DNA of 64,000 nt from Jiella sonneratiae (GTDB taxonomy: Bacteria; Pseudomonadota; Alphaproteobacteria; Rhizobiales; Rhizobiaceae). Below are positions 1 through 64,000 of this stretch, piece by piece. Where the stretch lies: the NCBI RefSeq assembly GCF_017353515.1, contig NZ_JAFMPY010000010.1:62001-126000 (forward strand), written 5' to 3'. The notes below the pieces were generated by a model. It worked only from the letters and a program-made list of their open reading frames with translations, did not search any database and was not told the DNA's origin. How positions within the stretch are numbered: the stretch's first letter is position 1; every line of letters begins with the position of its first letter. Both the position numbers and the translations under genes were made by a program.

Positions 1-469
1 GCACCGCGACGGAGACGGTGATTCCGTCCTCGTCGGCGGTGAGCGGCTGCAGGTCGGCAAATTGCGAGGCGAGCAGCGAGGGCGGCATGAAATGGCCCTT
101 GCGGTGGGACATGCGAGCCGCGACGAGCTCGACGTCGGCCTCGAGCGCGACGAAGCAGACCCTGGCGTCCGCCTCGCGCAAGAGGTCGCGGTAGCTGTGC
201 TTCAGGGCCGAACAGGTGAGCACCGTCGAGACGCCGCGCGCCGCCTCGCGGCTGATCCAGTCGCGGATGGCGGCGAGCCAGGGGGCGCGGTCGGCGTCGT
301 CGAGGGCGATGCCGCTGGTCATCTTGTCGATGTTGGCCCGGGGGTGGAATTCGTCGGCCTCGGCGAAGGGCCAGCCGAGCCGTGCTGCGATCAGTTCGGC
401 CGTCGTCGACTTGCCGACACCGGATGGCCCCATGATCACGAGGGCCGTCGGTCCCGCGGCTTCGCCCAT
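1..469 (-). CDS. gntK: Gluconokinase, GntK-type (3' end beyond window)
   Basis: Phosphorylates D-gluconate to 6-phosphogluconate, feeding the Entner-Doudoroff and pentose phosphate routes in the cytoplasm. Read on the minus strand, the protein opens with a P-loop (GPSGVGKST, about residues 14-22) followed by the EADEFHP motif and KMTSGIALDDADR. Further on come CSALKHSYRD and SHRKGHFMPPSLLASQ, all hallmarks of the short thermoresistant-type gluconokinases. About 156 residues are visible of a family usually near 165-175, so only the last few are missing. I chose the ATG at 469 because a GGAG lies 7 bases upstream; an ATG two codons earlier (475) leaves no room for a ribosome site. The family is certain; the operon context is cut by the window edge. 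Confidence 0.93.
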   Translation of the reverse strand, partial: MGEAAGPTALVIMGPSGVGKSTTAELIAARLGWPFAEADEFHPRANIDKMTSGIALDDADRAPWLAAIRDWISREAARGVSTVLTCSALKHSYRDLLREADARVCFVALEADVELVAARMSHRKGHFMPPSLLASQFADLQPLTADEDGITVSVAV

Positions 470-625
470 CACCATACTCCGTCACCAGGGTCGCCGGCCT
501 TCGGCCGGTCGAATCATCGGGTGACTATAAGAGCGTCGTGGCGAATGGAAATGCCGACGGGCGCCGCAATGCGTGGAAGCCGCCGGCTGCCGGACCGGCC
601 GAGCCGGCCGTGGCGGGACGAGCGG

Positions 626-655
626 AAGGCGGCGTGCGCGGAGCGACGCCGCCTT
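626..655. terminator. Hairpin downstream of the cytochrome b561 gene
   Basis: A perfect 10-bp inverted repeat (AAGGCGGCGT / ACGCCGCCTT, loop of 10 bases) lies between the 3' end of the b561 gene and the start of gntK, both on the minus strand. It probably ends b561 transcription. There is no strong T-run, so its strength is uncertain. Confidence 0.55.
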
Positions 656-700
656 CACGGGACCGGACGGTCAAGGACGTCGGCCCGGTCCCGGTGCTTC

Positions 701-1213
701 TCAGCCGTGGCGCAGGCCGGGGATCATCCGCTTGAGGGCCGGCGAGCGGAACCAGAAATGCTGGGCGAGGGCGCCGAGGACGTGCAGCCCGACGAGCGCG
801 AGCAGCGGGTTCCACAGGAAGGCGTGATAGCCGGCGAGGGCGTCGTTGCCGGTGAACCAGGCGGCGAGGCCGAGGAGCGGCATCGCCAGGAGGACCGCAT
901 AGAGGAGGAAATGCGTGACCTTCGCCAAGCCAAGCGCCCAGGTCGGATCCGCGGCATCGTGCGGCGGACGGCCGGAGACGAAGCGGTCGACCAGCCTGAG
1001 GGCCGCCGCGACGAGAACGAGGGTGCCGATGACGATGTGGCCGTAGCCGAGGACCGTCGTCGTCTGGTCGACCCCCCGGCCCTCGAGCGTCGCGTCCCAG
1101 AAGTCGCTCATGAACTCGCCCTCGATCCACTGGCAGACGAGGAGGACGACGATCGTCCAGTGCAGGAAGACGTTGAGGCTGCTCCAGTGCGAGGGTCGTG
1201 GCGTTGCCGGCAT
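701..1213 (-). CDS. Cytochrome b561 (diheme membrane electron carrier)
   Basis: Small inner-membrane cytochrome b of the bacterial b561 (YodB/YceJ) family, passing electrons between quinol and periplasmic acceptors or superoxide. The 170 residues match the family length. The protein begins with a soluble LNVFLHW element and has four hydrophobic segments (roughly 15-30, 55-75, 95-115 and 140-160). Histidines sit where heme ligands are expected: HW in the first helix, GYGH, THFLLY, and GLH in the last. An AGGAG lies 6 bases before the ATG. It follows a PepSY gene, and both carry a related palindrome upstream, suggesting joint control by the two-component system at 2554-5214. The partner electron acceptor cannot be told from sequence. 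Confidence 0.9.
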   Translation of the reverse strand: MPATPRPSHWSSLNVFLHWTIVVLLVCQWIEGEFMSDFWDATLEGRGVDQTTTVLGYGHIVIGTLVLVAAALRLVDRFVSGRPPHDAADPTWALGLAKVTHFLLYAVLLAMPLLGLAAWFTGNDALAGYHAFLWNPLLALVGLHVLGALAQHFWFRSPALKRMIPGLRHG

Positions 1214-1288
1214 GGCGGGCTCCTGAAGGGTGGGGTGAATGGTTCCGGCCCTTCATGCCGTGCCGCCGATGCCGGCGGATTTCCGCAA

Positions 1289-1306
1289 CTATACGCTTCG
1301 GTAATC
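1289..1306. promoter_or_regulatory. Degenerate copy of the CTATAC-N6-GTATAG operator, upstream of b561
   Basis: CTATACGCTTCGGTAATC matches the perfect copy at 5278-5295 at 13 of 18 positions, with the left half-site intact. It lies 75 bases before the b561 start codon, a distance like those of the other two copies. Proposed binding site for the OmpR-type regulator encoded at 3944-4621; this is inference. Confidence 0.5.
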
Positions 1307-1390
1307 GGCGCAATCTCCGGCGGAGCGCGAACGCCCGCCCGCCCCGCGCCGCCCCCCTTTCCGCCGGTCTCGATCGCTTCCGGACGCGAA

Positions 1391-1420
1391 GGCGCCCCTG
1401 CCGCGGAGGGCAGGGGCGCC
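1391..1420. terminator. Strong hairpin after the PepSY gene
   Basis: A perfect 12-bp stem (GGCGCCCCTGCC / GGCAGGGGCGCC) with a 6-base loop lies 29 bases past the PepSY stop codon. It separates the PepSY gene from the b561 gene, so the two are likely separate transcripts despite shared orientation and shared operator motif. Confidence 0.65.
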
Positions 1421-1449
1421 AGTATTTCGGATCGGTGCGGCGGCGATCG

Positions 1450-1842
1450 TCAGTCGCCGTCTTCCATCTCGTCCCCGTCCTGCGACTTGGCGGCCGTCTC
1501 GCCCTCCGCTTCGTCCGAGGCGTTGCGGGCGATGTTGCCGGTGGAGGCGTCGACCATCACGGTCTCGCGCGAGCCGTCGGCCTTGGCGAGCTCGATCTCC
1601 CAGGCATTGTCGCCGGCCTCGTCGGAGATCGCGGCGTCGAGCGCTTTGGCTCCGGTCGCCTGTTCGGCCTTGGCGAGGGCCTGCGACAGCGGGATCGTCG
1701 CGGTGAGCGCCTTCCGGACTTCCGCCCCGTCGGCCTGGCCCTCGCCCTTTTCGGCGGCGAGGCTCGCGCCGCAGGCGGCAAAAAGAAGCACTCCGCCGGC
1801 GGCTGCGGTCGCGATGCGGGTCGTGATCGTTCGGGTCTTCAT
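1450..1842 (-). CDS. Secreted PepSY-domain protein
   Basis: A 130-residue exported protein. Residues 1-29 form a signal peptide ending near ASLAAEKG. The rest contains one PepSY domain: a helix (IPLSQALAKAEQATGAKALDAAIS) followed by the strand pattern WEIELAKADGSRETVMVDASTGNI. The acidic tail is typical of small periplasmic PepSY proteins. PepSY proteins are often controlled by adjacent two-component systems and linked to metal stress, but their biochemical role is not established. The ATG at 1842 was chosen over upstream in-frame starts because the signal peptide begins there and an AAAGG lies 9 bases before it. A near-perfect operator palindrome lies 82 bases upstream. Confidence 0.87.
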   Translation of the reverse strand: MKTRTITTRIATAAAGGVLLFAACGASLAAEKGEGQADGAEVRKALTATIPLSQALAKAEQATGAKALDAAISDEAGDNAWEIELAKADGSRETVMVDASTGNIARNASDEAEGETAAKSQDGDEMEDGD

Positions 1843-1923
1843 CGTTCGTGCCTTTCGTTGGCGAGCCATCGTGCTGGCCCGGCCGAACCATGGCGGCACG
1901 AGATGACGCGGACGATTCCGGGC

Positions 1924-1941
1924 CTATACGGATGATTATAG
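1924..1941. promoter_or_regulatory. Second copy of the CTATAC-N6-GTATAG operator, upstream of PepSY gene
   Basis: CTATACGGATGATTATAG matches the perfect palindrome at 5278-5295 at 15 of 18 positions, including the first ten in a row. It lies in the spacer between the permease stop codon and the PepSY gene, 82 bases before the PepSY ATG. Its role as regulator site is inferred from recurrence and position. Confidence 0.6.
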
Positions 1942-1963
1942 ACGGGGCGCGCCTGCCGGGCGA

Positions 1964-2398
1964 TCAGCCCAGCGTGACGAGCCAGGCGCCGAGGGCGATG
2001 AGCGCGACGCCGGCCCAGTTGGCGGGTGCGAGCCGCTCGCCGAGGAAGACGGCGCCGAACACCGCGACGAGGACCACCGACAGCTTGTCGACGGGGGCGA
2101 CGCGGGCCGCGTCGCCGAGCTTCAGCGCCCGGAAATAGCACAGCCACGAGGCGCCGGTGGCAAGGCCGGACAGCGCCAGGAAGACAAGCGCGCGCGATGG
2201 CAGCGACGCCGGCGAACGCCACTGTCCGGTGGCGCTGACGATGAGGAAGAGCAGCGCCGCGACGACGAGCGTGCGGATGAAGGTCGCGAGGTCGGAGGGG
2301 ATCTCGGCGACGCCGACCTTGGCGAGAACCGCCGTCAGCGCGGCGAAGACCGCGGCAAGAAGCGCCCAGAATTGCCAGGCGCCCGTCAGGCTGGTCAT
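1964..2398 (-). CDS. Short EamA/DMT-type permease
   Basis: A 144-residue membrane protein with about five hydrophobic segments (roughly 8-26, 35-55, 65-85, 92-115 and 120-140). The pattern KLGDAARVAPVDKLSVVLVAVFGAVFLGERL is characteristic of a single EamA domain of the drug/metabolite transporter superfamily. At half the usual ten-helix length, it resembles the stand-alone five-TM EamA proteins that work as dimers. The substrate is unknown. The start at 2398 is favoured by a GGAG six bases upstream; the frame extends further but without a ribosome site. Confidence 0.85.
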   Translation of the reverse strand: MTSLTGAWQFWALLAAVFAALTAVLAKVGVAEIPSDLATFIRTLVVAALLFLIVSATGQWRSPASLPSRALVFLALSGLATGASWLCYFRALKLGDAARVAPVDKLSVVLVAVFGAVFLGERLAPANWAGVALIALGAWLVTLG

Positions 2399-2445
2399 GG
2401 CGATCTCCATGGTTCGACAGGGTGCGGTCCGGCCCTGATACATCA

Positions 2446-2470
2446 AAGGGTGGCCGCCGGGGCCACCCCT
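2446..2470. terminator. Hairpin terminator after the histidine kinase gene
   Basis: Inverted repeat AAGGGTGGCC / GGCCACCCCTT around a short GC loop. On the minus strand it is followed by a short T stretch. It lies between the kinase stop codon and the downstream permease, ending the phosphatase-regulator-kinase operon. Confidence 0.6.
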
Positions 2471-2553
2471 TAATCACGGCGGGTTCGAGCCCTCGGGCTG
2501 CCGCGCTCAGCCTTCGGCCGGGGCCTCCCGAAGCGGCCGGTCGGTCGCCGGGG

Positions 2554-3957
2554 TCAGCCGCGGTCGGCGGCGAGCGGCAGGGTGACGCGCACCCTCAGCC
2601 CCGGCGCCGCGTCGAGGGCCTCGGCGCTTCCGCCATGCAGTTCGGCGATCGCCGCGACGAGGGCGAGCCCGAGGCCGCTGCCGGGAGTCGTGCGGCTCTG
2701 GTCGAGCCGGTAGAGGCGCTGGAAGATCTTCGCGCGCTCGCCATCCGGCACGCCCGGCCCGTCGTCGGCGACGTCGAGCCGCGCGACCCCGTCAGAGGCA
2801 TGCAGCGAGATCGCGATGCGGCCGGGCGGCGGGACGTGGTTGATGGCGTTTTCGATGAGATTGGCGAGAAGCTGGGTCAGAAGTTCCTCGTCGCCCTCGA
2901 CATGCGCCGCGCCGAGCTCGGCGATGTCGAGGCGGTGGCCCGCATCCGCCGCCACCTCCTCGTAGACCTCGGCGGTGCGCCGCACGACGGCCCGAAGATC
3001 GAGGGGGCGAAAGCGCGAGCGCCGCGTGCCGGCCTCGATCTGGGCGATCCTCAGAAGCGCGTGGAAGGTCTCGATCGCCGCGTCGCTCTCCTCGATCGCC
3101 GCGTCGATCGCCACCTCGTATTCCTCCGGCGTGCGGGCCCGGCGCCGGACCGAATCGAGCCGCTGGCGCAGCCGCGCAAGCGGCGTCCTCAGATCGTGGG
3201 CGATGTCGGTCGAGACCTGCTTCAGGCTGGCGAGCAGCGTCTCGATCCGCGCCAGCATGGCGTTGATGTCGGCGGCAAGACGGTCGAGCTCGTCGCCGCG
3301 CCCGGAGACCGGCAGGCGCAGATCGAGCCGGCCGTCGACGATCTGCCGGGTGGTGAGGGCGATCTCGTCGACGCGGCGGGTCGGCCCGCGCGAGACGAGA
3401 AAGCCGCCGAGCAGCGCCAGCACCGAGCTGACGACGCCGCCGATCAGCATCGCCGAGAGGATGATCTCCTGGGTCTCGTCGACGATGTGGGAGTTGCGGC
3501 CGACCAAAACGTCATAGGGGCCGATGCGTTCGCCGAGCGCGAGGAACAGCATCTCGTGGTCGTGATTGTGCCCGGCGGCGGCGACGAGCGACGGCGAGGA
3601 GGCGACGATATCCGGCGCGACGCTTCCCGACTGCCAGCCGGCCCGCCACAGCTCCTTCGGCACGTTGCCGGCGATGCGCCGGCCGCCGGCGTCAAGGACC
3701 AGGAAGAAGCGGTCCTCCGAGGCGGCTTCGCCGAGATCGTCGAAATCGTCCTTGAGCGCAGCTTCGCCGCCTGAGGCGAAGCCGGCGCGCAGCCGCGCGA
3801 CGTCGTCGCCGATCTCGGCCCTGAGGGTCTCGGAGAGTTCCGACGAGGCGACGACGTAGGTGGTGCCGAGAATCGCCAGCACCGAGGCGACGAAGAAGCC
3901 GGTGTAGATCAGCGCGACGCGGAAGGAGATCGACCGGAATTCGTCAGGCCGGAACAT
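2554..3957 (-). CDS. Sensor histidine kinase (QseC/PmrB-like architecture)
   Basis: A 467-residue inner-membrane kinase. TM1 is at about 14-36 and TM2 at about 165-188, enclosing a periplasmic sensor of about 130 residues. A HAMP linker follows, then a HisKA domain with phospho-acceptor His254 (DIAHDLRTPL) and a HATPase domain with the N box LIENAINH, DDGPGVPDG and GSGLGLAL. The periplasmic part carries a histidine cluster, GHNHDHE at 129-135, a plausible metal-binding site. The start codon overlaps the regulator gene by 14 bases, so the pair is translationally coupled. Cognate partner: the OmpR-type regulator at 3944-4621. Signal unknown; a cation is my inference. Confidence 0.93.
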   Translation of the reverse strand: MFRPDEFRSISFRVALIYTGFFVASVLAILGTTYVVASSELSETLRAEIGDDVARLRAGFASGGEAALKDDFDDLGEAASEDRFFLVLDAGGRRIAGNVPKELWRAGWQSGSVAPDIVASSPSLVAAAGHNHDHEMLFLALGERIGPYDVLVGRNSHIVDETQEIILSAMLIGGVVSSVLALLGGFLVSRGPTRRVDEIALTTRQIVDGRLDLRLPVSGRGDELDRLAADINAMLARIETLLASLKQVSTDIAHDLRTPLARLRQRLDSVRRRARTPEEYEVAIDAAIEESDAAIETFHALLRIAQIEAGTRRSRFRPLDLRAVVRRTAEVYEEVAADAGHRLDIAELGAAHVEGDEELLTQLLANLIENAINHVPPPGRIAISLHASDGVARLDVADDGPGVPDGERAKIFQRLYRLDQSRTTPGSGLGLALVAAIAELHGGSAEALDAAPGLRVRVTLPLAADRG

Positions 3958-4621
3958 TCAGGACGTATCCCGAGCCGCGGATGGTCCGGATCATCTCGCC
4001 GGCGAATGGCCGGTCGACCTTCGAGCGCAGCCGGCTGACATGGGTCTCGACGACGTTGGTCTTCGGATCGAAGTGGAAGTCCCATACCCGCTCGAGCAGC
4101 ATGGTGCGGGTCAGCACCCGGCCGCGGTTGCGCATCATGTATTCGAGCAGCCGGAACTCGCGGGGCTGCAGGTCGATCTCGCGGCCTTCGCGCTTCACCG
4201 TGCGGGCGATCAGGTTCATCTCGAGCTCGCCGACCCGCAGCACGGTCTCCTCGCGCCTGAGCGGCGAGCGGCGGGCGAGGGCGTTCAGCCGCGCCATCAG
4301 CTCGGAAAAGGCGAAGGGCTTGACGAGATAGTCGTCGGCTCCGGCCTCGAGGCCTTCCACCCGGTCGTCGAGGCCGGAGACGGAGGTGAGGAAGATCACC
4401 GGCGCGTCGCGGCCGGAGGAGCGCAGCGCCCGGACGATCGACAGCCCGTCGAGCCCGGGCAGCATGCGGTCGACGACGAGGGCGTCGTATTCGCGGGTGC
4501 AGGCGAGTTCGAGCCCGATCGGCCCCGATGCGGCGTGGTCGGGATCGTGGCCCTCCTCCTTCAGCCCGCCGACGACGTAGTCGGCGGTGGAGCGGTCATC
4601 CTCGATGACGAGCACCTTCAT
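3944..4621 (-). CDS. OmpR/PhoB-family response regulator
   Basis: 225 residues. The N-terminal receiver domain has the acidic pair E7-D8, phospho-acceptor Asp51 (VVDRMLPG) and Lys101 (YLVKPF). The C-terminal winged helix includes LQPREFRLLEYMMRN and the recognition segment KTNVVETHVSRLRSKVD, ending in the family signature IRTIRGSGYVL. The start ATG overlaps the stop of the upstream phosphatase (ATGA), and its end overlaps the kinase start. It is the natural candidate to bind the palindromes at 1289, 1924 and 5278, which would make the system self-regulated. Confidence 0.94.
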   Translation of the reverse strand: MKVLVIEDDRSTADYVVGGLKEEGHDPDHAASGPIGLELACTREYDALVVDRMLPGLDGLSIVRALRSSGRDAPVIFLTSVSGLDDRVEGLEAGADDYLVKPFAFSELMARLNALARRSPLRREETVLRVGELEMNLIARTVKREGREIDLQPREFRLLEYMMRNRGRVLTRTMLLERVWDFHFDPKTNVVETHVSRLRSKVDRPFAGEMIRTIRGSGYVLNVPA

Positions 4622-5214
4622 GGCTGACTGTCTCCCGCGGCGAAGGCGCGCGATGCCTCGCGCCGCTGCACGAAATCGACGAAGGCCTCGTCCATAGCCC
4701 CGGTGCGGCTGATCAGCCAGGGAAAATGCCCGTAGAAGAACGAAAGCTGGCCGTCCGCCACCGCGGCCGGGCGACCGGCGACGGCATATTCGTAGATGGC
4801 GCTGGCGAGGCCGCTGCGGTCGGCGCCGGACTTGCAGTGGATGAGGAGCGGCTTCGGGGCGTCGCGGACGGCCGCCTCGATCCGGGCGAGGGTCTCGGGC
4901 GAGGGTTCCTCGTCGGCCGAGATCCCGATGGCGATCTCCTCGACCCCGGACCCTGCGGCGACGAGCGTCTCGTCGCGGTACCATGCGGCGTCGCGATGGG
5001 TGCCCCGGAGATTGAGGATCGAGCGGATGTGGTGCGCGTCGATCAGCTTCTGCAGCGCGGCTGGACCGAGTTGGGCGGAGCGGTAGACGAGGTCGGGCTC
5101 GACGGTGTGGACGTTGCCGACGATTTGCAGACAGCCGGCATAGGCCGCCGGCAAGGCGCAGAGGAGGAGGACGGCGACGATGCCGTTGCGGACGGATTTC
5201 GGCAGCTTGGTCAT
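4618..5214 (-). CDS. Membrane-anchored dual-specificity/tyrosine-type phosphatase
   Basis: 198 residues. An N-terminal hydrophobic segment (11-27) acts as signal peptide or anchor, so the catalytic part should face the periplasm. The catalytic CX5R loop is HCKSGADRSG, with Cys127 as nucleophile and Arg133 for phosphate binding. The earlier YRSAQL and ILNLRG elements are typical of dual-specificity-type phosphatases. A general-acid candidate lies in the segment 97-104. It is the first gene of the operon, overlapping the response regulator by 4 bases. Co-transcription of a secreted CX5R phosphatase with a two-component pair is unusual; the substrate could be a phosphate ester such as an inositol phosphate or a protein. 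The perfect operator is 64 bases upstream. Confidence 0.88.
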   Translation of the reverse strand: MTKLPKSVRNGIVAVLLLCALPAAYAGCLQIVGNVHTVEPDLVYRSAQLGPAALQKLIDAHHIRSILNLRGTHRDAAWYRDETLVAAGSGVEEIAIGISADEEPSPETLARIEAAVRDAPKPLLIHCKSGADRSGLASAIYEYAVAGRPAAVADGQLSFFYGHFPWLISRTGAMDEAFVDFVQRREASRAFAAGDSQP

Positions 5215-5277
5215 GGGCGAGGCTCGGGACGTGCCTCTCCCGCCTAGCCCGCCTCGCCTTCCATCAGATGGCCGGCG

Positions 5278-5295
5278 CTATACGGATCGGTATAG
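5278..5295. promoter_or_regulatory. Perfect 18-bp palindrome, putative response-regulator operator
   Basis: CTATACGGATCGGTATAG: two perfectly inverted 6-bp arms (CTATAC / GTATAG) around a 6-base spacer. It lies 64 bases before the phosphatase-regulator-kinase operon. Related copies precede the PepSY and b561 genes, suggesting autoregulation plus control of those two targets. Confidence 0.65.
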
Positions 5296-5298
5296 TCC

Positions 5299-5334
5299 GG
5301 CGATCCCGGCGATCCCGGCGATCCCGGCGGTCCC
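5299..5334. repeat. Four 9-bp tandem units (GGCGATCCC)
   Basis: GGCGATCCC occurs three times exactly, followed by GGCGGTCCC with one change. The array begins three bases after the operator palindrome. It is short and may vary in copy number by slippage. Confidence 0.8.
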
Positions 5335-5517
5335 GGCACCGGTCCGCGATCGTGCCCGACCGCGCAAACCGCCGGCCGCTCCCCGCCGGCCTGCAGCCTG
5401 CCGGCGAAATATCCGGCGTCTTCGTCGTCCTGTCACATTAGCATTGTCGATTCCGTGGAGAAGGACCTGGCCCACGCCGGTGAGCGGGGCGGATGCGACA
5501 ACGCAGAGGGTTTCGAC

Positions 5518-7002
5518 ATGGAAAAGTTCGCCGCGACGGGCCTTGCGGCCCTTTTGACGACATCGATGCTGGCGGGGCTGGGCGGCCTGGCGCAGGCCCA
5601 GGAGGCGAAGACGCCCGAGACGCTGCTTGTGCGCGGCGCGGCCGGCGACCTGACGCAGGCGGCCGGCGCGCGCCGGATGGGCGGCGACGCCACCGCCGAC
5701 CTGCGCAAGGCGATCATCGACGGCCCGGCCAGAAACGTCATTCTCCTGATCGGCGACGGCATGGGCGATTCGGAGATCACCATCGCCCGCAACTACGCCG
5801 AGGGCGCCGGCGGTTACTTCAAGGGCATCGACGCGCTGCCGCTGACCGGGCAGTACACCCACTATTCGCTCGACGAGAAGACCGGCAAGCCGGACTACGT
5901 CACCGATTCCGCCGCGTCCGGCACCGGCTGGGCGTCGGGCGTCAAGACCTATAACGGCGCCATCGGCGTCGACATCAAGGGCGAGCCGCACGCGACGCTG
6001 CTCGAGCTCGCCAAGGCCGCGGGCCTTGCCACCGGCGACGTCTCGACCGCCGAGCTGCAGGACGCGACGCCGGCGGTGCTCGTCGCGCATGTCACCGGCC
6101 GCAAGTGCTACGGCCCGAAGGCGACGAGCGAGAAGTGCCCGTCGAACGCGCTGGAGAACGGCGGCAAGGGCTCGATCACCGAGCAGATGCTTCAGACCCG
6201 GCCGGACGTCCTGCTCGGCGGCGGCGCCGAGAGCTTCGAGGAGACGGCGAAGGCCGGCGAGTGGAAGGACAAGACGCTGCGCCAGCAGGCCGAGGCCCGC
6301 GGCTTCACCGTCGTCGGCGACGCCGAGGCGCTCCAGAAGGTCGATGCGGCAAACCAGGACAAGCCGCTCATCGGTCTCTTCGCGCCGGGCAACATGCCGG
6401 TGCGCTGGAGCGGGCCGAAGGCCTCCTATCACGGCAATGTCGACAAGGAGCCGGTGACCTGCCAGCCGAACGCCGAGCGCGCCGAGAGCGTGCCGACGCT
6501 CGCCGCGATGACGCAGAAGGCGATCGACCTTCTGAAGACCAACGACAAGGGCTTCTTCCTGCAGGTCGAGGGCGCCTCGATCGACAAGCAGGACCATGCC
6601 GCCAATCCCTGCGCCCAGATCGGCGAGACCGTCGATCTCGACGAGGCGGTGCAGAAGGCGCTGGACTTCGCCAGGAAGGATGGCAACACGCTGGTGATCG
6701 TCACCGCAGACCACGCCCATTCCAGCCAGATCATCCCGGTCGACGACAAGGCGCCCGGCCTCACCGAGGCGCTGACGACCAAGGACGGCGCGGTGATGGC
6801 GGTCAGCTACGGCAATTCGGAGGGCGACTCGCAGGAGCATACCGGCGCGCAGCTGCGCATCGCGGCCTACGGCCCGGGCGCTGCCAACGTCGTCGGCCTC
6901 ACCGACCAGACGGATCTCTTCTACACGATCCGCGACGCCCTACAGCTCAAGCAGGCGAACGACGCCGCCTCGGCGGCAAAGCCCGCCGGCACCTCCGGCT
7001 GA
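5518..7002 (+). CDS. phoA: Secreted alkaline phosphatase (PhoA family)
   Basis: Releases inorganic phosphate from phosphomonoesters in the periplasm. The 494-residue protein starts with a signal peptide (cleavage near AQAQ, residue 28). Metal and catalytic motifs are in family order: LIGDGMGD (Asp80), DSAASGTGW with the nucleophile Ser131, [15 protein letters not shown] (Glu, Asp and His zinc ligands), and TADHAHSS. The closing HTGAQLRI segment supplies the last zinc-binding histidine. AGAGGG lies 7 bases before the ATG; the frame extends upstream without a ribosome site. It is transcribed alone and ends at a strong hairpin. A weak PHO-box half-site lies 82 bases upstream. Confidence 0.94.
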
Positions 7003-7054
7003 GGTTTCGGAGCGCGGCCAGTCGCGGAAGCGCGGCGGCACCGCCTGAACGACG

Positions 7055-7085
7055 AAGGGCCGCCCGGTTCCGCCGGACGGCCCTT
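7055..7085. terminator. Bidirectional hairpin between phoA and ilvD
   Basis: Near-perfect inverted repeat (AAGGGCCG-CCGG / CCGG-CGGCCCTT with one bulged base on each side) between two convergent genes, able to terminate both. Confidence 0.75.
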
Positions 7086-7111
7086 CCTGCATCGGATGCG
7101 GCGACGAAAAG

Positions 7112-8947
7112 TCAGTCGACCTGCCGCACGGCGCCCCTCGCGGCGCTGGTGGTCAGCGCGGCATAGGCCTTGAGCGCCTGGGTCACCTTGCGCCTGCGCG
7201 GCTCGGCCGGCTTCCAGCCCTTCTCCGCCTGCGCCTCGCGGCGGCGGGCGATTTCGGCGTCGTCGACGCAGAGGTGGATCTTCCGGTTCGGGATGTCGAT
7301 CTCGATCCTGTCGCCCTCGCGCACGAGGCCGATCGTGCCGCCTTCGGCCGCTTCCGGCGAGACGTGGCCGATGGAAAGGCCCGAGGAGCCGCCGGAAAAG
7401 CGCCCGTCGGTGACGAGCGCGCAGGCCTTGCCGAGGCCCTTCGACTTCAGATAGCTCGTCGGATAGAGCATCTCCTGCATGCCGGGGCCGCCGCGCGGCC
7501 CCTCGTAGCGGATCAGCACGATGTCGCCGGGCTTGACCTCGTTCGACAGGATCGCCTTCACCGAGGCGTCCTGGCTCTCGAAGATGCGCGCCGGGCCGGA
7601 GAAGGTGAGGATCGAGGCGTCGACGCCGGCGGTCTTCACGATGCAGCCTTCCTCGGCGAGGTTGCCGTAGAGCACGGCAAGTCCGCCGTCCCTGGAGAAG
7701 GCGTGCTCCGCGTCGCGGATCGCGCCGGTCTCCCGGTCGGTGTCGAGATCGTCCCAGCGCCGCTCCTGACTGAAGGCGACCTGCGTCGGCACGCCGCCGG
7801 GCGCTGCACGGTAGAAGTCGTGGACGGTGGTGCTCGAGGTGCGGATCACGTCCCAGCGGTCGAGGGCGTCGGCGAGGGATTCCGCGTGCACCGAGCCGAC
7901 CGAGGTGTCGATCAGCCCGGCGCGGTCGAGTTCGCCGAGGATCGCCATGATGCCGCCGGCCCGGTGGACGTCCTCCATATGGACGTTGCCGACGGCCGGC
8001 GCGACCTTGCAGAGCACCGGAACCCGCCGGGAAAGCCGGTCGATGTCGCTCATCGTGAAGGCCACCTCGCCCTCGTGGGCGGCGGCAAGGAGATGCAGCA
8101 CCGTGTTGGTCGAGCCGCCCATGGCGATGTCGAGCGTCATGGCGTTCTCGAAGGCGGCAAAGCTCGCGATCGAACGCGGCAGCACGCTTTCGTCGTCCTG
8201 TTCGTAATAGCGGCGGGCGAGATCGACGATGAGATGGCCCGCCTCGACGAAGAGGCGGCGCCGGTCGGCATGGGTCGCGAGCGTCGAGCCGTTGCCGGGG
8301 AGCGACAGGCCGAGCGCCTCGGTGAGGCAGTTCATCGAATTCGCCGTGAACATGCCGGAGCACGACCCGCAGGTCGGGCAGGCCGAGCGCTCGATCACCT
8401 GGACGTCCTCGTCCGACACCCGGTCGTCGGCGGCCGCGACCATGGCGTCGACGAGGTCCAGCGCCTTCTTCTCGCCGGTGGACAGGATCACCTTGCCGGC
8501 CTCCATCGGGCCGCCGGAGACGAAGACCACGGGAATGTTGAGCCGCAGCGCCGCCATCAGCATGCCGGGCGTGATCTTGTCGCAGTTGGAGATGCAGACC
8601 ATGGCGTCGGCGCAGTGCGCGTTGACCATGTATTCGACCGAGTCGGCGATGAGTTCGCGGGACGGCAGCGAATAGAGCATGCCGTCGTGGCCCATGGCGA
8701 TGCCGTCGTCGACGGCAATGGTGTTGAACTCCTTGGCGACCCCGCCGGCCTGTTCGATCTCGCGGGCGACCAGCTGGCCGAGATCCTTCAGATGGACGTG
8801 GCCCGGCACGAACTGGGTGAAGGAGTTGACGACGGCGATGATCGGCTTGCCGAAGTCGCCGTCCTTCATGCCGGTGGCGCGCCAGAGGCCACGCGCGCCG
8901 GCCATGTTGCGGCCATGGGTGGTGGTGCGTGAGCGATAGGCGGGCAT
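7112..8947 (-). CDS. ilvD: Dihydroxy-acid dehydratase
   Basis: Dehydrates 2,3-dihydroxy-isovalerate and 2,3-dihydroxy-3-methylvalerate, the third step of valine and isoleucine synthesis. The 611 residues are full length. Visible signatures are the iron-sulfur cysteines in [10 protein letters not shown] and [11 protein letters not shown], the [25 protein letters not shown] region, and the C-terminal [21 protein letters not shown]. The ATG at 8947 ([12 protein letters not shown]) is the conserved start and has GGAGA upstream; a longer frame reaches 8998 but is not needed. Stand-alone gene, convergent with phoA. Confidence 0.97.
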
Positions 8948-9159
8948 GGCGGGTCTCTCCGGTCTTCTCAAGGTCTTCGGTCGGTCGGCGCCCGGCATCA
9001 GGGGATCGCGGCCCCATCAGAGCCCGCGACGTCAGAGCGCCGTCACGGATGGCCGGGCTCACCCCGAGGCGGCGCCGCGGCGGGCGGCCCCGCGGTAAAA
9101 CGGCGGGGGACGCTGCGGCGCGGCCGGTCGGGCCGCCGCGGCATCTCATCGCCTGAGCG

Positions 9160-11880
<2,721 letters not shown>

Positions 11881-12165
11881 GAATGGGTCCTTCCGAATAT
11901 TTCTTTAGAGAGGCGACGCCATCGTTCGAACGCCGGCCGCGGCCGCCGTCCCGGTCGCTCATGACGATGTCGGGAGCCTGTACAATCTCAGCGGAAGGCG
12001 GCTGGACTTTCGGTTGGCGCGAGAGATAAGAGGGGGAAAATCCGATGTCAACGTCGGCTTCGCGCCGGCGTTGCGGGCGGCGGCCGGTGCGGCGTCGAAG
12101 GGAGCGGCATGCCGGGCGTCGGGAACATCGGTGACATCGTTCGTCCCTGGAAGGAACCCATCTCG

Positions 12166-13062
12166 ATGGTCAGACAACTCGCCGTCCTGCTTTCGGCAGG
12201 CGTGTTCATGGCGTTCGCCGCTTCGGGCGCCGCCATTGCCGCCGATGGCGACGTCATCGCCAGGATCGGCAAGGAGAAGGTGACCGAGGCGGAACTGAAG
12301 GCGGCGGAGGCCGAGCTCGGCCCGCAGTTCAAGTCGATGCCGGAGGATCGCCGCCGCTTCGCCGTGCTCTCGGCGCTGATCGACATCAAGGCGCTGGCCA
12401 CCGAGGCCGAGAAGGCCAAGCTGCAGAACGATCCGAAGGTCGCCGCGCAGCTGCAGTTCGAGCACGACCGCACCCTGCACAACGCCTATTTCGCCAAGAA
12501 CGGCGTCGCCGACGTCAGCGACGCCGAGCTGAAGGCCCGCTACGACAAGGAGATCGCGGCGATGCCGCCGCGCAAGGAGGTGCATGCGCGGCACATCCTC
12601 CTGAAGACCAAGGAAGAGGCCGAGGCCGTCATCAAGCAGCTCGAGGGCGGCGCCGACTTCGAGACCGTCGCCAAGGAGAAGTCGACCGGGCCGTCCGGTC
12701 CCGACGGCGGCGATCTCGGCTTCTTCGGCCCTGGCCAGATGGTTCCGCCCTTCGAAAAGGCGGCCTTCGCGCTGAAGCCCGGCGAATTCACCAAGGAGCC
12801 GGTCCAGACGCAGTTCGGCTGGCACGTGATCAAGGTCGAGGAGACCCGCGACGCGCCGCCGCCGCCCTACGACCAGGTGAAGGACCAGCTGCGCCAGCTC
12901 GTCCTGCGCGAAAAATACATGGCGATGGTCGGCAAGGCCCGGCAGCAGCTCGGCATCGAATATGTCGACCCGGCGATGAAGGCGCAGGTCGAGGCGATCG
13001 AGAAGGAAGTCGAGAGCGGCCAGCCGGACGCCGGCGGCAAGGCCTCCGGCGCCGCCAAGTGA
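12166..13062 (+). CDS. Periplasmic parvulin-type peptidyl-prolyl isomerase
   Basis: Foldase that speeds proline cis-trans isomerisation in exported proteins. Of 298 residues, the first 26 or so are a signal peptide (cleavage after GAAIAA). A SurA-N-like helical region follows, with a canonical parvulin domain at about residues 138-235. Its motifs include HARHILLKT, the GPSGPDGGDLGFFGPGQMVPPFE loop, and FGWHVIKVEE near the domain end. The ATG at 12166 is preferred to an in-frame start at 12109 because the signal peptide begins there. It stands opposite secA, linking secretion with folding. Confidence 0.92.
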   Translation: MVRQLAVLLSAGVFMAFAASGAAIAADGDVIARIGKEKVTEAELKAAEAELGPQFKSMPEDRRRFAVLSALIDIKALATEAEKAKLQNDPKVAAQLQFEHDRTLHNAYFAKNGVADVSDAELKARYDKEIAAMPPRKEVHARHILLKTKEEAEAVIKQLEGGADFETVAKEKSTGPSGPDGGDLGFFGPGQMVPPFEKAAFALKPGEFTKEPVQTQFGWHVIKVEETRDAPPPPYDQVKDQLRQLVLREKYMAMVGKARQQLGIEYVDPAMKAQVEAIEKEVESGQPDAGGKASGAAK

Positions 13063-13212
13063 CGCGAGGGCGGGAGCCGGCCCCGCCGGCATCCCGCCGC
13101 CCCTCGCCACCACCCGGCGCAAGGGCCGGCCGGCGGCATCCGCCCGGCCGGGCCGTGAAGGCGAGTTCCTGACCGCCAGCCCCGTTCAAGATCCCTCCGG
13201 GAGTGAAATGTG

Positions 13213-14454
13213 ATGTCCCATCCGGTCTCCCCGCTCGCGCCGGCCGCCTTCGCGACGCTTCCCGCCATCGCCGGACTGCGAATCGCGACGGCCGAGGCGG
13301 GCATCAAGTACAAGAACCGCACCGACCTCTTGGTGATGCTGTTTGACGCTGGGACGGCGGTCGCCGGCGTCTTCACCCGGTCGAAATGCCCCTCGGCCCC
13401 GGTCGACTTCTGCCGGTCGAACCTTCCCGGCGGCCGGGCGCGCGTCCTCGTCGTCAATTCCGGCAACGCCAACGCCTTCACCGGCCGGCGCGGGCGCGAG
13501 GCGACCGCGGCGACCGCCGAGGCCGCGGCGAAGGCCGCGGGCTGCGCCGCCTCCGAGGTGTTCCTCGCCTCGACCGGGGTGATCGGCGAGCCGCTCGATG
13601 CCGGCCGCTTCGCCCATCTCCTCGAGGGCCTCGCGGGGTCCGCCGGGGAGGACCGCTGGCGCGCCGCCGCCGAGGCGATCATGACCACCGACACCTATCC
13701 CAAGGTCGCGACGAAGACCGCCCGGATCGACGGTGTCGACGTCACCATCAACGGCATCGCCAAGGGCGCCGGGATGATCGCGCCGGACATGGCGACGATG
13801 CTCTCCTTCGTCGCCACCGACGCGCCGATCGAAGCGCCCGCACTGCAGGCGCTGTTGCGGCAGGCGGTCGAGCCAAGCTTCAATTCGGTCACCGTCGACA
13901 GCGACACCTCGACCTCCGACACGCTGCTGATGTTCGCGACGGGAGCTGCCGCGGCGCGCGGCTGCCCGCCGGTCGCCGAGGCGGGCGACGCCCGGCTCGC
14001 CGCGTTCCGCACCGCGCTCGGCGAACTCCTCCTCGACCTCGCGCGGCAGGTCGCGCGGGACGGAGAGGGCGCGCGCAAGGAGATCGTCGTCACCGTCGAA
14101 GGCGCGGCGAGCGACGCCGCGGCCAAGAAGATCGCGCTGTCGATCGCCAATTCGCCGCTGGTCAAGACCGCCGTCGCCGGGGAGGACGCCAATTGGGGGC
14201 GGGTGGTGATGGCCGTCGGCAAGGCCGGCGAGGAGGCCGACCGCGATCGTCTCGCCATCCATTTCGGCGAGGTGCGCGTCGCGGTGGACGGCGAGCGGGA
14301 CCCGGACTATTCGGAAGCTGCCGCCTCGGCGGTGATGCGCCGGGCCGAGATCCCGATCCGGGTGGAACTCGGCCTCGGCGCCGGGCGCTGGACGGTCTAT
14401 GGCTGCGACCTCACCAAGGAATACGTGGCGATCAATGGCGACTACCGAAGCTGA
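13213..14454 (+). CDS. argJ: Bifunctional ornithine acetyltransferase / N-acetylglutamate synthase
   Basis: Transfers the acetyl group from N-acetylornithine to glutamate in the cyclic arginine pathway. The 413 residues include the oxyanion-hole TGVIG, and [17 protein letters not shown] where autocleavage before Thr195 separates the alpha and beta chains and frees the nucleophile. The C-terminal [19 protein letters not shown] matches the conserved end of the beta chain. ATG 13213 follows a GGGAG; a GTG one codon upstream is also possible. The next gene overlaps its 3' end, so argJ heads an operon with a GNAT acetyltransferase and mutT, an arrangement common in this order. Confidence 0.96.
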
Positions 14455-15223
14455 GAAGATGCGCCAGTTCGCGGTGGTGCGGCGGCTCGAGGCCGCCGGC
14501 TTCCGCGCCTGGCCGGCGACGCGCACCGCCTTCGACGGCACCTGGGCGGTGCGGCTGACGCGCTCGTTTCCGGCCAAGCGCCTCAATTCGATCAATCCGC
14601 TGGACCCGTCCGACACCAAGGACATCCCGGCGCGCCTCGCCAGGGCCCGCAAGACCTTCGCCGAGGCGGGACGCACGGTGATCGTGCGCCAGTCGCCGCT
14701 CGCCGCGCCCGAACTCGTCGCCCATCTCGACGGCGAAGGCTGGTCGCGCTTCGGCGAATCGATCGTCATGACCGCCGATCTCCTCGCCGTCGATCTCGAC
14801 GGCTCGGTGGAGCGGATCCCGATCCGCGATCCCGGCCGCTATCTCGAGGCGAGCCTTGCCGTGCACGGCCGTCCGGCCTCGATGCGCACCGGCCTTGCCG
14901 AGGTCCTCGCCGCGATCCGCCCGCCCTCGGCGATGTTCGTGCGCGAGAGCGAGGCCGGGCGGCCGGTCGCCGTCGCCCTCGCCATCCAGGACAACGACCT
15001 CTGCGGCCTGCTCGACGTCGCCGTCGCGCCGGAGTGCCACCGCCGCGGCATCGGCAGCGATCTCGTGCGCACCGCCCTTCGCTACACCATGCACAAGGGC
15101 GCCAGGACCGGCTGGGTGCAGGTCGAGGCCGACAATGCCGCCGGGCGGGCGCTCTACGGCAGGCTCGGCTTCAGAGAGGCCTATCGCTACGTCTACCGGG
15201 CGCCGCCGGGGGAACGGCCGTGA
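14435..15223 (+). CDS. GNAT-family N-acetyltransferase
   Basis: 262 residues. An N-terminal region ([28 protein letters not shown]) is typical of the two-part GNAT proteins found between argJ and mutT. It precedes a canonical acetyl-CoA domain with [21 protein letters not shown] (motif A, pyrophosphate loop) and [19 protein letters not shown] (motif B). The substrate is unknown. If the ATG at 14435 is used it overlaps argJ by 20 bases; an ATG at 14459 just after the argJ stop is the alternative, and neither has a clear ribosome site. Confidence 0.85.
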
Positions 15224-15663
15224 TGACGCCGGCGGGCGGCGAGCGCCGGCTGCTCCTCGTCGTCGCCTGCGCGCTGCTCGACGCCGACGGCCGCGTCCTC
15301 CTGGCGCAGCGGCCGGAAGGCAAGTCGCTCGCCGGCCTCTGGGAGTTTCCCGGCGGCAAGGTCGAGCCGGGGGAAGCGCCGGAGGAAGCGCTGATCCGCG
15401 AGCTGTCGGAGGAGCTCGGCGTCGTCACGAAGGCGGCCTGCCTCGCGCCGTTGACCTTCGCGAGCCATGCCTATGACGACTTCCACCTCCTGATGCCGCT
15501 CTTCGTCTGCCGCCGCTACGACGGAATTCCGCAGTCGCGCGAGGGTCAGGCGTTGAAATGGGTGCGGGCGCGGGCGCTGCGCGACTACCCGATGCCGCCG
15601 GCCGATGCGCCGCTGATCGCCCATCTCGTCGAGCTTCTCGGCTCAGAGTCTGACTCAAAATGA
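15223..15663 (+). CDS. mutT: 8-oxo-dGTP diphosphatase (Nudix, MutT)
   Basis: Sanitises oxidised guanine nucleotides. At 146 residues it is a compact Nudix protein. The Nudix box GX5EX7REUXEEXGU is intact as GGKVEPGEAPEEALIRELSEELGV, preceded by LAQRPEGKSLAGLWEFPGGK, which is typical of MutT. It starts at the stop of the GNAT gene (TGATG overlap), so translation is coupled. Immediately after its stop the base composition falls sharply. Confidence 0.93.
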   Translation: MTPAGGERRLLLVVACALLDADGRVLLAQRPEGKSLAGLWEFPGGKVEPGEAPEEALIRELSEELGVVTKAACLAPLTFASHAYDDFHLLMPLFVCRRYDGIPQSREGQALKWVRARALRDYPMPPADAPLIAHLVELLGSESDSK

Positions 15664-16046
15664 GGTGAGCGATTTTTGCGGTTGTGCCCACGACTTGTCG
15701 CTAAAGTCAATGGTTTCATCGATGGCCCGGACTGAAGTCGCTTTGCGCAAGTACGCGCCCGCAAAAACCTCAAAAAATCGATCTCAATCGCTTAGCAAGG
15801 GACTATTATGTTTCGCGGATGTTAGAGCCAGATACTCGCGAAGCGCACCGGAGTTACCGCGGTTCCTTACTCGGACGAGTCCCAAAATCCAGATTGCTTT
15901 TGGAGAATGGCATTAAGAAGCAAAGCGATAGCCACGAGCTCGTCTAGTGAGCGCCGCCGCTAAACGGAAAATGCGAATTTCAATTTTGGGTGGAGAGGGT
16001 TTAGATTAAGGTATTACGTAGGGGTGGCACTGGCGGAGGATCGACG
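15664..16046. other. AT-richer intergenic stretch, possible foreign insert edge
   Basis: This 383-base stretch has visibly lower GC than both flanks and contains no convincing gene: the one plus-strand frame (15665-15916) has no ribosome site or family resemblance. Near its end, TTTAGATTAAGGTATTACG could serve as promoter for the gene at 16047. Confidence 0.5.
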
Positions 16047-16751
16047 TTGGAACCAATGTTTGTGATGCTGCTTACAGGTTTCTGTGCACTATTTGGCGCG
16101 ATACTTATGTCCTTGCCTGCGCGGCGATACTATATCAATATCAGAAATACGGCATTTGGTGTCGCTTTGTTATTTTCTGGTGTAATCCTTAGTACGACGT
16201 TCAAATGGACGGACGTGGCTATGAAGATAGGTCAATGGGAGGTGAAAATTGCGCAGCAAGAGAGAGCGCTATCAACAGTAGGAGATTTAGTCAGAAGTGC
16301 AGAATTGGATTTGATAAAATACCGCTCTGAAATATCTGATCGAATTGAACTTGCAAAAATAGAATTGAGCCGATCCGGACAGATCAACGACGAGACAATT
16401 CCAGGAACATCGTTATCAAATCAAGAAAATATTAACAGAAATAGCGTTAAAGCAGGAATCAACGGTAAAAGCACTGTAAAATCGATTATTAAGGACGGAC
16501 AGGTGGCTGATGGTGCGACGACTAAAATTTTCGGCGTTAAAATAGCAGGTGTGGTACCTATTGAACTCAGAACATCGAGTCCGGATATGAAATTTGACAC
16601 TGCGTTAGTAGAGGAAAATATTTCTAATAAGAGAGAATTAGTTGAGCAAAATGTCTCTCATTTGATTATGATAAACAAAAAATTGGGATATATGCTCGAC
16701 GAAATCCAAAGGGCTAAGCGCGTCGCGGCACAAAATATGCTACGTCGGTGA
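16047..16751 (+). CDS. Unrecognised two-TM protein with coiled-coil, AT-rich
   Basis: 234 residues that I do not recognise. Two hydrophobic segments (about 4-23 and 35-52) place it in the inner membrane, followed by a long charged helical region (about 60-110, EVKIAQQERALSTVGDL onward) likely to form a coiled coil. A low-complexity Asn/Ser/Lys-rich linker and a C-terminal helical stretch follow. Codon use is strikingly AT-rich (many ATA, AAA and AAT codons) compared with every neighbour, which points to recent transfer. The TTG start is supported by GGAGGA six bases upstream; the first ATG (16056) would be too far from it. No mobility gene is adjacent. Confidence 0.72.
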   Translation: MEPMFVMLLTGFCALFGAILMSLPARRYYINIRNTAFGVALLFSGVILSTTFKWTDVAMKIGQWEVKIAQQERALSTVGDLVRSAELDLIKYRSEISDRIELAKIELSRSGQINDETIPGTSLSNQENINRNSVKAGINGKSTVKSIIKDGQVADGATTKIFGVKIAGVVPIELRTSSPDMKFDTALVEENISNKRELVEQNVSHLIMINKKLGYMLDEIQRAKRVAAQNMLRR

Positions 16752-17168
16752 CTGATTTGAGTTTCGCATCGAATGCAGGCCGGCTCATTTCGGAAGATCA
16801 AGCGGAAATTCTATCATTGAACGGTGGCGTGAACATGGGGAAGAAGCCGCGACGCTTGATTTCGCGAAATCCGAGGGCGCCCGCTCTCAAAATGCCCGCC
16901 TGAGACTGCAGCGGCGCCGCGCCGACATACGGCGGCGGGCGGAGGGCGCGTAGCGAAGTGCCGCGGCGACTTCGCGACGCCGTGCATCCGCCGGCGGTGG
17001 CTGAGCATCGCGGCGGTGTTTGCTCGGGCGGCGGCGAAGAGACTTCTGCGGCGCCGCAAGGGAATCGACGGTTTTTCCTTCCCGCGCGTTAAAAACGCCG
17101 CACCGCGTTAGGCAGTTCTTCAGGCTTTGCCGGCAAGATCCTCTCGATCGCATGGTCGGAGGTGACGA
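16752..17168. other. Intergenic region returning from AT-rich to GC-rich DNA
   Basis: 417 bases without a supportable gene. Composition rises back to that of the genome by about 16850. Just before the next gene, GGAGGTGACGA forms a near-ideal ribosome binding site. No obvious terminator with a T-run follows the AT-rich gene. Confidence 0.5.
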
Positions 17169-17495
17169 ATGAGCGAGGGCGAGGACCTTCGAGCCGCAGA
17201 GGTTTACGACGGGCGCCTGCCGCGTCGCCTCGCTGCTCCCGCCGGTGCCTCGCTCCTGCGCGGCACCGCCCTCGTCGCGGCGGCGCTGGTGGCGCTGGCG
17301 CTCGTCGTCGTTCCGATGGTCGACCGCGGCACCAGCGAGCGCTTCGCCGACGGCGGCCAGGGCCTCGACATGATGGCGACCGGCTCGATCGGCAGCGGCA
17401 CCACCGCCTACACGATCCGGCGCAGCGTCCTGCAGGCGCCGGGCAGCGCGCCCTGCATCACCTTTGCCGACGGCAGCCGCCGGGGGAGCTGTTGA
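17169..17495 (+). CDS. Small single-TM protein upstream of the Flp pilin
   Basis: 108 residues, function not recognised. One hydrophobic segment (about 30-50) suggests a type II membrane protein or uncleaved signal. The short C-terminal part ends in two cysteines (APC at 96 and the terminal GSC at 108) that could form a disulfide outside the membrane. The ribosome site GGAGGTGACGA is very strong. It overlaps the pilin gene by one base (TGATG), so the two are translated together, and a role in pilin stability or assembly is a reasonable inference. Confidence 0.72.
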   Translation: MSEGEDLRAAEVYDGRLPRRLAAPAGASLLRGTALVAAALVALALVVVPMVDRGTSERFADGGQGLDMMATGSIGSGTTAYTIRRSVLQAPGSAPCITFADGSRRGSC

Positions 17496-17698
17496 TGGGC
17501 GCGGACGTCCGCCCGGCCGGCGGGGCGCCCGCCCTGTGGCTGCGGCGCTTCGGCCGCTGCGAGAACGGCGCGACGGCGATCGAATACGCCCTGGTCGGCG
17601 TCGTCATGGCGGTGGGCATCCTTGCCGCCTATCCGCTCCTCAAGGAGCCGCTGACCTCGCTCTTCAGCTATATCGGCGACCAGATGAAGGTTTCCTGA
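17495..17698 (+). CDS. Flp/Fap-type (class IVb) pilin
   Basis: 67-residue prepilin. The motif NGATAIEYALVGVV gives a prepilin peptidase site after Gly25, with Glu at +5 and Tyr at +6 as in Flp pilins, then a hydrophobic helix. The mature chain would be only about 42 residues. GGGGGAG six bases before the ATG is a good ribosome site. It is an orphan: the Tad assembly genes lie about 9.4 kb away (27117-35221) and have no pilin next to them. It may supply or modify that pilus, or be a minor pilin. Confidence 0.85.
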   Translation: MGADVRPAGGAPALWLRRFGRCENGATAIEYALVGVVMAVGILAAYPLLKEPLTSLFSYIGDQMKVS

Positions 17699-17711
17699 TG
17701 GCCTTCGCCCG

Positions 17712-18611
17712 TCAGGAAAAGTCGCCCGAGCGGTCGTTGAGCGCCGCTGCGAGGCTCGAACGCGCGCTTCCCGGCCGCAGCGGCTTCTGCTGGCTCTCGT
17801 GCGGCGCCCAGCCCGACAGATAGACGACGTCGAAGCTGGCGCGGATCCGCCCGTCGGGATCGCAGAAGCGTTCGGCATAGATCTCCGCCGCCCGCAGGAA
17901 CAGGCGGCGCGTCGCCGGCCGGCGAGAGCGCTCGGCAAGGACGTTCGCCGCGCCCATCGCCCGAAGATCGGCGCAGAGCGCGAAGAGGTCGTCGTAGCGC
18001 ACCGTCAGCCGTTCGACGTCGGCGACCGGAAGGGCGAAGCCCGCCCGCTGCAGCAGCGCGCCCGCCTCCCGCACTGCCGTGAAGGGCATGACCCGCGGCG
18101 AAACGCCGCCGGAGGTCTCGGCCTCGGCGTTCAGCAGCGAAGCCCGCAGCTCGCCGAGGGTCTCGCCGCCGAGGAAGGCGGCGAGGAACAGCCCGTCCGG
18201 CCGCAGCGCCCGGCGCAGCTGCGCCAGCATGCCCGGAAGGTCGTTGACGAACTGCATCGACAGGCAGGACGTGACGAGGTCGACGCTCTGAGGGGCGAGC
18301 GGCAGCAGCTCCTCGTCGCCGACCGCCGCCAGCGGGTCGCCGCCGAGCAGGAAGGCCAGCCGCTCCAGCCGCAGCACGGTGTCGCAGCGCCCGCCGGCGC
18401 GCAGCCTTTCGGCCATCTGGCCGAAATGTCCGCCGAGGTCGGCCGCGACGGTAAAGCGCCGGTCGACCACGGCGAGGCGGTCCGACAGTTCGTCCGCCGC
18501 GGCCGCGACGAGGAAATCGATGCCCGGTTTGGGGTTTCCGCCGAGCCAGCGGCGGCGCTGCCGGTCGAGCAGCGCGCGATCGAAGGGTTCCGGGCGGTCG
18601 GTGGCGGACAT
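17712..18611 (-). CDS. SAM-dependent methyltransferase-like protein (BioC/NDUFAF5 type)
   Basis: 299 residues with a class I Rossmann methyltransferase fold. The glycine motif AADLGGHFGQMAERL and the downstream VDLVTSCLSMQFVNDLPGMLAQLRRALRPDG are close to the BioC-related family that includes mitochondrial NDUFAF5. The substrate cannot be told: NDUFAF5 hydroxylates an arginine of complex I, while bacterial relatives are mostly unstudied. ATG 18611 gives the N-terminus seen in relatives, although the ribosome site is weak and an in-frame GTG at 18632 is possible. Divergent from comF and convergent with the pilin gene. Confidence 0.8.
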   Translation of the reverse strand: MSATDRPEPFDRALLDRQRRRWLGGNPKPGIDFLVAAAADELSDRLAVVDRRFTVAADLGGHFGQMAERLRAGGRCDTVLRLERLAFLLGGDPLAAVGDEELLPLAPQSVDLVTSCLSMQFVNDLPGMLAQLRRALRPDGLFLAAFLGGETLGELRASLLNAEAETSGGVSPRVMPFTAVREAGALLQRAGFALPVADVERLTVRYDDLFALCADLRAMGAANVLAERSRRPATRRLFLRAAEIYAERFCDPDGRIRASFDVVYLSGWAPHESQQKPLRPGSARSSLAAALNDRSGDFS

Positions 18612-18763
18612 CGTGTCGGATCTGCTCGTCACTAAGGTCTCTTGACGCGGGTAGCTGTCTGCAGGTGGAATGTCGTCAAGGCAAGGCCGAAGGGACGCGT
18701 GGCGACAGGTGGCCACGCCGGGCGGGTCGAAAGCCGCCGTGGCGCCAGCGGATCGAAACAGCG

Positions 18764-19537
18764 ATGCACCTCTTCAAGCGTGGAAGGGCGGCGATCACCA
18801 ATTCCCTCGGGCGGCTGCTGTTTCCGGCGGTCTGCGCCGGCTGCCAGAGCGCCGTGACGCGCGCCGGCAGCGTCTGCCCCGACTGCTGGGGCAAGCTGCG
18901 CTTCATCGAGCGGCCCTATTGCGAGGTGCTCGGCCTGCCGTTTTCCTACGATCTCGGCCGCGGCTTCCTCTCGGCCGAGGCGATCGCCGAGCCGCCGCCC
19001 TTCGCAAGGCTGAGGGCGGCAGTGCTCTACCAGGACCTCGCGGCCCATCTCGTCGCCGCGCTCAAATACGGCGACCGCACCGATCTCGTGCCGCTGATGG
19101 GCGGCTGGATGCGCCGGGCGGGGGCCGAGCTCATCGCCGATGCCGACGTCGTCGTGCCGGTGCCGCTGCATGCCGGGCGGCTGTGGCGGCGGCGCTTCAA
19201 CCAGTCGGCCGAGCTGGGGCGCCACATCGCGCGGCACTCCGGCGTCGCCTTCGCGCCACTCGCCCTGAAGCGGGTCAAGGCGACGCGCAGCCAGGTCGGC
19301 CTCGGCCAGAAGCAGCGCCAGGAAAACGTCCGCGGCGCGTTCCGCATCGCCGATCAGCGCCGCTTCGAGATCGAGGGGCGGCGGGTGCTTCTCGTCGACG
19401 ACGTCTTTACGACGGGCGCCACGGCGGCGAGCGCGACGCGCGCGCTGAAGCGCGGCGGCGCCCGCGATGTCGACGTGCTGGTCTTCGCCCGGGTCGGAGC
19501 CGGCAGCCTCGGGACACTTGCGGGCGGCTCCGCCTGA
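18764..19537 (+). CDS. comF: ComF-family phosphoribosyltransferase-like protein
   Basis: 257 residues. The N-terminus has a double zinc-ribbon (CAGCQ...CPDCWGKL), and the C-terminal half is a type I phosphoribosyltransferase fold with the PRPP loop VLLVDDVFTTGAT. The FNQSAELGRHIA and VPVPLH elements are typical of ComF. In naturally competent bacteria ComF helps process incoming single-stranded DNA; in most proteobacteria its role is unproved. It begins the conserved order comF-grxC-Nit hydrolase-DUF1178. Confidence 0.9.
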   Translation: MHLFKRGRAAITNSLGRLLFPAVCAGCQSAVTRAGSVCPDCWGKLRFIERPYCEVLGLPFSYDLGRGFLSAEAIAEPPPFARLRAAVLYQDLAAHLVAALKYGDRTDLVPLMGGWMRRAGAELIADADVVVPVPLHAGRLWRRRFNQSAELGRHIARHSGVAFAPLALKRVKATRSQVGLGQKQRQENVRGAFRIADQRRFEIEGRRVLLVDDVFTTGATAASATRALKRGGARDVDVLVFARVGAGSLGTLAGGSA

Positions 19538-19580
19538 GGCCATATCGGTCCGACGACTTTTTCATGACGGGAACGGACCG

Positions 19581-19838
19581 ATGGCCGAGGTGACGATCTA
19601 CACGCGGCAGTTCTGCGGCTATTGCGCACGGGCAAAGCAGCTGCTCGAGAAGAAGGGCGTCGCCTTCAAGGAGAAGGACGCGACCGCCTCGCCGGAGCTT
19701 CGGGCCGAGATGCGCGAACGGGCGAATGGCGGGGCGACCTTCCCGCAGATCTTCGTCGGAGAGACCCATGTCGGCGGCTGCGACGAGCTCTACGCCCTCG
19801 ACCGGGCCGGCAAGCTCGACGAGCTCCTGGCCGTCTGA
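19581..19838 (+). CDS. grxC: Glutaredoxin 3
   Basis: 85-residue dithiol glutaredoxin that reduces disulfides and mixed disulfides with glutathione. The active site is CGYC at Cys12-Cys15 after VTIYTRQF. The glutathione-binding TFPQIFVGETHVGGCDEL follows, with the cis-proline in TFPQIF. Same strand as comF with a 43-base spacer, so probably co-transcribed. Confidence 0.95.
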   Translation: MAEVTIYTRQFCGYCARAKQLLEKKGVAFKEKDATASPELRAEMRERANGGATFPQIFVGETHVGGCDELYALDRAGKLDELLAV

Positions 19839-19866
19839 TCCGGCCGGTGCATACGGAGACACGCTC

Positions 19867-20754
19867 TTGACCACCTTTCGCGCCGCCGTCCTGCAGATGC
19901 GTTCCGGCACCGAGCCGGAGGCGAACGTCGCCGCTTTCGGCGCGCTGGTCGAGGAGGCGGTCGCCGCCGGTGCGGCCTATGTCCAGTCGCCGGAGATGAC
20001 CGGCATGGTGCAGCGCGACCGGGCGAGCCTCATGGCGCGGCTGAGGCCGGAGGCCGAGGATCCGCTGCTCGCCGAGGCCGCGCGGCTTTCGGCCCGCCAC
20101 CGCATCTTCGTCCATGTCGGCTCGACCGCCGTGCCGCTCGCCGACGGACGCGTCGCCAACCGCGCCTTCCTGTTCGGACCGGACGGGACCCAAATTTCCA
20201 GCTACGACAAGATCCACATGTTTGACGTCGATCTCGACAACGGCGAGAGCTGGCGGGAATCGCGTACCTACCGGCCGGGCGAGCGGGCGGTGCTCGCCGA
20301 CCTCGATTTCGAAAGCGGCAAGGCAAGGTTCGGCTTCGCCATCTGCTACGACATGCGCTTTCCGCATCTCTTCCGCGAAGAGGCGCTCGCCGGGGCCGAG
20401 GTGCTGACGGCGCCGGCGGCCTTCACCCGCCAGACCGGCGAGGCGCACTGGCACGTCCTCTTGCGCGCCCGGGCGATCGAGAACGGCGCCTTCGTGATTG
20501 CCGCGGCGCAGGGCGGCACGCATGAGGACGGCCGCGAGACCTTCGGCCATTCGCTGATCCTCGATCCCTGGGGCCGGGTCCTCGCCGAGGTGGAGGGGGA
20601 CGAGCCCGGCATCGCCGTCGCCGAGATCGACACCGCCGCGGTGGCGGTGGCCCGCGGCAAGATCCCCAATCTGAAGAACGCCCGGCCGTTCCTCGTCGGC
20701 GCCGGTGAGGGCGAGCCGGTCACCGTCACCGGCGCTGTGGCGGCGGAGCGATGA
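19867..20754 (+). CDS. Nit-type carbon-nitrogen hydrolase (omega-amidase/deaminated glutathione amidase)
   Basis: 295 residues of the nitrilase superfamily. The Glu-Lys-Cys triad is present in SPEMTG, YDKIHMFDVDL and FAICYDMRFPHLFR; these contexts are those of the Nit1 branch, which repairs deaminated glutathione. The adjacent glutaredoxin supports a glutathione link. The start is a TTG with CGGAGAC upstream, because no ATG matches the conserved N-terminus TTFRAAVLQM. It overlaps the next gene by 4 bases. Confidence 0.9.
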   Translation: MTTFRAAVLQMRSGTEPEANVAAFGALVEEAVAAGAAYVQSPEMTGMVQRDRASLMARLRPEAEDPLLAEAARLSARHRIFVHVGSTAVPLADGRVANRAFLFGPDGTQISSYDKIHMFDVDLDNGESWRESRTYRPGERAVLADLDFESGKARFGFAICYDMRFPHLFREEALAGAEVLTAPAAFTRQTGEAHWHVLLRARAIENGAFVIAAAQGGTHEDGRETFGHSLILDPWGRVLAEVEGDEPGIAVAEIDTAAVAVARGKIPNLKNARPFLVGAGEGEPVTVTGAVAAER

Positions 20755-21314
20755 TCCACTTTTCGCTGCGTTGCCTGCCCGACGGCCACGGCTTCGACGG
20801 CTGGTTCCGGTCGAACGGCGACTTCGACCGGCAGGCCGGGGCCGGCCTCGTCGAGTGCCCGGTCTGCGGCGCGACGGCGGTGGAAAAGGCGCTGATGCAC
20901 CCGGCGATCGCCAGAGGCGGGCCGGCGCGTATGAATGCCGAGCCCGAGGCTTCAGGCGCCGCGGCGCCGGAACCGGCGGGTGCTTCTGGTTCGCCGCCGG
21001 CCGCCCCCGCGGGCGCGGCTGCCGCCGGAGAGGGCGCCGTCGCGCCGGTTCCGGCGCAGACGCTGGCGAACCTTCCGGCGCCGCATCCGGAGGTGGCGCG
21101 GGCCTTCGCCGTGTTGCAGGAGATCTCCCGCAAGGTCCGGGCGGAGGCCGATTATGTCGGGGGTCGCTTCGCCGAGGAGGCGCGGCGCATCCATTACGGC
21201 GAGAGCGAGGCGCGGCAGATCTACGGCGAGGCTTCGCCGAAGGACGTCGAGGGCCTGAAAGAAGAGGGCATCACCGCCCTGCCGCTCCTGCCGCTGCCCG
21301 AAGACAAGCAGTAG
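20751..21314 (+). CDS. DUF1178 protein (zinc-ribbon-like)
   Basis: 187 residues, family of unknown function. The N-terminus (MIHFSLRCLPDGHGFDGWFRS) and a CPVCG knuckle with a more distant Cys8 form the likely metal site. An Ala/Pro/Gly-rich linker (about 60-105) precedes the conserved C-terminal block REISRKV-like EISRKVRAEADYVGGRFAEEARRIHYGE. Its start overlaps the Nit hydrolase stop (ATGA), and this pairing recurs in alphaproteobacteria, so a shared role with the amidase is likely but undefined. Confidence 0.88.
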   Translation: MIHFSLRCLPDGHGFDGWFRSNGDFDRQAGAGLVECPVCGATAVEKALMHPAIARGGPARMNAEPEASGAAAPEPAGASGSPPAAPAGAAAAGEGAVAPVPAQTLANLPAPHPEVARAFAVLQEISRKVRAEADYVGGRFAEEARRIHYGESEARQIYGEASPKDVEGLKEEGITALPLLPLPEDKQ

Positions 21315-21343
21315 CGCCGAACGCGTCGCACGGCATCGGCGCT
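21313..21343. terminator. Hairpin at the end of the DUF1178 gene
   Basis: AGCGCCGA / TCGGCGCT, a perfect 8-bp stem with a 15-base loop, begins at the stop codon of the DUF1178 gene and lies between it and the convergent dddL gene. No T-run. Confidence 0.45.
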
Positions 21344-21383
21344 GTCGTGGCTCCTCAAGCCGGCCGCAGCCGCGGTTCAAGGA

Positions 21384-22052
21384 TCATCCCCCGTCCCGCG
21401 CCGGGCGGCGGGAGGAGAATTTCATCCCCGGCGCGGCAAGGCGCTCCGGCGCGCCGGTCCAGGCATAGGCGAGGAGGCACGGATCCTGCTCGCCGGTGGT
21501 GATGCGGTGCTCGACGCCCGAGCGGTTGAGGATCAGCGAGCCGGGCGCATAGACGGCGCCGTCGTTTTCCGACCAGGCGCCGGCGACCGAAACGTAGCTC
21601 TCCTCGATGTCCTGATGCGCATGCTGGGGATAGGTCGTGCCGGGGGCGAAGAGCACGAAGCCGAGGATCAGGTCGGGCGCCTCCACCGGCCCGCCCGGAC
21701 CGAGGATCTCGGCATAGGCGTATTTCCGGGTCAGCGCTTTCGGCACGGTCGGATAGCCGTAGGACCATTCGAGCGAGCCGGCGACATGCGCGAGCGCCCG
21801 GGCGATGCCGCCGACGGCGGTGCGCGCGCCGAGGTCGAGCGCCCGGGGAAGATGCTCGACCACCGGCTTGAGCTGCGGCTCTCTCCCGACGATCCGGGGA
21901 TTGCGCTCGACGATCGCCGACAGGGTGTCGCGCACGCGCTTGCGGTGGCTGCGGATCGCCTTGCTGCCGCCGGCCGAACCGTGCCGGTAGAGCATGTCGA
22001 ACTCCTGCAGGAGGTATTTCCAGTTGGCGCTCTCGGCGAGGGACGTCGTCAT
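21384..22052 (-). CDS. dddL: DMSP lyase DddL (cupin family)
   Basis: Cleaves dimethylsulfoniopropionate to dimethyl sulfide and acrylate. The 222 residues have the DddL length and layout: the N-terminal WKYLLQEFDMLYRHGSAGGS, a middle helical part, then the cupin core. Metal-binding residues are in place: H144 and H146 (YPQHAHQD), E150/E151, the catalytic-type Y153 and, after NRSGVEH, H182. The motif GSLILNRSGVEHRI and the end CLLAYAWTGAPERL are characteristic. The ATG at 22052 was chosen to match the family N-terminus; the frame runs further upstream. It is a single gene. Activity is inferred from family resemblance. Confidence 0.85.
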   Translation of the reverse strand: MTTSLAESANWKYLLQEFDMLYRHGSAGGSKAIRSHRKRVRDTLSAIVERNPRIVGREPQLKPVVEHLPRALDLGARTAVGGIARALAHVAGSLEWSYGYPTVPKALTRKYAYAEILGPGGPVEAPDLILGFVLFAPGTTYPQHAHQDIEESYVSVAGAWSENDGAVYAPGSLILNRSGVEHRITTGEQDPCLLAYAWTGAPERLAAPGMKFSSRRPARDGG

Positions 22053-22322
22053 CGGCAAGGATCTATCGCGGCCGACCGCAGCGGCCAGACGGTACGTGGT
22101 GATCAATCAGGCGATCGGCCGGAGGATCGGAACGTCGGCGCCGCGGCCGCGGGAGGAGGGCTTGTCTTCCCCACGGTTCCCGCTTAACACGGCGGCCCAT
22201 CCATCACTTTTGCCGAGACGGTGGCGCGGCGGCTCATGCGGGGCCGACCGCAGGCGGCCGACGCTCTACATTTTTCATCCCGGTGCCGGCGATCCCGGCG
22301 CCATGCATCGAAGAGGGTTCGA

Positions 22323-22766
22323 ATGGCCCGCTCATCATCCTCCGCGCCGTCGCAGCGCATGCTCTCGGTCGGCGAGAAGGTCCGCCACGCGCTGACCGAG
22401 ATCTTCCAGCGCGGCGAGGTCCGCGACCCGCTGATCGAGAAGGCGGTGGTGTCGGTCTCGGAAGTGCGCATGTCGCCGGACCTGAAGATCGCGACGGCCT
22501 ACGTCACCGTGCTCGGCCAGGACGACACCGAGCCTTTCGTCGCGGCGCTGAACCGCAACGCGAAATACATCCGCGGCCGGCTGACCCCGGCGCTCAGGCA
22601 GATGAAATACATGCCGGAGGTGCGGTTCCGCACCGACACCTCCTTCGACAACTTCGCCCGCATCGACGCCATCCTGAAGTCGCCCGAGGTCCAGCGCGAC
22701 CTCGATCACGACGACGACGGGCAGGAGGCGCGCGGCCGGGACGACACCGACGGAGAGACGAACTGA
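22323..22766 (+). CDS. rbfA: 30S ribosome-binding factor A
   Basis: Helps late maturation of 16S rRNA in the small subunit, especially in the cold. The 147 residues include the KH-like core: RVGEK-type [36 protein letters not shown], and [20 protein letters not shown]. The acidic tail is common in this order. AGAGGG lies before the ATG. It is followed by truB with a 1-base overlap, but the usual upstream nusA and infB are absent here, so the ribosome-maturation operon is split. Confidence 0.95.
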
Positions 22767-23752
22767 TGGCGCGGCGCGGCAAGAAGCCGAAGGGACGCCC
22801 GGTCAACGGCTGGGTGATCCTCGACAAGCCGAAGGGCATGGGCTCGACCGATGCGGTCGCCAAGATCAAGTGGCTCTATTTCGCCCAGAAGGCGGGACAT
22901 GCCGGCACGCTCGATCCGCTCGCCTCGGGCATGCTGCCCATCGCGCTCGGCGACGCCACCAAGACGGTCCCCTTCGTCATGGACGGGAGGAAGGTCTACC
23001 GCTTCTCGGTGCGCTGGGGCGCCGAGACGACGACCGACGACACCGAGGGCCCGGTGACGCAGACCTCCGAGGAACGCCCGAGCCGTGCGGCGATCGAGGC
23101 GCTCCTGCCGGACTATACCGGCGAGATCACCCAGGTGCCGCCGGCCTTTTCGGCGATCAAGATCGACGGGGAGCGGGCCTACGACCTCGCCCGCGAGGGC
23201 GAGACGGTGGAGATTGCGGCGCGCACCGTCGAGGTGCTGCGGCTCGAGATCGTCGATCAGCCGGATGCCGAGACGACGGTCTTCGAGGCCGAATGCGGCA
23301 AGGGCACCTATGTCAGGGCGATCGCCCGGGATCTCGGCCGCGACCTCGGCTGCTACGGCCACGTGGTGGAACTGCGCCGCACATCCGTCGGCGCCTTCAC
23401 CGAAGACGACCTGGTGCCGCTCGAGGCGCTCATGGAAGCGGCCGAGGAAGGCCGCGAACGGCTCGACGCCGAAGCGGTCGAGGCCGGCGCCAAGGCGCGG
23501 GTCGTCGATTTCGCGCCGCTCGACGATTATGTCGTCGCGCCGGAGACCGCGCTTGCCGAGCTTTACGAGGTGATGCTGACCGACGAGCAGGCGGCGCGGG
23601 TGCTGTCGGGCAATCCGGTGATCCTGCGCGGCCGCGACGCGCCGGTGTTCTGCGAGGAGGCCTTCGCCACCGGCCACGGGCGCATGATCGCCCTCGGCGC
23701 AATCGAGGAGGGCGCGTTCAAGCCGAAGCGGGTGTTCGGCGGCCGCGGCTGA
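22766..23752 (+). CDS. truB: tRNA pseudouridine-55 synthase
   Basis: Converts U55 of tRNA T-arms to pseudouridine. 328 residues. The catalytic Asp is in [59 protein letters not shown] and [14 protein letters not shown] are family blocks, and a C-terminal PUA-like region follows. Start overlaps the rbfA stop (TGATG). The rpsO gene that normally follows is replaced by corA. Confidence 0.96.
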
Positions 23753-23854
23753 ACGCCGCCGCGGGCGCCTGCCGGGAACGTCCGCGCGCCGTCGCGCCTT
23801 AACCCGCGGGTCGAGGCGCCGCGGCGTGTTGGCGGCGACGGCGAAGGGACAGGC

Positions 23855-24946
23855 ATGATCGATCTGACGGAGCGGAAGAAGCGGCGCAAGCAGCGCGAGG
23901 CGACCAAGCGCGGGCCGATCGGCGCGCCTCCCGGCCAGCTCGTCGCCGATCCCCGGGCGGTCGCCTCGCGGCTGACGGCGATCGGCATCGGCGGCGGCGC
24001 GACCCGGCGGCTTGCGGACTGCTCGCTGGAGGAGGCGCTCGCCCTGCGGGAAAGCTGCGGCAAGCTCTGGCTCGATTGTACGGGTCTTGCCGACGTGGAA
24101 CTGGTGCGCCGGATCGGCGAGGCCTTCGGCCTGCATCCGCTGACGCTGGAGGACGTCGTCAACACCGACCAGCGGCCGAAATGCGAGGCCTATCAGGACT
24201 ACGCCTTCGTCGTCCTGCGGATGCTTTCCGGCGGCGAGGAAAGCGAGCAGCTGTCGCTGTTCTTCGGGGACGGCTTCGTCGTCACCTTCCAGGAGCGGCC
24301 GGGCGACGCCTTCGGGCCGGTGCGCACGCGCATCGACAAGGGCGCGCCGCGGCTTCACGAGGGCGGCGCCGACTATCTCGCCTATGCGCTGATCGACGCC
24401 GTCGTCGATGCCTACTTCCCGCCGGTCGACGGCCAGGGCCAGCGGCTCGACGCCGTCGAGGACGAAATCCTCGCCGATGCCGGCGCCGTCGACATCGCCG
24501 ATCTGCACGGCATGCGGCGGGAGATGTTCGTCATGCGCCGCTATCTGCGGCCGACCCGCGATGCGCTCGGCGTGCTGCTGCGCCTCGACCGGCCGTTCCT
24601 CGCCGACGAGACCAAGGTCTATTTCGGCGACGTCCAGGATCATTGCGACCAGCTCGTCGACCTCAACGACACCTATCGCGAGACGGCGAGCGGCCTCATC
24701 GAGCTGCAGATGACGCTATCGGCCGCCCGCACCAACGAGGTGATCAACCTCCTGACCATCGTCTCGGCGATCTTCATCCCCTTGAGCTTCCTCGCCGGAA
24801 TCTGGGGTATGAACTTCAACCCCGAGATCTCGGCCTGGAACATGCCGCTGACCCAGTCGCCCTACGGCTATCCCGTCGCGCTCGCCATCATGGCAGCGGT
24901 CGCCGGCGGCCTCCTCCTGTTCTTCCGCCGCAAACGCTGGATCTGA
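23855..24946 (+). CDS. corA: CorA-family magnesium/divalent cation channel
   Basis: 363 residues. The large N-terminal cytoplasmic domain includes LTLEDVVNTDQRPKCEAYQDYAFVV. A long coiled stalk helix leads to two C-terminal TM segments with the selectivity loop GMN (IWGMNFNPE) between them and a basic tail (RRKRWI). These features define the CorA/MgtE-independent 2-TM-GxN family. The transported ion (Mg, Co or Ni) cannot be told from sequence. Single gene after truB. Confidence 0.93.
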   Translation: MIDLTERKKRRKQREATKRGPIGAPPGQLVADPRAVASRLTAIGIGGGATRRLADCSLEEALALRESCGKLWLDCTGLADVELVRRIGEAFGLHPLTLEDVVNTDQRPKCEAYQDYAFVVLRMLSGGEESEQLSLFFGDGFVVTFQERPGDAFGPVRTRIDKGAPRLHEGGADYLAYALIDAVVDAYFPPVDGQGQRLDAVEDEILADAGAVDIADLHGMRREMFVMRRYLRPTRDALGVLLRLDRPFLADETKVYFGDVQDHCDQLVDLNDTYRETASGLIELQMTLSAARTNEVINLLTIVSAIFIPLSFLAGIWGMNFNPEISAWNMPLTQSPYGYPVALAIMAAVAGGLLLFFRRKRWI

Positions 24947-25094
24947 GGGACGGACTTCGACGCCGCGCGGCATCGCCGGAACGAGCCGGCGGGCCGGCGA
25001 GTTGAGGGTGCTGGTCGCCGGCCCTGTCGGCCGCCCGGCCGGCCGCGCCGGCTGACCGGCCCTGGAACGCTCCGTTCGATGCAAAGAGGTTTCG

Positions 25095-26042
25095 ATGCTG
25101 TCGCCGCAAGCAAGAGCCGTGCTCGACGATCTCGCCCGCAGGAAGGCAGCGCAGCTTGAGGCGCGCGACGAAGCCGAGAAGCTCGCCCAGGCGCGGGAAA
25201 TGACCGCATCGCTGGCAGACTATTCCGGCGAGCCGCCGGCCGCGGTCGGCTCCGAGGACATCCGGGTAAATGGGCCGGACAGGGCGCCGGGCGGGCCGGC
25301 CGATCCCCTCACGGTGCGTCTCTACCGCCCCGATGCCGGCGTCCGGGGCCTGCTCCTGTGGTATCACGGCGGCGGGGCGATGGCGGGTTCGCTCGAGAGC
25401 CACGACGTCGCGCTGCGCCAGCTCTGCCAGGCGACCGGCCGGCTGGTCGCCTCGGTCGACTACCGCCTCGCGCCGGAACATCCCTCGCCGGCGCCGCAGC
25501 GCGACTGCATCGCCGCAACCGGGGCCCTGATGGAGCGGGCCGGGGCGCTCGGCTGCGATCCCGGCACGATCGCCATCGGCGGCGATTCGATCGGGGGGCT
25601 GTTCGCGGCCGTCACCGCGATCGCGCTGCGCGACGCCGGGGCGCCGATGCCGGCAAAGCTGGTGATGCTCTATCCGAACACCGACCTGCGGCCGGACAGG
25701 CCCTTCGCGTCGCTCAAATCGCAGTCCGGCAACGTCATGACGAAGGAGTCGCTCGCCTACGAGAACGGCCTCTTCGTCCCCGATCCGGCGGATCGCGCCA
25801 ATCCTTTCGTCTCGCCGCTGCTTGCGGCGGATCTCTCGCGCCTGCCCGAAACCCTCGTCGTCACCTGCGAACACGATCCGCTGCGCGACGAGGCGGACGC
25901 CTTCGCCGCCCGGCTGGAGCAGGCCGGGGTGGCCGTCGAGCGGCGGTACTTTACGGGGATGATCCACGGCTTCCTGCAGATGGACGGCCGGATCGACGCG
26001 GCGGCCGAGCTCCGCGACGGCGTGGCGGCGTTTCTCCGTTGA
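25095..26042 (+). CDS. Alpha/beta hydrolase of the hormone-sensitive lipase type
   Basis: 315 residues. The oxyanion-hole HGGG (LLWYHGGGAMAG), nucleophile motif GDSIGG, acid residue in CEHDPLRDEADAF and final GMIHGFLQMDG histidine are all present, so it should be an active esterase of family IV. The N-terminal helical cap (LSPQARAVLDDLARRKAAQL) is typical. Substrate unknown; short acyl esters are usual for the family. It stands alone between corA and the PII gene. Confidence 0.88.
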   Translation: MLSPQARAVLDDLARRKAAQLEARDEAEKLAQAREMTASLADYSGEPPAAVGSEDIRVNGPDRAPGGPADPLTVRLYRPDAGVRGLLLWYHGGGAMAGSLESHDVALRQLCQATGRLVASVDYRLAPEHPSPAPQRDCIAATGALMERAGALGCDPGTIAIGGDSIGGLFAAVTAIALRDAGAPMPAKLVMLYPNTDLRPDRPFASLKSQSGNVMTKESLAYENGLFVPDPADRANPFVSPLLAADLSRLPETLVVTCEHDPLRDEADAFAARLEQAGVAVERRYFTGMIHGFLQMDGRIDAAAELRDGVAAFLR

Positions 26043-26139
26043 AGGGCGGGGCCGGGCATCGTCAGCCCGCCGGCCCTGAACGAGCACAGCGTTCGCTCGG
26101 ATCGTATGGCTCGTTCCGCCCACGAAGCAGGCATTATGA

Positions 26140-26700
<561 letters not shown>

Positions 26701-26776
26701 GGCGCTTCTGGACGATCCGGGCAGGGCGGCCGTCCATGGCGCCGCCGGCCTCGGGCCGTCTCTCCACAAGGCGCGG

Positions 26777-26813
26777 GAGCGGGACGAAATGAGCTTCGCT
26801 CGTCGTCCCGCTC
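26777..26813 (+). terminator. Terminator after the PII gene
   Basis: An 11-bp perfect stem (GAGCGGGACGA / TCGTCCCGCTC) whose loop holds a second small hairpin (GAGC-TTC-GCTC), followed by a pyrimidine run. It lies 77 bases past the PII stop. Confidence 0.7.
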
Positions 26814-27116
26814 TCTCTTCTCGTGTCTCGTGCGCGCCTGATCCTTGCCGACACGGGTTCTCCCTTTCGGGATCGTGCTCCAGCTTCTCGCGGACACCTT
26901 CCGCACGCCCGCCGCCCGCCCTGCGGGTTCCGCCGGTGGTGTGCCGCGGCCCGTCAGCCACCTTCCGTTGCGAAAGGCCGAGCATTGGGCAGCCCTCCGG
27001 CAATCTTTTACAGAATCTTTCGTTCGGATAGGTTTCGTTAACCATACATTGAGGTTTTGCGGTCGATAACAAGCGTGGACAGCCGGGGTGCCGGTGCGTT
27101 TCACGGGAGTTGTCGA
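26814..27116 (+). promoter_or_regulatory. Leader region of the Tad pilus operon with a CtrA-like box
   Basis: No gene here. Near the end, TTAACCATACATTGA (27038-27052) fits the CtrA box TTAA-N7-TTAA at seven of eight conserved positions. It is 65 bases before cpaB, in a locally AT-richer stretch. CGGGAG seven bases before the cpaB ATG is the ribosome site. Cell-cycle control by CtrA is inference. Confidence 0.45.
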
Positions 27117-27938
27117 ATGAGCCTCGCGCGTGTCGCTGTGATCGGTGTGGCGACGGTTGCCGCCCTCGGCGCCGGCCTGCTGGCGATGCAGCTTTCGAAA
27201 TCGAAGCCGCAGGAGCCGGTGATCATTTCCGCCGCTCCCGCGCAGCCGCCGATCCGCCTGGTGGACGTGCTCGTCACCAAGAACGAGGTGCCGATGGGCT
27301 CTCCCGTCACCGGCGACCTCGGCTGGCAGAAGTGGCCGGAAGACGGCATCGGCCCCGATCTCATCCTGAAATCCGCCAAGCCGAACGCCGCCGAGGAACT
27401 GAACGGCGCCATCGCCCGCCAGTCCTTCTTCGCCGGCGAGCCGGTGCGCGAATCCAAGCTGATCCGGCCGGACCACGGCTTCCTCTCCGCCATCCTCGAC
27501 GAGGGCAAGCGCGCCGTCGCCGTGCGCATCTCGGCCGAAACCGCCGCCGGCGGCTTCATCCTGCCCAACGACCACGTCGACGTCATCATGACCCGGCGCA
27601 CCGACAGCGACGACGGCAAGGGCCAGCGGGTTTCCACCGAGACGGTGCTGCGCAACCTGCGCGTCCTCGCCATCGACCAGGCGGTCCAGGAAAAGGACGG
27701 CCAGAAGGTCGTCGTCGGCCAGACCGCGACGCTCGAGGTCGACGCCTCGCAGGCCGAGGCGCTGACCGCCGCCCAGCAGATCGCCGACCGGCTGGTCCTG
27801 TCGCTGCGCTCGCTCGCCGACTCGGTTCCCGGCTCCCCCGGCTATGCCCGCTTCCTGCTCGAGCAGGAGAAGGCCCAACGCAACAAGATCCGCGTCGTGC
27901 GCTACGGCCGCATCGACGACGTCACCACGACGCAGTGA
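27117..27938 (+). CDS. cpaB: Flp pilus assembly protein CpaB/RcpC
   Basis: 273-residue periplasmic component of the Tad pilus secretin complex. It has an N-terminal TM/signal (7-24) and a SAF-type domain (IRLVDVLVTKNEVPMGSPVTG...GAIARQSFFAGEPV). The RcpC block RAVAVRISAETAAGGFILPNDHVDVIMTR follows. Start chosen at the ATG after CGGGAG. First gene of the cpaBCDEF-tadBC run; the next gene is 11 bases away. Confidence 0.94.
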   Translation: MSLARVAVIGVATVAALGAGLLAMQLSKSKPQEPVIISAAPAQPPIRLVDVLVTKNEVPMGSPVTGDLGWQKWPEDGIGPDLILKSAKPNAAEELNGAIARQSFFAGEPVRESKLIRPDHGFLSAILDEGKRAVAVRISAETAAGGFILPNDHVDVIMTRRTDSDDGKGQRVSTETVLRNLRVLAIDQAVQEKDGQKVVVGQTATLEVDASQAEALTAAQQIADRLVLSLRSLADSVPGSPGYARFLLEQEKAQRNKIRVVRYGRIDDVTTTQ

Positions 27939-27949
27939 GGGTGTGTGAG

Positions 27950-29518
27950 ATGCCGACCCGTTTCAGATCGCCTGCCATCGGGAGTGCCCTGCGCCGCGCC
28001 GTCGTCGCGCTCGCCGCGGCTTCCACCGCCCTCGCGCCGGTCCTTTCCGTCACCCCCGCCGCCGCCGAGGACGCCGTCGTCCATGTCCGGCAGGCCCAGC
28101 AGATCGTCAAGCTCGGCCTCAACAAGTCTAAGGTCATCGTGCTTTCGGCCGACGCCCACGACATCCTGGTCGCCAATCCGGCGGTGGCCGACGCCGTGAC
28201 CCGGGACGCCCGGCGGATCTACATCTTCGGCAAGCAGATCGGCCAGACCAACGTCGTCGTCTTCGACGCCGCCGGCCGCCAGATCGCCGCGATCGACCTC
28301 GAGATCGAGCGCGACATCACCGGCCTCGAGGCTTCGATCCGCAAATACGTGCCGGACTCCAACGTCAGCGTCGAGATGCTCAACGACAACGTCGTCCTGA
28401 CCGGCTCCGTGCAGACGCCGCAGGACGCCGCCAAGGTCGAGCGCCTCGCCAACCTCTTCGTCACCGGCGGCGAGGGAACGACGGGCAAGTACATCCAGTC
28501 GGCCTCGGCGACGGGGTCGGGCGAGGGCAGCGGCGCAGACGTCGCCTTCGCCCAGGAGAACCGCCGCTCGAGCCAGATCGTCAACCTCCTGCAGATCGCC
28601 GGCGAGGACCAGGTGACGCTGAAGGTCACGGTCGCCGAGGTGCAGCGTTCCGTCGTCAAGCAACTCGGCCTCAACGGCGCGGTCTCCGACGGCATCAGCT
28701 ATGCCAGCATCGACAATCCCTTCGGCCTCGGCAAGGCGATCGCCGACAGCTATCTCGGCGTCACCAAGGCGATCGGCGACTACACCGTCAATGCCGAGAT
28801 CGACGCCATGCAGCAGGCCGGCGTCATGCGCACCCTCGCCGAGCCGAGCCTGACCGCGATTTCCGGCGAGAAGGCGAGCTTCAAGGTGGGCGGCGAATTC
28901 ACCGTGCCGAGCGGCCGCACCTTCACGCCGCCGACGCTGGACGCCAACGGCAACGTCACCAGCGAAGGCTACGCGACGATCGACACCAAGCAGATCGACT
29001 ACGGCATCGGCCTCGACTTCACCCCCGTCGTGCTGTCGGCCGGCCGCATCAACCTGAAGATCCGCACCAGCGTCTCCGAGCCGACCTTCGAGCAGCCCTT
29101 CAACGTCTCGGGCGACAAATACGGGCCCGGCGTCGGCCTCATCGGCCTCAGGAAGCGCCTCGCCGACACCACCGTCGAACTGCCCTCCGGCGGCTCGCTG
29201 GTGATCGCCGGCCTGATGCGCGACGAGGCGCGGCAGGTGATCTCGGGCTTCCCGGGCCTGTCGAAGATCCCGGTGCTCGGCTCGCTGTTCCGCAGCCGCG
29301 ACTTCCAGCGCTACGAGACCGAACTCGTGGTGATCGTCACGCCCTATCTGGTGCGGCCCGTGGCGCGGCAGGCGCTCGCCCGCCCCGACGACAATCTCGC
29401 CCTTTCCAGCGACGGCTCCGCGACCTTCCTCGGCCGGCTGAACCGTGTCTACGGGCACATGGACACCAAGCTTCCGCCCGGCCGCTATTACGGCGTCGTC
29501 GGCTTCATCTACAAGTGA
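27950..29518 (+). CDS. cpaC: Outer-membrane secretin CpaC/RcpA
   Basis: 522-residue secretin through which the Flp pilus crosses the outer membrane. A signal peptide ends near TPAAAED. The N-terminal pilus-secretin domain (QQIVKLGLNKSKVIVL...VADAVTRDARRIYIFGKQIGQTNVVVFD) is followed by a BON-like segment and the C-terminal secretin core. In the core, QVTLKVTVAEVQR, MRTLAEPSLTAISGEKASF, and LPSGGSLVIAGL lead to KIPVLGSLFRS and ELVVIVTPYLV. Full length. Confidence 0.96.
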   Translation: MPTRFRSPAIGSALRRAVVALAAASTALAPVLSVTPAAAEDAVVHVRQAQQIVKLGLNKSKVIVLSADAHDILVANPAVADAVTRDARRIYIFGKQIGQTNVVVFDAAGRQIAAIDLEIERDITGLEASIRKYVPDSNVSVEMLNDNVVLTGSVQTPQDAAKVERLANLFVTGGEGTTGKYIQSASATGSGEGSGADVAFAQENRRSSQIVNLLQIAGEDQVTLKVTVAEVQRSVVKQLGLNGAVSDGISYASIDNPFGLGKAIADSYLGVTKAIGDYTVNAEIDAMQQAGVMRTLAEPSLTAISGEKASFKVGGEFTVPSGRTFTPPTLDANGNVTSEGYATIDTKQIDYGIGLDFTPVVLSAGRINLKIRTSVSEPTFEQPFNVSGDKYGPGVGLIGLRKRLADTTVELPSGGSLVIAGLMRDEARQVISGFPGLSKIPVLGSLFRSRDFQRYETELVVIVTPYLVRPVARQALARPDDNLALSSDGSATFLGRLNRVYGHMDTKLPPGRYYGVVGFIYK

Positions 29519-29540
29519 TCGCTCGAGGGATCGTACGACC

Positions 29541-30275
29541 GTGACCAGGCATTCTCTCGCTCTCAGCCACCGGCCGGTGCCGCGACGCCCGGCCTCCGCC
29601 CCCGGCCGCCGCCTCGGCCTGGCGCTCGCGACCCTGACGCTCCTCGCCGGCTGCGCCAACGTCCACAACGTCGAGGTCGGTGCCGTTCCCGACGACTACC
29701 GCACCCGCCATCCGATCGTCGTCGCCGAAAACGAGACCGCGATCGACGTGCCGGTGAGCGCCTCCGAATCCCGGCTGACGCTCTCCAGCCGCGGCCGCGT
29801 CGAGGAATTCGCCGACCGCTTCCGAGCCGACCGGGTCGACACCATCCGCGTCCTTGTTCCCTACGGCTCGGCCAACGAACACGCTGCCGAGCAGGTCTCG
29901 CGGGACGTCGTGAGGACGCTGAAGCGCCACCACGTGGAAAGCCGCCAGATCCTCGTCAGCCCCTATTCGGCCGTCGGCGACACCGGCCCGACACCGATCC
30001 GCATCGCCTATTCGACGCTCGTCGCCAAGGCCGGACCCTGCGGGCTGTGGCCGGAGGACCTGTCGGAGACGACCGAGAACAAGAACTACTACAATTTCGG
30101 CTGCGCCACCCAGAACAACCTCGCCGCCCAGATTGCCGATCCGCGCGACCTGCTCGGCCCGCGCGGCATGGATCCGTCCGATGCCCAGCGCCGGACGATC
30201 GTGATCGACAACTACCGCAACGGCAAGTCCACCGCCGCCGAAGCGATGGATGCCGAATCCGACTACGATTGGTGA
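29541..30275 (+). CDS. cpaD: Pilus assembly lipoprotein CpaD
   Basis: 244 residues. The lipobox LTLLAGC marks an outer-membrane lipoprotein that helps place the CpaC secretin. Family blocks include DDYRTRHPIVVAE, NYYNFGCATQNNLAAQIADPRDLLGPRGMDPSDAQRR and a C-terminal YRNGK. The start is taken as a GTG at 29541 with GAGGGA upstream, which puts the signal peptide near the N-terminus; the frame is open further upstream into cpaC. Confidence 0.92.
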   Translation: MTRHSLALSHRPVPRRPASAPGRRLGLALATLTLLAGCANVHNVEVGAVPDDYRTRHPIVVAENETAIDVPVSASESRLTLSSRGRVEEFADRFRADRVDTIRVLVPYGSANEHAAEQVSRDVVRTLKRHHVESRQILVSPYSAVGDTGPTPIRIAYSTLVAKAGPCGLWPEDLSETTENKNYYNFGCATQNNLAAQIADPRDLLGPRGMDPSDAQRRTIVIDNYRNGKSTAAEAMDAESDYDW

Positions 30276-30289
30276 GGGGACCGACGTCG

Positions 30290-31552
30290 ATGGACAACAC
30301 GCTCACCGCCGAGACCGGCGCGCTCGGGCCGGAGGATCGCCAGCAGATCGACAAGGTCCGCCCGATCCCGCGGATCTCGATCCAGGCCTTCTGCGAGACC
30401 GAAGCCGTCGCCAGCCCGATCCGCCGGGCCGGCTCCGACCGCCGCATGGCCAAGGCCCATCTGAAGGTCCAGATGGGCGGGATCAAGGCCGCCACCGAGC
30501 ATTTCCAGACGGCGCCGACGCCCAATCTGGTGATCCTCGAATCGAAGCTTTCGCCGCTCGACCTCATCGCCGAGCTCGACGTCCTCGCCGATTTCTGCGA
30601 CCCCGGCTCGAAGGTCGTGATCATCGGCCATCACAACGACGTCGCGCTCTATCGCGACCTGATCAATCGCGGCATCTCCGAATATCTCGTGGCGCCGGTC
30701 TCGGTCGGCGACGTGATGACGGTGATCGGCGGGCTGTTCGTCGCCGAGGGCGCCGAGCCGCTCGGCCGTTCGATCGCCTTCGTCGGCGCCAAGGGCGGCG
30801 TCGGCTCCTCGACCATCGCCCACAACGTCGCCTGGTCGATCTCGAAGCTGTTTTCGACCGACGTCGTCCTCGCCGATCTCGATCTCGCCTTCGGCACCGC
30901 CAACATCAATTTCGACCAGGATCCGACCCAGGGGATCGCCGAGGCGCTGCAGTCGGCCGACCGCATCGACGACGTCTATCTCGACCGCCTGCTCGCCCAG
31001 TGCGCCGAGCATCTGTCGCTGCTCGCCGCCCCCTCGGTGCTCGACCGCACCTACGACTTCGAGGGCGACGCCTTCAACGCCCTGATCGAGACGGCGCAGC
31101 GCGGCGCCCCCGCCGTCCTCCTCGACGTGCCGCATGTCTGGAACGAGTGGACGCGCACCGTGCTTTCGCGCGCCGACCACGTGGTGATCACCGCCGTCCC
31201 GGATCTCGCCAATCTGCGCAACGCCAAGAACCTCGTCGACACGCTGACGAAGATCCGGCCGAACGACGTCCGGCCCTTCCTGATCCTCAATCAGCTGACG
31301 ATGCCGAAGCGTCCGGAGATCTCGGCCGCCGAATTCACCGAACCGCTCGGCCTCGAGCCGCTCGGCGAGATTCCCTTCGATCCGGCCGTCTTCGGCAACG
31401 CCGCCAACAGCGGCCGGATGATCGCCGAGACCGACGTGAAGCACGCCTCCGTCGCGGTGTTCCACCACGTCGCCCACGTCCTGACCGGGCGCGGCGAGGC
31501 CAAGAAGGCGAAGAAGCCGGGGCTGCTCGAGCGATTCCGGATCAAGTCGTAA
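30290..31552 (+). CDS. cpaE: Tad pilus ATPase-like CpaE/TadZ
   Basis: 420 residues: an N-terminal receiver-like domain (LVILESKLSPLDLIAELDVLADFC...SEYLVAPVSVGDVM) and a C-terminal MinD/ParA-type ATPase with the deviant Walker A AKGGVGSST. TadZ/CpaE localises the pilus machine to its site, often a cell pole. 14-base gap after cpaD. Confidence 0.94.
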   Translation: MDNTLTAETGALGPEDRQQIDKVRPIPRISIQAFCETEAVASPIRRAGSDRRMAKAHLKVQMGGIKAATEHFQTAPTPNLVILESKLSPLDLIAELDVLADFCDPGSKVVIIGHHNDVALYRDLINRGISEYLVAPVSVGDVMTVIGGLFVAEGAEPLGRSIAFVGAKGGVGSSTIAHNVAWSISKLFSTDVVLADLDLAFGTANINFDQDPTQGIAEALQSADRIDDVYLDRLLAQCAEHLSLLAAPSVLDRTYDFEGDAFNALIETAQRGAPAVLLDVPHVWNEWTRTVLSRADHVVITAVPDLANLRNAKNLVDTLTKIRPNDVRPFLILNQLTMPKRPEISAAEFTEPLGLEPLGEIPFDPAVFGNAANSGRMIAETDVKHASVAVFHHVAHVLTGRGEAKKAKKPGLLERFRIKS

Positions 31553-31579
31553 CGCGCTCGAGAATCGGGAGCTCGCATC

Positions 31580-33052
31580 ATGTTCGGCAAGCGCGGAAAC
31601 GAGAAGTCGCCCGCACGCGACGTGGCGACGATGCCGCGGCCTTCGGCCCAGGCTCAGACGGCCGGCGCCGCGCCGCGGCAGGTGACGCCGGCCCCCATGC
31701 CGGCGCCGACGCCGGTCCCTGTGGCGGCGCCGGCGAGTGCGCGGGTGACCGACCGCTCGCCGGAATATTACGACCGCAAGAGCCAGGTCTTCGCCGCGCT
31801 GATCGACACGATCGACCTGTCGCAGCTCGCCGGCATGGACCAGGAATCGGCGCGCGAGGAAATCCGCGACATCGTCAACGACATCATCGCGATCAAGAAC
31901 TTCGCGATGTCGATCGCCGAGCAGGAGGAACTGCTCTCCGACATCTGCAACGACGTGCTCGGCTACGGGCCGCTGGAGCCGCTGCTCGCCCGCGACGACA
32001 TCGCCGACATCATGGTCAACGGCGCCCGCCAGACCTTCATCGAAGTCGCCGGCAAGGTGCAGGAGACCTCGATCCGTTTCCGCGACAACCAGCAGCTCCT
32101 CAACATCTGCCAGCGCATCGTCAGCCAGGTCGGCCGCCGCGTCGACGAGACCTCGCCGATCTGCGACGCGCGGCTTCCCGACGGCTCGCGCGTCAATGTC
32201 ATCGCGCCGCCGCTGGCGATCGACGGCACCGCGCTGACCATCCGAAAGTTCAAGAAGGACAAGCTCACCCTCGACCAGCTCGTCCATTTCGGCTCAATCA
32301 CCCCTGCTGGCGCCGAGATCCTGCAGATCATCGGCCGGGTGCGCTGCAACGTGGTCATCTCGGGCGGCACCGGTTCGGGCAAGACGACGCTCCTCAACTG
32401 TCTCACCCGCTACATCGACATGGACGAGCGGATCATCACCTGCGAGGACTCCGCCGAGCTGCAGTTGCAGCAGCCGCACGTCGTCCGGCTGGAGACGCGG
32501 CCGCCCAACATCGAGGGCGAGGGCGAGATCACCATGCGCGACCTCGTCAAGAACTGCCTGCGCATGCGTCCCGAGCGGATCATCGTCGGCGAGGTGCGCG
32601 GACCGGAGGTGTTCGACCTCCTGCAGGCGATGAACACCGGCCACGACGGCTCGATGGGCACGATCCACTCCAACTCGCCGCGCGAATGCCTGAACCGCAT
32701 GGAATCGATGATCGCCATGGGCGGTTACTCGCTGCCCTCGCGCACGGTGAAGGAGATCATCACCGGCTCCGTCGACATCATCGTCCAGGCGGCGCGCCTG
32801 CGCGACGGCTCGCGTCGCATCACCCACATCACCGAGGTGATCGGCATGGAGGGCGACGTCATCACCACGCAGGACCTCTTCGTCTACGAGATCCTCGGCG
32901 AGGACGCCAACGGCCGGCTGGTCGGCCGCCACCGCTCGACCGGCATCGGCCGCCCGGCCTTCTGGGACAGGGCCCGCTACTTCAACGAGGAACAGCGGCT
33001 CGCCCGGGCGCTCGATGCGAGCTCGGTCGACAACTTGGACCAGGAAAGCTGA
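31580..33052 (+). CDS. cpaF: Tad pilus assembly ATPase CpaF/TadA
   Basis: 490-residue hexameric secretion ATPase powering pilus extension. The N-terminal Pro/Ala-rich linker precedes [21 protein letters not shown]. Catalytic elements are the Walker [14 protein letters not shown], Asp box [23 protein letters not shown], Walker [17 protein letters not shown], and the His box [19 protein letters not shown]. All are intact. Confidence 0.97.
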
Positions 33053-33057
33053 GCCAG

Positions 33058-34065
33058 ATGGCGACCGGAGCCCTCATCCTCTTCGTCCTGCTCTCGACCA
33101 TCGCCGCCGGCGGCATCGCCTTCGCGGTGCTGCAGCCGACGCTCGCCCGCGAGAAGAAGATCGAGCAGCGGCGCAGCGTCGTCGCGCGCAGCGAGACCGA
33201 CCGGCTGGCCCACAAGGCGAGCCGCGACCGGCTGCAGGAACAGGTCAAGCGGCGCAAGACCATCCAGAGCTCGCTGAAGGATCTCGAGACGCGGCAGCGG
33301 GAGCGCGACAAGCACGTCTCCAAGGTGCCGCTGAAGCGCCGGCTGGAACAGGCCGGCTGGTCGATCGGCGTCCCGCAGTTCTGGATGATGGGCGCCGGGC
33401 TCGGCTTCGTCGCGGCGCTGGTCTGCCTGGTGCTGGGAACCGGGCTGCTGATCACCGTCGGCGTCGCGCTGATCGCCGGCCTCGGCCTGCCGCGCTTCCT
33501 CCTCGCCCGGGCCCGCAAGAAGCGCTTCGCCGCCTTCACCCAGGAATTTCCCAACGCCATCGACCTGATCGTGCGCGGCGTGAAATCCGGCCTGCCGCTG
33601 AACGACACTTTGAAGATGGTCGCCGCCGAGATCTCCGAGCCGGTCCGCTCGGAGTTCCGCCGGATCGTCGAGAGCCAGCAGATGGGCATGTCGATCGGCG
33701 ACGCCGTCGAGCGGCTCTACCGCAACATCCCCACTTCGGAGGCGAATTTCTTCGCCATCGTCATCGGCATCCAGGCGCAGGCCGGCGGCAACCTCTCCGA
33801 AGCGCTCGGCAACCTCTCCAAGGTGCTGCGCGAACGCAAGAAGATGCGCGACAAGATTCAGGCGGTCTCGATGGAGGCCAAGGCCTCGGCCGCGATCATC
33901 GGCGCCCTGCCGGTCGTCGTCTTCATCCTCGTGACGCTGACCAACCCGGAATATATCAGCCTGCTCTACACCAACGTCTACGGCAAGATCCTGATGGCGG
34001 CGAGCGGCGTCTGGATGCTCATCGGCGTTTTCGTCATGCGCAAGATGATCAATTTCGACTTCTGA
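33058..34065 (+). CDS. tadB: Tad pilus inner-membrane platform protein TadB
   Basis: 335 residues: N-terminal TM (4-25), a charged coiled segment, then a type II secretion F domain (FTQEFPNAIDLIVRGVKSGLPLNDTLKMVA...LYRNIPTSEANFFAIVIGIQAQAGGNLSEAL) flanked by two further pairs of TM segments. It forms the membrane platform with TadC. Five bases after cpaF. Confidence 0.94.
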   Translation: MATGALILFVLLSTIAAGGIAFAVLQPTLAREKKIEQRRSVVARSETDRLAHKASRDRLQEQVKRRKTIQSSLKDLETRQRERDKHVSKVPLKRRLEQAGWSIGVPQFWMMGAGLGFVAALVCLVLGTGLLITVGVALIAGLGLPRFLLARARKKRFAAFTQEFPNAIDLIVRGVKSGLPLNDTLKMVAAEISEPVRSEFRRIVESQQMGMSIGDAVERLYRNIPTSEANFFAIVIGIQAQAGGNLSEALGNLSKVLRERKKMRDKIQAVSMEAKASAAIIGALPVVVFILVTLTNPEYISLLYTNVYGKILMAASGVWMLIGVFVMRKMINFDF

Positions 34066-34234
34066 GGCGCGGTCCGGGAAGACCGGACCCGCCCCTGGTC
34101 GAGACCTGCAGCATCGGCCCGCGGATCGGCAGCGACCGCCCCGGGGCCCGATGCGGAGAACCAAAGTGCCGGAGCGTGTCGCGAGACACCTCGCGGCCGC
34201 CCGATCCGAACGCCGGTTGTGAAGGCCGCCCGCC

Positions 34235-35221
34235 ATGGAAGACATCCTCGAGACCTTCGGCCTTTCCAGCCAGATCGTGCTTTCCGCGATCGTCGCGATC
34301 GGCGTGTTCACGACGCTGCTCGCCGTCGCGCTGCCGGCGCTCGGCGGCAACAAGCTGAAGACCCGCATGAAGGCGGTGGCGCTGGAGCGCGACCAGATCC
34401 GGGCCCGCGAGCGCGCGCGCCTCGCCTCCGAGAAGGAGCGCAGCCGCGGCCTGCGTCAGGCCGACAACCGCGGCATCGCCGGCCTCGTCGTCGAGCAGCT
34501 CAACCTGCGCAAGGCGCTCGTCGACGACAAGACGGTGGCCAACCTGCGGGCTGCCGGCTATCGCGGCCAGCGGCCGCTGACGATGTTCCTGTTCGCGCGG
34601 GTGACGATCCCGCTGGTGCTTCTCGCCGTCGCCTCGTTCTACATCTTCGGCTTCGGCCTGCTCGCCACCTGGCCGGCGGCAGCGCGCATCCTCGTCCTCC
34701 TGCTCGTCGCCTATTTCGGCTTCTACGTCCCGGTGATCCTCGTCAACAACACCGCCTCGAAGCGGCGGCAGTCGATCATGCGGGCCTGGCCGGACGCCCT
34801 CGACCTTCTTCTGATCTGCGTCGAATCCGGCAGTTCCATCGAGGCGGCATTCCGCCGGGTGGCCGAGGAGATCGGCATCCAGTCGATCCCGCTCGCCGAG
34901 GAACTCATCCTCCTGACGGCCGAGCTGTCGTTCCTGCCGGACCGCAAGACCGCATACGAGAACCTCGTGGCGCGCACCGGCCTCGACGGCGTCAAGTCGG
35001 TCGCGACCGCGCTGATCCAGGCCGAGCGCTACGGTACGCCGCTCGGCCAGGCGCTGCGCGTCATGGCCCAGGAAAACCGCGACATGCGCATGAATGCGGC
35101 GGAAAAGAAGGCCGCCGGCCTGCCGCCGAAGCTCACCGTGCCGATGATCATGTTCTTCCTGCCGGTGCTCTTCGCCGTCATCCTCGGCCCGGCGGTGATC
35201 CGCGTCCTCGGCCTCGCCTGA
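34235..35221 (+). CDS. tadC: Tad pilus inner-membrane platform protein TadC
   Basis: 328 residues, also with a type II secretion F domain (DALDLLLICVESGSSIEAAFRRVAEEIG...AERYGTPLGQALRVMAQENRDMRM) between TM pairs and a C-terminal LPVLFAVILGPAVIRV helix. It is separated from tadB by 169 bases without a gene. The TadD TPR gene and the pilin and peptidase genes usually nearby are missing. Confidence 0.94.
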   Translation: MEDILETFGLSSQIVLSAIVAIGVFTTLLAVALPALGGNKLKTRMKAVALERDQIRARERARLASEKERSRGLRQADNRGIAGLVVEQLNLRKALVDDKTVANLRAAGYRGQRPLTMFLFARVTIPLVLLAVASFYIFGFGLLATWPAAARILVLLLVAYFGFYVPVILVNNTASKRRQSIMRAWPDALDLLLICVESGSSIEAAFRRVAEEIGIQSIPLAEELILLTAELSFLPDRKTAYENLVARTGLDGVKSVATALIQAERYGTPLGQALRVMAQENRDMRMNAAEKKAAGLPPKLTVPMIMFFLPVLFAVILGPAVIRVLGLA

Positions 35222-35317
35222 GGGGCGCCCCGGCTGCGATCCGTCGGGATCGGCGCCGCGAAGCGTCCGGCGATGCCGGGATTACGCCTCCTTCGCTCCC
35301 TCGCCGCCTTTCCGGCG

Positions 35318-36903
35318 TCAGTCGGCAAGGTCCACCGCCGAGAAGTCGTGGAAGCCGAGCGGGCTCGCGACGTAGTTCTCGACCGTTCCGCGCATCGCCG
35401 TCAGCTGTTCGGGGCTGGCGATCGGGACGAAGGGCGCCTGTTGCCGGAAGATCTGCTGCGCCTCGCGATAGAGCGCCGCGCGCACGCTCCGGTCGGTCTC
35501 CTGCCGGGCCTTTTCGATCAGGCGGTCGTAGCCCGCGTCGCACCAGCGGGCGATGTTGGTGCCGCCGGGCTTTGCCGCCGAACAGCTGAGGAGCGTCGCC
35601 GCAAAATCGTCCGGGTCGCCGGTGTCGCCCATCCAGCCGGCGAAGGCGAGGGTGGTCTCGCCGTCCATGAGCCTGCGCCAGTATTCCTCCCAGGGCGCCG
35701 ATTTCTGCTCGACCTTGATGCCGAGCGGTTCGAGGTCGGCGGCGACCATCAGCGCCATGCGCTTGGCGTCGGGATTGTAGGCCCGGTTCTCGGCCGGATA
35801 CCACAGGTCGACCTTGAGGCCGGAGGTGACCCCCGCCTCGAGCAGCAGGCGCCGCGCCTCCGCCGGGTCGTAGCCATCCTCCGCCGCCGCGCCGTCGCTC
35901 GCCCAGGAGGCCTGCGGCAGCGGGCCGGTGGCGAGGGTGCCGGTTCCCGGATAGATCGCCGCGAGGATCGATTCGCGATCGATCGCCATCGTCAGGGCGC
36001 GGCGGACGCGCACGTCGTCGAAGGGCTTGCGGGTGGTATTGACGGCGAGATAGCCGAGGGTCAGCCCCGGCGTCGACAAGAGCCGCAGCGCGCCGTCGGC
36101 GGCGATCGCCTCGGCGTCCGCCGGGGCCGGTGCGGCCGCGACGTGGCACTCGCCGCTCCTCAGCTTCTGGAGCCGCGCGGCGGCGGACGGGGTGATCGAG
36201 AAGACCAGCGTGTCGAGGGGCGGGCGGCCGTCCCAATGGCCTTCGAAGGCCTGGTAGCGGATGGCGATGCCGGGACGATAGTCGGCGAGGCGGAACGGCC
36301 CGGTGCCGATCGGCCGGTCCACGAAGCGCTCCGGCGTTCCCTGCTGGCGCATGCTGTGGGCGTATTCGGCCGACTGGATTGCGTTCAACGGCATGGCGAG
36401 GCTGGCGAGGAAGGGCGCCGACGGCGCCTTCAGCCGGAAGCGGACGGTGCGATCGTCCACCGCCTCGACGGATTCGACGTTCTTCCAGATCCCGTCGCCG
36501 CGGAACTCGGCGAATTCCCCGGCTTCCGCCGTCCTGTCCGGACGCTGCAGGTCGAAGCTGAAGACGACGTCTGCGGCGTTCATCGGCCGCGTCGGCTTGA
36601 ACGCCTCGCTCGACTGGAAGCTGACGTCGCCTTGCAGGCGGAACGTGTAGGTCCTGCGGTCGTCGGAGATCGACCAGCTCTCGGCGAGCGAGGGGACGAT
36701 CTCGGTCGATCCCGGCGCCACCGCGACGAGCGTGTCGAACATCTGCCGGATTGCGTCCATGGCGACGCTCGATGCCGCACGGGACGGCGACAGGGTCTCG
36801 GGGCTCGCCTCCGAACAGAAGACCAGCGTCTTCGCGTCCGCCCCCTGTGCCAGGAACGACACGGCGGCGAGAAGGGCGGCGGCGAGACAGCTCTTGCCGG
36901 ACG

Positions 36904-36907
<4 letters not shown>
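35318..36907 (-). CDS. Peptide/opine-type ABC solute-binding protein (SBP_bac_5)
   Basis: 529 residues with a signal peptide ending near LAQGADA. The SBP family 5 pattern runs throughout: ASPETLSPSRAASSVAMDAIRQMFDTLV, AESWSISDDRRTYTFRLQGDVSFQ, RPIGTGPFRLADYRPG, VRVRRALTMAIDRESIL and MLMGW-like AFAGWMGDTGDPDDF. The GTG start overlaps the stop of the upstream histidine kinase gene (GTGA), and GAGGAGG lies 10 bases before it. No permease or ATPase gene is adjacent, so it may serve as a periplasmic sensor partner for that kinase rather than as part of an importer. Ligand unknown. Confidence 0.88.
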
Positions 36908-39390
<2,483 letters not shown>

Positions 39391-39690
39391 CGCCACCCGC
39401 CCGCTGCCGGCCCCGCCTCAACGCCAGGCGTCGCCAGTGCTTGGAAACGAAACCGCCTCATCCTATCGAAAACGCCGTGCCCGTAAACCCACCCGCCCTC
39501 GCGTCGCGGGTCCCGCCGCAGCCGCCCGCAAGGCCTCCGGCTCATATGTCACGACTGTTTCGCGCGCATTTCGTCGATGGGGCGCAGTGTGGCCGAACCG
39601 CGGCGTTCCTGCGTCACGCACGGCCGCCCGCTTCGAGACGGCACGACGGGTCCGGGCCCGGCCCCGCCGCAGCGGCGCCGGCGGCGGGGC
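39391..39690. other. Spacer between the response regulator and the HAMP kinase, with terminator
   Basis: 300 bases, no gene. At 39661-39690 a perfect 10-bp inverted repeat (GCCCCGCCGC / GCGGCGGGGC) immediately follows the response-regulator stop and likely ends that transcript. The kinase gene therefore probably has its own promoter in the rest of the spacer, which I cannot pinpoint. Confidence 0.55.
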
Positions 39691-40404
39691 TCAGTCGGGC
39701 GAGAACATGTAGCCGGCGCCGCGCACCGTGCGGATCACCGTCGGCTTGCCGGGGTCCGGCTCGATCTTGCGGCGGATGCGGGTGATCCTGACGTCCACCG
39801 CCCGGTCGAACGGCTCGCTGTCGCGGGCGCTGGCGAGATCGAGCAGGCGCTCGCGCGACAGCACCCGCCGGGGATTTTCGGCGAACGCCTTGAGGAGCGA
39901 GAATTCGCTGTGGACCAGCGGCTGCTCGTCGCCGTCCTCGCCGCGCAGCGACTGGGCGTCGAGATCGAGCCACTTGGTGCCGAAGCGGATCTCGCGGCGC
40001 GGCGTCGCCGGCTCCGCCTCGCGCGGCACGGCTGGGCCGCCGGCGCGGCGCAGCACCGAGCGGATCCGCGCGAGCAGCTCGCGCAGCTCGCACGGCTTGG
40101 CGAGGTAGTCGTCGGCGCCGAGCTCCAGCCCGACGACGCGGTCGACGAGGCTCGCCGTCGCCGTCAACATGATCACCGGGACGTCGGTCTCGGCCTTCAG
40201 CCGGCGGACGATCGACAGACCGTCCTCTCCGGGCATGTTGAGGTCGAGGACGATGAGGTCGGGCCGCTCGAGCGCCATCTGGTCGCGCATCGCCGCGCCG
40301 CCTTCGAGCAGCCGCGTGCAGTAGCCGTTCATGGCGAGATAGTCGCCGATGAGTTCCCGCGTCTCCGGCTCGTCGTCGACGACGAAAATCCTTGGTTCCA
40401 CCAT
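39691..40404 (-). CDS. OmpR-family response regulator
   Basis: 237 residues. Receiver with VVDDEPETRELIGDYL, phospho-acceptor Asp54 (VLDLNMPGEDG) and Lys in LAKPCELRELLARI. The DNA-binding winged helix has LVHSEFSLLKAFAENPRRVLSRERLL and RAVDVRITRIRRKIEPD, ending TVRGAGYMF. Four bases after the REC-DUF3369 kinase, so they form a pair. Confidence 0.94.
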   Translation of the reverse strand: MVEPRIFVVDDEPETRELIGDYLAMNGYCTRLLEGGAAMRDQMALERPDLIVLDLNMPGEDGLSIVRRLKAETDVPVIMLTATASLVDRVVGLELGADDYLAKPCELRELLARIRSVLRRAGGPAVPREAEPATPRREIRFGTKWLDLDAQSLRGEDGDEQPLVHSEFSLLKAFAENPRRVLSRERLLDLASARDSEPFDRAVDVRITRIRRKIEPDPGKPTVIRTVRGAGYMFSPD

Positions 40405-40408
40405 CGCT

Positions 40409-42133
40409 TCAGCCTGCCTCCCGGAGCGGCACCAGGATCGAAAAGGTGGCGCCGCCGAGCGAACCCTTTTCCGCGACGACGATCTCGCCCTGATGCAGCT
40501 CGACGATCTTCGCGACGATCGACAGGCCGAGCCCGGTCGAGCTCTCGCCCCCCGTCGGCTGCGCCGACAGCCGCTGGAACCGGCCGAACAGCCGGACCAT
40601 GTCCTGGCTTTCGAGGCCGGGCCCGGAATCGGAGACCGTCACCTTCGCCTGGTTGCCCGCACGCGCGGCCTCCACCTTGATGGTGCCGCCGACGGGCGCG
40701 TACTTCATTGCGTTGCTGACGAGATTGTCAATCGCCTCGGCCAGCCGGTCCGGATCGCCGGTGACGCGCAGCGGGCCCTCCACCGTCACGTCGAGGCGCT
40801 GCTGCTTCTTCTCGGCGAGCGCCCGGCTGAGTTCGGCGGTGGCGCGGGTGATCGCGGAAAGATCGACGCGCCGCCTGTCGACGGTGATGTCGAGAGCGTC
40901 GGCGAGCGCGTCGGCGATCGACATCTCGACGATGCGGGTCATCCGTTCGGCGGAGGCGCGGATGTGGTCGACCTGTCTGGCGAAGCGCTCGCGCAGCGTT
41001 CCCTCCAGCGATTCGGTGAGGCTCGTCAGCATCTCGCCCCTGCCGAGGATCACCGCGATCGGGTTCTTCAGGTCGTGGGCGATGGTGCCGAGGATCTCGT
41101 TCTTGAAGGCGTTGACGCGCTTCAGCAGCGCCCCCTGCGCCATCAGCCTCTCATTGGCGGAGGCAAGCTCGCGGGTGCGCTTGGCGACGCGTTCCTCCAA
41201 TTCCTCGTTGGCCTTGCGCAGCTCGTCGTAGAGACGGGCATTGTCGAAGGCGATGGCGAGCTTTGCCGAGAACACCGAGACGAGCGAGACCTGGGTCTCG
41301 GAGAGCTCGCTCTCCGTCGCCAGCGCGACGAGGATCTCGGCGCCGCTGCCGGTCTTGACGAACAGGCAGACGAGGCCGTCCTGGCGGATCGGCCGGCCGG
41401 CGGCGGCGGCCGCGGCCGCGAATAGCTCGCTGCGGTCGACGCCGCTCTCCTCGAAGGTCTCGAACTTGCCGAGGCCGGCGAGCACCAGCGGCGAGGTGCC
41501 GGCGGTCTCGCGCATGATCAGGATGCCGTCGGTCTCGATCTCGAGCAGCGCGCTGATCTGGATGAGGACGCCGTGCGCCAGGGTCTTCAGCGACCGGTCG
41601 TCGAACAGCGAGGCGGAGGCGCCGACGATCATCTCCAGGCCGACCCGCGTGTCGTCGAGGCGCTTCAGCTGGTCGTAGCCGCGCAGCGCCGCCGTCAGCG
41701 TCGTGAACAGCCGGTCGGCGGTCAGCTCGGTCTTGGCCTTGTAGTCGTTGATGTCGTAGTCGACGACGACCTGGCGTTCCGGCGCCTGGCCCGGCTGGCC
41801 GGTGCGCAGGACGATGCGCACGAGTTCGTTCTTCAAATCCTCGCGGATCGCCTTGGCGAGCCTCAGGCCGGCGTCCTCGGTCTCCATCACCACGTCGAGC
41901 AGCACAACAGCGGTGTCGGGATGTGCTTTCAGGAGTTCCAGCCCCTCGCGCGCCGAATGGGCGCCGATGATCTCCAGCCCGTAGCCGTGCAGGGCGAAGT
42001 GCTGCAGCGCGAACCGCGTGCCCTGATGCACCGCCTCGTCGTCGTCGATGACGGCGAGCTTCCAGCCGGCCTTGACCGGCGTCTGGGCCACCGCGTCCTC
42101 GGACTCGGCAAATTCGAGGAAATCTGTCGTCAT
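40409..42133 (-). CDS. Cytosolic hybrid histidine kinase REC-DUF3369-HisKA-HATPase
   Basis: 574 residues without TM segments. It starts with a receiver domain (phospho-acceptor Asp80 in VVLLDVVMET), followed by DUF3369 (about 125-290, GAF-like), a coiled coil and a HisKA domain with His353 (GTIAHDLKNPIA). The HATPase domain includes LAEAIDNLVSNAMKYAP and STGLGLSIVAKIVELH. An N-terminal receiver on a kinase usually means it is itself controlled by another phosphorelay. It is transcribed ahead of the regulator at 39691. ATG 42133 is used; an in-frame GTG at 42163 is possible. Confidence 0.91.
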   Translation of the reverse strand: MTTDFLEFAESEDAVAQTPVKAGWKLAVIDDDEAVHQGTRFALQHFALHGYGLEIIGAHSAREGLELLKAHPDTAVVLLDVVMETEDAGLRLAKAIREDLKNELVRIVLRTGQPGQAPERQVVVDYDINDYKAKTELTADRLFTTLTAALRGYDQLKRLDDTRVGLEMIVGASASLFDDRSLKTLAHGVLIQISALLEIETDGILIMRETAGTSPLVLAGLGKFETFEESGVDRSELFAAAAAAAGRPIRQDGLVCLFVKTGSGAEILVALATESELSETQVSLVSVFSAKLAIAFDNARLYDELRKANEELEERVAKRTRELASANERLMAQGALLKRVNAFKNEILGTIAHDLKNPIAVILGRGEMLTSLTESLEGTLRERFARQVDHIRASAERMTRIVEMSIADALADALDITVDRRRVDLSAITRATAELSRALAEKKQQRLDVTVEGPLRVTGDPDRLAEAIDNLVSNAMKYAPVGGTIKVEAARAGNQAKVTVSDSGPGLESQDMVRLFGRFQRLSAQPTGGESSTGLGLSIVAKIVELHQGEIVVAEKGSLGGATFSILVPLREAG

Positions 42134-42381
42134 GGCTCCGTCGTTCGTCGTCCGGTCGATCACGACCCCGGCGTGGAAATTCGTTCTTCGGCTAACGGTC
42201 TACGACGGATCATAACCGAGCGTAAGCTCTTGGACCAGCAGATGTCGCGGCGAAACGGTCGGCGCGCGCCCCGGCCGCCCCCAGGGCCGATGCGAGGCGG
42301 CCGGCCGGTGTCGCAAATCGATGGTGCCGGTCGCCCGGAAGAAGGCGCGGCCGGGCACCGGCGCCGGCGGGCGGTCTCGCG

Positions 42382-42675
42382 TCAGCCGGCGCGCCGCTGC
42401 GAGTAGCCGGCGGCAAATTCCGCCGCGCGGATCGCCTGCAGACGCTCGTGCCCGGAGACCCGCATGCGCCGGTCGGCGAAGGTGCTCGCCGGCGAGAAGC
42501 CGAGGTCGTCGCAGATGCCGGGATCGGCCGCGTCCAGGCTTTCCAGGCGCAGCCGCGCGGGCGCGCGCAGCCGGCGCAGGAGGAAGAGCGCCGCGTCCTT
42601 CATCCGCGGGGCGCCGATGCGCGCCGCCGGCGGAACGCTGCGGCGCGCCGAGAGGGGTTCGCAAAGCGTGCTCAT
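42382..42675 (-). CDS. Small hypothetical protein
   Basis: 97 residues, not recognised. It is rich in Arg, Ala and Leu (LFLLRRLRAPARLRLESLDA) with a short conserved-looking C-terminal part (ICDDLGFSPASTFADRRMRV). The helix-turn around ICDDLGFSP recalls DUF1127-type small proteins, but the resemblance is weak. No clear ribosome site. It lies between the kinase and the divergent deacetylase gene. The frame may be real but could be a chance frame in GC-rich DNA. Confidence 0.45.
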   Translation of the reverse strand: MSTLCEPLSARRSVPPAARIGAPRMKDAALFLLRRLRAPARLRLESLDAADPGICDDLGFSPASTFADRRMRVSGHERLQAIRAAEFAAGYSQRRAG

Positions 42676-42939
42676 GGAGGTATCCAGACCTGTGAAAGGC
42701 CCGAGCGGGAAGACCGGTCGGGAGGATGGCAAAATAAACGCCGCGGATTTCACTTCTCTTTCGCGAGCGGTCGATCTGGTTTCACTTCGGTTTCGCTTTG
42801 GCGGGAAACATCCGGATCGCGTCACTGCGGCAACCGGGCAATGGAACGGGCAGAGCCGATCGCGCGAGCGGCAGCGATCGATGGACGAGGGAGAGGGCGG
42901 CCGGATACGCTCGGTGCGGGCGGCGGTGGCGGAAGAGCG

Positions 42940-43749
42940 ATGCAGTCATTCGACGGACTCGACCAGGAACTGGACCAGTGGTCGGCGGCGGGCCGGACGG
43001 TGTCCCTGTGGTGGCGCGACGACGACGCGGTCGCCGCGACGCCGCAGCTGACGCGGCTCGTCGCGATGGCGAGGCGGCACCGCCTGCCCCTGGCGATCGC
43101 CGCGGTGCCGGCGCGGATGCAGCCGGATCTCGTCGGGGCGCTTTCGGCGCCGGGGCTGACGGTGCTGCAGCACGGCTATGCCCACATCAACCAGGCGGCG
43201 CCCGGCGGACGGGCCGTCGAATGCGGCGGCGACCGCGCCGCCAAGGACGTCTTTTCCGAACTGCGCGACGGGATGCGCGGCCTGATGCGCACCTTCGGGG
43301 CGAGCTTCCTGCCGGTGCTCGTGCCGCCGTGGAACCGCATCGACCCGGGCGTCGCCGCGAGCCTTGCCCAGGAGGGCTATCTCGGCCTGTCGAGTTTCGG
43401 CCCGCGGCACCACGCCGGCCGCGGCGGCGCCGGTTCGAGCGACGGCGCGCCGCTGATCCTGCCGCCGCGCTGCGCCGCGATCAACGCCCATCTCGATCTT
43501 CTCACCTGGAAGGGCGGGCCGGCCTTCGCCGGCGCCGAGAAGCTGATCCGGCTGTTCGCCGAACGGCTGGAGGACCGCCGGCTCGCCCGCACCGATCCGG
43601 ACGAGCCCTTCGGCATCCTGACCCACCATCTCGACCACGACGAGGCGAGCTGGTCGTTCCTCGAGCGCCTGCTCGGCCGGCTCGGATCGCATCCGGCGAT
43701 CCGCTTCCAGCCGATCACCACGCTCGTCGCCGAAGCGCCGGTGCGCTGA
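42940..43749 (+). CDS. Polysaccharide deacetylase-family protein
   Basis: 269 residues. Motifs of the carbohydrate esterase 4 (NodB-like) fold are recognisable in modified form: WWRDDDAV in place of TFDDG, HGYAHIN for the metal-binding HxxxH, and VLVPPWNRID. It should remove acyl groups from a glycan or be a related hydrolase. A GGAAGAG is close to the ATG. The acetyltransferase gene follows after 2 bases. Cytoplasmic by the absence of a signal peptide, so it may act on a sugar precursor. Confidence 0.8.
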   Translation: MQSFDGLDQELDQWSAAGRTVSLWWRDDDAVAATPQLTRLVAMARRHRLPLAIAAVPARMQPDLVGALSAPGLTVLQHGYAHINQAAPGGRAVECGGDRAAKDVFSELRDGMRGLMRTFGASFLPVLVPPWNRIDPGVAASLAQEGYLGLSSFGPRHHAGRGGAGSSDGAPLILPPRCAAINAHLDLLTWKGGPAFAGAEKLIRLFAERLEDRRLARTDPDEPFGILTHHLDHDEASWSFLERLLGRLGSHPAIRFQPITTLVAEAPVR

Positions 43750-43751
43750 AG

Positions 43752-44645
43752 ATGGCGGCGCGCGTGCGGCCGGCCGCAGATGGCGACGTCGAGGCGGTCG
43801 CCGCCCTGCTGCACGAGCGGATGAACCGGAAGATCCCGGCCGAGACCTGGCGGCTCCTCCTCGACTATCCGTGGCGGCCGCCGGAGGCCGAGCGCGGCTG
43901 GCTGGTCGAGGACGGCGCCGCCGTCGTCGGATTCATGGGCACGATCTATTCCGACCGCCCGACGGCGGGCGGCATGCGCCGCTTCTGCGATCTCTCCTCC
44001 TGGTACCTGACGGCCGAGCATCGCGGCACCGGGGTCGGGGACGAGCTGCTGCGCGCCGGAATGGCGCGAGCGGGCGTCACCTACCAGACGATGACCGCGC
44101 GGCGCGCGACCGGCCGCAAGATCCGGGCGCTGGGCTTTTCGATCCTCGACGAGCGCCGCAGCCTGTTCCGGCCGGGGCAGGGCGACGGCGGGCTCCGGCT
44201 GGTCCGCGACCCGGCCGAGATCCGCGAGCGGCTGTCGGAGGCCGAGCGCAGGATCCTCGACGACCATCACGGCCTCGACATCCACCACGGCGTCGTCGAA
44301 GCGCCATGCGCGGCCGCGCCGGACGGGGCGGCAAGGCAGGCGGGGCGGGCGACGTGGCTGGTCTGGCAGCGCAAGCTGAAGGGCGCGGCCGTCGCCTATC
44401 ACGAGGTGCTCCACGCCTCCGACCGCGGCTTCCTCTCCGCCCATGCGGCGGCGATCGCCGACCTCGTCACCGTCGGCGAGAACGCCGTCCTGTCGATCGA
44501 CCGGCGGATGATGGATCCGGGCGACGATCCCGGCACGATCGAGACGATCCCGCTGCCGCGGTGGTACCGCTCCGAGGACGTTTCGCCCGGCGACGTCTCG
44601 CATCTTTATTCCGAAGTGCTGCTGCTCGATCAGAAGCTGCCCTGA
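43752..44645 (+). CDS. GNAT-type acyltransferase
   Basis: 297 residues. The N-terminal half is a GNAT domain (RPAADGDVEAVAALLHERM; DLSSWYLTAEHRGTGVGDELLRAGMARAG; TARRATGRKIRALGFSILDE). A C-terminal region (from about 150) ends in DQKLP with no family I can name. Coupled to the deacetylase, it may acylate the same glycan building block. The Rhizobiales-type repeat starts 5 bases after its stop codon. Confidence 0.78.
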   Translation: MAARVRPAADGDVEAVAALLHERMNRKIPAETWRLLLDYPWRPPEAERGWLVEDGAAVVGFMGTIYSDRPTAGGMRRFCDLSSWYLTAEHRGTGVGDELLRAGMARAGVTYQTMTARRATGRKIRALGFSILDERRSLFRPGQGDGGLRLVRDPAEIRERLSEAERRILDDHHGLDIHHGVVEAPCAAAPDGAARQAGRATWLVWQRKLKGAAVAYHEVLHASDRGFLSAHAAAIADLVTVGENAVLSIDRRMMDPGDDPGTIETIPLPRWYRSEDVSPGDVSHLYSEVLLLDQKLP

Positions 44646-44649
44646 CGCA

Positions 44650-44696
44650 TTGATCCCGAAAGGTGGGGACCGGCTTTCCAAAAAAGATCATGCGCA
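44650..44696 (+). repeat. Dispersed Rhizobiales-type repeat, copy A
   Basis: Begins TTGATCCCGAAAGGTGGG and ends AAAAAAGATCATGCGCA. This matches from memory the widespread intergenic repeat of Rhizobiales. Two more degenerate copies in the same orientation lie at 48877 and 57941, each just after a plus-strand gene. Confidence 0.75.
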
Positions 44697-44772
44697 GGCG
44701 AGGAGAGCGGCCCGGCTGATGAGAGCGAAGCGCAGCGCCTCCCGCTTTGACGCGGCGGATGCATGCCCGGCC

Positions 44773-46101
44773 TCACGCCACGGCGACCAGGCCCAGCGGT
44801 TCGGCGACGCCGGCCACCCGGCAGTCCGGCAGATGACGGAACAGGCGCGGCGGGCGATAGCCTTCCAGGATCGCCGCCTCGAGCGTCGCCGCCGTCGTCA
44901 GCGCCGCCGTCGCCTCGACCTTGTTGTGCTTCTCCATCTTGGCGGCGAGGTTCACGGCCTCGCCGATCACCGTGTATTCCAGCCGCGCCTCGTCGCCGAG
45001 CGCCGCGAAAATGACCCGCCCGGCCGTCGCCGCCCCGTTGACCGCAAGGCGCGAGCCCGTCGCCATCTGCAGCTCCTCGGTCCATTCCGCTGCCGCCTCG
45101 ACGATCTCGACGAGGGCCGAGAGCGCGTCGGCGGCCGGCGTCTTGCTCTCGCGCCCCGCGCCGAAGGTCGCCAGCATGCCGTCGCCGAGATATTTGTCGA
45201 CGATGCCGCCATGCTTCTCGACGACCGGGACGACGATCGCGTGCAGGGAGACCAGCGCGGCGACGACCTCCTTCGGGTCGCGGCCGGCGGCAAAGGCCGA
45301 GAAGCCGCGGATGTCGAGGACGACGATGGCGGCGTTGCGCTCGACGCCCTCGCCGGCGACGATCGCCTCCTTCGAGGCGGTGATCGCCGCCTCGACAGGA
45401 GCCGGCAGGAAGCGCCGGATCTCGGCCCGCTCGGCCTGTTCGCGGGCGGTCTTCGTCACCAAAGTCCGGGCTCGTGCGACGGCGATGGCGAGGATCGCGG
45501 AGACCGCGACCATGACGACGATCTTGTCGATCTCGGCGCCGATGAGGATGCGGGTGCCGTCGACATAGTCGACGAAGCTGCGGGTGATCGCGCCGCTGCC
45601 GTCTCTGGCGATCGCCAGAAGAACGAGGCCGAGCCAGCCGAAGGCGGCGACGAGGCCGGTGAGAAGGACCCAGATCGGATCGAATCTGAGGGCCCGCAGC
45701 GCGATGAACACGAAGACGTAGAGGACCGTCGGCGCCTTCAGGGAAAAGGCGTGGGGCTGGCCGTATTGCAGGTGGAACGACCAGATCAGCGCATAGAGGA
45801 GCGCGACGTCGACGAGCAGCGAGGCGAAGAGGAAGAGCCGCGGCAGGGCGGCGCGGTGCGACAGATAGAGCCTGAGCAGCGTCAGGCCGAGATAGGTGCC
45901 GAGACCGACCGGCACGAGGCTCTGCGACATCGAATCGACCGGCTTCGGCGCCACGAAGTAGAGCCCGAGCAGGAACAGAGCGAGGGCGAACTGCACCCAG
46001 CCGGTCAGACGTTCGCTGGCGGCGTCGAAGCGCAGGATGTCGGCGGCAACGCGCGAGGGCAGGGCGCCCGACCCGCGCGCAAAGACGAGCCCCTTCAACA
46101 T
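44773..46101 (-). CDS. Membrane-bound class III adenylate/guanylate cyclase
   Basis: 442 residues. The N-terminal half has about six TM segments (roughly 33-51, 62-80, 90-110, 125-137, 144-163 and 193-212). A coiled linker leads to a class III cyclase domain with the metal-binding Asp263 (VVLDIRGFSAF) and Asp307. Substrate-determining Lys303 is in VDKYLGDGML, Thr377 is in YTVIG and Asn384 is in EAVNLAAK. Lys388 replaces the usual Arg. It looks catalytically competent. It is convergent with the acetyltransferase and divergent from the glycosyltransferases. GGGAGGGCGGA precedes the ATG at 46101. Confidence 0.88.
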   Translation of the reverse strand: MLKGLVFARGSGALPSRVAADILRFDAASERLTGWVQFALALFLLGLYFVAPKPVDSMSQSLVPVGLGTYLGLTLLRLYLSHRAALPRLFLFASLLVDVALLYALIWSFHLQYGQPHAFSLKAPTVLYVFVFIALRALRFDPIWVLLTGLVAAFGWLGLVLLAIARDGSGAITRSFVDYVDGTRILIGAEIDKIVVMVAVSAILAIAVARARTLVTKTAREQAERAEIRRFLPAPVEAAITASKEAIVAGEGVERNAAIVVLDIRGFSAFAAGRDPKEVVAALVSLHAIVVPVVEKHGGIVDKYLGDGMLATFGAGRESKTPAADALSALVEIVEAAAEWTEELQMATGSRLAVNGAATAGRVIFAALGDEARLEYTVIGEAVNLAAKMEKHNKVEATAALTTAATLEAAILEGYRPPRLFRHLPDCRVAGVAEPLGLVAVA

Positions 46102-46440
46102 TCCGCCCTCCCGGTGTCGCCGCATTTTCTTGCGGCCTTCAGGGCAGCGTTCGCCGGAATTGCCGGCCGTGCAACCATCTCCCTGCGTCAACTCTGTGTG
46201 ACGAAGGCCGGTGTCGGAATCCGGGAACGGGCGGCGAAAACCGGCCTCGCCGACGCGCTTCGCTTGATCGGGGCGTTGCGACGCAATAGTTAGGGCGATC
46301 GTTGCGGGCTGGGCCGAACTGCCGGAAACGGCCGGTCGCGCTCCGACGGGGAAGAATGTGCGTCCGGCAGACGCGGGCAAGGGAGCACGACGCCCGCGGC
46401 CGCCCGGAAGGCGTCAATCAGGGCTGCGCCAGGAGTTGCC
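46102..46440. other. Divergent spacer between cyclase and glycosyltransferase genes
   Basis: 339 bases without a gene. A small palindrome TTGCGACGCAA (46276-46286) could be an operator. AGGAG five bases before 46441 is the ribosome site of the first glycosyltransferase. No confident promoter. Confidence 0.45.
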
Positions 46441-47697
46441 ATGCAGTCTCGCTCTCCACGCATCCTGATCTACAGCCACGATACCTTCGGTCTCGGGCAT
46501 CTGCGGCGCAGCCGGGTCATCGCCCAGGCGCTCGTCGACCACCGGCCGGAGACCTCGATCCTGATCGTCGCCGGCTCGCCGGTCGTCGGCTCCTTCAGCT
46601 TCCCGCCGCAGGTCGACTTCATCCGCGTGCCCGGCGTCGTGAAGCTCGGGGCCGACAGCTACGCGCCGTCCAATCCCGGCCTTTCGATCGAGGATCTCAC
46701 CGAGATCCGCTCGGCGATCATCACCAAGACCGCCGAGATCTTCGATCCCGACATCTTTCTCGTCGACAAGGAGCCGCTCGGCATGCGCGGCGAGGTGGCC
46801 GAGAGCCTCGCCTTCCTGAAGACCACCGGCTGCCGCCTGGTCCTCGGCCTGCGCGACATCATGGACGAGCCCTCCCGGCTCACCGAGGAATGGCAGCGCA
46901 AGGGCGCCTTCGCGGCGGTCGAGGAGCTCTACGACGACGTCTGGGTCTACGGCCTGCCGGAAATCTGCGATCCGCTCGACGGAATCGGCGTCTCCGAGCG
47001 GGTGCGCCGGCGGGCGGTGTTCACCGGCTACCTGCCGCGGGCGGACGAGCCCTCCGGCGCGCTGCCCGACCACATCCGCATCGGCGAGCGGCCCTTCGTG
47101 CTGGTCACCACCGGCGGCGGCGGCGACGGCGCCCGCCTCGTCGACTGGGTGCTGCGGGCCTATGAGAGCGATCCGTCGATCGGCGTTAGGGCGAAGATCG
47201 TGCTCGGCCCGTTCATGGAGACCGGCTATGCCAGCGACTTCCAGGCCCGCGCGCGGAAGCTCGACAGCGTCGACCTGATCACCTTCGCCGCGTCGATCGA
47301 GCCGCTGTTCGAGCGCGCCGAGGGCGTCGTCGCGATGGGCGGCTACAACACATTCTGCGAGATCCTCTCCTTCGACAAGCCGGCGGTGATCGTGCCGCGC
47401 CGCCACCCGCGGCTGGAGCAGTTCATCCGCGCCTCGCGGGCCGAGGACCTCGGCCTCGCCCGCATGCTCCTCGACGACGAGGCCGAGAACGCGGCGATCA
47501 TGGCGGAGGCGATCCGAATGCTGCCGCGCCAGCAGAAGCCGCAGTCGGCCGAGATCGAGAAGCTGCTCGGCGGGGTCGAGACGATCCGACGGCTCGTCGA
47601 CGACATCATCGCCGAGCGGCGGCGGGCCCCGGCCGTCCTGCGCGGCACCGGCCCGGCCGAGGCGCAGCGGCAGGTCACTCGCTTCGCGCGGCCATGA
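46441..47697 (+). CDS. Glycosyltransferase, MurG/GT28-like (first of three)
   Basis: 418 residues of a GT-B-like two-domain fold. The N-terminal IYSHDTFGLGHLRRSRVIAQAL loop and the C-terminal donor motif MGGYNTFCEILSFDKPAVIVPRRHPRLEQ resemble MurG/UDP-sugar glycosyltransferases. It shares the GLGHLRR and GYNT features with the gene at 48995, so the two are likely paralogues. No TM segment; it acts on the cytoplasmic side. The next gene overlaps by 4 bases. Acceptor and sugar unknown. Confidence 0.84.
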   Translation: MQSRSPRILIYSHDTFGLGHLRRSRVIAQALVDHRPETSILIVAGSPVVGSFSFPPQVDFIRVPGVVKLGADSYAPSNPGLSIEDLTEIRSAIITKTAEIFDPDIFLVDKEPLGMRGEVAESLAFLKTTGCRLVLGLRDIMDEPSRLTEEWQRKGAFAAVEELYDDVWVYGLPEICDPLDGIGVSERVRRRAVFTGYLPRADEPSGALPDHIRIGERPFVLVTTGGGGDGARLVDWVLRAYESDPSIGVRAKIVLGPFMETGYASDFQARARKLDSVDLITFAASIEPLFERAEGVVAMGGYNTFCEILSFDKPAVIVPRRHPRLEQFIRASRAEDLGLARMLLDDEAENAAIMAEAIRMLPRQQKPQSAEIEKLLGGVETIRRLVDDIIAERRRAPAVLRGTGPAEAQRQVTRFARP

Positions 47698-48872
47698 GGA
47701 TCGCATTTCACGCGCCGATGAAGGCGCCGGACGACCCCGTCCCCTCGGGCGACAGGCTCGTCGCCCGGAACCTCGTCGCGGCGCTCGAACGGGGCGGCCA
47801 CGAGGCGACGCTGGCCGCGCGCTTCAGGAGCTACGACCGCGGCGATCCGGAACGCCAGGCGAGGCTGGAGCTGGTCGGCCGCCGGCTCGCCGGGCGCCTC
47901 GTTTGCCGGCTAACTGATCCGGCGCTGCGTCCCGACCTCTGGTTCACCTACCACCTCTATCACAAGGCGCCCGACCATCTCGGCCCGGCGGTCTCTGCGG
48001 CGCTCGACATTCCCTATGTGGTCGCCGAAGCCTCGGTGGCGGGAAAGCAGCGCGGCGGACCCTTCGACCGGGGCTTTCGCGCCAGCCTCGCCGCCCTTGC
48101 GCGGGCCGACCTCGTGGTCACGCTCAACCCGGGCGACGCGGCGGGCGTCGCGCCGCATCTGCGCCCGGGGGTTGCGATGCTGTCGCTGCCGCCGTTCATC
48201 GACGGTGCGCCTTTCGCCGCGGCCCGCCGCGACCGCGAGGCGGCCCGCGCGGAGCTGGCGCGGCGGTTCACCCTCGACACGGGGCGGATCTGGCTGGTCG
48301 CGGCGGCGATGATGCGGGCCGACCAGAAGCTCGCCTCCTACCGCCTCCTCGCAGACGCCCTCGGGGGGCTTGGCGGCGCGCCGTTCGAACTCCTCGTCGC
48401 CGGCGCCGGTCCCGCCGAGGCGGCGGTGCGCTCCGCCTTTGCCGATGCCGGGATCAAGGCGCATTTCCTCGGCGAGGTTCCGGCCGGCGCGATGCCGGCG
48501 CTCCTTGCCGCGTCGGACCTCTATGTCTGGCCGGCGGTCAAGGAAGCCTTCGGCATGGCGCTGATCGAGGCGCAGGCCGCCGGGCTCCCTGTGGTCGCTG
48601 GCGCGAGCCCCGGCGTTGCGAGCGTCGTTGAGCATGACGCGACGGGCCTCCTCGTTCCCCCCGGCGACGCCGCGGCCTTCGGCGCCGGCGTCGCGTCGCT
48701 CCTTAATCCGCGGCGGCGGGCGGAATTTTCCGCGGCGGCAAGGCGGCGGGCGCTCGCGACCCACGACATCGCCGGGGCCGCCGCACGGCTCGGCGCCGCG
48801 CTTTCCGAGACATGCGAAAGTTTCCGGGCCGCCCGGTCCCTGCCCCGATTTCTGCCCCGGTCGCTGCATTGA
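47694..48872 (+). CDS. Glycosyltransferase family 4 (second of three)
   Basis: 392 residues. The C-terminal GT4 Rossmann motifs are clear: LVAGAGPAEAAV, FLGEVPAGAMPALLAASDLYVWPAVKEAFGMALIEAQAAGLPVVAGASPG, and VVEHDATGLLVPPGD, including the EX7E-type pair. Its start overlaps the previous gene (ATGA), indicating coupled translation. Probably adds a hexose from a nucleotide sugar. A Rhizobiales-type repeat follows. Confidence 0.88.
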   Translation: MRIAFHAPMKAPDDPVPSGDRLVARNLVAALERGGHEATLAARFRSYDRGDPERQARLELVGRRLAGRLVCRLTDPALRPDLWFTYHLYHKAPDHLGPAVSAALDIPYVVAEASVAGKQRGGPFDRGFRASLAALARADLVVTLNPGDAAGVAPHLRPGVAMLSLPPFIDGAPFAAARRDREAARAELARRFTLDTGRIWLVAAAMMRADQKLASYRLLADALGGLGGAPFELLVAGAGPAEAAVRSAFADAGIKAHFLGEVPAGAMPALLAASDLYVWPAVKEAFGMALIEAQAAGLPVVAGASPGVASVVEHDATGLLVPPGDAAAFGAGVASLLNPRRRAEFSAAARRRALATHDIAGAAARLGAALSETCESFRAARSLPRFLPRSLH

Positions 48873-48876
48873 AAGC

Positions 48877-48922
48877 TTGACCCCGAACCGTGGGAACGAA
48901 TTTCCGGAACGGATCATGCGCA
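48877..48922 (+). repeat. Dispersed Rhizobiales-type repeat, copy B
   Basis: Begins TTGACCCCGAACCGTGGGAA and ends GGATCATGCGCA. It is degenerate but in the same orientation as copies A and C, in the 122-base gap between the second and third glycosyltransferases. Confidence 0.72.
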
Positions 48923-48994
48923 AACAAAAAGGTGAGCAGGATGACCGGCGGAGCTCGCCCCATCCTTCTCCGGAACTCTCGAAAGGCCGTCCGC

Positions 48995-50134
48995 ATGCGG
49001 GTCCTGTTTCACGTGCAGCATCTTCTCGGCGTCGGGCACCTGCGCCGCGGCGAACTGATCACCCGGGCGCTCGCCGCCCGCGGCATCGAGGTCACCGTCG
49101 CGCTCGGCGGCCATCCGATGCCGCAGATGCCGTTCCGCGAGGCGACGGTCGTCCAACTGCCGCCGGTGTCGATCCGCGGCGCCGACTTCAAGGTCCTCTA
49201 CGACGATGACGGCGCGCCGATCACCGAGGCGTGGAAGACGGCACGCAGCCGGGCGCTGATCGAGGTCTACGAGGCGGCGCGGCCGGACGTCGTCCTGATG
49301 GAGATGTTCCCCTTCGGCCGCTGGCGCTTCCAGTTCGAACTCGTGCCCCTGATGCAGCGGGCGGGCCGCGACGCGCCGCGGGTGAAGTGCGTCACCTCGG
49401 TGCGCGACATCCTGGTGAAGACCAAGCATCCGGAGCGGGCCGAACACGCCGCGAAGCTCGCCCGGGCGCATCTCGCCGCCGTGCTCGTCCATTCCGATCC
49501 GGCACTGTTCACCTTCGGCGAGACCTATCCCCATGCCGAAGAGATCGAAGACCTCGTCACCTATACCGGCTACGTCACCGAGGCGGCCGAGCGCGGGCCG
49601 GTCGAGCCGAACGGCGAGGTGGTGGTCTCGGCCGGCGGCGGCGCGGCGGCCGGTACGCTGCTGCGGACCGCGCTTCAGGCCCGCGAACTCTGCCCGCCGA
49701 AAATCCGCGACCGTGTCTGGCACGTCCTGGCCGGCGCGCGGGCGAGCGAGGCGGACTTCGAGGCGCTGACGGCCCTTGCCGACGAACGCACCGTCGTCGA
49801 GCGCTTCTCGCCGCGCTTCCAGGCGCTGCTCGACGGCGCGGCGCTGTCGGTCTCCCAGGCGGGCTACAACACGGTGATGAACCTGATGCGGGCGAAGATC
49901 CCGGCGGTCGTCGTGCCCTATGACGACGGCGAGGAGACCGAGCAGGCGTTCCGCTCGGCAAGGATGCAGGAACTCGGCCTCCTCGAAGTGGTGGAGGGGG
50001 CGGCTCTCTCGCCCCAGAGCCTCGCCGCGGCGCTCGTGCGGGCGGATGCGGCGCGCGGCCGCCCGGCGCCGGCCATCGACCTCGAAGGCGCCGATGCGAC
50101 GGCAGGGGCGATCGAGCGGCTGATCCGGGGGTGA
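48995..50134 (+). CDS. Glycosyltransferase, MurG/GT28-like (third of three)
   Basis: 379 residues. N-terminal VLFHVQHLLGVGHLRRGELITRAL; C-terminal SQAGYNTVMNLMRAKIPAVVVPYDDGEETEQ, the donor-binding motif. Its layout mirrors the gene at 46441. A GAAAGG precedes the ATG. The three glycosyltransferases with the deacetylase and acetyltransferase suggest synthesis of a decorated oligosaccharide. Confidence 0.85.
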   Translation: MRVLFHVQHLLGVGHLRRGELITRALAARGIEVTVALGGHPMPQMPFREATVVQLPPVSIRGADFKVLYDDDGAPITEAWKTARSRALIEVYEAARPDVVLMEMFPFGRWRFQFELVPLMQRAGRDAPRVKCVTSVRDILVKTKHPERAEHAAKLARAHLAAVLVHSDPALFTFGETYPHAEEIEDLVTYTGYVTEAAERGPVEPNGEVVVSAGGGAAAGTLLRTALQARELCPPKIRDRVWHVLAGARASEADFEALTALADERTVVERFSPRFQALLDGAALSVSQAGYNTVMNLMRAKIPAVVVPYDDGEETEQAFRSARMQELGLLEVVEGAALSPQSLAAALVRADAARGRPAPAIDLEGADATAGAIERLIRG

Positions 50135-50308
50135 CGGGGCCTGCCCCGCAAAGGCCGTCGGCGATGCCCTCCGGCGCCGGCCATGCGACAAGGAACGCAG
50201 GAGATTCCTCTGGCGAAGCGGCGGCACTGTCGTGATAATGCGGCCCGCGGCCTCCGCAGGGGGAGGCCTGCTCCGCCTTGCGGCGGCAACGTCTGGGGAA
50301 ACGGCTTC

Positions 50309-52318
50309 ATGAGTGACGCAGCGGTGCTTTCGGCCTCGGCATCGCCGTCGGTTCCGGCCGACACGCCTCGTGCGGCAGCCGCGCTCCTGGCGATCGACGA
50401 TCTGTCGGTCGAGTTCCGCTCCATGGCCGGCGTCACCAAGGCGGTCTCCGGCCTGTCGATGGCGATCATGCCGGGCCGCACCGTCGCGCTCGTCGGCGAG
50501 TCCGGCTCCGGCAAGTCGGTGACCTCCCAGGCGATCCTCGGCCTCCTGCCGAAGAACGGCGTCGTCACCTCCGGCCGCATCCTGTTCCGCGACGCCGAGC
50601 TCGGCACCGTCGACCTCGCCGCGATCCCCCGTGCCTCGCCGCAGTTCCGCTCGATCCGCGGCCGCTCGATCGCCATGGTCTTCCAGGAGCCGATGACGGC
50701 ATTCTCGCCGCTCCACACCCTCGGCGACCAGATCGGCGAGATGGCCGCCGCCCATCGCGGCGCCTCGAAGGCCGAGATCCGCGCGCTGACGGCCGAGACG
50801 CTGCGGCTCGTCCGCTTTCCCGAGCCGGAGCGGGCGATGCGGATGTATCCGTTCGAACTGTCGGGCGGGCTGCGCCAGCGCGCGATGATCGCCATGGCGC
50901 TGATGTGCCGGCCGCCACTGCTGATCGCCGACGAGCCGACGACCGCCCTCGACGTCACCCTGCAGGCCCAGATCCTCAAGCTCGTCAAGGATCTGCAGGG
51001 CGAGCTCGACATGGCGGTGCTGCTGATCACCCACGATCTCGGCGTCGTCGCCAACCTCGCCGAGGAGGTCGTGGTGATGCATCACGGCCGGATCGTCGAA
51101 TCCGGCCCGGTCGAGACGATCTTCACCCGGCCGACCCATCCCTATCTCGTCTCGCTGATGAAGGCGGTGCCGGACTTTTCCGACGCCGAGCAGCGCCGGC
51201 TGAAGCCGATCCGCGAGATCCGCATCGACGCCGACGCGCTGGTCAGGCCGAAGGCGAGCGGGCCGGTGGGCGAGCCGATCCTCGAGGCGCGGGGGCTGCA
51301 GAAGAGCTTCTCGCTGCGCGGCGACCGCCGGCTCGTCGGCCGCGCCCCGGCCCGGGTGATCCGCGCGCTCGCCGACGTGTCTTTGACGGTGCGCCGCGGC
51401 GAATGCCTCGGCCTCGTCGGCGAATCGGGCTCCGGCAAGACGACGCTGGCGCGGGCGCTGATGCGGGCGGTGCCGGTCGATGCCGGCGAGATCGTGCTTC
51501 ACGGCGACGAGGGGCCTGTCGACCTCGTCTCGGCCGACCGCGAGGCGATGTTCAAGGTCAGGAAGCGCATGCAGTACGTCTTCCAGGACCCGTTCTCCTC
51601 GCTCGATCCGCGCATGACCGTCGGGGCGATCCTCGCCGAGCCGCTGGAGATCCACGAGGTCTGCGCGCCGGGCGAGCGCCGCGAGCGCGTCGAGCGTCTG
51701 CTGTCGGCGGTCGGTCTCGAGCCGAGCTTTTCCGCCCGCTACCCGCACAGCTTTTCGGGCGGCCAGCGCCAGCGGATCGGCATCGCGAGGGCGCTGGCGC
51801 TCGAGCCGGAACTCCTGATCTGCGACGAGCCGGTGGCCGCGCTCGACGTCTCGGTTCAGGCCCAGATCCTCAACCTCCTGAAGGATCTGCAGAAACTGTC
51901 GGGCCTCACCTACATCTTCATCACCCACAATCTCGCGGTGGTGAACCACATCGCCGACCGCATCGTGGTGATGTGCGACGGCGCGATCGTCGAACTCGCG
52001 CCGCGGGCCGAGCTGTTCCGCCGGCCGCTGCACCCCTACACCAAGCTGCTGATCGACGCGGTGCCGCATGCCGATCTCGCCCGACCGCTCGACTTCTCCA
52101 ACCTGCCGGAGGCCGGGCTGATCGGCCGCCGCAACTGGCCGGAACCCTTCACCGTGCGGCCGGACCGGCCGCTGCCGCCGCTCCGCGAGGTGCGGCCGGG
52201 GCATTTCGTCAGGGCCTCGAGCCTCGACGGTATCGAGGGTATCGACCAGCCGGCGGACCCGGCGGGCGTCGCGAGCCAGGTCGCCCGGGCGGTGGCCTCG
52301 CTGGAGACGCCGGCATGA
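50309..52318 (+). CDS. Fused oligopeptide-type ABC ATPase (YejF/DppDF-like), orphan
   Basis: 669 residues with two full ABC ATPase domains in tandem. Domain 1 has [23 protein letters not shown] and [12 protein letters not shown]. Domain 2 has [28 protein letters not shown] and [12 protein letters not shown]. Each is followed by the oligopeptide-transporter C-terminal [14 protein letters not shown] segment. All catalytic residues are intact. Such fusions normally go with two permeases and a binding protein; none is adjacent here. The next gene overlaps by 4 bases, making it part of the signalling/export operon. Confidence 0.92.
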
Positions 52319-55014
52319 AGCCTGCGGACCATCTCGACGAGAGCGTGTTTCGCTATGTCTGGCGCTATACCAGGCGCCAGCAGCTCTGGCTGTTCGGCGT
52401 CCTCGCGGTGTCCCTGCCGCTCTACTACCTGACGCTCGACCTGCCGAAGCGCATCGTCAACGGTCCGATCCAGGGCGACTGGCAGGCCGGCCAGACCCAG
52501 ACGCTGTTCGCCTTCTCGATTCCGCTGCCGGGCTTTCTCGGCGGCGGGTCGCTGCCGCTCTCACCCGGCTTCGAGCTCGACCGGCTCGGCGTCCTCTTCG
52601 CCCTGTCGATGACCTTCCTGTTCTTCGTCGTCGTCAACGGGCTCTTCAAGTTCTACATCTCGACCTACAAGGGCAAGCTCGGCGAGCGGCTGCTGCGGCG
52701 GCTGCGCTACCAGCTCGTCGACCGGGTCATGCGGTTTCCCACCGGCCGCTTCAGGCATGTGCGCGGCTCCGAGATCGCCTCGATGATCAAGGACGAGACC
52801 GAGCCGGTCGGCGGTTTCGGCGGCAGCGCCTTCGCCGACCCGGCGCTGCTCCTCAGCCAGGCGCTGACGGCGCTGTTCTTCATCGTGCTGCAGAACTTCT
52901 GGCTCGGGCTGGTCGCCGGCGTCGTGGTGCTGATCCAGATCCTGCTCATCCCGCGGCTGCGGCGCCGCCTCGTCGTCCTCGCCCGCTCGCGCCAGCTCAC
53001 CGCCCGTATCCTCTCGGGGCGGATCGGCGAAGTGGTCGAGGGCATCGCCTCGATCCGCACCAACGACACCTCCAATTTCGAGCGTGCCGAGCTCGGCGAG
53101 CGGCTCGGCAAGATCCTCAAGATCCGCTACGATTTCTACCAGTGGAAGTTCTTCGTGAACTTCCTCAACAACCTCATCTCGCAGATGACGCCGTTCATCT
53201 TTTATCTCGGCGGCGGCTATCTGGTGATCACCGGGCGACTCGACATCGGCCAGCTCGTCGCCGTCATCGCCGCCTACAAGGACCTGCCGTCGCCGCTCAG
53301 GGACCTGATCGCCTGGGACCAGTACCGGGTCGACGTGCAGTCGAAATACGCCCAGATCCGCGAGCAGTTCGTCGTCCCCGACCTGATTTCGGCCGATGTG
53401 CAGAAGGTCTCCTTCGACACGCCGCCGAAGCTCGACGGCGAGGTGACGGTCACCGGCCTCAGGATCAGCGACGATTCCGGCAACGACCTGCTCTATTCGA
53501 CGACGCTGAAGATCGCGCCGGGCGAGGTGGTGGCGGTGAACGGGCCGCCGGGCGGCGGCGGCGAGTATCTCGCCGAGGCGCTGGTGCGGCTGGTGCAGCC
53601 GGCAGGCGGGCGCATCGCCTTCGCGGGGACCGCCCTCGATTCCATGCCCGACGCCATTCCCGGCCGCCGCCTGGGCTATTCGGCCTCCGGGCTCTACCTG
53701 CCGCAGATGACCATCCGCGACGCGCTGACCTACGGGCTGAAGCACGTGCCGGTCCGGCGGACCGAGCGCAGCGGCCGCTCCGAGGCGGACCGCCTCGCCG
53801 AGGCGCGGCTGTCGGGCAACATCGACCTCGACATCCGCGACGACTGGATCGACTACGAGGCGGCCGGCGTCGAGGGGCCGGAGGCGCTGCCGCGGCGGCT
53901 CGCCGAAGTGCTCGACGTCGTCGAGCTGAAATCCGAGATCGCCCGCTTCGGCCTGCGCGGCAAGCTGCCCGAGAGCCTCTCCGAAACCACCGCCGACCAG
54001 ATCCTGAACGCCAGGGCGAAGTTCCGGCAGCTGTTGATCGAGGGCGGCGACGAGGACTATTTCGAAGGCTTCGACCGCAACCGCTATTCCGAATATGCCA
54101 GCGTCTTCGAGAACCTCGTCTTCGGCACGGCCGATCCCGAGGCCGACGCCGAGCGGCCGCTGGCCGAACGCAGTTCGGTGAAGGCAGCGCTCGAGGCGAG
54201 CGGCCTCGACGAGCGGCTGTCGACCATGGGGCGGCAGATCGCCGAGACGCTGATCGAGATCTTCGGCGACCTTGCGGCCGACAACCCGCTGCTCGACGAC
54301 ATCGACCTGATGGCGCCGGACGACGTCGAGACCTATCGCGCCGCCCTGCGGCGCATCGACGGCGGCAAGCGCGACGAGCGGGACGTGCGCGCCTTCCAGC
54401 GCCTTGCCTTCGGCTATGTCGAGCCGCGGCACCGGCTCGGCCTTCTCGACGAGCCGCTGAAGCAGGCGATCGTTGCGGCGCGCGACCAGTTCAGCGAAGG
54501 CCCCGCCGCCGACCTCGCCGGGGCGGTCTCGCTGCACGACCCGGCCGGCGTCAACCGGGCGGCGAGTCTGCAGGACAACATCCTGTTCGGGCGCATCGTG
54601 ACCCGCTACGCCGAGGCGCCGGGGCGGATCAACGCCGTCCTGACCGAGACGCTGCGCGAGACCGGCCTGTTCGAGGTGGTCTTCGACATCGGCCTTGCCT
54701 TCGACATCGGCAGCGGCGCCAAACGGCTTTCCGCCGGCCAGCAGCAGAAGCTGACCCTGGCGCGGGCGCTTCTGAAGCGCCCCGATCTCCTGGTGCTCAA
54801 CCGGCCGCTCTCGGCGCTCGACGGCGACAGCCAGCGCCGCATCGCGCGGGCCGTCATCGACAGCCGCGAGAGGCTCGCCGTCCCCACCCAGACGATCGTC
54901 TGGGTGCTCGCCCATGCCGATCATGCCGACCTCTTCGAGCGCACCATCGAATTCAGCGAAGGGCGGATGCGGGAAGCTGCCGGCGCGGAGGAAACGCCGA
55001 TGGAGGTGATGTGA
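52315..55014 (+). CDS. ABC-exporter-like protein with degenerate, expanded nucleotide-binding domain
   Basis: 899 residues. The first 330 or so form an ABC exporter-type membrane domain with about six hydrophobic segments and the coupling-helix-like KGKLGERLLRRLRYQLVDRV. A nucleotide-binding domain follows but is altered. Walker A is GPPGGGGE (410-417), lacking the essential Lys and Ser/Thr. Walker B reads LLVLNRP (825-831), with Asn and Arg in place of Asp-Glu. The signature LSAGQ (805-809), the D-loop SALDG and the switch His867 remain. Between Walker A and the signature are about 390 residues, against about 100 normally. Two Q-loop-like segments, ENLVFG (599-604) and DNILFG (754-759), suggest a duplicated helical subdomain. 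Probably not an ATPase by itself. Confidence 0.85.
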   Translation: MKPADHLDESVFRYVWRYTRRQQLWLFGVLAVSLPLYYLTLDLPKRIVNGPIQGDWQAGQTQTLFAFSIPLPGFLGGGSLPLSPGFELDRLGVLFALSMTFLFFVVVNGLFKFYISTYKGKLGERLLRRLRYQLVDRVMRFPTGRFRHVRGSEIASMIKDETEPVGGFGGSAFADPALLLSQALTALFFIVLQNFWLGLVAGVVVLIQILLIPRLRRRLVVLARSRQLTARILSGRIGEVVEGIASIRTNDTSNFERAELGERLGKILKIRYDFYQWKFFVNFLNNLISQMTPFIFYLGGGYLVITGRLDIGQLVAVIAAYKDLPSPLRDLIAWDQYRVDVQSKYAQIREQFVVPDLISADVQKVSFDTPPKLDGEVTVTGLRISDDSGNDLLYSTTLKIAPGEVVAVNGPPGGGGEYLAEALVRLVQPAGGRIAFAGTALDSMPDAIPGRRLGYSASGLYLPQMTIRDALTYGLKHVPVRRTERSGRSEADRLAEARLSGNIDLDIRDDWIDYEAAGVEGPEALPRRLAEVLDVVELKSEIARFGLRGKLPESLSETTADQILNARAKFRQLLIEGGDEDYFEGFDRNRYSEYASVFENLVFGTADPEADAERPLAERSSVKAALEASGLDERLSTMGRQIAETLIEIFGDLAADNPLLDDIDLMAPDDVETYRAALRRIDGGKRDERDVRAFQRLAFGYVEPRHRLGLLDEPLKQAIVAARDQFSEGPAADLAGAVSLHDPAGVNRAASLQDNILFGRIVTRYAEAPGRINAVLTETLRETGLFEVVFDIGLAFDIGSGAKRLSAGQQQKLTLARALLKRPDLLVLNRPLSALDGDSQRRIARAVIDSRERLAVPTQTIVWVLAHADHADLFERTIEFSEGRMREAAGAEETPMEVM

Positions 55015-55258
55015 CCGGAACTTGCGAGACCGTCTCCGGGGTCGGCCAGCCGGCCACGCAGCCCGCTCTTGCTGCGGCGCGCCCGGCCGTGCGAAGCTGC
55101 CGCGACGTCTGCGCCGGCGCGTGCGACGCGCCGCCGGTCGATGGCCGCCGCAGGCGGCCGACCGGCCCATGCGCGACCGGCTTCGCCGGGACGGCGCAGT
55201 CGCGACGCGAAAACGGATTGTTGGTTCTGCTCGCCCGGTCAAGTCGAGGTCGAAGACG

Positions 55259-55729
55259 ATGCTTCTGAAGTCCGAAATCGACCTTTTGAGGGCGGTGCCG
55301 CTGTTCGCCGGCATCGAGCCGAGCCGGCTGAAGCTGATCGCCTATACGGCCGAGACGGTGATGTACCGGGAGGGGCAGGTGGTCTGCCGGCAGGGCGAGC
55401 GCGGCGACGCGGCCTTCGTCCTGATGGAGGGGGAGGCGGACGTGTCGATCGCCTCGGACGGCGGGGATTTCGTCGTCGCGCATCTGAAGACCGGCGACGT
55501 CGTCGGCGAGATTGCCATCCTGTGCGACGTGCCGCGCACCGCGACGGTGACGGCGAAGACCAGGCTGTCGGCCCTCAGGGTGCGCAAGGACGCGTTTCTG
55601 CAGCTGCTCCGGCAGTTTCCCGAGGTCGCGGCCGAGGTGATGCGCGGTCTCGCCGAAAGGCTGAGCCACACCAATGCCGAGCTGGTCCGGGCCCGCAACC
55701 TCGCGGCCGGACAGGGCGGCCCGCGATGA
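55259..55729 (+). CDS. Cyclic nucleotide-binding domain protein
   Basis: 156 residues comprising one CRP-like cNMP-binding domain. The phosphate-binding cassette is intact: VGEIAILCDVPRTATV holds the Glu for the ribose 2'-OH and the Arg for the phosphate. There is no DNA-binding helix, so it is not a transcription factor; it would act by protein contact. GAGG lies 8 bases before the ATG. A 244-base spacer without a gene separates it from the ABC-like gene, and the next gene overlaps it by 4 bases. Confidence 0.9.
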   Translation: MLLKSEIDLLRAVPLFAGIEPSRLKLIAYTAETVMYREGQVVCRQGERGDAAFVLMEGEADVSIASDGGDFVVAHLKTGDVVGEIAILCDVPRTATVTAKTRLSALRVRKDAFLQLLRQFPEVAAEVMRGLAERLSHTNAELVRARNLAAGQGGPR

Positions 55730-56550
55730 GCCGTTTTTCGGCGACGGTCTGGGGAGCGCGCGGCTCGATCCCGGCGCCGGCCGCCGCCAACACCCGCTTC
55801 GGCAGCGACACCAGCTGCATCGAGCTGCGCTGCGGCGAACGGGTGATCTTCCTCGACGCCGGCACCGGCATCGTGCCGGCCGGGCGCAGGCTCTACGAGG
55901 CGAAGCGGTTCTGCTTCGACATCCTGCTCACCCACTGCCACTTCGACCACATCATGGGCCTGCCCTTCCTGCTGCCGCTCTACAAGGACCACGTGACGGC
56001 GCGGATCTTCGCCGGCCACCTCCTCGACGGCACGACCTGCCGGGAGATGGTGGAGGGCTTCATGTGCCCGCCCTACTTTCCGGTGAAGCCGAAACAGTTC
56101 GCCGCGCGGATCGACTATTGCGATTTCCGGCCGCCCGACACCGTCGACCTCGGCGACGGCATCCTCGCCCGGACCTTCCGGCTCGACCATCCGAACGGGG
56201 CGGTGGGCTACCGCATCGACCACGACGGGCGCTCCTTCTGCTACATCACCGACACCGAGCATCAGCCGGGGGTGATCGACGAGGCGCTGGTCGCCTTCGT
56301 CGCCGGCGCCGACGTGATGGTCTACGACTGCACCTATACCGACGACGACTTCGCGCGCTTCAGGGGCTTCGGCCATTCGACCTGGCAGCACGGCGTCCGG
56401 CTGTGCCGGGCTGGAAAGGTCGAGCGGCTCGTCATATTTCACCACGACGTCTCGCGCACCGACGACTGGCTGGAAGCGCTGGCCGAAGAGGCACGGGCGG
56501 AATTTGCCGGCGCCGTCGTCGCGCGCACCGGGCTGACGCTCTCGCTCTGA
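55726..56550 (+). CDS. Metallo-beta-lactamase-fold hydrolase
   Basis: 274 residues. The binuclear metal motif HxHxDH is present as THCHFDHIMG (His70, His72, Asp74, His75), with later ligands in YITDTEH and IFHHD. The layout is that of RNase Z/class II phosphodiesterase-like members. Placed between a cNMP-binding protein and a cyclase, a cyclic-nucleotide phosphodiesterase role is a fair guess, but not shown. Start overlaps the previous stop (ATGA). Confidence 0.86.
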   Translation: MSRFSATVWGARGSIPAPAAANTRFGSDTSCIELRCGERVIFLDAGTGIVPAGRRLYEAKRFCFDILLTHCHFDHIMGLPFLLPLYKDHVTARIFAGHLLDGTTCREMVEGFMCPPYFPVKPKQFAARIDYCDFRPPDTVDLGDGILARTFRLDHPNGAVGYRIDHDGRSFCYITDTEHQPGVIDEALVAFVAGADVMVYDCTYTDDDFARFRGFGHSTWQHGVRLCRAGKVERLVIFHHDVSRTDDWLEALAEEARAEFAGAVVARTGLTLSL

Positions 56551-56705
56551 GCCGTCGCCCGAGGCGGCCCGGGCAGCCGGGGCCAGACTCGCAGCGATGC
56601 CCGCCGGCGTCCCGTCCGGTCCCGGACCGCCCTGCTTCAGCGGGCTTCGGGGGGTGGGCGGACGAGATTGAGATCGCTCTCGACATCAGATGAAAGGGCA
56701 GGCGC

Positions 56706-57935
56706 ATGGGGCTCGCCGATCAGGTCAACGAATGGCTCCTGAGCGAGGCGCTCGGCGAGCCGAAGCTCGAAGACATCTTCTATCGCCTGTGCATCAAGCT
56801 GCTCGGCATCGGCGTGCCGATCTCGCGGGCGCGGCTCAACTGGCCGACGCTGCATCCCCTGTTCAGGGCCGAGATGATCTCGTGGAACCGCCACGACACG
56901 CGGGCGACGCTCGACCATTTCAACCATCAGGACTCCAACACCGAGGCCTGGCAGGCGAGCCCGCTGCGCCACATGCTGGAAAACGACCTGAGGATCCTGC
57001 GCCGGCGGCTCACCGGCCCCGGCAGGCTGGTCGACTTCCGGCTGCTCGAAGAGCTCGCGGCCAGCGGCTTCACCGACTATCTGGCGCTGAGAACGGCGTT
57101 CAGGCAGCCGGGGAAGGGCGTCGACGACACCGGCACCGGCGTCATCGTCATCTGGGCCTGCGACCGGGAGAACGGCTTCACCGAGGAGGACCTCGCGACG
57201 CTGCAGGCGATCCAGCGAAGCCTTGCCCTCGTCTGCAAGTCGATCATCCAGCAGCAGATCACCACCAACATCGTCGAGACCTATCTCGGGCGTCAGGCCG
57301 GGCGCAGCGTGCTTGAAGGCAACATCCGGCTCGGCGACGGGGCGACCACCAAGGCCCTCGTCTGGTATTCCGACCTGCGCGGTTCGACCCACCTGACGGC
57401 GAAGCTCGCCAGCGAGGATTTCCTGGCGCTGCTCAACGACTATTTCGAATGCGCCGCGCGCCCGGCGATCCGTGCCGGCGGCGAGGTGCTCGCCTTCATC
57501 GGCGACGCCGTGCTCGTGGTCTTCCCGATCGAGAACCGGGCGGAGGGCGAGGCGCTCTCGGCGAAGATCCTGCAGGCGGTGACGGAATCCTTCGCGATGC
57601 GCGACAGCGTCAACGCCGCGCGCCGCGCCGCCGGGCGCGACGAGATCGGCTTCGGCATCGGCCTCAACGTCGGCAAGGTGGTGTTCGGCAACATCGGCGT
57701 GCCGGAGCGCCTCGCCTTCACCGTCATCGGCTCGACGGTGACCGAGGTCGAGAGGATCGAGAAGCTGACGAAGGCCATGGACACCAACGTCCTCGCCACC
57801 CGGCGCGTCGCCGATCTGGTGCCCGGCCGCTGGCAGTCGGTCGGCGCGCACGCCCTCGACGGGGTCGAGGGCCCGATGGAGCTGTTCATCCCGCTCGACT
57901 GCGGCATGGCGGCGATCCGCGCCGCGGCGGAGTAG
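56706..57935 (+). CDS. Class III cyclase domain protein with altered substrate residues
   Basis: 409 residues. The N-terminal 190 residues form a GAF-like sensor and the C-terminal half is a class III cyclase domain. The metal-binding aspartates are kept (Asp223 in YSDLRGST and Asp267 in FIGDAV). The usual substrate-determining Lys is Ala263 (EVLAFIGD) and the second one is Ala337 (LAFTVIG). The transition-state Asn is Thr346, while Arg350 is kept. It may be inactive, bind another nucleotide, or work as a regulator. Last gene of the operon. Confidence 0.86.
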   Translation: MGLADQVNEWLLSEALGEPKLEDIFYRLCIKLLGIGVPISRARLNWPTLHPLFRAEMISWNRHDTRATLDHFNHQDSNTEAWQASPLRHMLENDLRILRRRLTGPGRLVDFRLLEELAASGFTDYLALRTAFRQPGKGVDDTGTGVIVIWACDRENGFTEEDLATLQAIQRSLALVCKSIIQQQITTNIVETYLGRQAGRSVLEGNIRLGDGATTKALVWYSDLRGSTHLTAKLASEDFLALLNDYFECAARPAIRAGGEVLAFIGDAVLVVFPIENRAEGEALSAKILQAVTESFAMRDSVNAARRAAGRDEIGFGIGLNVGKVVFGNIGVPERLAFTVIGSTVTEVERIEKLTKAMDTNVLATRRVADLVPGRWQSVGAHALDGVEGPMELFIPLDCGMAAIRAAAE

Positions 57936-57940
57936 CGACC

Positions 57941-57983
57941 GATCCCGAAGCCCGGAACCGGCATTCGGCGAAGATCATGCGCA
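57941..57983 (+). repeat. Dispersed Rhizobiales-type repeat, copy C
   Basis: Begins GATCCCGAAGCCCGGAACCG and ends AAGATCATGCGCA, starting 6 bases after the cyclase stop and oriented like copies A and B. Confidence 0.72.
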
Positions 57984-58017
57984 TGCGTCAAACCGATGAG
58001 GCGCGTCTCGTCACGCC

Positions 58018-58040
58018 AAAAGCCTCGACGGTGGCTTTTT
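58018..58040. terminator. Bidirectional intrinsic terminator
   Basis: AAAAGCC-TCGACGGT-GGCTTTTT: a short stem ending in five T residues, between the convergent cyclase and phosphatase genes. It reads as a terminator in both directions. Confidence 0.75.
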
Positions 58041-58054
58041 GGGGGCCGCCCGCC

Positions 58055-58570
58055 TCAGAGCGTCAGCGGCAGGACGAAGGGCGTGCCGGCGAAGGCGGTC
58101 TCGCCGCGGCCGATCGCCTCGATCGCCGCGACCATGCGTCCGCCGCGGCCGAGCCTCTCGTCCGCCAGCGCGACGAGGCGGACGTTCGGCGTCGCCGAGG
58201 GCGAACGGCGCCTCAGTTCGTGCGCCAGCGCCGCCTCGTCGAGCTCCGGATTGATGGCGAGGGCGAGGATGTAGGCCGCGGCCGTCGAGCGGCTGATCCC
58301 GGCAAAGCAATGCACCGCGAGCGGCTTTTCGCGGCTCCAGCGGCTACCGAAGTCGATCAGCGTCTCGACATGCGTGCTCGACGGGGCGACGAAGCCGTCG
58401 ATCGGCGCGGCGATGTCATTGAAGCCGAGGAAGAGATGGCGCGGCGCCGCGATGCCGGCGGGCCGCTCGACGCGGGTTTCGGCGTTGATCAGGGTGACGA
58501 GGTCGAGGGCGCCGTGTTCGGCGACCGTCTTCGGCATGTCGGCGAGCGAGGAGACGACGAGATAGCTCAT
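58055..58570 (-). CDS. Small tyrosine/dual-specificity-type phosphatase
   Basis: 171 residues. The CX5R loop HCFAGISRST provides the nucleophilic Cys and phosphate-binding Arg; FNDIAAPIDG upstream may hold the general acid. It belongs to the compact cytosolic phosphatases common in Rhizobiales with unknown substrate. It has no signal peptide, unlike the phosphatase at 4618. Start at 58570 gives the conserved YLVVSSLADMPKTV N-terminus. Confidence 0.85.
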   Translation of the reverse strand: MSYLVVSSLADMPKTVAEHGALDLVTLINAETRVERPAGIAAPRHLFLGFNDIAAPIDGFVAPSSTHVETLIDFGSRWSREKPLAVHCFAGISRSTAAAYILALAINPELDEAALAHELRRRSPSATPNVRLVALADERLGRGGRMVAAIEAIGRGETAFAGTPFVLPLTL

Positions 58571-58678
58571 GGCGAGGCTATAGGGCGAAGCGGCCGCGAA
58601 GGCCAGCGCCCGCCCACGTCGCCGGCCCACGTCGCCGGCCCTCGTCACGGGCCGCGATGCCCGGCGCAGCGATCCGCC

Positions 58679-59434
58679 TCAGCCGGTCTTCCGGCCGGAC
58701 GGTCCGGCACCGTCCGCCAGCGTTTCCGCCTTGCCGCTGGCCTTGCCGGGCGCCTCGCCCGCCGGCCGCCGCGGTGCATTTGCGGGGGTCAGTTCCGCGT
58801 CGAGCGCGGCGAAGCGGGCGAGGAACGCCGCCTCCATCGCCTTGGCCGGCTGCGGCGCGAATTCGGCCGGATCGCAGGTCGCGCGGCCCGGCTCGCCGAA
58901 GAAGCGCGCCGCCTCCCGCGCCTCGAAACCGGCGAGCAGCGTCGCCTCGAAATAGGCCGAGACGCGGTCGGCCGCCTTGATCGCCCGGGCGATCTCGGCG
59001 GGCAGGTCCCCCGGCAGGCCGAAGCGCATGTGGATCGCCGCCTGCAGCCGCTTCTCGACCGCCTTGTAGTCGCCGCCCATCACCGCCTTGAAGGGCGAGA
59101 TCATGTCGCCGACGACATATTCCGGCCCGTCGTGCAGGAGGGCTGCGAGCCGCCAGCGGGGATCGGGCTCCCGGGCCGCGACGAGGCGCTCGACGATCAG
59201 CGAATGCTGGGCGACGGAAAAGGCGAAGTCGCCGGTCGTCTGGCCGTTCCAGCGGGCGACGCGGGCAAGGCCATGGGCGATGTCGGCGATCTCGACGTCG
59301 AGCGGCGAGGGGTCGAGGAGGTCGAGCCGGCGGCCGGAGAGCATCCGCTGCCAGACCCGCGGGGCCGGCCGATCCCGCGCGGCGGCCCGGCGCGAGCCCC
59401 CGGCGCCGGCATTGCTGTTGCGGGTTTCTCTCAT
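58679..59434 (-). CDS. HD-domain phosphohydrolase (YfbR-like)
   Basis: 251 residues. The metal motif HD is in LAALLHDGPEYVVGD, with an upstream His in SVAQHSLIVERL and a downstream Asp in AADRVSAYFEA, matching the 5'-deoxynucleotidase-like HD family. It likely hydrolyses nucleotides. An Ala/Pro/Gly-rich tail is not conserved. Its start overlaps the stop of the YgfZ-type gene (ATGA), so it is the second gene of that operon. Confidence 0.86.
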   Translation of the reverse strand: MRETRNSNAGAGGSRRAAARDRPAPRVWQRMLSGRRLDLLDPSPLDVEIADIAHGLARVARWNGQTTGDFAFSVAQHSLIVERLVAAREPDPRWRLAALLHDGPEYVVGDMISPFKAVMGGDYKAVEKRLQAAIHMRFGLPGDLPAEIARAIKAADRVSAYFEATLLAGFEAREAARFFGEPGRATCDPAEFAPQPAKAMEAAFLARFAALDAELTPANAPRRPAGEAPGKASGKAETLADGAGPSGRKTG

Positions 59435-60282
59435 GCGGCGTCGCCGGCTTCGTCCTCGCCTGCCGCGGGGATGCGGTAGCCGGCATAGGAGGGGATCGCC
59501 AGCGCCGCCGGCACGCCCTCGACCGTCACCGCCGCGCCGCGGGCGGCGGCCTTCGCCAGCCGGTCGAGCCGGACCATCGCGAGACCTGCCGCATCCTCGA
59601 CCGCCAGCAGCGTGCCGACCGGCTTGTCCGCGGCCATGATCTCGGCGGCTCCGGCGAGCGGCGTCTCGGCCCGCACCAGCATCAGCCGCCGGCGCGCCGT
59701 GCCGCGATGCTGCATGCGCGACACCACCTCCTGGCCGACGAAGCAGCCCTTCTTGAAGGAGACGCCGCCGGTGAAGTCCATCAGGACGTCGTGGGGAAAC
59801 ATCTCGGACTGCGGGTAGTCCGCGCCGAGTTCGGCGACGCCCCGGCCGATCCTGAGGACCCGGAACGCCTCGGCCGGCACGGCCTCGGGGCCGGGCGGAA
59901 CGGCGCCATAGGCTCGCTGGACGTCGCCACCCGGAAAGCGGCGGTCGACCAAGCCGTCGGCCGCCTTCGCCCCGTCCCACAGCGCGAGGACCGCCTCGTC
60001 GCTCTCCTCGATGGCGATCTTGCGCCGCAGCCGGTAGAGCGCGAGGCGCTTCTTCAGCTCGGCCCGCAAGCCCGCCGGGCCGTCGAGGCGAACGCCCCCC
60101 TCGATGCGGCTGATCAGGAACTCGAACAGGATCTTGCCCTGCGGCGTCAGAAGCGCCGCCGGAGCGGCCGCGTCGGGCCCGACCGCCGCAAGGTCGGCGG
60201 TGACGATCCCTTGCAGGAACTCTTCGGTCTCGGGGCCGGTCAGATGCAGCGTCGCGCGGTCACAAAGGGCGGCAATGGGCAT
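59431..60282 (-). CDS. ygfZ: Folate-binding protein YgfZ/IBA57-type
   Basis: 283 residues of the aminomethyltransferase-like fold that, with tetrahydrofolate, supports maturation of some Fe-S enzymes. The signature KGCFVGQEVVSRM with its conserved Cys is intact, as are the N-terminal RATLHLTGPETEEFLQGIVTADL and the LTPQGKILFEFL block. ATG 60282 gives the standard N-terminus; the frame continues upstream. Confidence 0.93.
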   Translation of the reverse strand: MPIAALCDRATLHLTGPETEEFLQGIVTADLAAVGPDAAAPAALLTPQGKILFEFLISRIEGGVRLDGPAGLRAELKKRLALYRLRRKIAIEESDEAVLALWDGAKAADGLVDRRFPGGDVQRAYGAVPPGPEAVPAEAFRVLRIGRGVAELGADYPQSEMFPHDVLMDFTGGVSFKKGCFVGQEVVSRMQHRGTARRRLMLVRAETPLAGAAEIMAADKPVGTLLAVEDAAGLAMVRLDRLAKAAARGAAVTVEGVPAALAIPSYAGYRIPAAGEDEAGDAA

Positions 60283-60536
60283 GGGCTGGCTCGTCACGCT
60301 TAAGGACTTGATCCGACATTCGCGTCCCGGCCGGGTCGGGCATCGCATCAGGAGTCGACTTCGGACCAGTAGCTATGCCGCCGATCCGGCAGCGGCAACC
60401 CGTCGGACCGCCGATGACCGGAAGCCTCCGCCGCATGCCGCTGCGGCAGATAAAGTTCATCGCTATCAGATTTACAGGGTTTCACCGTTGAGATAGTATT
60501 GATCTTGAATAAAACCTCTCGTGGCACGTCGTGGCG

Positions 60537-61286
60537 ATGAATGCGATGTCTCTCCTGCAATTGCTGTTCATCACGGTTGTCGCCGGCGGTCTCGGCGGTC
60601 TCGCCGCCAGCCTGATGCTCGGTGACGCCGACGATCTCGGGATCTGGGACAAGACCGCAACCGCCCGCAGGATCTCCCCGCCCAAGGTCGTCAGGAACGT
60701 CTTTCTCGGCGCTGTGGCGGCGCTGCTCGTGCCCTTGTTCCTGAGCCTTGCGAAGAGCGAGATCGTCAAGAACGTTACCAGTACCACGGACAAGGCCGGC
60801 AACGAGAACATCCTGATCTATGTCGGCTTCTGCCTCGTCGCGGCGATCAGCTTCAAGCGCTTCCTGACCAGCGTTCCCGACCAGGTGCTGAGTTCGCTGA
60901 AGAGCGAGGTGAACGTCCTGAAGCAGAAGAACGAGAACGTCCAGACCGACCTCGAGGAGGTCAAGGAGAACGTCGACGCGACGTCGGCCCCCCTGAATGC
61001 CGACGCTCAGGAAGCGGTTCACGACGAGGCCGCGACCCGGGCTCAGGCAGATCAGCTGCCGAAGGCCGAAGCCGAAGCGCTGAAGGCGATGCGGGACAGC
61101 CGGCTTATGAAGCGAACGGTCGCGGGCGTCGCCAAGCATGCCCGAATGTCGCACGCCGATGCGGACGTCGCGTTGCAGTCGCTCGCGGAGAAGGGGCTGT
61201 TGGAGGAGGTCGTCTCGGACACGACGGGGCGCACCCTTTATGTGCTGAACGACGGTGGGCGAGCCGTCGCCCGGCTCCTCCCCTGA
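60537..61286 (+). CDS. YEATS-associated-type three-TM protein with C-terminal winged helix
   Basis: 249 residues. Three TM segments (5-28, 55-72, 91-106) with the pattern VFLGAVAALLVPLFLSLAKSE and ILIYVGFCLVAAISFKRFL are like those of the proteins annotated as YEATS-associated helix-containing. A coiled coil (about 118-148) and a charged linker lead to a winged-helix-like domain (about 185-249, with KHARMSHADADVALQSLAEKGL). No YEATS-domain gene is adjacent. The first ATG is used because no ribosome site distinguishes the starts (GTG 60531 is in frame). Predicted membrane signalling or conflict role, not proven. Confidence 0.7.
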   Translation: MNAMSLLQLLFITVVAGGLGGLAASLMLGDADDLGIWDKTATARRISPPKVVRNVFLGAVAALLVPLFLSLAKSEIVKNVTSTTDKAGNENILIYVGFCLVAAISFKRFLTSVPDQVLSSLKSEVNVLKQKNENVQTDLEEVKENVDATSAPLNADAQEAVHDEAATRAQADQLPKAEAEALKAMRDSRLMKRTVAGVAKHARMSHADADVALQSLAEKGLLEEVVSDTTGRTLYVLNDGGRAVARLLP

Positions 61287-61404
61287 CACGTGACGGCCGG
61301 CTTTTGCTGCAGACCGGCTGGCCGCCGAGGGCTGGTCGGCCCGCGGCACGTCTTTAGGTTCCGCTCTGGCCCGACCGGCCGGGACAGAGACATGAGGAGC
61401 CTCG

Positions 61405-61965
61405 ATGAGCGAACTCACCCCCGAGGAATTCGCCGCCTTTCAGGAGATCGCGACGCGGGTGTTCAACGCCGCCCGGGCCGGCGAGGCGGCGGAACTTGCC
61501 GCCTTCCTCGACGCCGGCATCCCGGTCAACCTGACCAACGAGAAGGGCGACAGCCTGTTGATGCTGGCGAGCTATCACGGCCATCTCGACGCGACGCGCA
61601 TCCTCCTCGAAAAGGGCGCCGACCCGGAACGGCGCAACGACCGCGGCCAGGCGCCGCTCGCCGGCGCGGCCTTCAAGGGCGAGATGGATATCGCCCGGCT
61701 GCTGCTCGATCACGGCGCCGCGGTGGACGGCAGCGGCGACGACGGGCGGACGGCGCTGATGACGGCGGCGATGTTCGATCGCATCGCGATGGTCGAACTG
61801 TTCGTGGAGCGTGGCGCAGACATCGAGGCCAGGGCTGCGGACGGCGTGACCGCCGAGGGGGCGGCGCGGGCGATGGGCGCGGCAAAGGCCGCCGAGCGCC
61901 TCGGGGCCCTGCGGCAGGACAAGACGGCGTCACCGAAAGAACGCCCCGCGGCCGGCGAAGCCTGA
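61405..61965 (+). CDS. Ankyrin-repeat protein
   Basis: 186 residues with four ankyrin repeats (about 20-155): ARAGEAAELAAFLDAGIPVN, KGDSLLMLASYHGHLDATRILLEKGADPE, RGQAPLAGAAFKGEMDIARLLLDHGAAVD, and DGRTALMTAAMFDRIAMVELFVERGADIE. It is a protein-interaction module, cytosolic by the lack of a signal. Its partner is unknown. Confidence 0.87.
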   Translation: MSELTPEEFAAFQEIATRVFNAARAGEAAELAAFLDAGIPVNLTNEKGDSLLMLASYHGHLDATRILLEKGADPERRNDRGQAPLAGAAFKGEMDIARLLLDHGAAVDGSGDDGRTALMTAAMFDRIAMVELFVERGADIEARAADGVTAEGAARAMGAAKAAERLGALRQDKTASPKERPAAGEA

Positions 61966-62053
61966 GATCCGGCGGCGGGGCGAAGACGAAGCCCCGGTGC
62001 CACGAGCATGTTGGTGGATTTCTGCCTGCATGCGACGCGACCCCGCCGGGCGT

Positions 62054-62575
62054 TCAAGCGTCGAATTCCGTCCACACGGCATCGATCCGCTTTTCGATCT
62101 CCGCCACCGCATCGTCGGGGCGGCGGCCGGCCGTATCGATCACCAGTCGGGCGGTCGCCCATGGCGCGTAATCACGCGTCTTGACCATTTCCCATGTCGG
62201 GAGCTCGAGACCCGCGACATCGGCGGACCGCGTTTCGATGCGCCGTCGATGTTCGTCCTCGTCGCTGCAGACGAGCTCGACCTCGAGAAACGGAGCGCCG
62301 CTCGCTTCGGCCGCGTTTCGCCAGCCCCGCCGGCTTTCCGGAACCGGATTGACGCTGTCGGCGACGACGAGATTGCCGCAGGCGAGATTCGAGCGCGCAA
62401 TGGCGAAGGCGACGACGTAGCCGGCGGCTCCGACATCGCTTCCGAGAAAGGTCTCGCGGCGGAGAACCGTCTCTATTTCATCGACCCGGACGTATGTCGC
62501 CGAACGTCTGGCCGCCAAGATCCTGGCAATGGTCGACTTGCCTGCGCCCGGCAGGCCGCTGAGCACGACGAGCAT
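62054..62575 (-). CDS. Small AAA/zeta-type P-loop kinase
   Basis: 173 residues. P-loop GLPGAGKST at 7-15, then a VRVDEIETVLRRE segment typical of small-molecule or AAA-33-like kinases, and a C-terminal EMVKTRDYAPWATARLVIDT. The phosphorylated substrate (a sugar, nucleoside or antibiotic-like molecule) cannot be told. GGAGG lies 4 bases before the ATG. Confidence 0.8.
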   Translation of the reverse strand: MLVVLSGLPGAGKSTIARILAARRSATYVRVDEIETVLRRETFLGSDVGAAGYVVAFAIARSNLACGNLVVADSVNPVPESRRGWRNAAEASGAPFLEVELVCSDEDEHRRRIETRSADVAGLELPTWEMVKTRDYAPWATARLVIDTAGRRPDDAVAEIEKRIDAVWTEFDA

Positions 62576-62742
62576 GTGTCCTCCGTCTGTCCGGCTCCCG
62601 CGGATGTTCAAAGAACATAGCACCCCGAATGGCCGTGTCGGCTCGAAGGGTGCAGGGCAGCTCCGTTGCCGCCCGGGCCGGCCTCCTGCCGTTTCGCCTG
62701 CGCCCCCCATCCGGGCATCGAGCGACGCGCCCCGGCACCCCG

Positions 62743-63624
62743 TCAGCCGAACAGCGCCTTTTCCGCCTCGACCGCCGCGCGGATGAAGGCCGCGACGGCG
62801 GCGACGCGGCGGATGTCGCGGGCGCTCTCGTGATAGACGAGGAAATAGCTGCGGCCGATCGTCTTGTCCGCGAGGATCGGGACGAGGTCACCGCGGTTCG
62901 CGGCGACGAAGCGGTGCAGGATGCCGATGCCGGCGCCGGCGGCGACCGCCTCGGTCTGGCCGAGTGCGCTCGACACCTCGAAGCGCGAGGGCCAGCGCTC
63001 CATCAGGTCGGCATGATAGGCGAGTTCCCGCGAATAGAGGAGATCCTCCACCGCGCCGACGAGGCGGTGGGCGGCAAGCTCGGCGAGGGTCTGCGGCGTT
63101 CCGGCGGCGCGAAGATAGGCGGGGCTCGCGAAGAAGCCGAGGCGGTAGTCGCAGAGCTTGGCGGCGACCAGCCGCCCCGCCGCCGGCCGCTCGACGGTGA
63201 TCGCGATGTCGGCCTCGCGCCGCGACAGCGAAAAGGCCCGCGGCACTGGGACGAGCTGCACCGTCAGCCCGGCATGGCGCTCGGTCAGCCGCCACAGCCG
63301 CGGGGCGAGGAAGGCGGTGCCGAAGCCGTCCGGCGCGCCGACCCGCACCGTCCCCGACAGCGCGACGTCGCTGCCGCCGACCTCCGCCCGGCCGGCGGTC
63401 ATCGCCGCCTCCATCGCCTCGGCGTGGGAGCGGAAGCTGCGGCCCGCCTCGGTCAGGGCGCAGCCGCCGGGCGAACGGTCGAAGAGCTTCGTGCCGACGG
63501 CTTCCTCCAGCGCCGACAGCCGTCGCCCGACCGTCGCGTGGTTGAGCTCGAGCCTGCGGGCGGCGGAAAGGATCTGGCCGGCCCGCGCCACGGATAGAAA
63601 GATGCGGACGTCGTCCCAGTTCAT
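62743..63624 (-). CDS. LysR-family transcriptional regulator
   Basis: 293 residues: N-terminal winged helix (MNWDDVRIFLSVARAGQILSAARRLELNHATVGRRLSALE) and a periplasmic-binding-protein-like effector domain. It is divergent from mmsA, with an inverted repeat between them, so it likely controls mmsA in response to a valine- or malonate-semialdehyde-pathway metabolite. Confidence 0.93.
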   Translation of the reverse strand: MNWDDVRIFLSVARAGQILSAARRLELNHATVGRRLSALEEAVGTKLFDRSPGGCALTEAGRSFRSHAEAMEAAMTAGRAEVGGSDVALSGTVRVGAPDGFGTAFLAPRLWRLTERHAGLTVQLVPVPRAFSLSRREADIAITVERPAAGRLVAAKLCDYRLGFFASPAYLRAAGTPQTLAELAAHRLVGAVEDLLYSRELAYHADLMERWPSRFEVSSALGQTEAVAAGAGIGILHRFVAANRGDLVPILADKTIGRSYFLVYHESARDIRRVAAVAAFIRAAVEAEKALFG

Positions 63625-63663
63625 TGGCTAAACCCGTGGTGACCGGCGAGAGGCTATAAAATC

Positions 63664-63712
63664 CGCACAATGGATGGGCGCGCCGCGGGCTTTATGCCCG
63701 GGCCATTGTGCG
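63664..63712. promoter_or_regulatory. Inverted-repeat operator between lysR and mmsA
   Basis: CGCACAATGG (63664-63673) and CCATTGTGCG (63703-63712) are perfectly inverted 10-bp arms separated by 29 bases, about 115 bases before the mmsA start and 40 before the lysR start. Wide-spaced arms in a divergent region fit LysR-type regulation, though looping or a second protein is possible. Confidence 0.65.
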
Positions 63713-63827
63713 CGAAACTCCATCCAATCCACAAGGGCCGGGGCCCCGCGCGCCGCACCCGCAACGATCGTCCGCGCACGGGCCGGCTGAAGCGCCGCCG
63801 TGGCGCTTTTCGAGGGAGGAGAGATCC

Positions 63828-64000
63828 ATGTACGAGATCGGGCATTTCATCGGCGGCAAGCGCGTCGCCGGCAAGAGCGGCCGCAGCGCCGAGATCTTCA
63901 ATCCGGCGACCGGCGAGGTTCAGGGGCAGGTGGCGCTCGCCTCGCCCGAGGAACTGCGCGCCGCCGTCGAGACCGCCAAGGCGGCCCAGCCTGAATGGGC
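63828..64000 (+). CDS. mmsA: Methylmalonate-semialdehyde dehydrogenase (acylating), cut by window end
   Basis: Only the first 57 codons are inside the window. MYEIGHFIGGKRVAGKSGRSAEIFNPATGEVQGQVALA and the following EELRAAVETAKAAQPEW are the conserved N-terminus of CoA-acylating aldehyde dehydrogenases of valine and propionyl-type pathways. GGGAGGAGAGA precedes the ATG. The adjacent divergent LysR supports regulation as a unit. Related enzymes also oxidise malonate semialdehyde. Confidence 0.9.
   Translation, partial: MYEIGHFIGGKRVAGKSGRSAEIFNPATGEVQGQVALASPEELRAAVETAKAAQPEW

Follow-up and report, generated by a model that had tools for sequence, protein, structure and literature searches.

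A predicted ABC-fold pseudo-ATPase paired with a cyclic-nucleotide-binding protein in a putative alphaproteobacterial surface-glycan locus

We have identified a conserved gene pair, encoding an ABC-exporter-fold protein predicted to have lost its ATPase (B) and a cyclic-nucleotide-binding protein (C), as the core of a locus in the window, the 64,000-nucleotide stretch of Jiella sonneratiae DNA analysed here, and in relatives across its class. We suggest, with a probability of roughly 60%, that the pair serves a glycan locus as a membrane unit, with B controlled through C by a local cyclic-nucleotide circuit. ABC exporters define ATP-driven transport, and the widespread B family keeps the exporter fold, not the motor, with a cyclic-nucleotide sensor alongside. 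If C controls B, an ABC protein would have been rebuilt as a messenger-operated device, and there would be a direct reason for cyclic AMP genes affecting rhizobial surface polysaccharides. A pump may have been turned into a component of the machinery that builds the coat, under messenger control.

Gene order and the constant core

Sequence and Pfam confirm the five consecutive plus-strand genes at 50309-57935 (A to E) that the initial annotation described, with matching families, as well as the three glycosyltransferase genes (GT1 to GT3) said to precede them.

42988-43749, plus strand: polysaccharide-deacetylase-like gene, with 37% identity to its S. meliloti counterpart at this locus, a polysaccharide deacetylase family protein
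44773-46380, minus strand: second class III cyclase (Guanylate_cyc, 36 bits), conserved at the locus in relatives
46441-47697, plus strand: GT1, GT28-type (MurG-like) glycosyltransferase (Glyco_tran_28_C)
47694-48872, plus strand: GT2, GT4-type glycosyltransferase (Glycos_transf_1, 90 bits)
48995-50134, plus strand: GT3, GT28-type (MurG-like) glycosyltransferase (Glyco_tran_28_C)
50309-52318, plus strand: A, fused two-domain Opp/Dpp-type ABC ATPase, 669 aa (Pfam ABC_tran twice, plus oligo_HPY)
52315-55014, plus strand: B, predicted ABC-exporter-fold pseudo-ATPase, 899 aa (ABC_membrane, PF00664, 64 bits; ABC_tran, 47 bits)
55259-55729, plus strand: C, stand-alone cyclic-nucleotide-binding domain protein, 156 aa (cNMP_binding, 77 bits)
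55726-56550, plus strand: D, metallo-beta-lactamase (MBL)-fold phosphodiesterase-type hydrolase, 274 aa (Lactamase_B_2, 68 bits)
56706-57935, plus strand: E, class III nucleotide cyclase family protein, 409 aa (Guanylate_cyc, 37 bits)

The run is less compact than the three overlapping or near-overlapping junctions first reported: A/B and C/D alone overlap, by 4 bp each, and B/C and D/E are gaps of 244 and 155 bp. A promoter scan returned 0 promoter-like sites (0.3 expected), and a terminator scan returned one terminator-like site, inside B (2.9 expected). A literature search found no paper on the combination of ABC, cNMP, MBL and cyclase proteins.

Two samples underlie the locus counts: the best 80 of at least 580 confirmed loci, 25 of the 80 labelled Rhizobium, and 40 class-wide loci from 70 positives among 192 genomes. 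The latter were drawn mostly from the highest scores, which leaves too few weaker and fused members among them, and L163, L171, L180, L186 and L195 end at contig ends. Some loci in the collection derive from the same genome. The B family itself is mostly single-copy and occurs in 48 of the 120 genomes sampled from the order and in 70 of 192 from the class (own genome counted in both).

C adjoins the 3' side of B on the same strand in 80/80 loci (best 80 of at least 580) and lies directly after B in 39/40 class-wide loci; L171 has B with no C in the following 1.7 kb, the locus lying at a contig end. The two are fused in 15 loci, as one ORF each in L059 and L197 and in 13 of 20 further loci, a count that gives no frequency because these 20 were mostly selected for long B frames. 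As a control, the same profile search centred on 20 other exporters of the ABC type found each of C, D, E, GT1, GT2, GT3 and the deacetylase in 0/20, and the linkage is thus far above chance. The core of the locus is the pair of B and C.

The five genes had been presented as one unit, whereas the class-wide constant part is B-C, mostly accompanied by glycosyltransferases, the deacetylase and A. Co-occurrence of the five families holds for B-C almost throughout and recurs more fully in Hyphomicrobiales, but D and E are mostly missing class-wide, with D in 1/40 and E in 2/40 of the stretches fetched. Thus, a local circuit would not be needed everywhere.

As first described, C is a stand-alone cAMP-type binding domain, with cNMP_binding as its sole Pfam match. 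The phosphate-binding cassette keeps Gly in 102/102, Arg in 102/102 and Glu in 99/102 Hyphomicrobiales proteins, Gly and Arg in 39/39 and Glu in 37/39 class-wide, and Gly and Arg in 20/20 further proteins; the predicted cyclic-nucleotide-binding site is intact. The residue following the cassette Arg is Thr in 102/102 proteins and in 35/39 class-wide. Thr at this position favours cGMP in PKG.

An exporter fold with a degenerate motor

Three features set B apart within its fold:

53542-53565, plus strand: degenerate Walker A, GPPGGGGE (Lys to Gly, Ser/Thr to Glu)
53707-54564, plus strand: enlarged helical subdomain with three copies of a [ST]V.[DE]NLL[FY]G helix-strand element
54799-54804, plus strand: degenerate Walker B/catalytic pair, Asn-Arg replacing Asp-Glu (LLVLNR)

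The nucleotide-binding domain looks dead on the basis of these Walker A and Walker B motifs, and what had been noted for one protein extends to the whole family. The Walker A Lys is present in 27/136 B proteins, with Glu (99/136) or Asp (25/136) at the Ser/Thr position; the Walker B Asp is Asn in 120/136, and the catalytic Glu is present in 25/136. All four canonical ATPase residues occur together in 0/156 B proteins and none of them in 105/156, including that of the window (G, E, N and R at these positions). After removal of sequences more than 80% identical, the figures are 0/96 and 45/96; among canonical exporters taken as a comparison, 9/10 have all four. The H-loop is also mostly lost. 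Judged from these residues, B is a family-wide pseudo-ATPase that has lost what Mg-ATP binding and hydrolysis require. Among the alignments, A1 leaves out G001 (L047, where B is in two pieces), L041, L043, L044 and L056, A2 takes 37/40 candidate relatives and A3 takes 24/29.

In the predicted model each copy of the repeated element forms a helix with a short strand after it. Aligned with hhalign over 19 columns, the copies R2-R3 score 97.8% (E 1e-12), R1-R3 91% and R1-R2 84%, against less than 2% for unrelated segments; a score of 97% for N2-R1 is spurious, its columns overlapping.

B matches a type IV ABC exporter in its transmembrane domain and in its fold as a whole, by PF00664 and Foldseek. 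The AlphaFold2 model has a mean pLDDT of 81.5 and a pTM of 0.75, and its best PDB matches are P-glycoprotein, PCAT1 and TmrAB, with TAP and TM287/288 also near the top (E 4e-14 to 7.5e-12 for exporters among the 50 matches listed). The match is to single exporter halves, with rmsd of 14-16 A and TM to target of at most about 0.57 among the matches listed, and the model thus fixes the fold, not the state. B shares this fold and the ABC_membrane domain with PCAT1, MsbA, TmrAB and P-glycoprotein, but differs from them in the losses described above and in carrying the helical-subdomain element three times.

NHLM-type exporters are associated with a cNMP-domain protein. B and C match the models for these exporters and for the "bacteriocin-type transport-associated protein" (TIGR03796/TIGR03896) weakly, at 112 of 853 and 56 of 161 bits, far below the cut-offs, and unlike NHLM-type exporters B has no peptidase domain in a Pfam search.

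The proximity of TmrAB, TAP and TM287/288 among the best fold matches, together with the presence of other ABC exporters in these genomes, could point to a heterodimeric exporter in which B supplies the degenerate half and a gene elsewhere the canonical one, with C just tuning it. However, degenerate halves of heterodimeric ABC exporters are known to keep ATP binding, and B has mostly lost both Walker A residues (Lys and Ser/Thr) in addition to Walker B and the catalytic Glu. The locus layouts also show no second exporter-like match, canonical exporters not having been sought as such. We consider this arrangement improbable.

The loss of catalytic residues in both B and E would also fit a B-C-D-E run that is eroding or decorative, in which the exporter (B) and the enzyme (the cyclase) are both in decay, with no present function. 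Conservation argues otherwise: B is found in 10/10 genomes of the genus (in two pieces in one, G001), keeps its full length throughout the class, where many of its residues are invariant and its enlarged helical subdomain is conserved, and the sites of C and D are invariant. We reject B as a decaying gene and give loss of function across the run very little credence.

We favour a dedicated membrane pair, in which the ABC-exporter-fold B would work with a cyclic-nucleotide-binding subunit, C, encoded 3' of it or fused to it. Messenger-bound C would switch the conformation or the partner binding of B, and B would, independently of ATP, gate or scaffold the assembly or the export of the glycan that GT1-GT3 make. 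cNMP domains are known to gate ion channels. A bolder version, in which cyclic-nucleotide control would replace ATP hydrolysis and C, separate or fused, would gate or rearrange B, with the signal made and erased by a local cyclase and phosphodiesterase, as a self-contained messenger-gated switch for glycan export or assembly across Alphaproteobacteria, is tentative and in our estimate rather unlikely. Additionally, the 13 fused loci have no glycosyltransferases within the 6-12 kb examined, suggesting that B-C may have a role beyond glycans.

Putative messenger enzymes

D has an HCHFDH motif and the remaining metal ligands, kept in 57/57 proteins, which supports its description as an HxHxDH hydrolase. 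The nearest folds to its model (pLDDT 91.4) are YhfI, the PhnP family and RNase Z, with Apyc1 at rank 40; D shares fold and metal ligands with these MBL proteins, at 13-20% identity in the fold matches. Against the NCBIfam cyclic-nucleotide phosphodiesterase model NF041851 it scores 54 bits, the cut-off being 400. D is predicted to be an MBL-fold phosphodiesterase-type enzyme with a putative cyclic-nucleotide substrate, and would remove the messenger locally.

E keeps the two metal Asp (35/35) and the transition-state Arg (35/35), with the adenine-specifying Lys in 1/35 (Ala in the window) and the transition-state Asn in 17/35 (Thr in the window). Its closest solved relatives are adenylyl cyclases. 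Like photoactivated adenylyl cyclases and CyaB, E has the class III catalytic domain, the two Asp and the Arg, but it differs from them in the Lys-to-Ala and Asn-to-Thr replacements. As Lys is absent and Asn is Thr in the clade, E is called a cyclase for its family and not for its active site, which is incomplete for an adenylyl cyclase; the earlier assignment to class III (Guanylate_cyc) stands. The minus-strand second cyclase has the adenine-Lys and the Asn, with Arg replaced by Lys (read from the sequence), and its N-terminal part is hydrophobic by eye. Cyclase activity of E is putative, and E, the minus-strand cyclase or both would make the messenger locally in this lineage.

D and a cyclase are recurrent additions to the locus in Hyphomicrobiales, also where glycosyltransferases are missing. 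The idea of a maker, breaker and reader of a cyclic nucleotide gains from this recurrence. C, D and a cyclase lie beside B also in 7 loci whose examined stretches have none of the searched glycosyltransferases (L052, L053, L054, L080, L101, L133 and L139, the L080 stretch being just 8.4 kb long). D and a cyclase each occur in 38/80 loci (best 80 of at least 580), which are underestimates because more remote genes fall outside stretches of 19-23 kb. This applies to D and E of S. meliloti and to E of R. johnstonii, all of them beyond the 10-kb flank.

An anti-phage system of the Pycsar kind would combine a pyrimidine cyclase with a membrane effector gated by cyclic nucleotides and an MBL nuclease. 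In PADLOC, E does match PycC models at 71 bits and C matches models of Pycsar effectors at 57 bits; the adenine-Lys is absent from E, and Apyc1 is among the fold matches of D. However, four other class III cyclases of the same genome (of seven taken as comparators, with L002, L005 and L008 left out) score 101.8, 90.5, 74.1 and 22.5 on the PycC model PDLC00734, three of the four above E, and the match is thus generic. D and the cyclase are also absent from most class-wide loci, and the locus is tied to glycosyltransferases, with its order conserved across genera. We reject Pycsar defence, with its generic PADLOC matches, as highly unlikely.

Glycan context and a separate importer

A is intact in both nucleotide-binding domains, with both Walker A motifs (GESGSGK[ST]), both signatures and the LLI.DEP motifs. 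It occurs with B in 71/80 loci (best 80 of at least 580) and, at scores above 300, in 25/40 class-wide loci; this threshold was used because weak A matches (at most 127 bits) are also common in controls (13/20), the class-wide count at any score being 28/40. Its frequent companions are a binding protein (SBP, 52/80) and a first permease (50/80, both in the best 80 of at least 580). In this genome importer permeases and a binding protein lie on another contig than A (about G000 C71:25030-29100) and are 73-90% identical to Aurantimonas proteins of the same locus, and no Opp-type ATPase was found beside them in 18 kb. The fused two-domain architecture first described for A is borne out; its label as an orphan is not.

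These partners bear on the proposal that A hydrolyses ATP for B in trans, the two forming one exporter. The 4-bp overlap and the linkage of A to B would suit such an arrangement; against it, A is of the Opp/GsiA/YejF type and often accompanies its own importer subunits, those of this genome sit on the other contig (C71) with no ATPase of this type beside them, and B has its own, though dead, nucleotide-binding domain. Energising in trans is therefore disfavoured and, we think, quite unlikely, and A as an orphan powering B is rejected, its importer partners being elsewhere in the genome. A would instead be the ATPase of a separate Opp-type importer of the same ancestral locus, here split over two contigs; that A and the C71 subunits work as one importer is suggested by their shared locus in relatives. 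Like the ATPases GsiA, YejF and OppDF, A is fused with both sites intact, and it falls short of the equivalog cut-offs for GsiA (578 of 1077) and YejF (514 of 834) while exceeding some cut-offs of one-domain models, PRK11308 and NikD among them. Unlike them, it is encoded beside glycosyltransferases, away from its own permeases.

The glycosyltransferases are found with B in most loci of both samples for GT1 (72/80 and 33/40) and GT3 (73/80 and 29/40), and for GT2 in 34/80 and 31/40 (one a weak match), the first figures referring to the best 80 of at least 580 and the second being class-wide. The wider conserved neighbourhood holds the deacetylase-like gene, which had no match of its own in a Pfam search (42988-43749), a GNAT gene and the minus-strand second cyclase. 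Locus order is conserved across genera. Clustering of unassigned neighbour ORFs was dominated by antisense ORFs.

By homology and gene order, these genes make up a predicted surface-glycan locus of Alphaproteobacteria that corresponds to the PPP (phazolicin-protecting polysaccharide) cluster of S. meliloti, and the glycan context first guessed agrees with that cluster (PMC10128002). The cluster is known from a transposon screen, in which nine of the genes from smb21252 to smb21271 are reported to protect S. meliloti against phazolicin; mutants in two glycosyltransferase genes have an 8-fold lower MIC (PMC10128002). The same screen showed depletion of cyaA, which encodes an adenylate cyclase and lies elsewhere, though the MIC of its mutant changed just two-fold. 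Myxococcus attack raises seven of the nine PPP genes (PMC10315480). Phazolicin protection is a phenotype reported for S. meliloti (PMC10128002); the Jiella locus is likened to the cluster by gene content and order.

The S. meliloti cluster, which begins at SMb21252 (placed by gene order), carries homologues of A, B, C, D, E, the glycosyltransferases and the deacetylase in one locus, and the conserved glycosyltransferase set accompanies B-C there as here. It also holds importer subunits, a lyase, a nucleotide-sugar dehydrogenase and DUF3095, with D and E at its other end, whereas in Jiella the importer subunits and one glycosyltransferase are on the other contig and A-B-C-D-E are adjacent. SMb20804-SMb20813 and pRL110056 matches showed no tie to B-C.

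Two other S. meliloti candidates were rejected. The gene msbA2 (SMb21191) is not the S. meliloti B, its operon lying near 938 kb of pSymB (PMC3687685) and B at 841.7-844.4 kb; PMC10659215 and PMC5596199, in their available excerpts, concern SMb21188 and msbA2. The Clr-regulated cluster of PMC5498481 is the neighbouring nodP2-smb21248 cluster, and it served to anchor the S. meliloti gene numbers. The account of the PPP cluster in the available excerpts of PMC10128002 mentions no ABC-like or cyclic-nucleotide-binding protein, and the cluster as outlined there would gain a testable membrane unit in B-C.

Gene run and the exporter-like protein

As the initial annotation had described, five consecutive plus-strand genes follow three glycosyltransferase genes (GT1 to GT3) in the window, and Pfam supports their domain families:

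50309-52318, plus strand: A, fused Opp/Dpp-type ABC ATPase (ABC_tran, two stretches)
52315-55014, plus strand: B, ABC-exporter-like protein (ABC_membrane plus ABC_tran)
55259-55729, plus strand: C, stand-alone cyclic-nucleotide-binding domain protein (cNMP_binding)
55726-56550, plus strand: D, metallo-beta-lactamase-fold hydrolase (Lactamase_B_2)
56706-57935, plus strand: E, class III cyclase family protein (Guanylate_cyc)

Two junctions overlap by four bases each (A/B and C/D), and the description of three overlapping or near-overlapping junctions was wrong because B/C and D/E are gaps of 244 and 155 bases. Overall, that annotation's observation was partly confirmed and its interpretation partly supported. 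Relatives of the window fall in Jiella, Aurantimonas and Fulvimarina (the Jiella lineage being Hyphomicrobiales, Aurantimonadaceae), and the first-listed named match of B, among the matches listed, is from Jiella avicenniae (83%).

We describe as new a widespread ABC-fold, putative pseudo-ATPase in which a helical element is present three times and whose partner is, almost without exception, a cyclic-nucleotide-binding protein; no prior description of such a B-C pair was found in open-licence papers, queried mostly by gene number. In an alignment of 136 distinct B proteins and 10 canonical exporters, the Walker A Ser/Thr position of B is Glu in 99/136 and Asp in 25/136, the Walker A Lys is retained in 27/136, and the Walker B Asp is replaced by Asn in 120/136. 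The catalytic Glu is retained in 25/136 and is Arg in 83/136, and the H-loop His persists in 16/136. When the set was widened with 20 more relatives (n=156), no B protein had Lys, Ser/Thr, Asp and Glu together, five had three and 105 had none, whereas nine of the ten canonical exporters had all four and one had three. The window's B reads G, E, N and R at these positions, and after an 80% redundancy cut 0 of 96 B proteins had all four residues and 45 had none. These counts bear out the earlier impression of a dead-looking nucleotide-binding domain, and on sequence grounds B is predicted to be a pseudo-ATPase throughout the family.

The helical subdomain of B is larger by ~260 residues, and profile comparison finds three copies of a [ST]V.[DE]NLL[FY]G element within it (copies 2 and 3, 97.8% probability over 58 columns; 1 and 3, 91%; 1 and 2, 84%, across only 19 columns). 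Comparison segments, taken from unrelated parts of B and from C, D, E, GT1, GT3 and the SBP subunit of an Opp-type importer, gave <2% probability, bar one overlapping-column comparison. In an AlphaFold2 model (mean pLDDT 81.5, pTM 0.75), all three copies fold as a helix plus a short strand. We assign B a predicted type IV exporter fold because the best PDB matches of the model are P-glycoprotein, PCAT1 and TmrAB; its high rmsd against half-transporters (14-16 A) says nothing firm on conformational state.

With presence set at E below 1e-120 and the window's own genome counted in each sample, B occurs in 48/120 genomes of the order, 70/192 of the class and 15/199 of the phylum sample, all positives lying within the class (the non-class share of the 199 is not shown). 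Most positive genomes carry one copy.

The binding-domain partner and the surrounding locus

C lies after B in the same orientation in all 80 named loci (the best 80 among 580 confirmed). Of 40 loci in other orders of this class, 39 show the same arrangement, the exception (L171) being a 5-kb contig with no C within 1.7 kb beyond B. The two form a single ORF in L059 and L197, and in 13/20 further loci from a set mostly chosen for long frames. The phosphate-binding cassette of C is intact: Gly and Arg are present in 102/102 Hyphomicrobiales proteins (Glu in 99/102), in 39/39 class-wide and in 20/20 of a third set, where B and C are mostly fused. Thr after the cassette Arg favours cGMP in eukaryotic kinases, and this residue is Thr in 102/102, 35/39 and 9/20 of the same sets. 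Fusions L230, L231, L232, L233 and L244, the first three of which are paralogues in one genome (G275), have an even more eroded Walker A; none of the searched glycosyltransferases was found in the stretches examined around them, and B-C may have a separate role there.

Glycosyltransferases commonly accompany B-C, both in the named loci, again the best 80 of 580 (GT1 72/80, a GT4-type enzyme 68/80, GT3 73/80), and class-wide (GT1 33/40, GT4-type 32/40, GT2 31/40, GT3 29/40, deacetylase 25/40). Around 20 other ABC exporters, this search gave 0/20 for each of C, D, E, GT1, GT2, GT3 and the deacetylase, with one weak GT4-type match, one weak DUF3095 match and weak A matches in 13. D and some cyclase family each occur in 38 of those 80 named loci. 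Class-wide, however, D occurs in 1/40 loci and E in 2/40. In five loci from other families of the order (L245-L249), B-C-D and GT3-GT2-GT-GT1 are divergent, and three of the five have a cyclase as the following gene. Seven loci (L052, L053, L054, L080, L101, L133 and L139) contain B-C-D and a cyclase with no searched glycosyltransferase in the stretch examined, so the signalling set seems to belong with B-C itself.

On chromosome 2 of Agrobacterium vitis CG78 (L139), D, the two types of cyclase, B and C form a single run, with no searched glycosyltransferase within 10 kb. In L047 (G001), A, B and a downstream YgfZ-like gene each match as two pieces, which may reflect sequencing errors in the assembly. 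A small DSP-PTPase-like phosphatase (58055-58648, minus strand; PF22785, 32 bits) lies directly 3' of E in most loci of the genus and is absent from the other loci compared.

Both ATPase sites of A are intact; over its whole length, the models that fit it best are GsiA and YejF. Far from being an orphan, as initially annotated, A shares one locus with importer genes in relatives: it leads an A-SBP-permease-permease run in Rhizobium and Sinorhizobium, and in Aurantimonas the permeases and SBP lie directly downstream of E in 7/8 loci. In the window's genome these genes are on another contig, C71, with permeases at 82% and 90% and SBP at 73% identity to Aurantimonas counterparts. That contig also carries the GT4-type enzyme (78%) and another deacetylase gene; no Opp-type ATPase was found in the 18 kb of C71 around them. 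The ancestral locus has been split across contigs in this genome. The missing part (L254, C71:18000-36000) also holds an NAD-dependent sugar epimerase-like ORF, named by eye. Within the window, a family 5 solute-binding protein (35318-36835, minus strand; PF00496, 308 bits) neighbours a sensor kinase (36904-39396), a response regulator (39691-40404) and a DUF3369 sensor kinase (40409-42163); no permease was noticed next to it.

Hydrolase, cyclases and a candidate circuit

D retains its full set of metal ligands in 57/57 relatives. D likely has phosphodiesterase-type activity, because the nearest folds to its model (pLDDT 91.4) are YhfI, PhnP-family and RNase Z enzymes; Apyc1 ranks 40. Of the active-site residues of class III cyclases, the E family keeps both metal Asp and the Arg in 35/35, Lys in 1/35 and Asn in 17/35, the window's E having Ala and Thr at the last two positions. 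A second class III cyclase (44773-46380, minus strand) diverges from GT1 and, read from sequence, has Lys and Asn with the transition-state Arg changed to Lys. It recurs at the equivalent position in many loci of Jiella and Aurantimonas, and its type adjoins D in L080, L101 and L133.

Alongside the observed gene linkage, B-C fusions, motif loss in B and intact C and D sites, we infer a signalling circuit and a role for B. In the most likely reading, a cyclase of the locus would make a cyclic nucleotide, which D would remove; C would bind it and hand its state to B, and the B-C fusions point to direct contact between the two. Motorless B may then serve, together with GT1-GT3, as a gate or a scaffold when the glycan is assembled or exported. 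The main rival is that B would instead form a heterodimer with some canonical half-exporter.

The Sinorhizobium meliloti polysaccharide cluster

A homologous cluster lies on pSymB of S. meliloti, with B at 841,720-844,393 in strain 1021. In strain ml46 it is preceded by genes for a PIG-L deacetylase, a DegT aminotransferase and a sulfotransferase, an order and set of functions matched by SMb21247, SMb21248 and SMb21249 (PMC5498481). Counting past a glycosyltransferase and a mechanosensitive channel, the deacetylase-adjoining glycosyltransferase is SMb21252. One study attributes phazolicin protection to nine genes between smb21252 and smb21271, their product being named the phazolicin-protecting polysaccharide (PPP); smb21252 and smb21265 mutants have an MIC of 0.18 vs 1.47 ug/mL, and cyaA insertions are depleted, although the MIC of a cyaA mutant is 0.74 (PMC10128002). 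Seven of the nine genes are induced by Myxococcus attack, according to another (PMC10315480). In a third study, pRL110056, not tied to any gene of the locus, is in a list of root-colonisation genes (PMC11103875). By position, B and C are likely among the nine S. meliloti genes.
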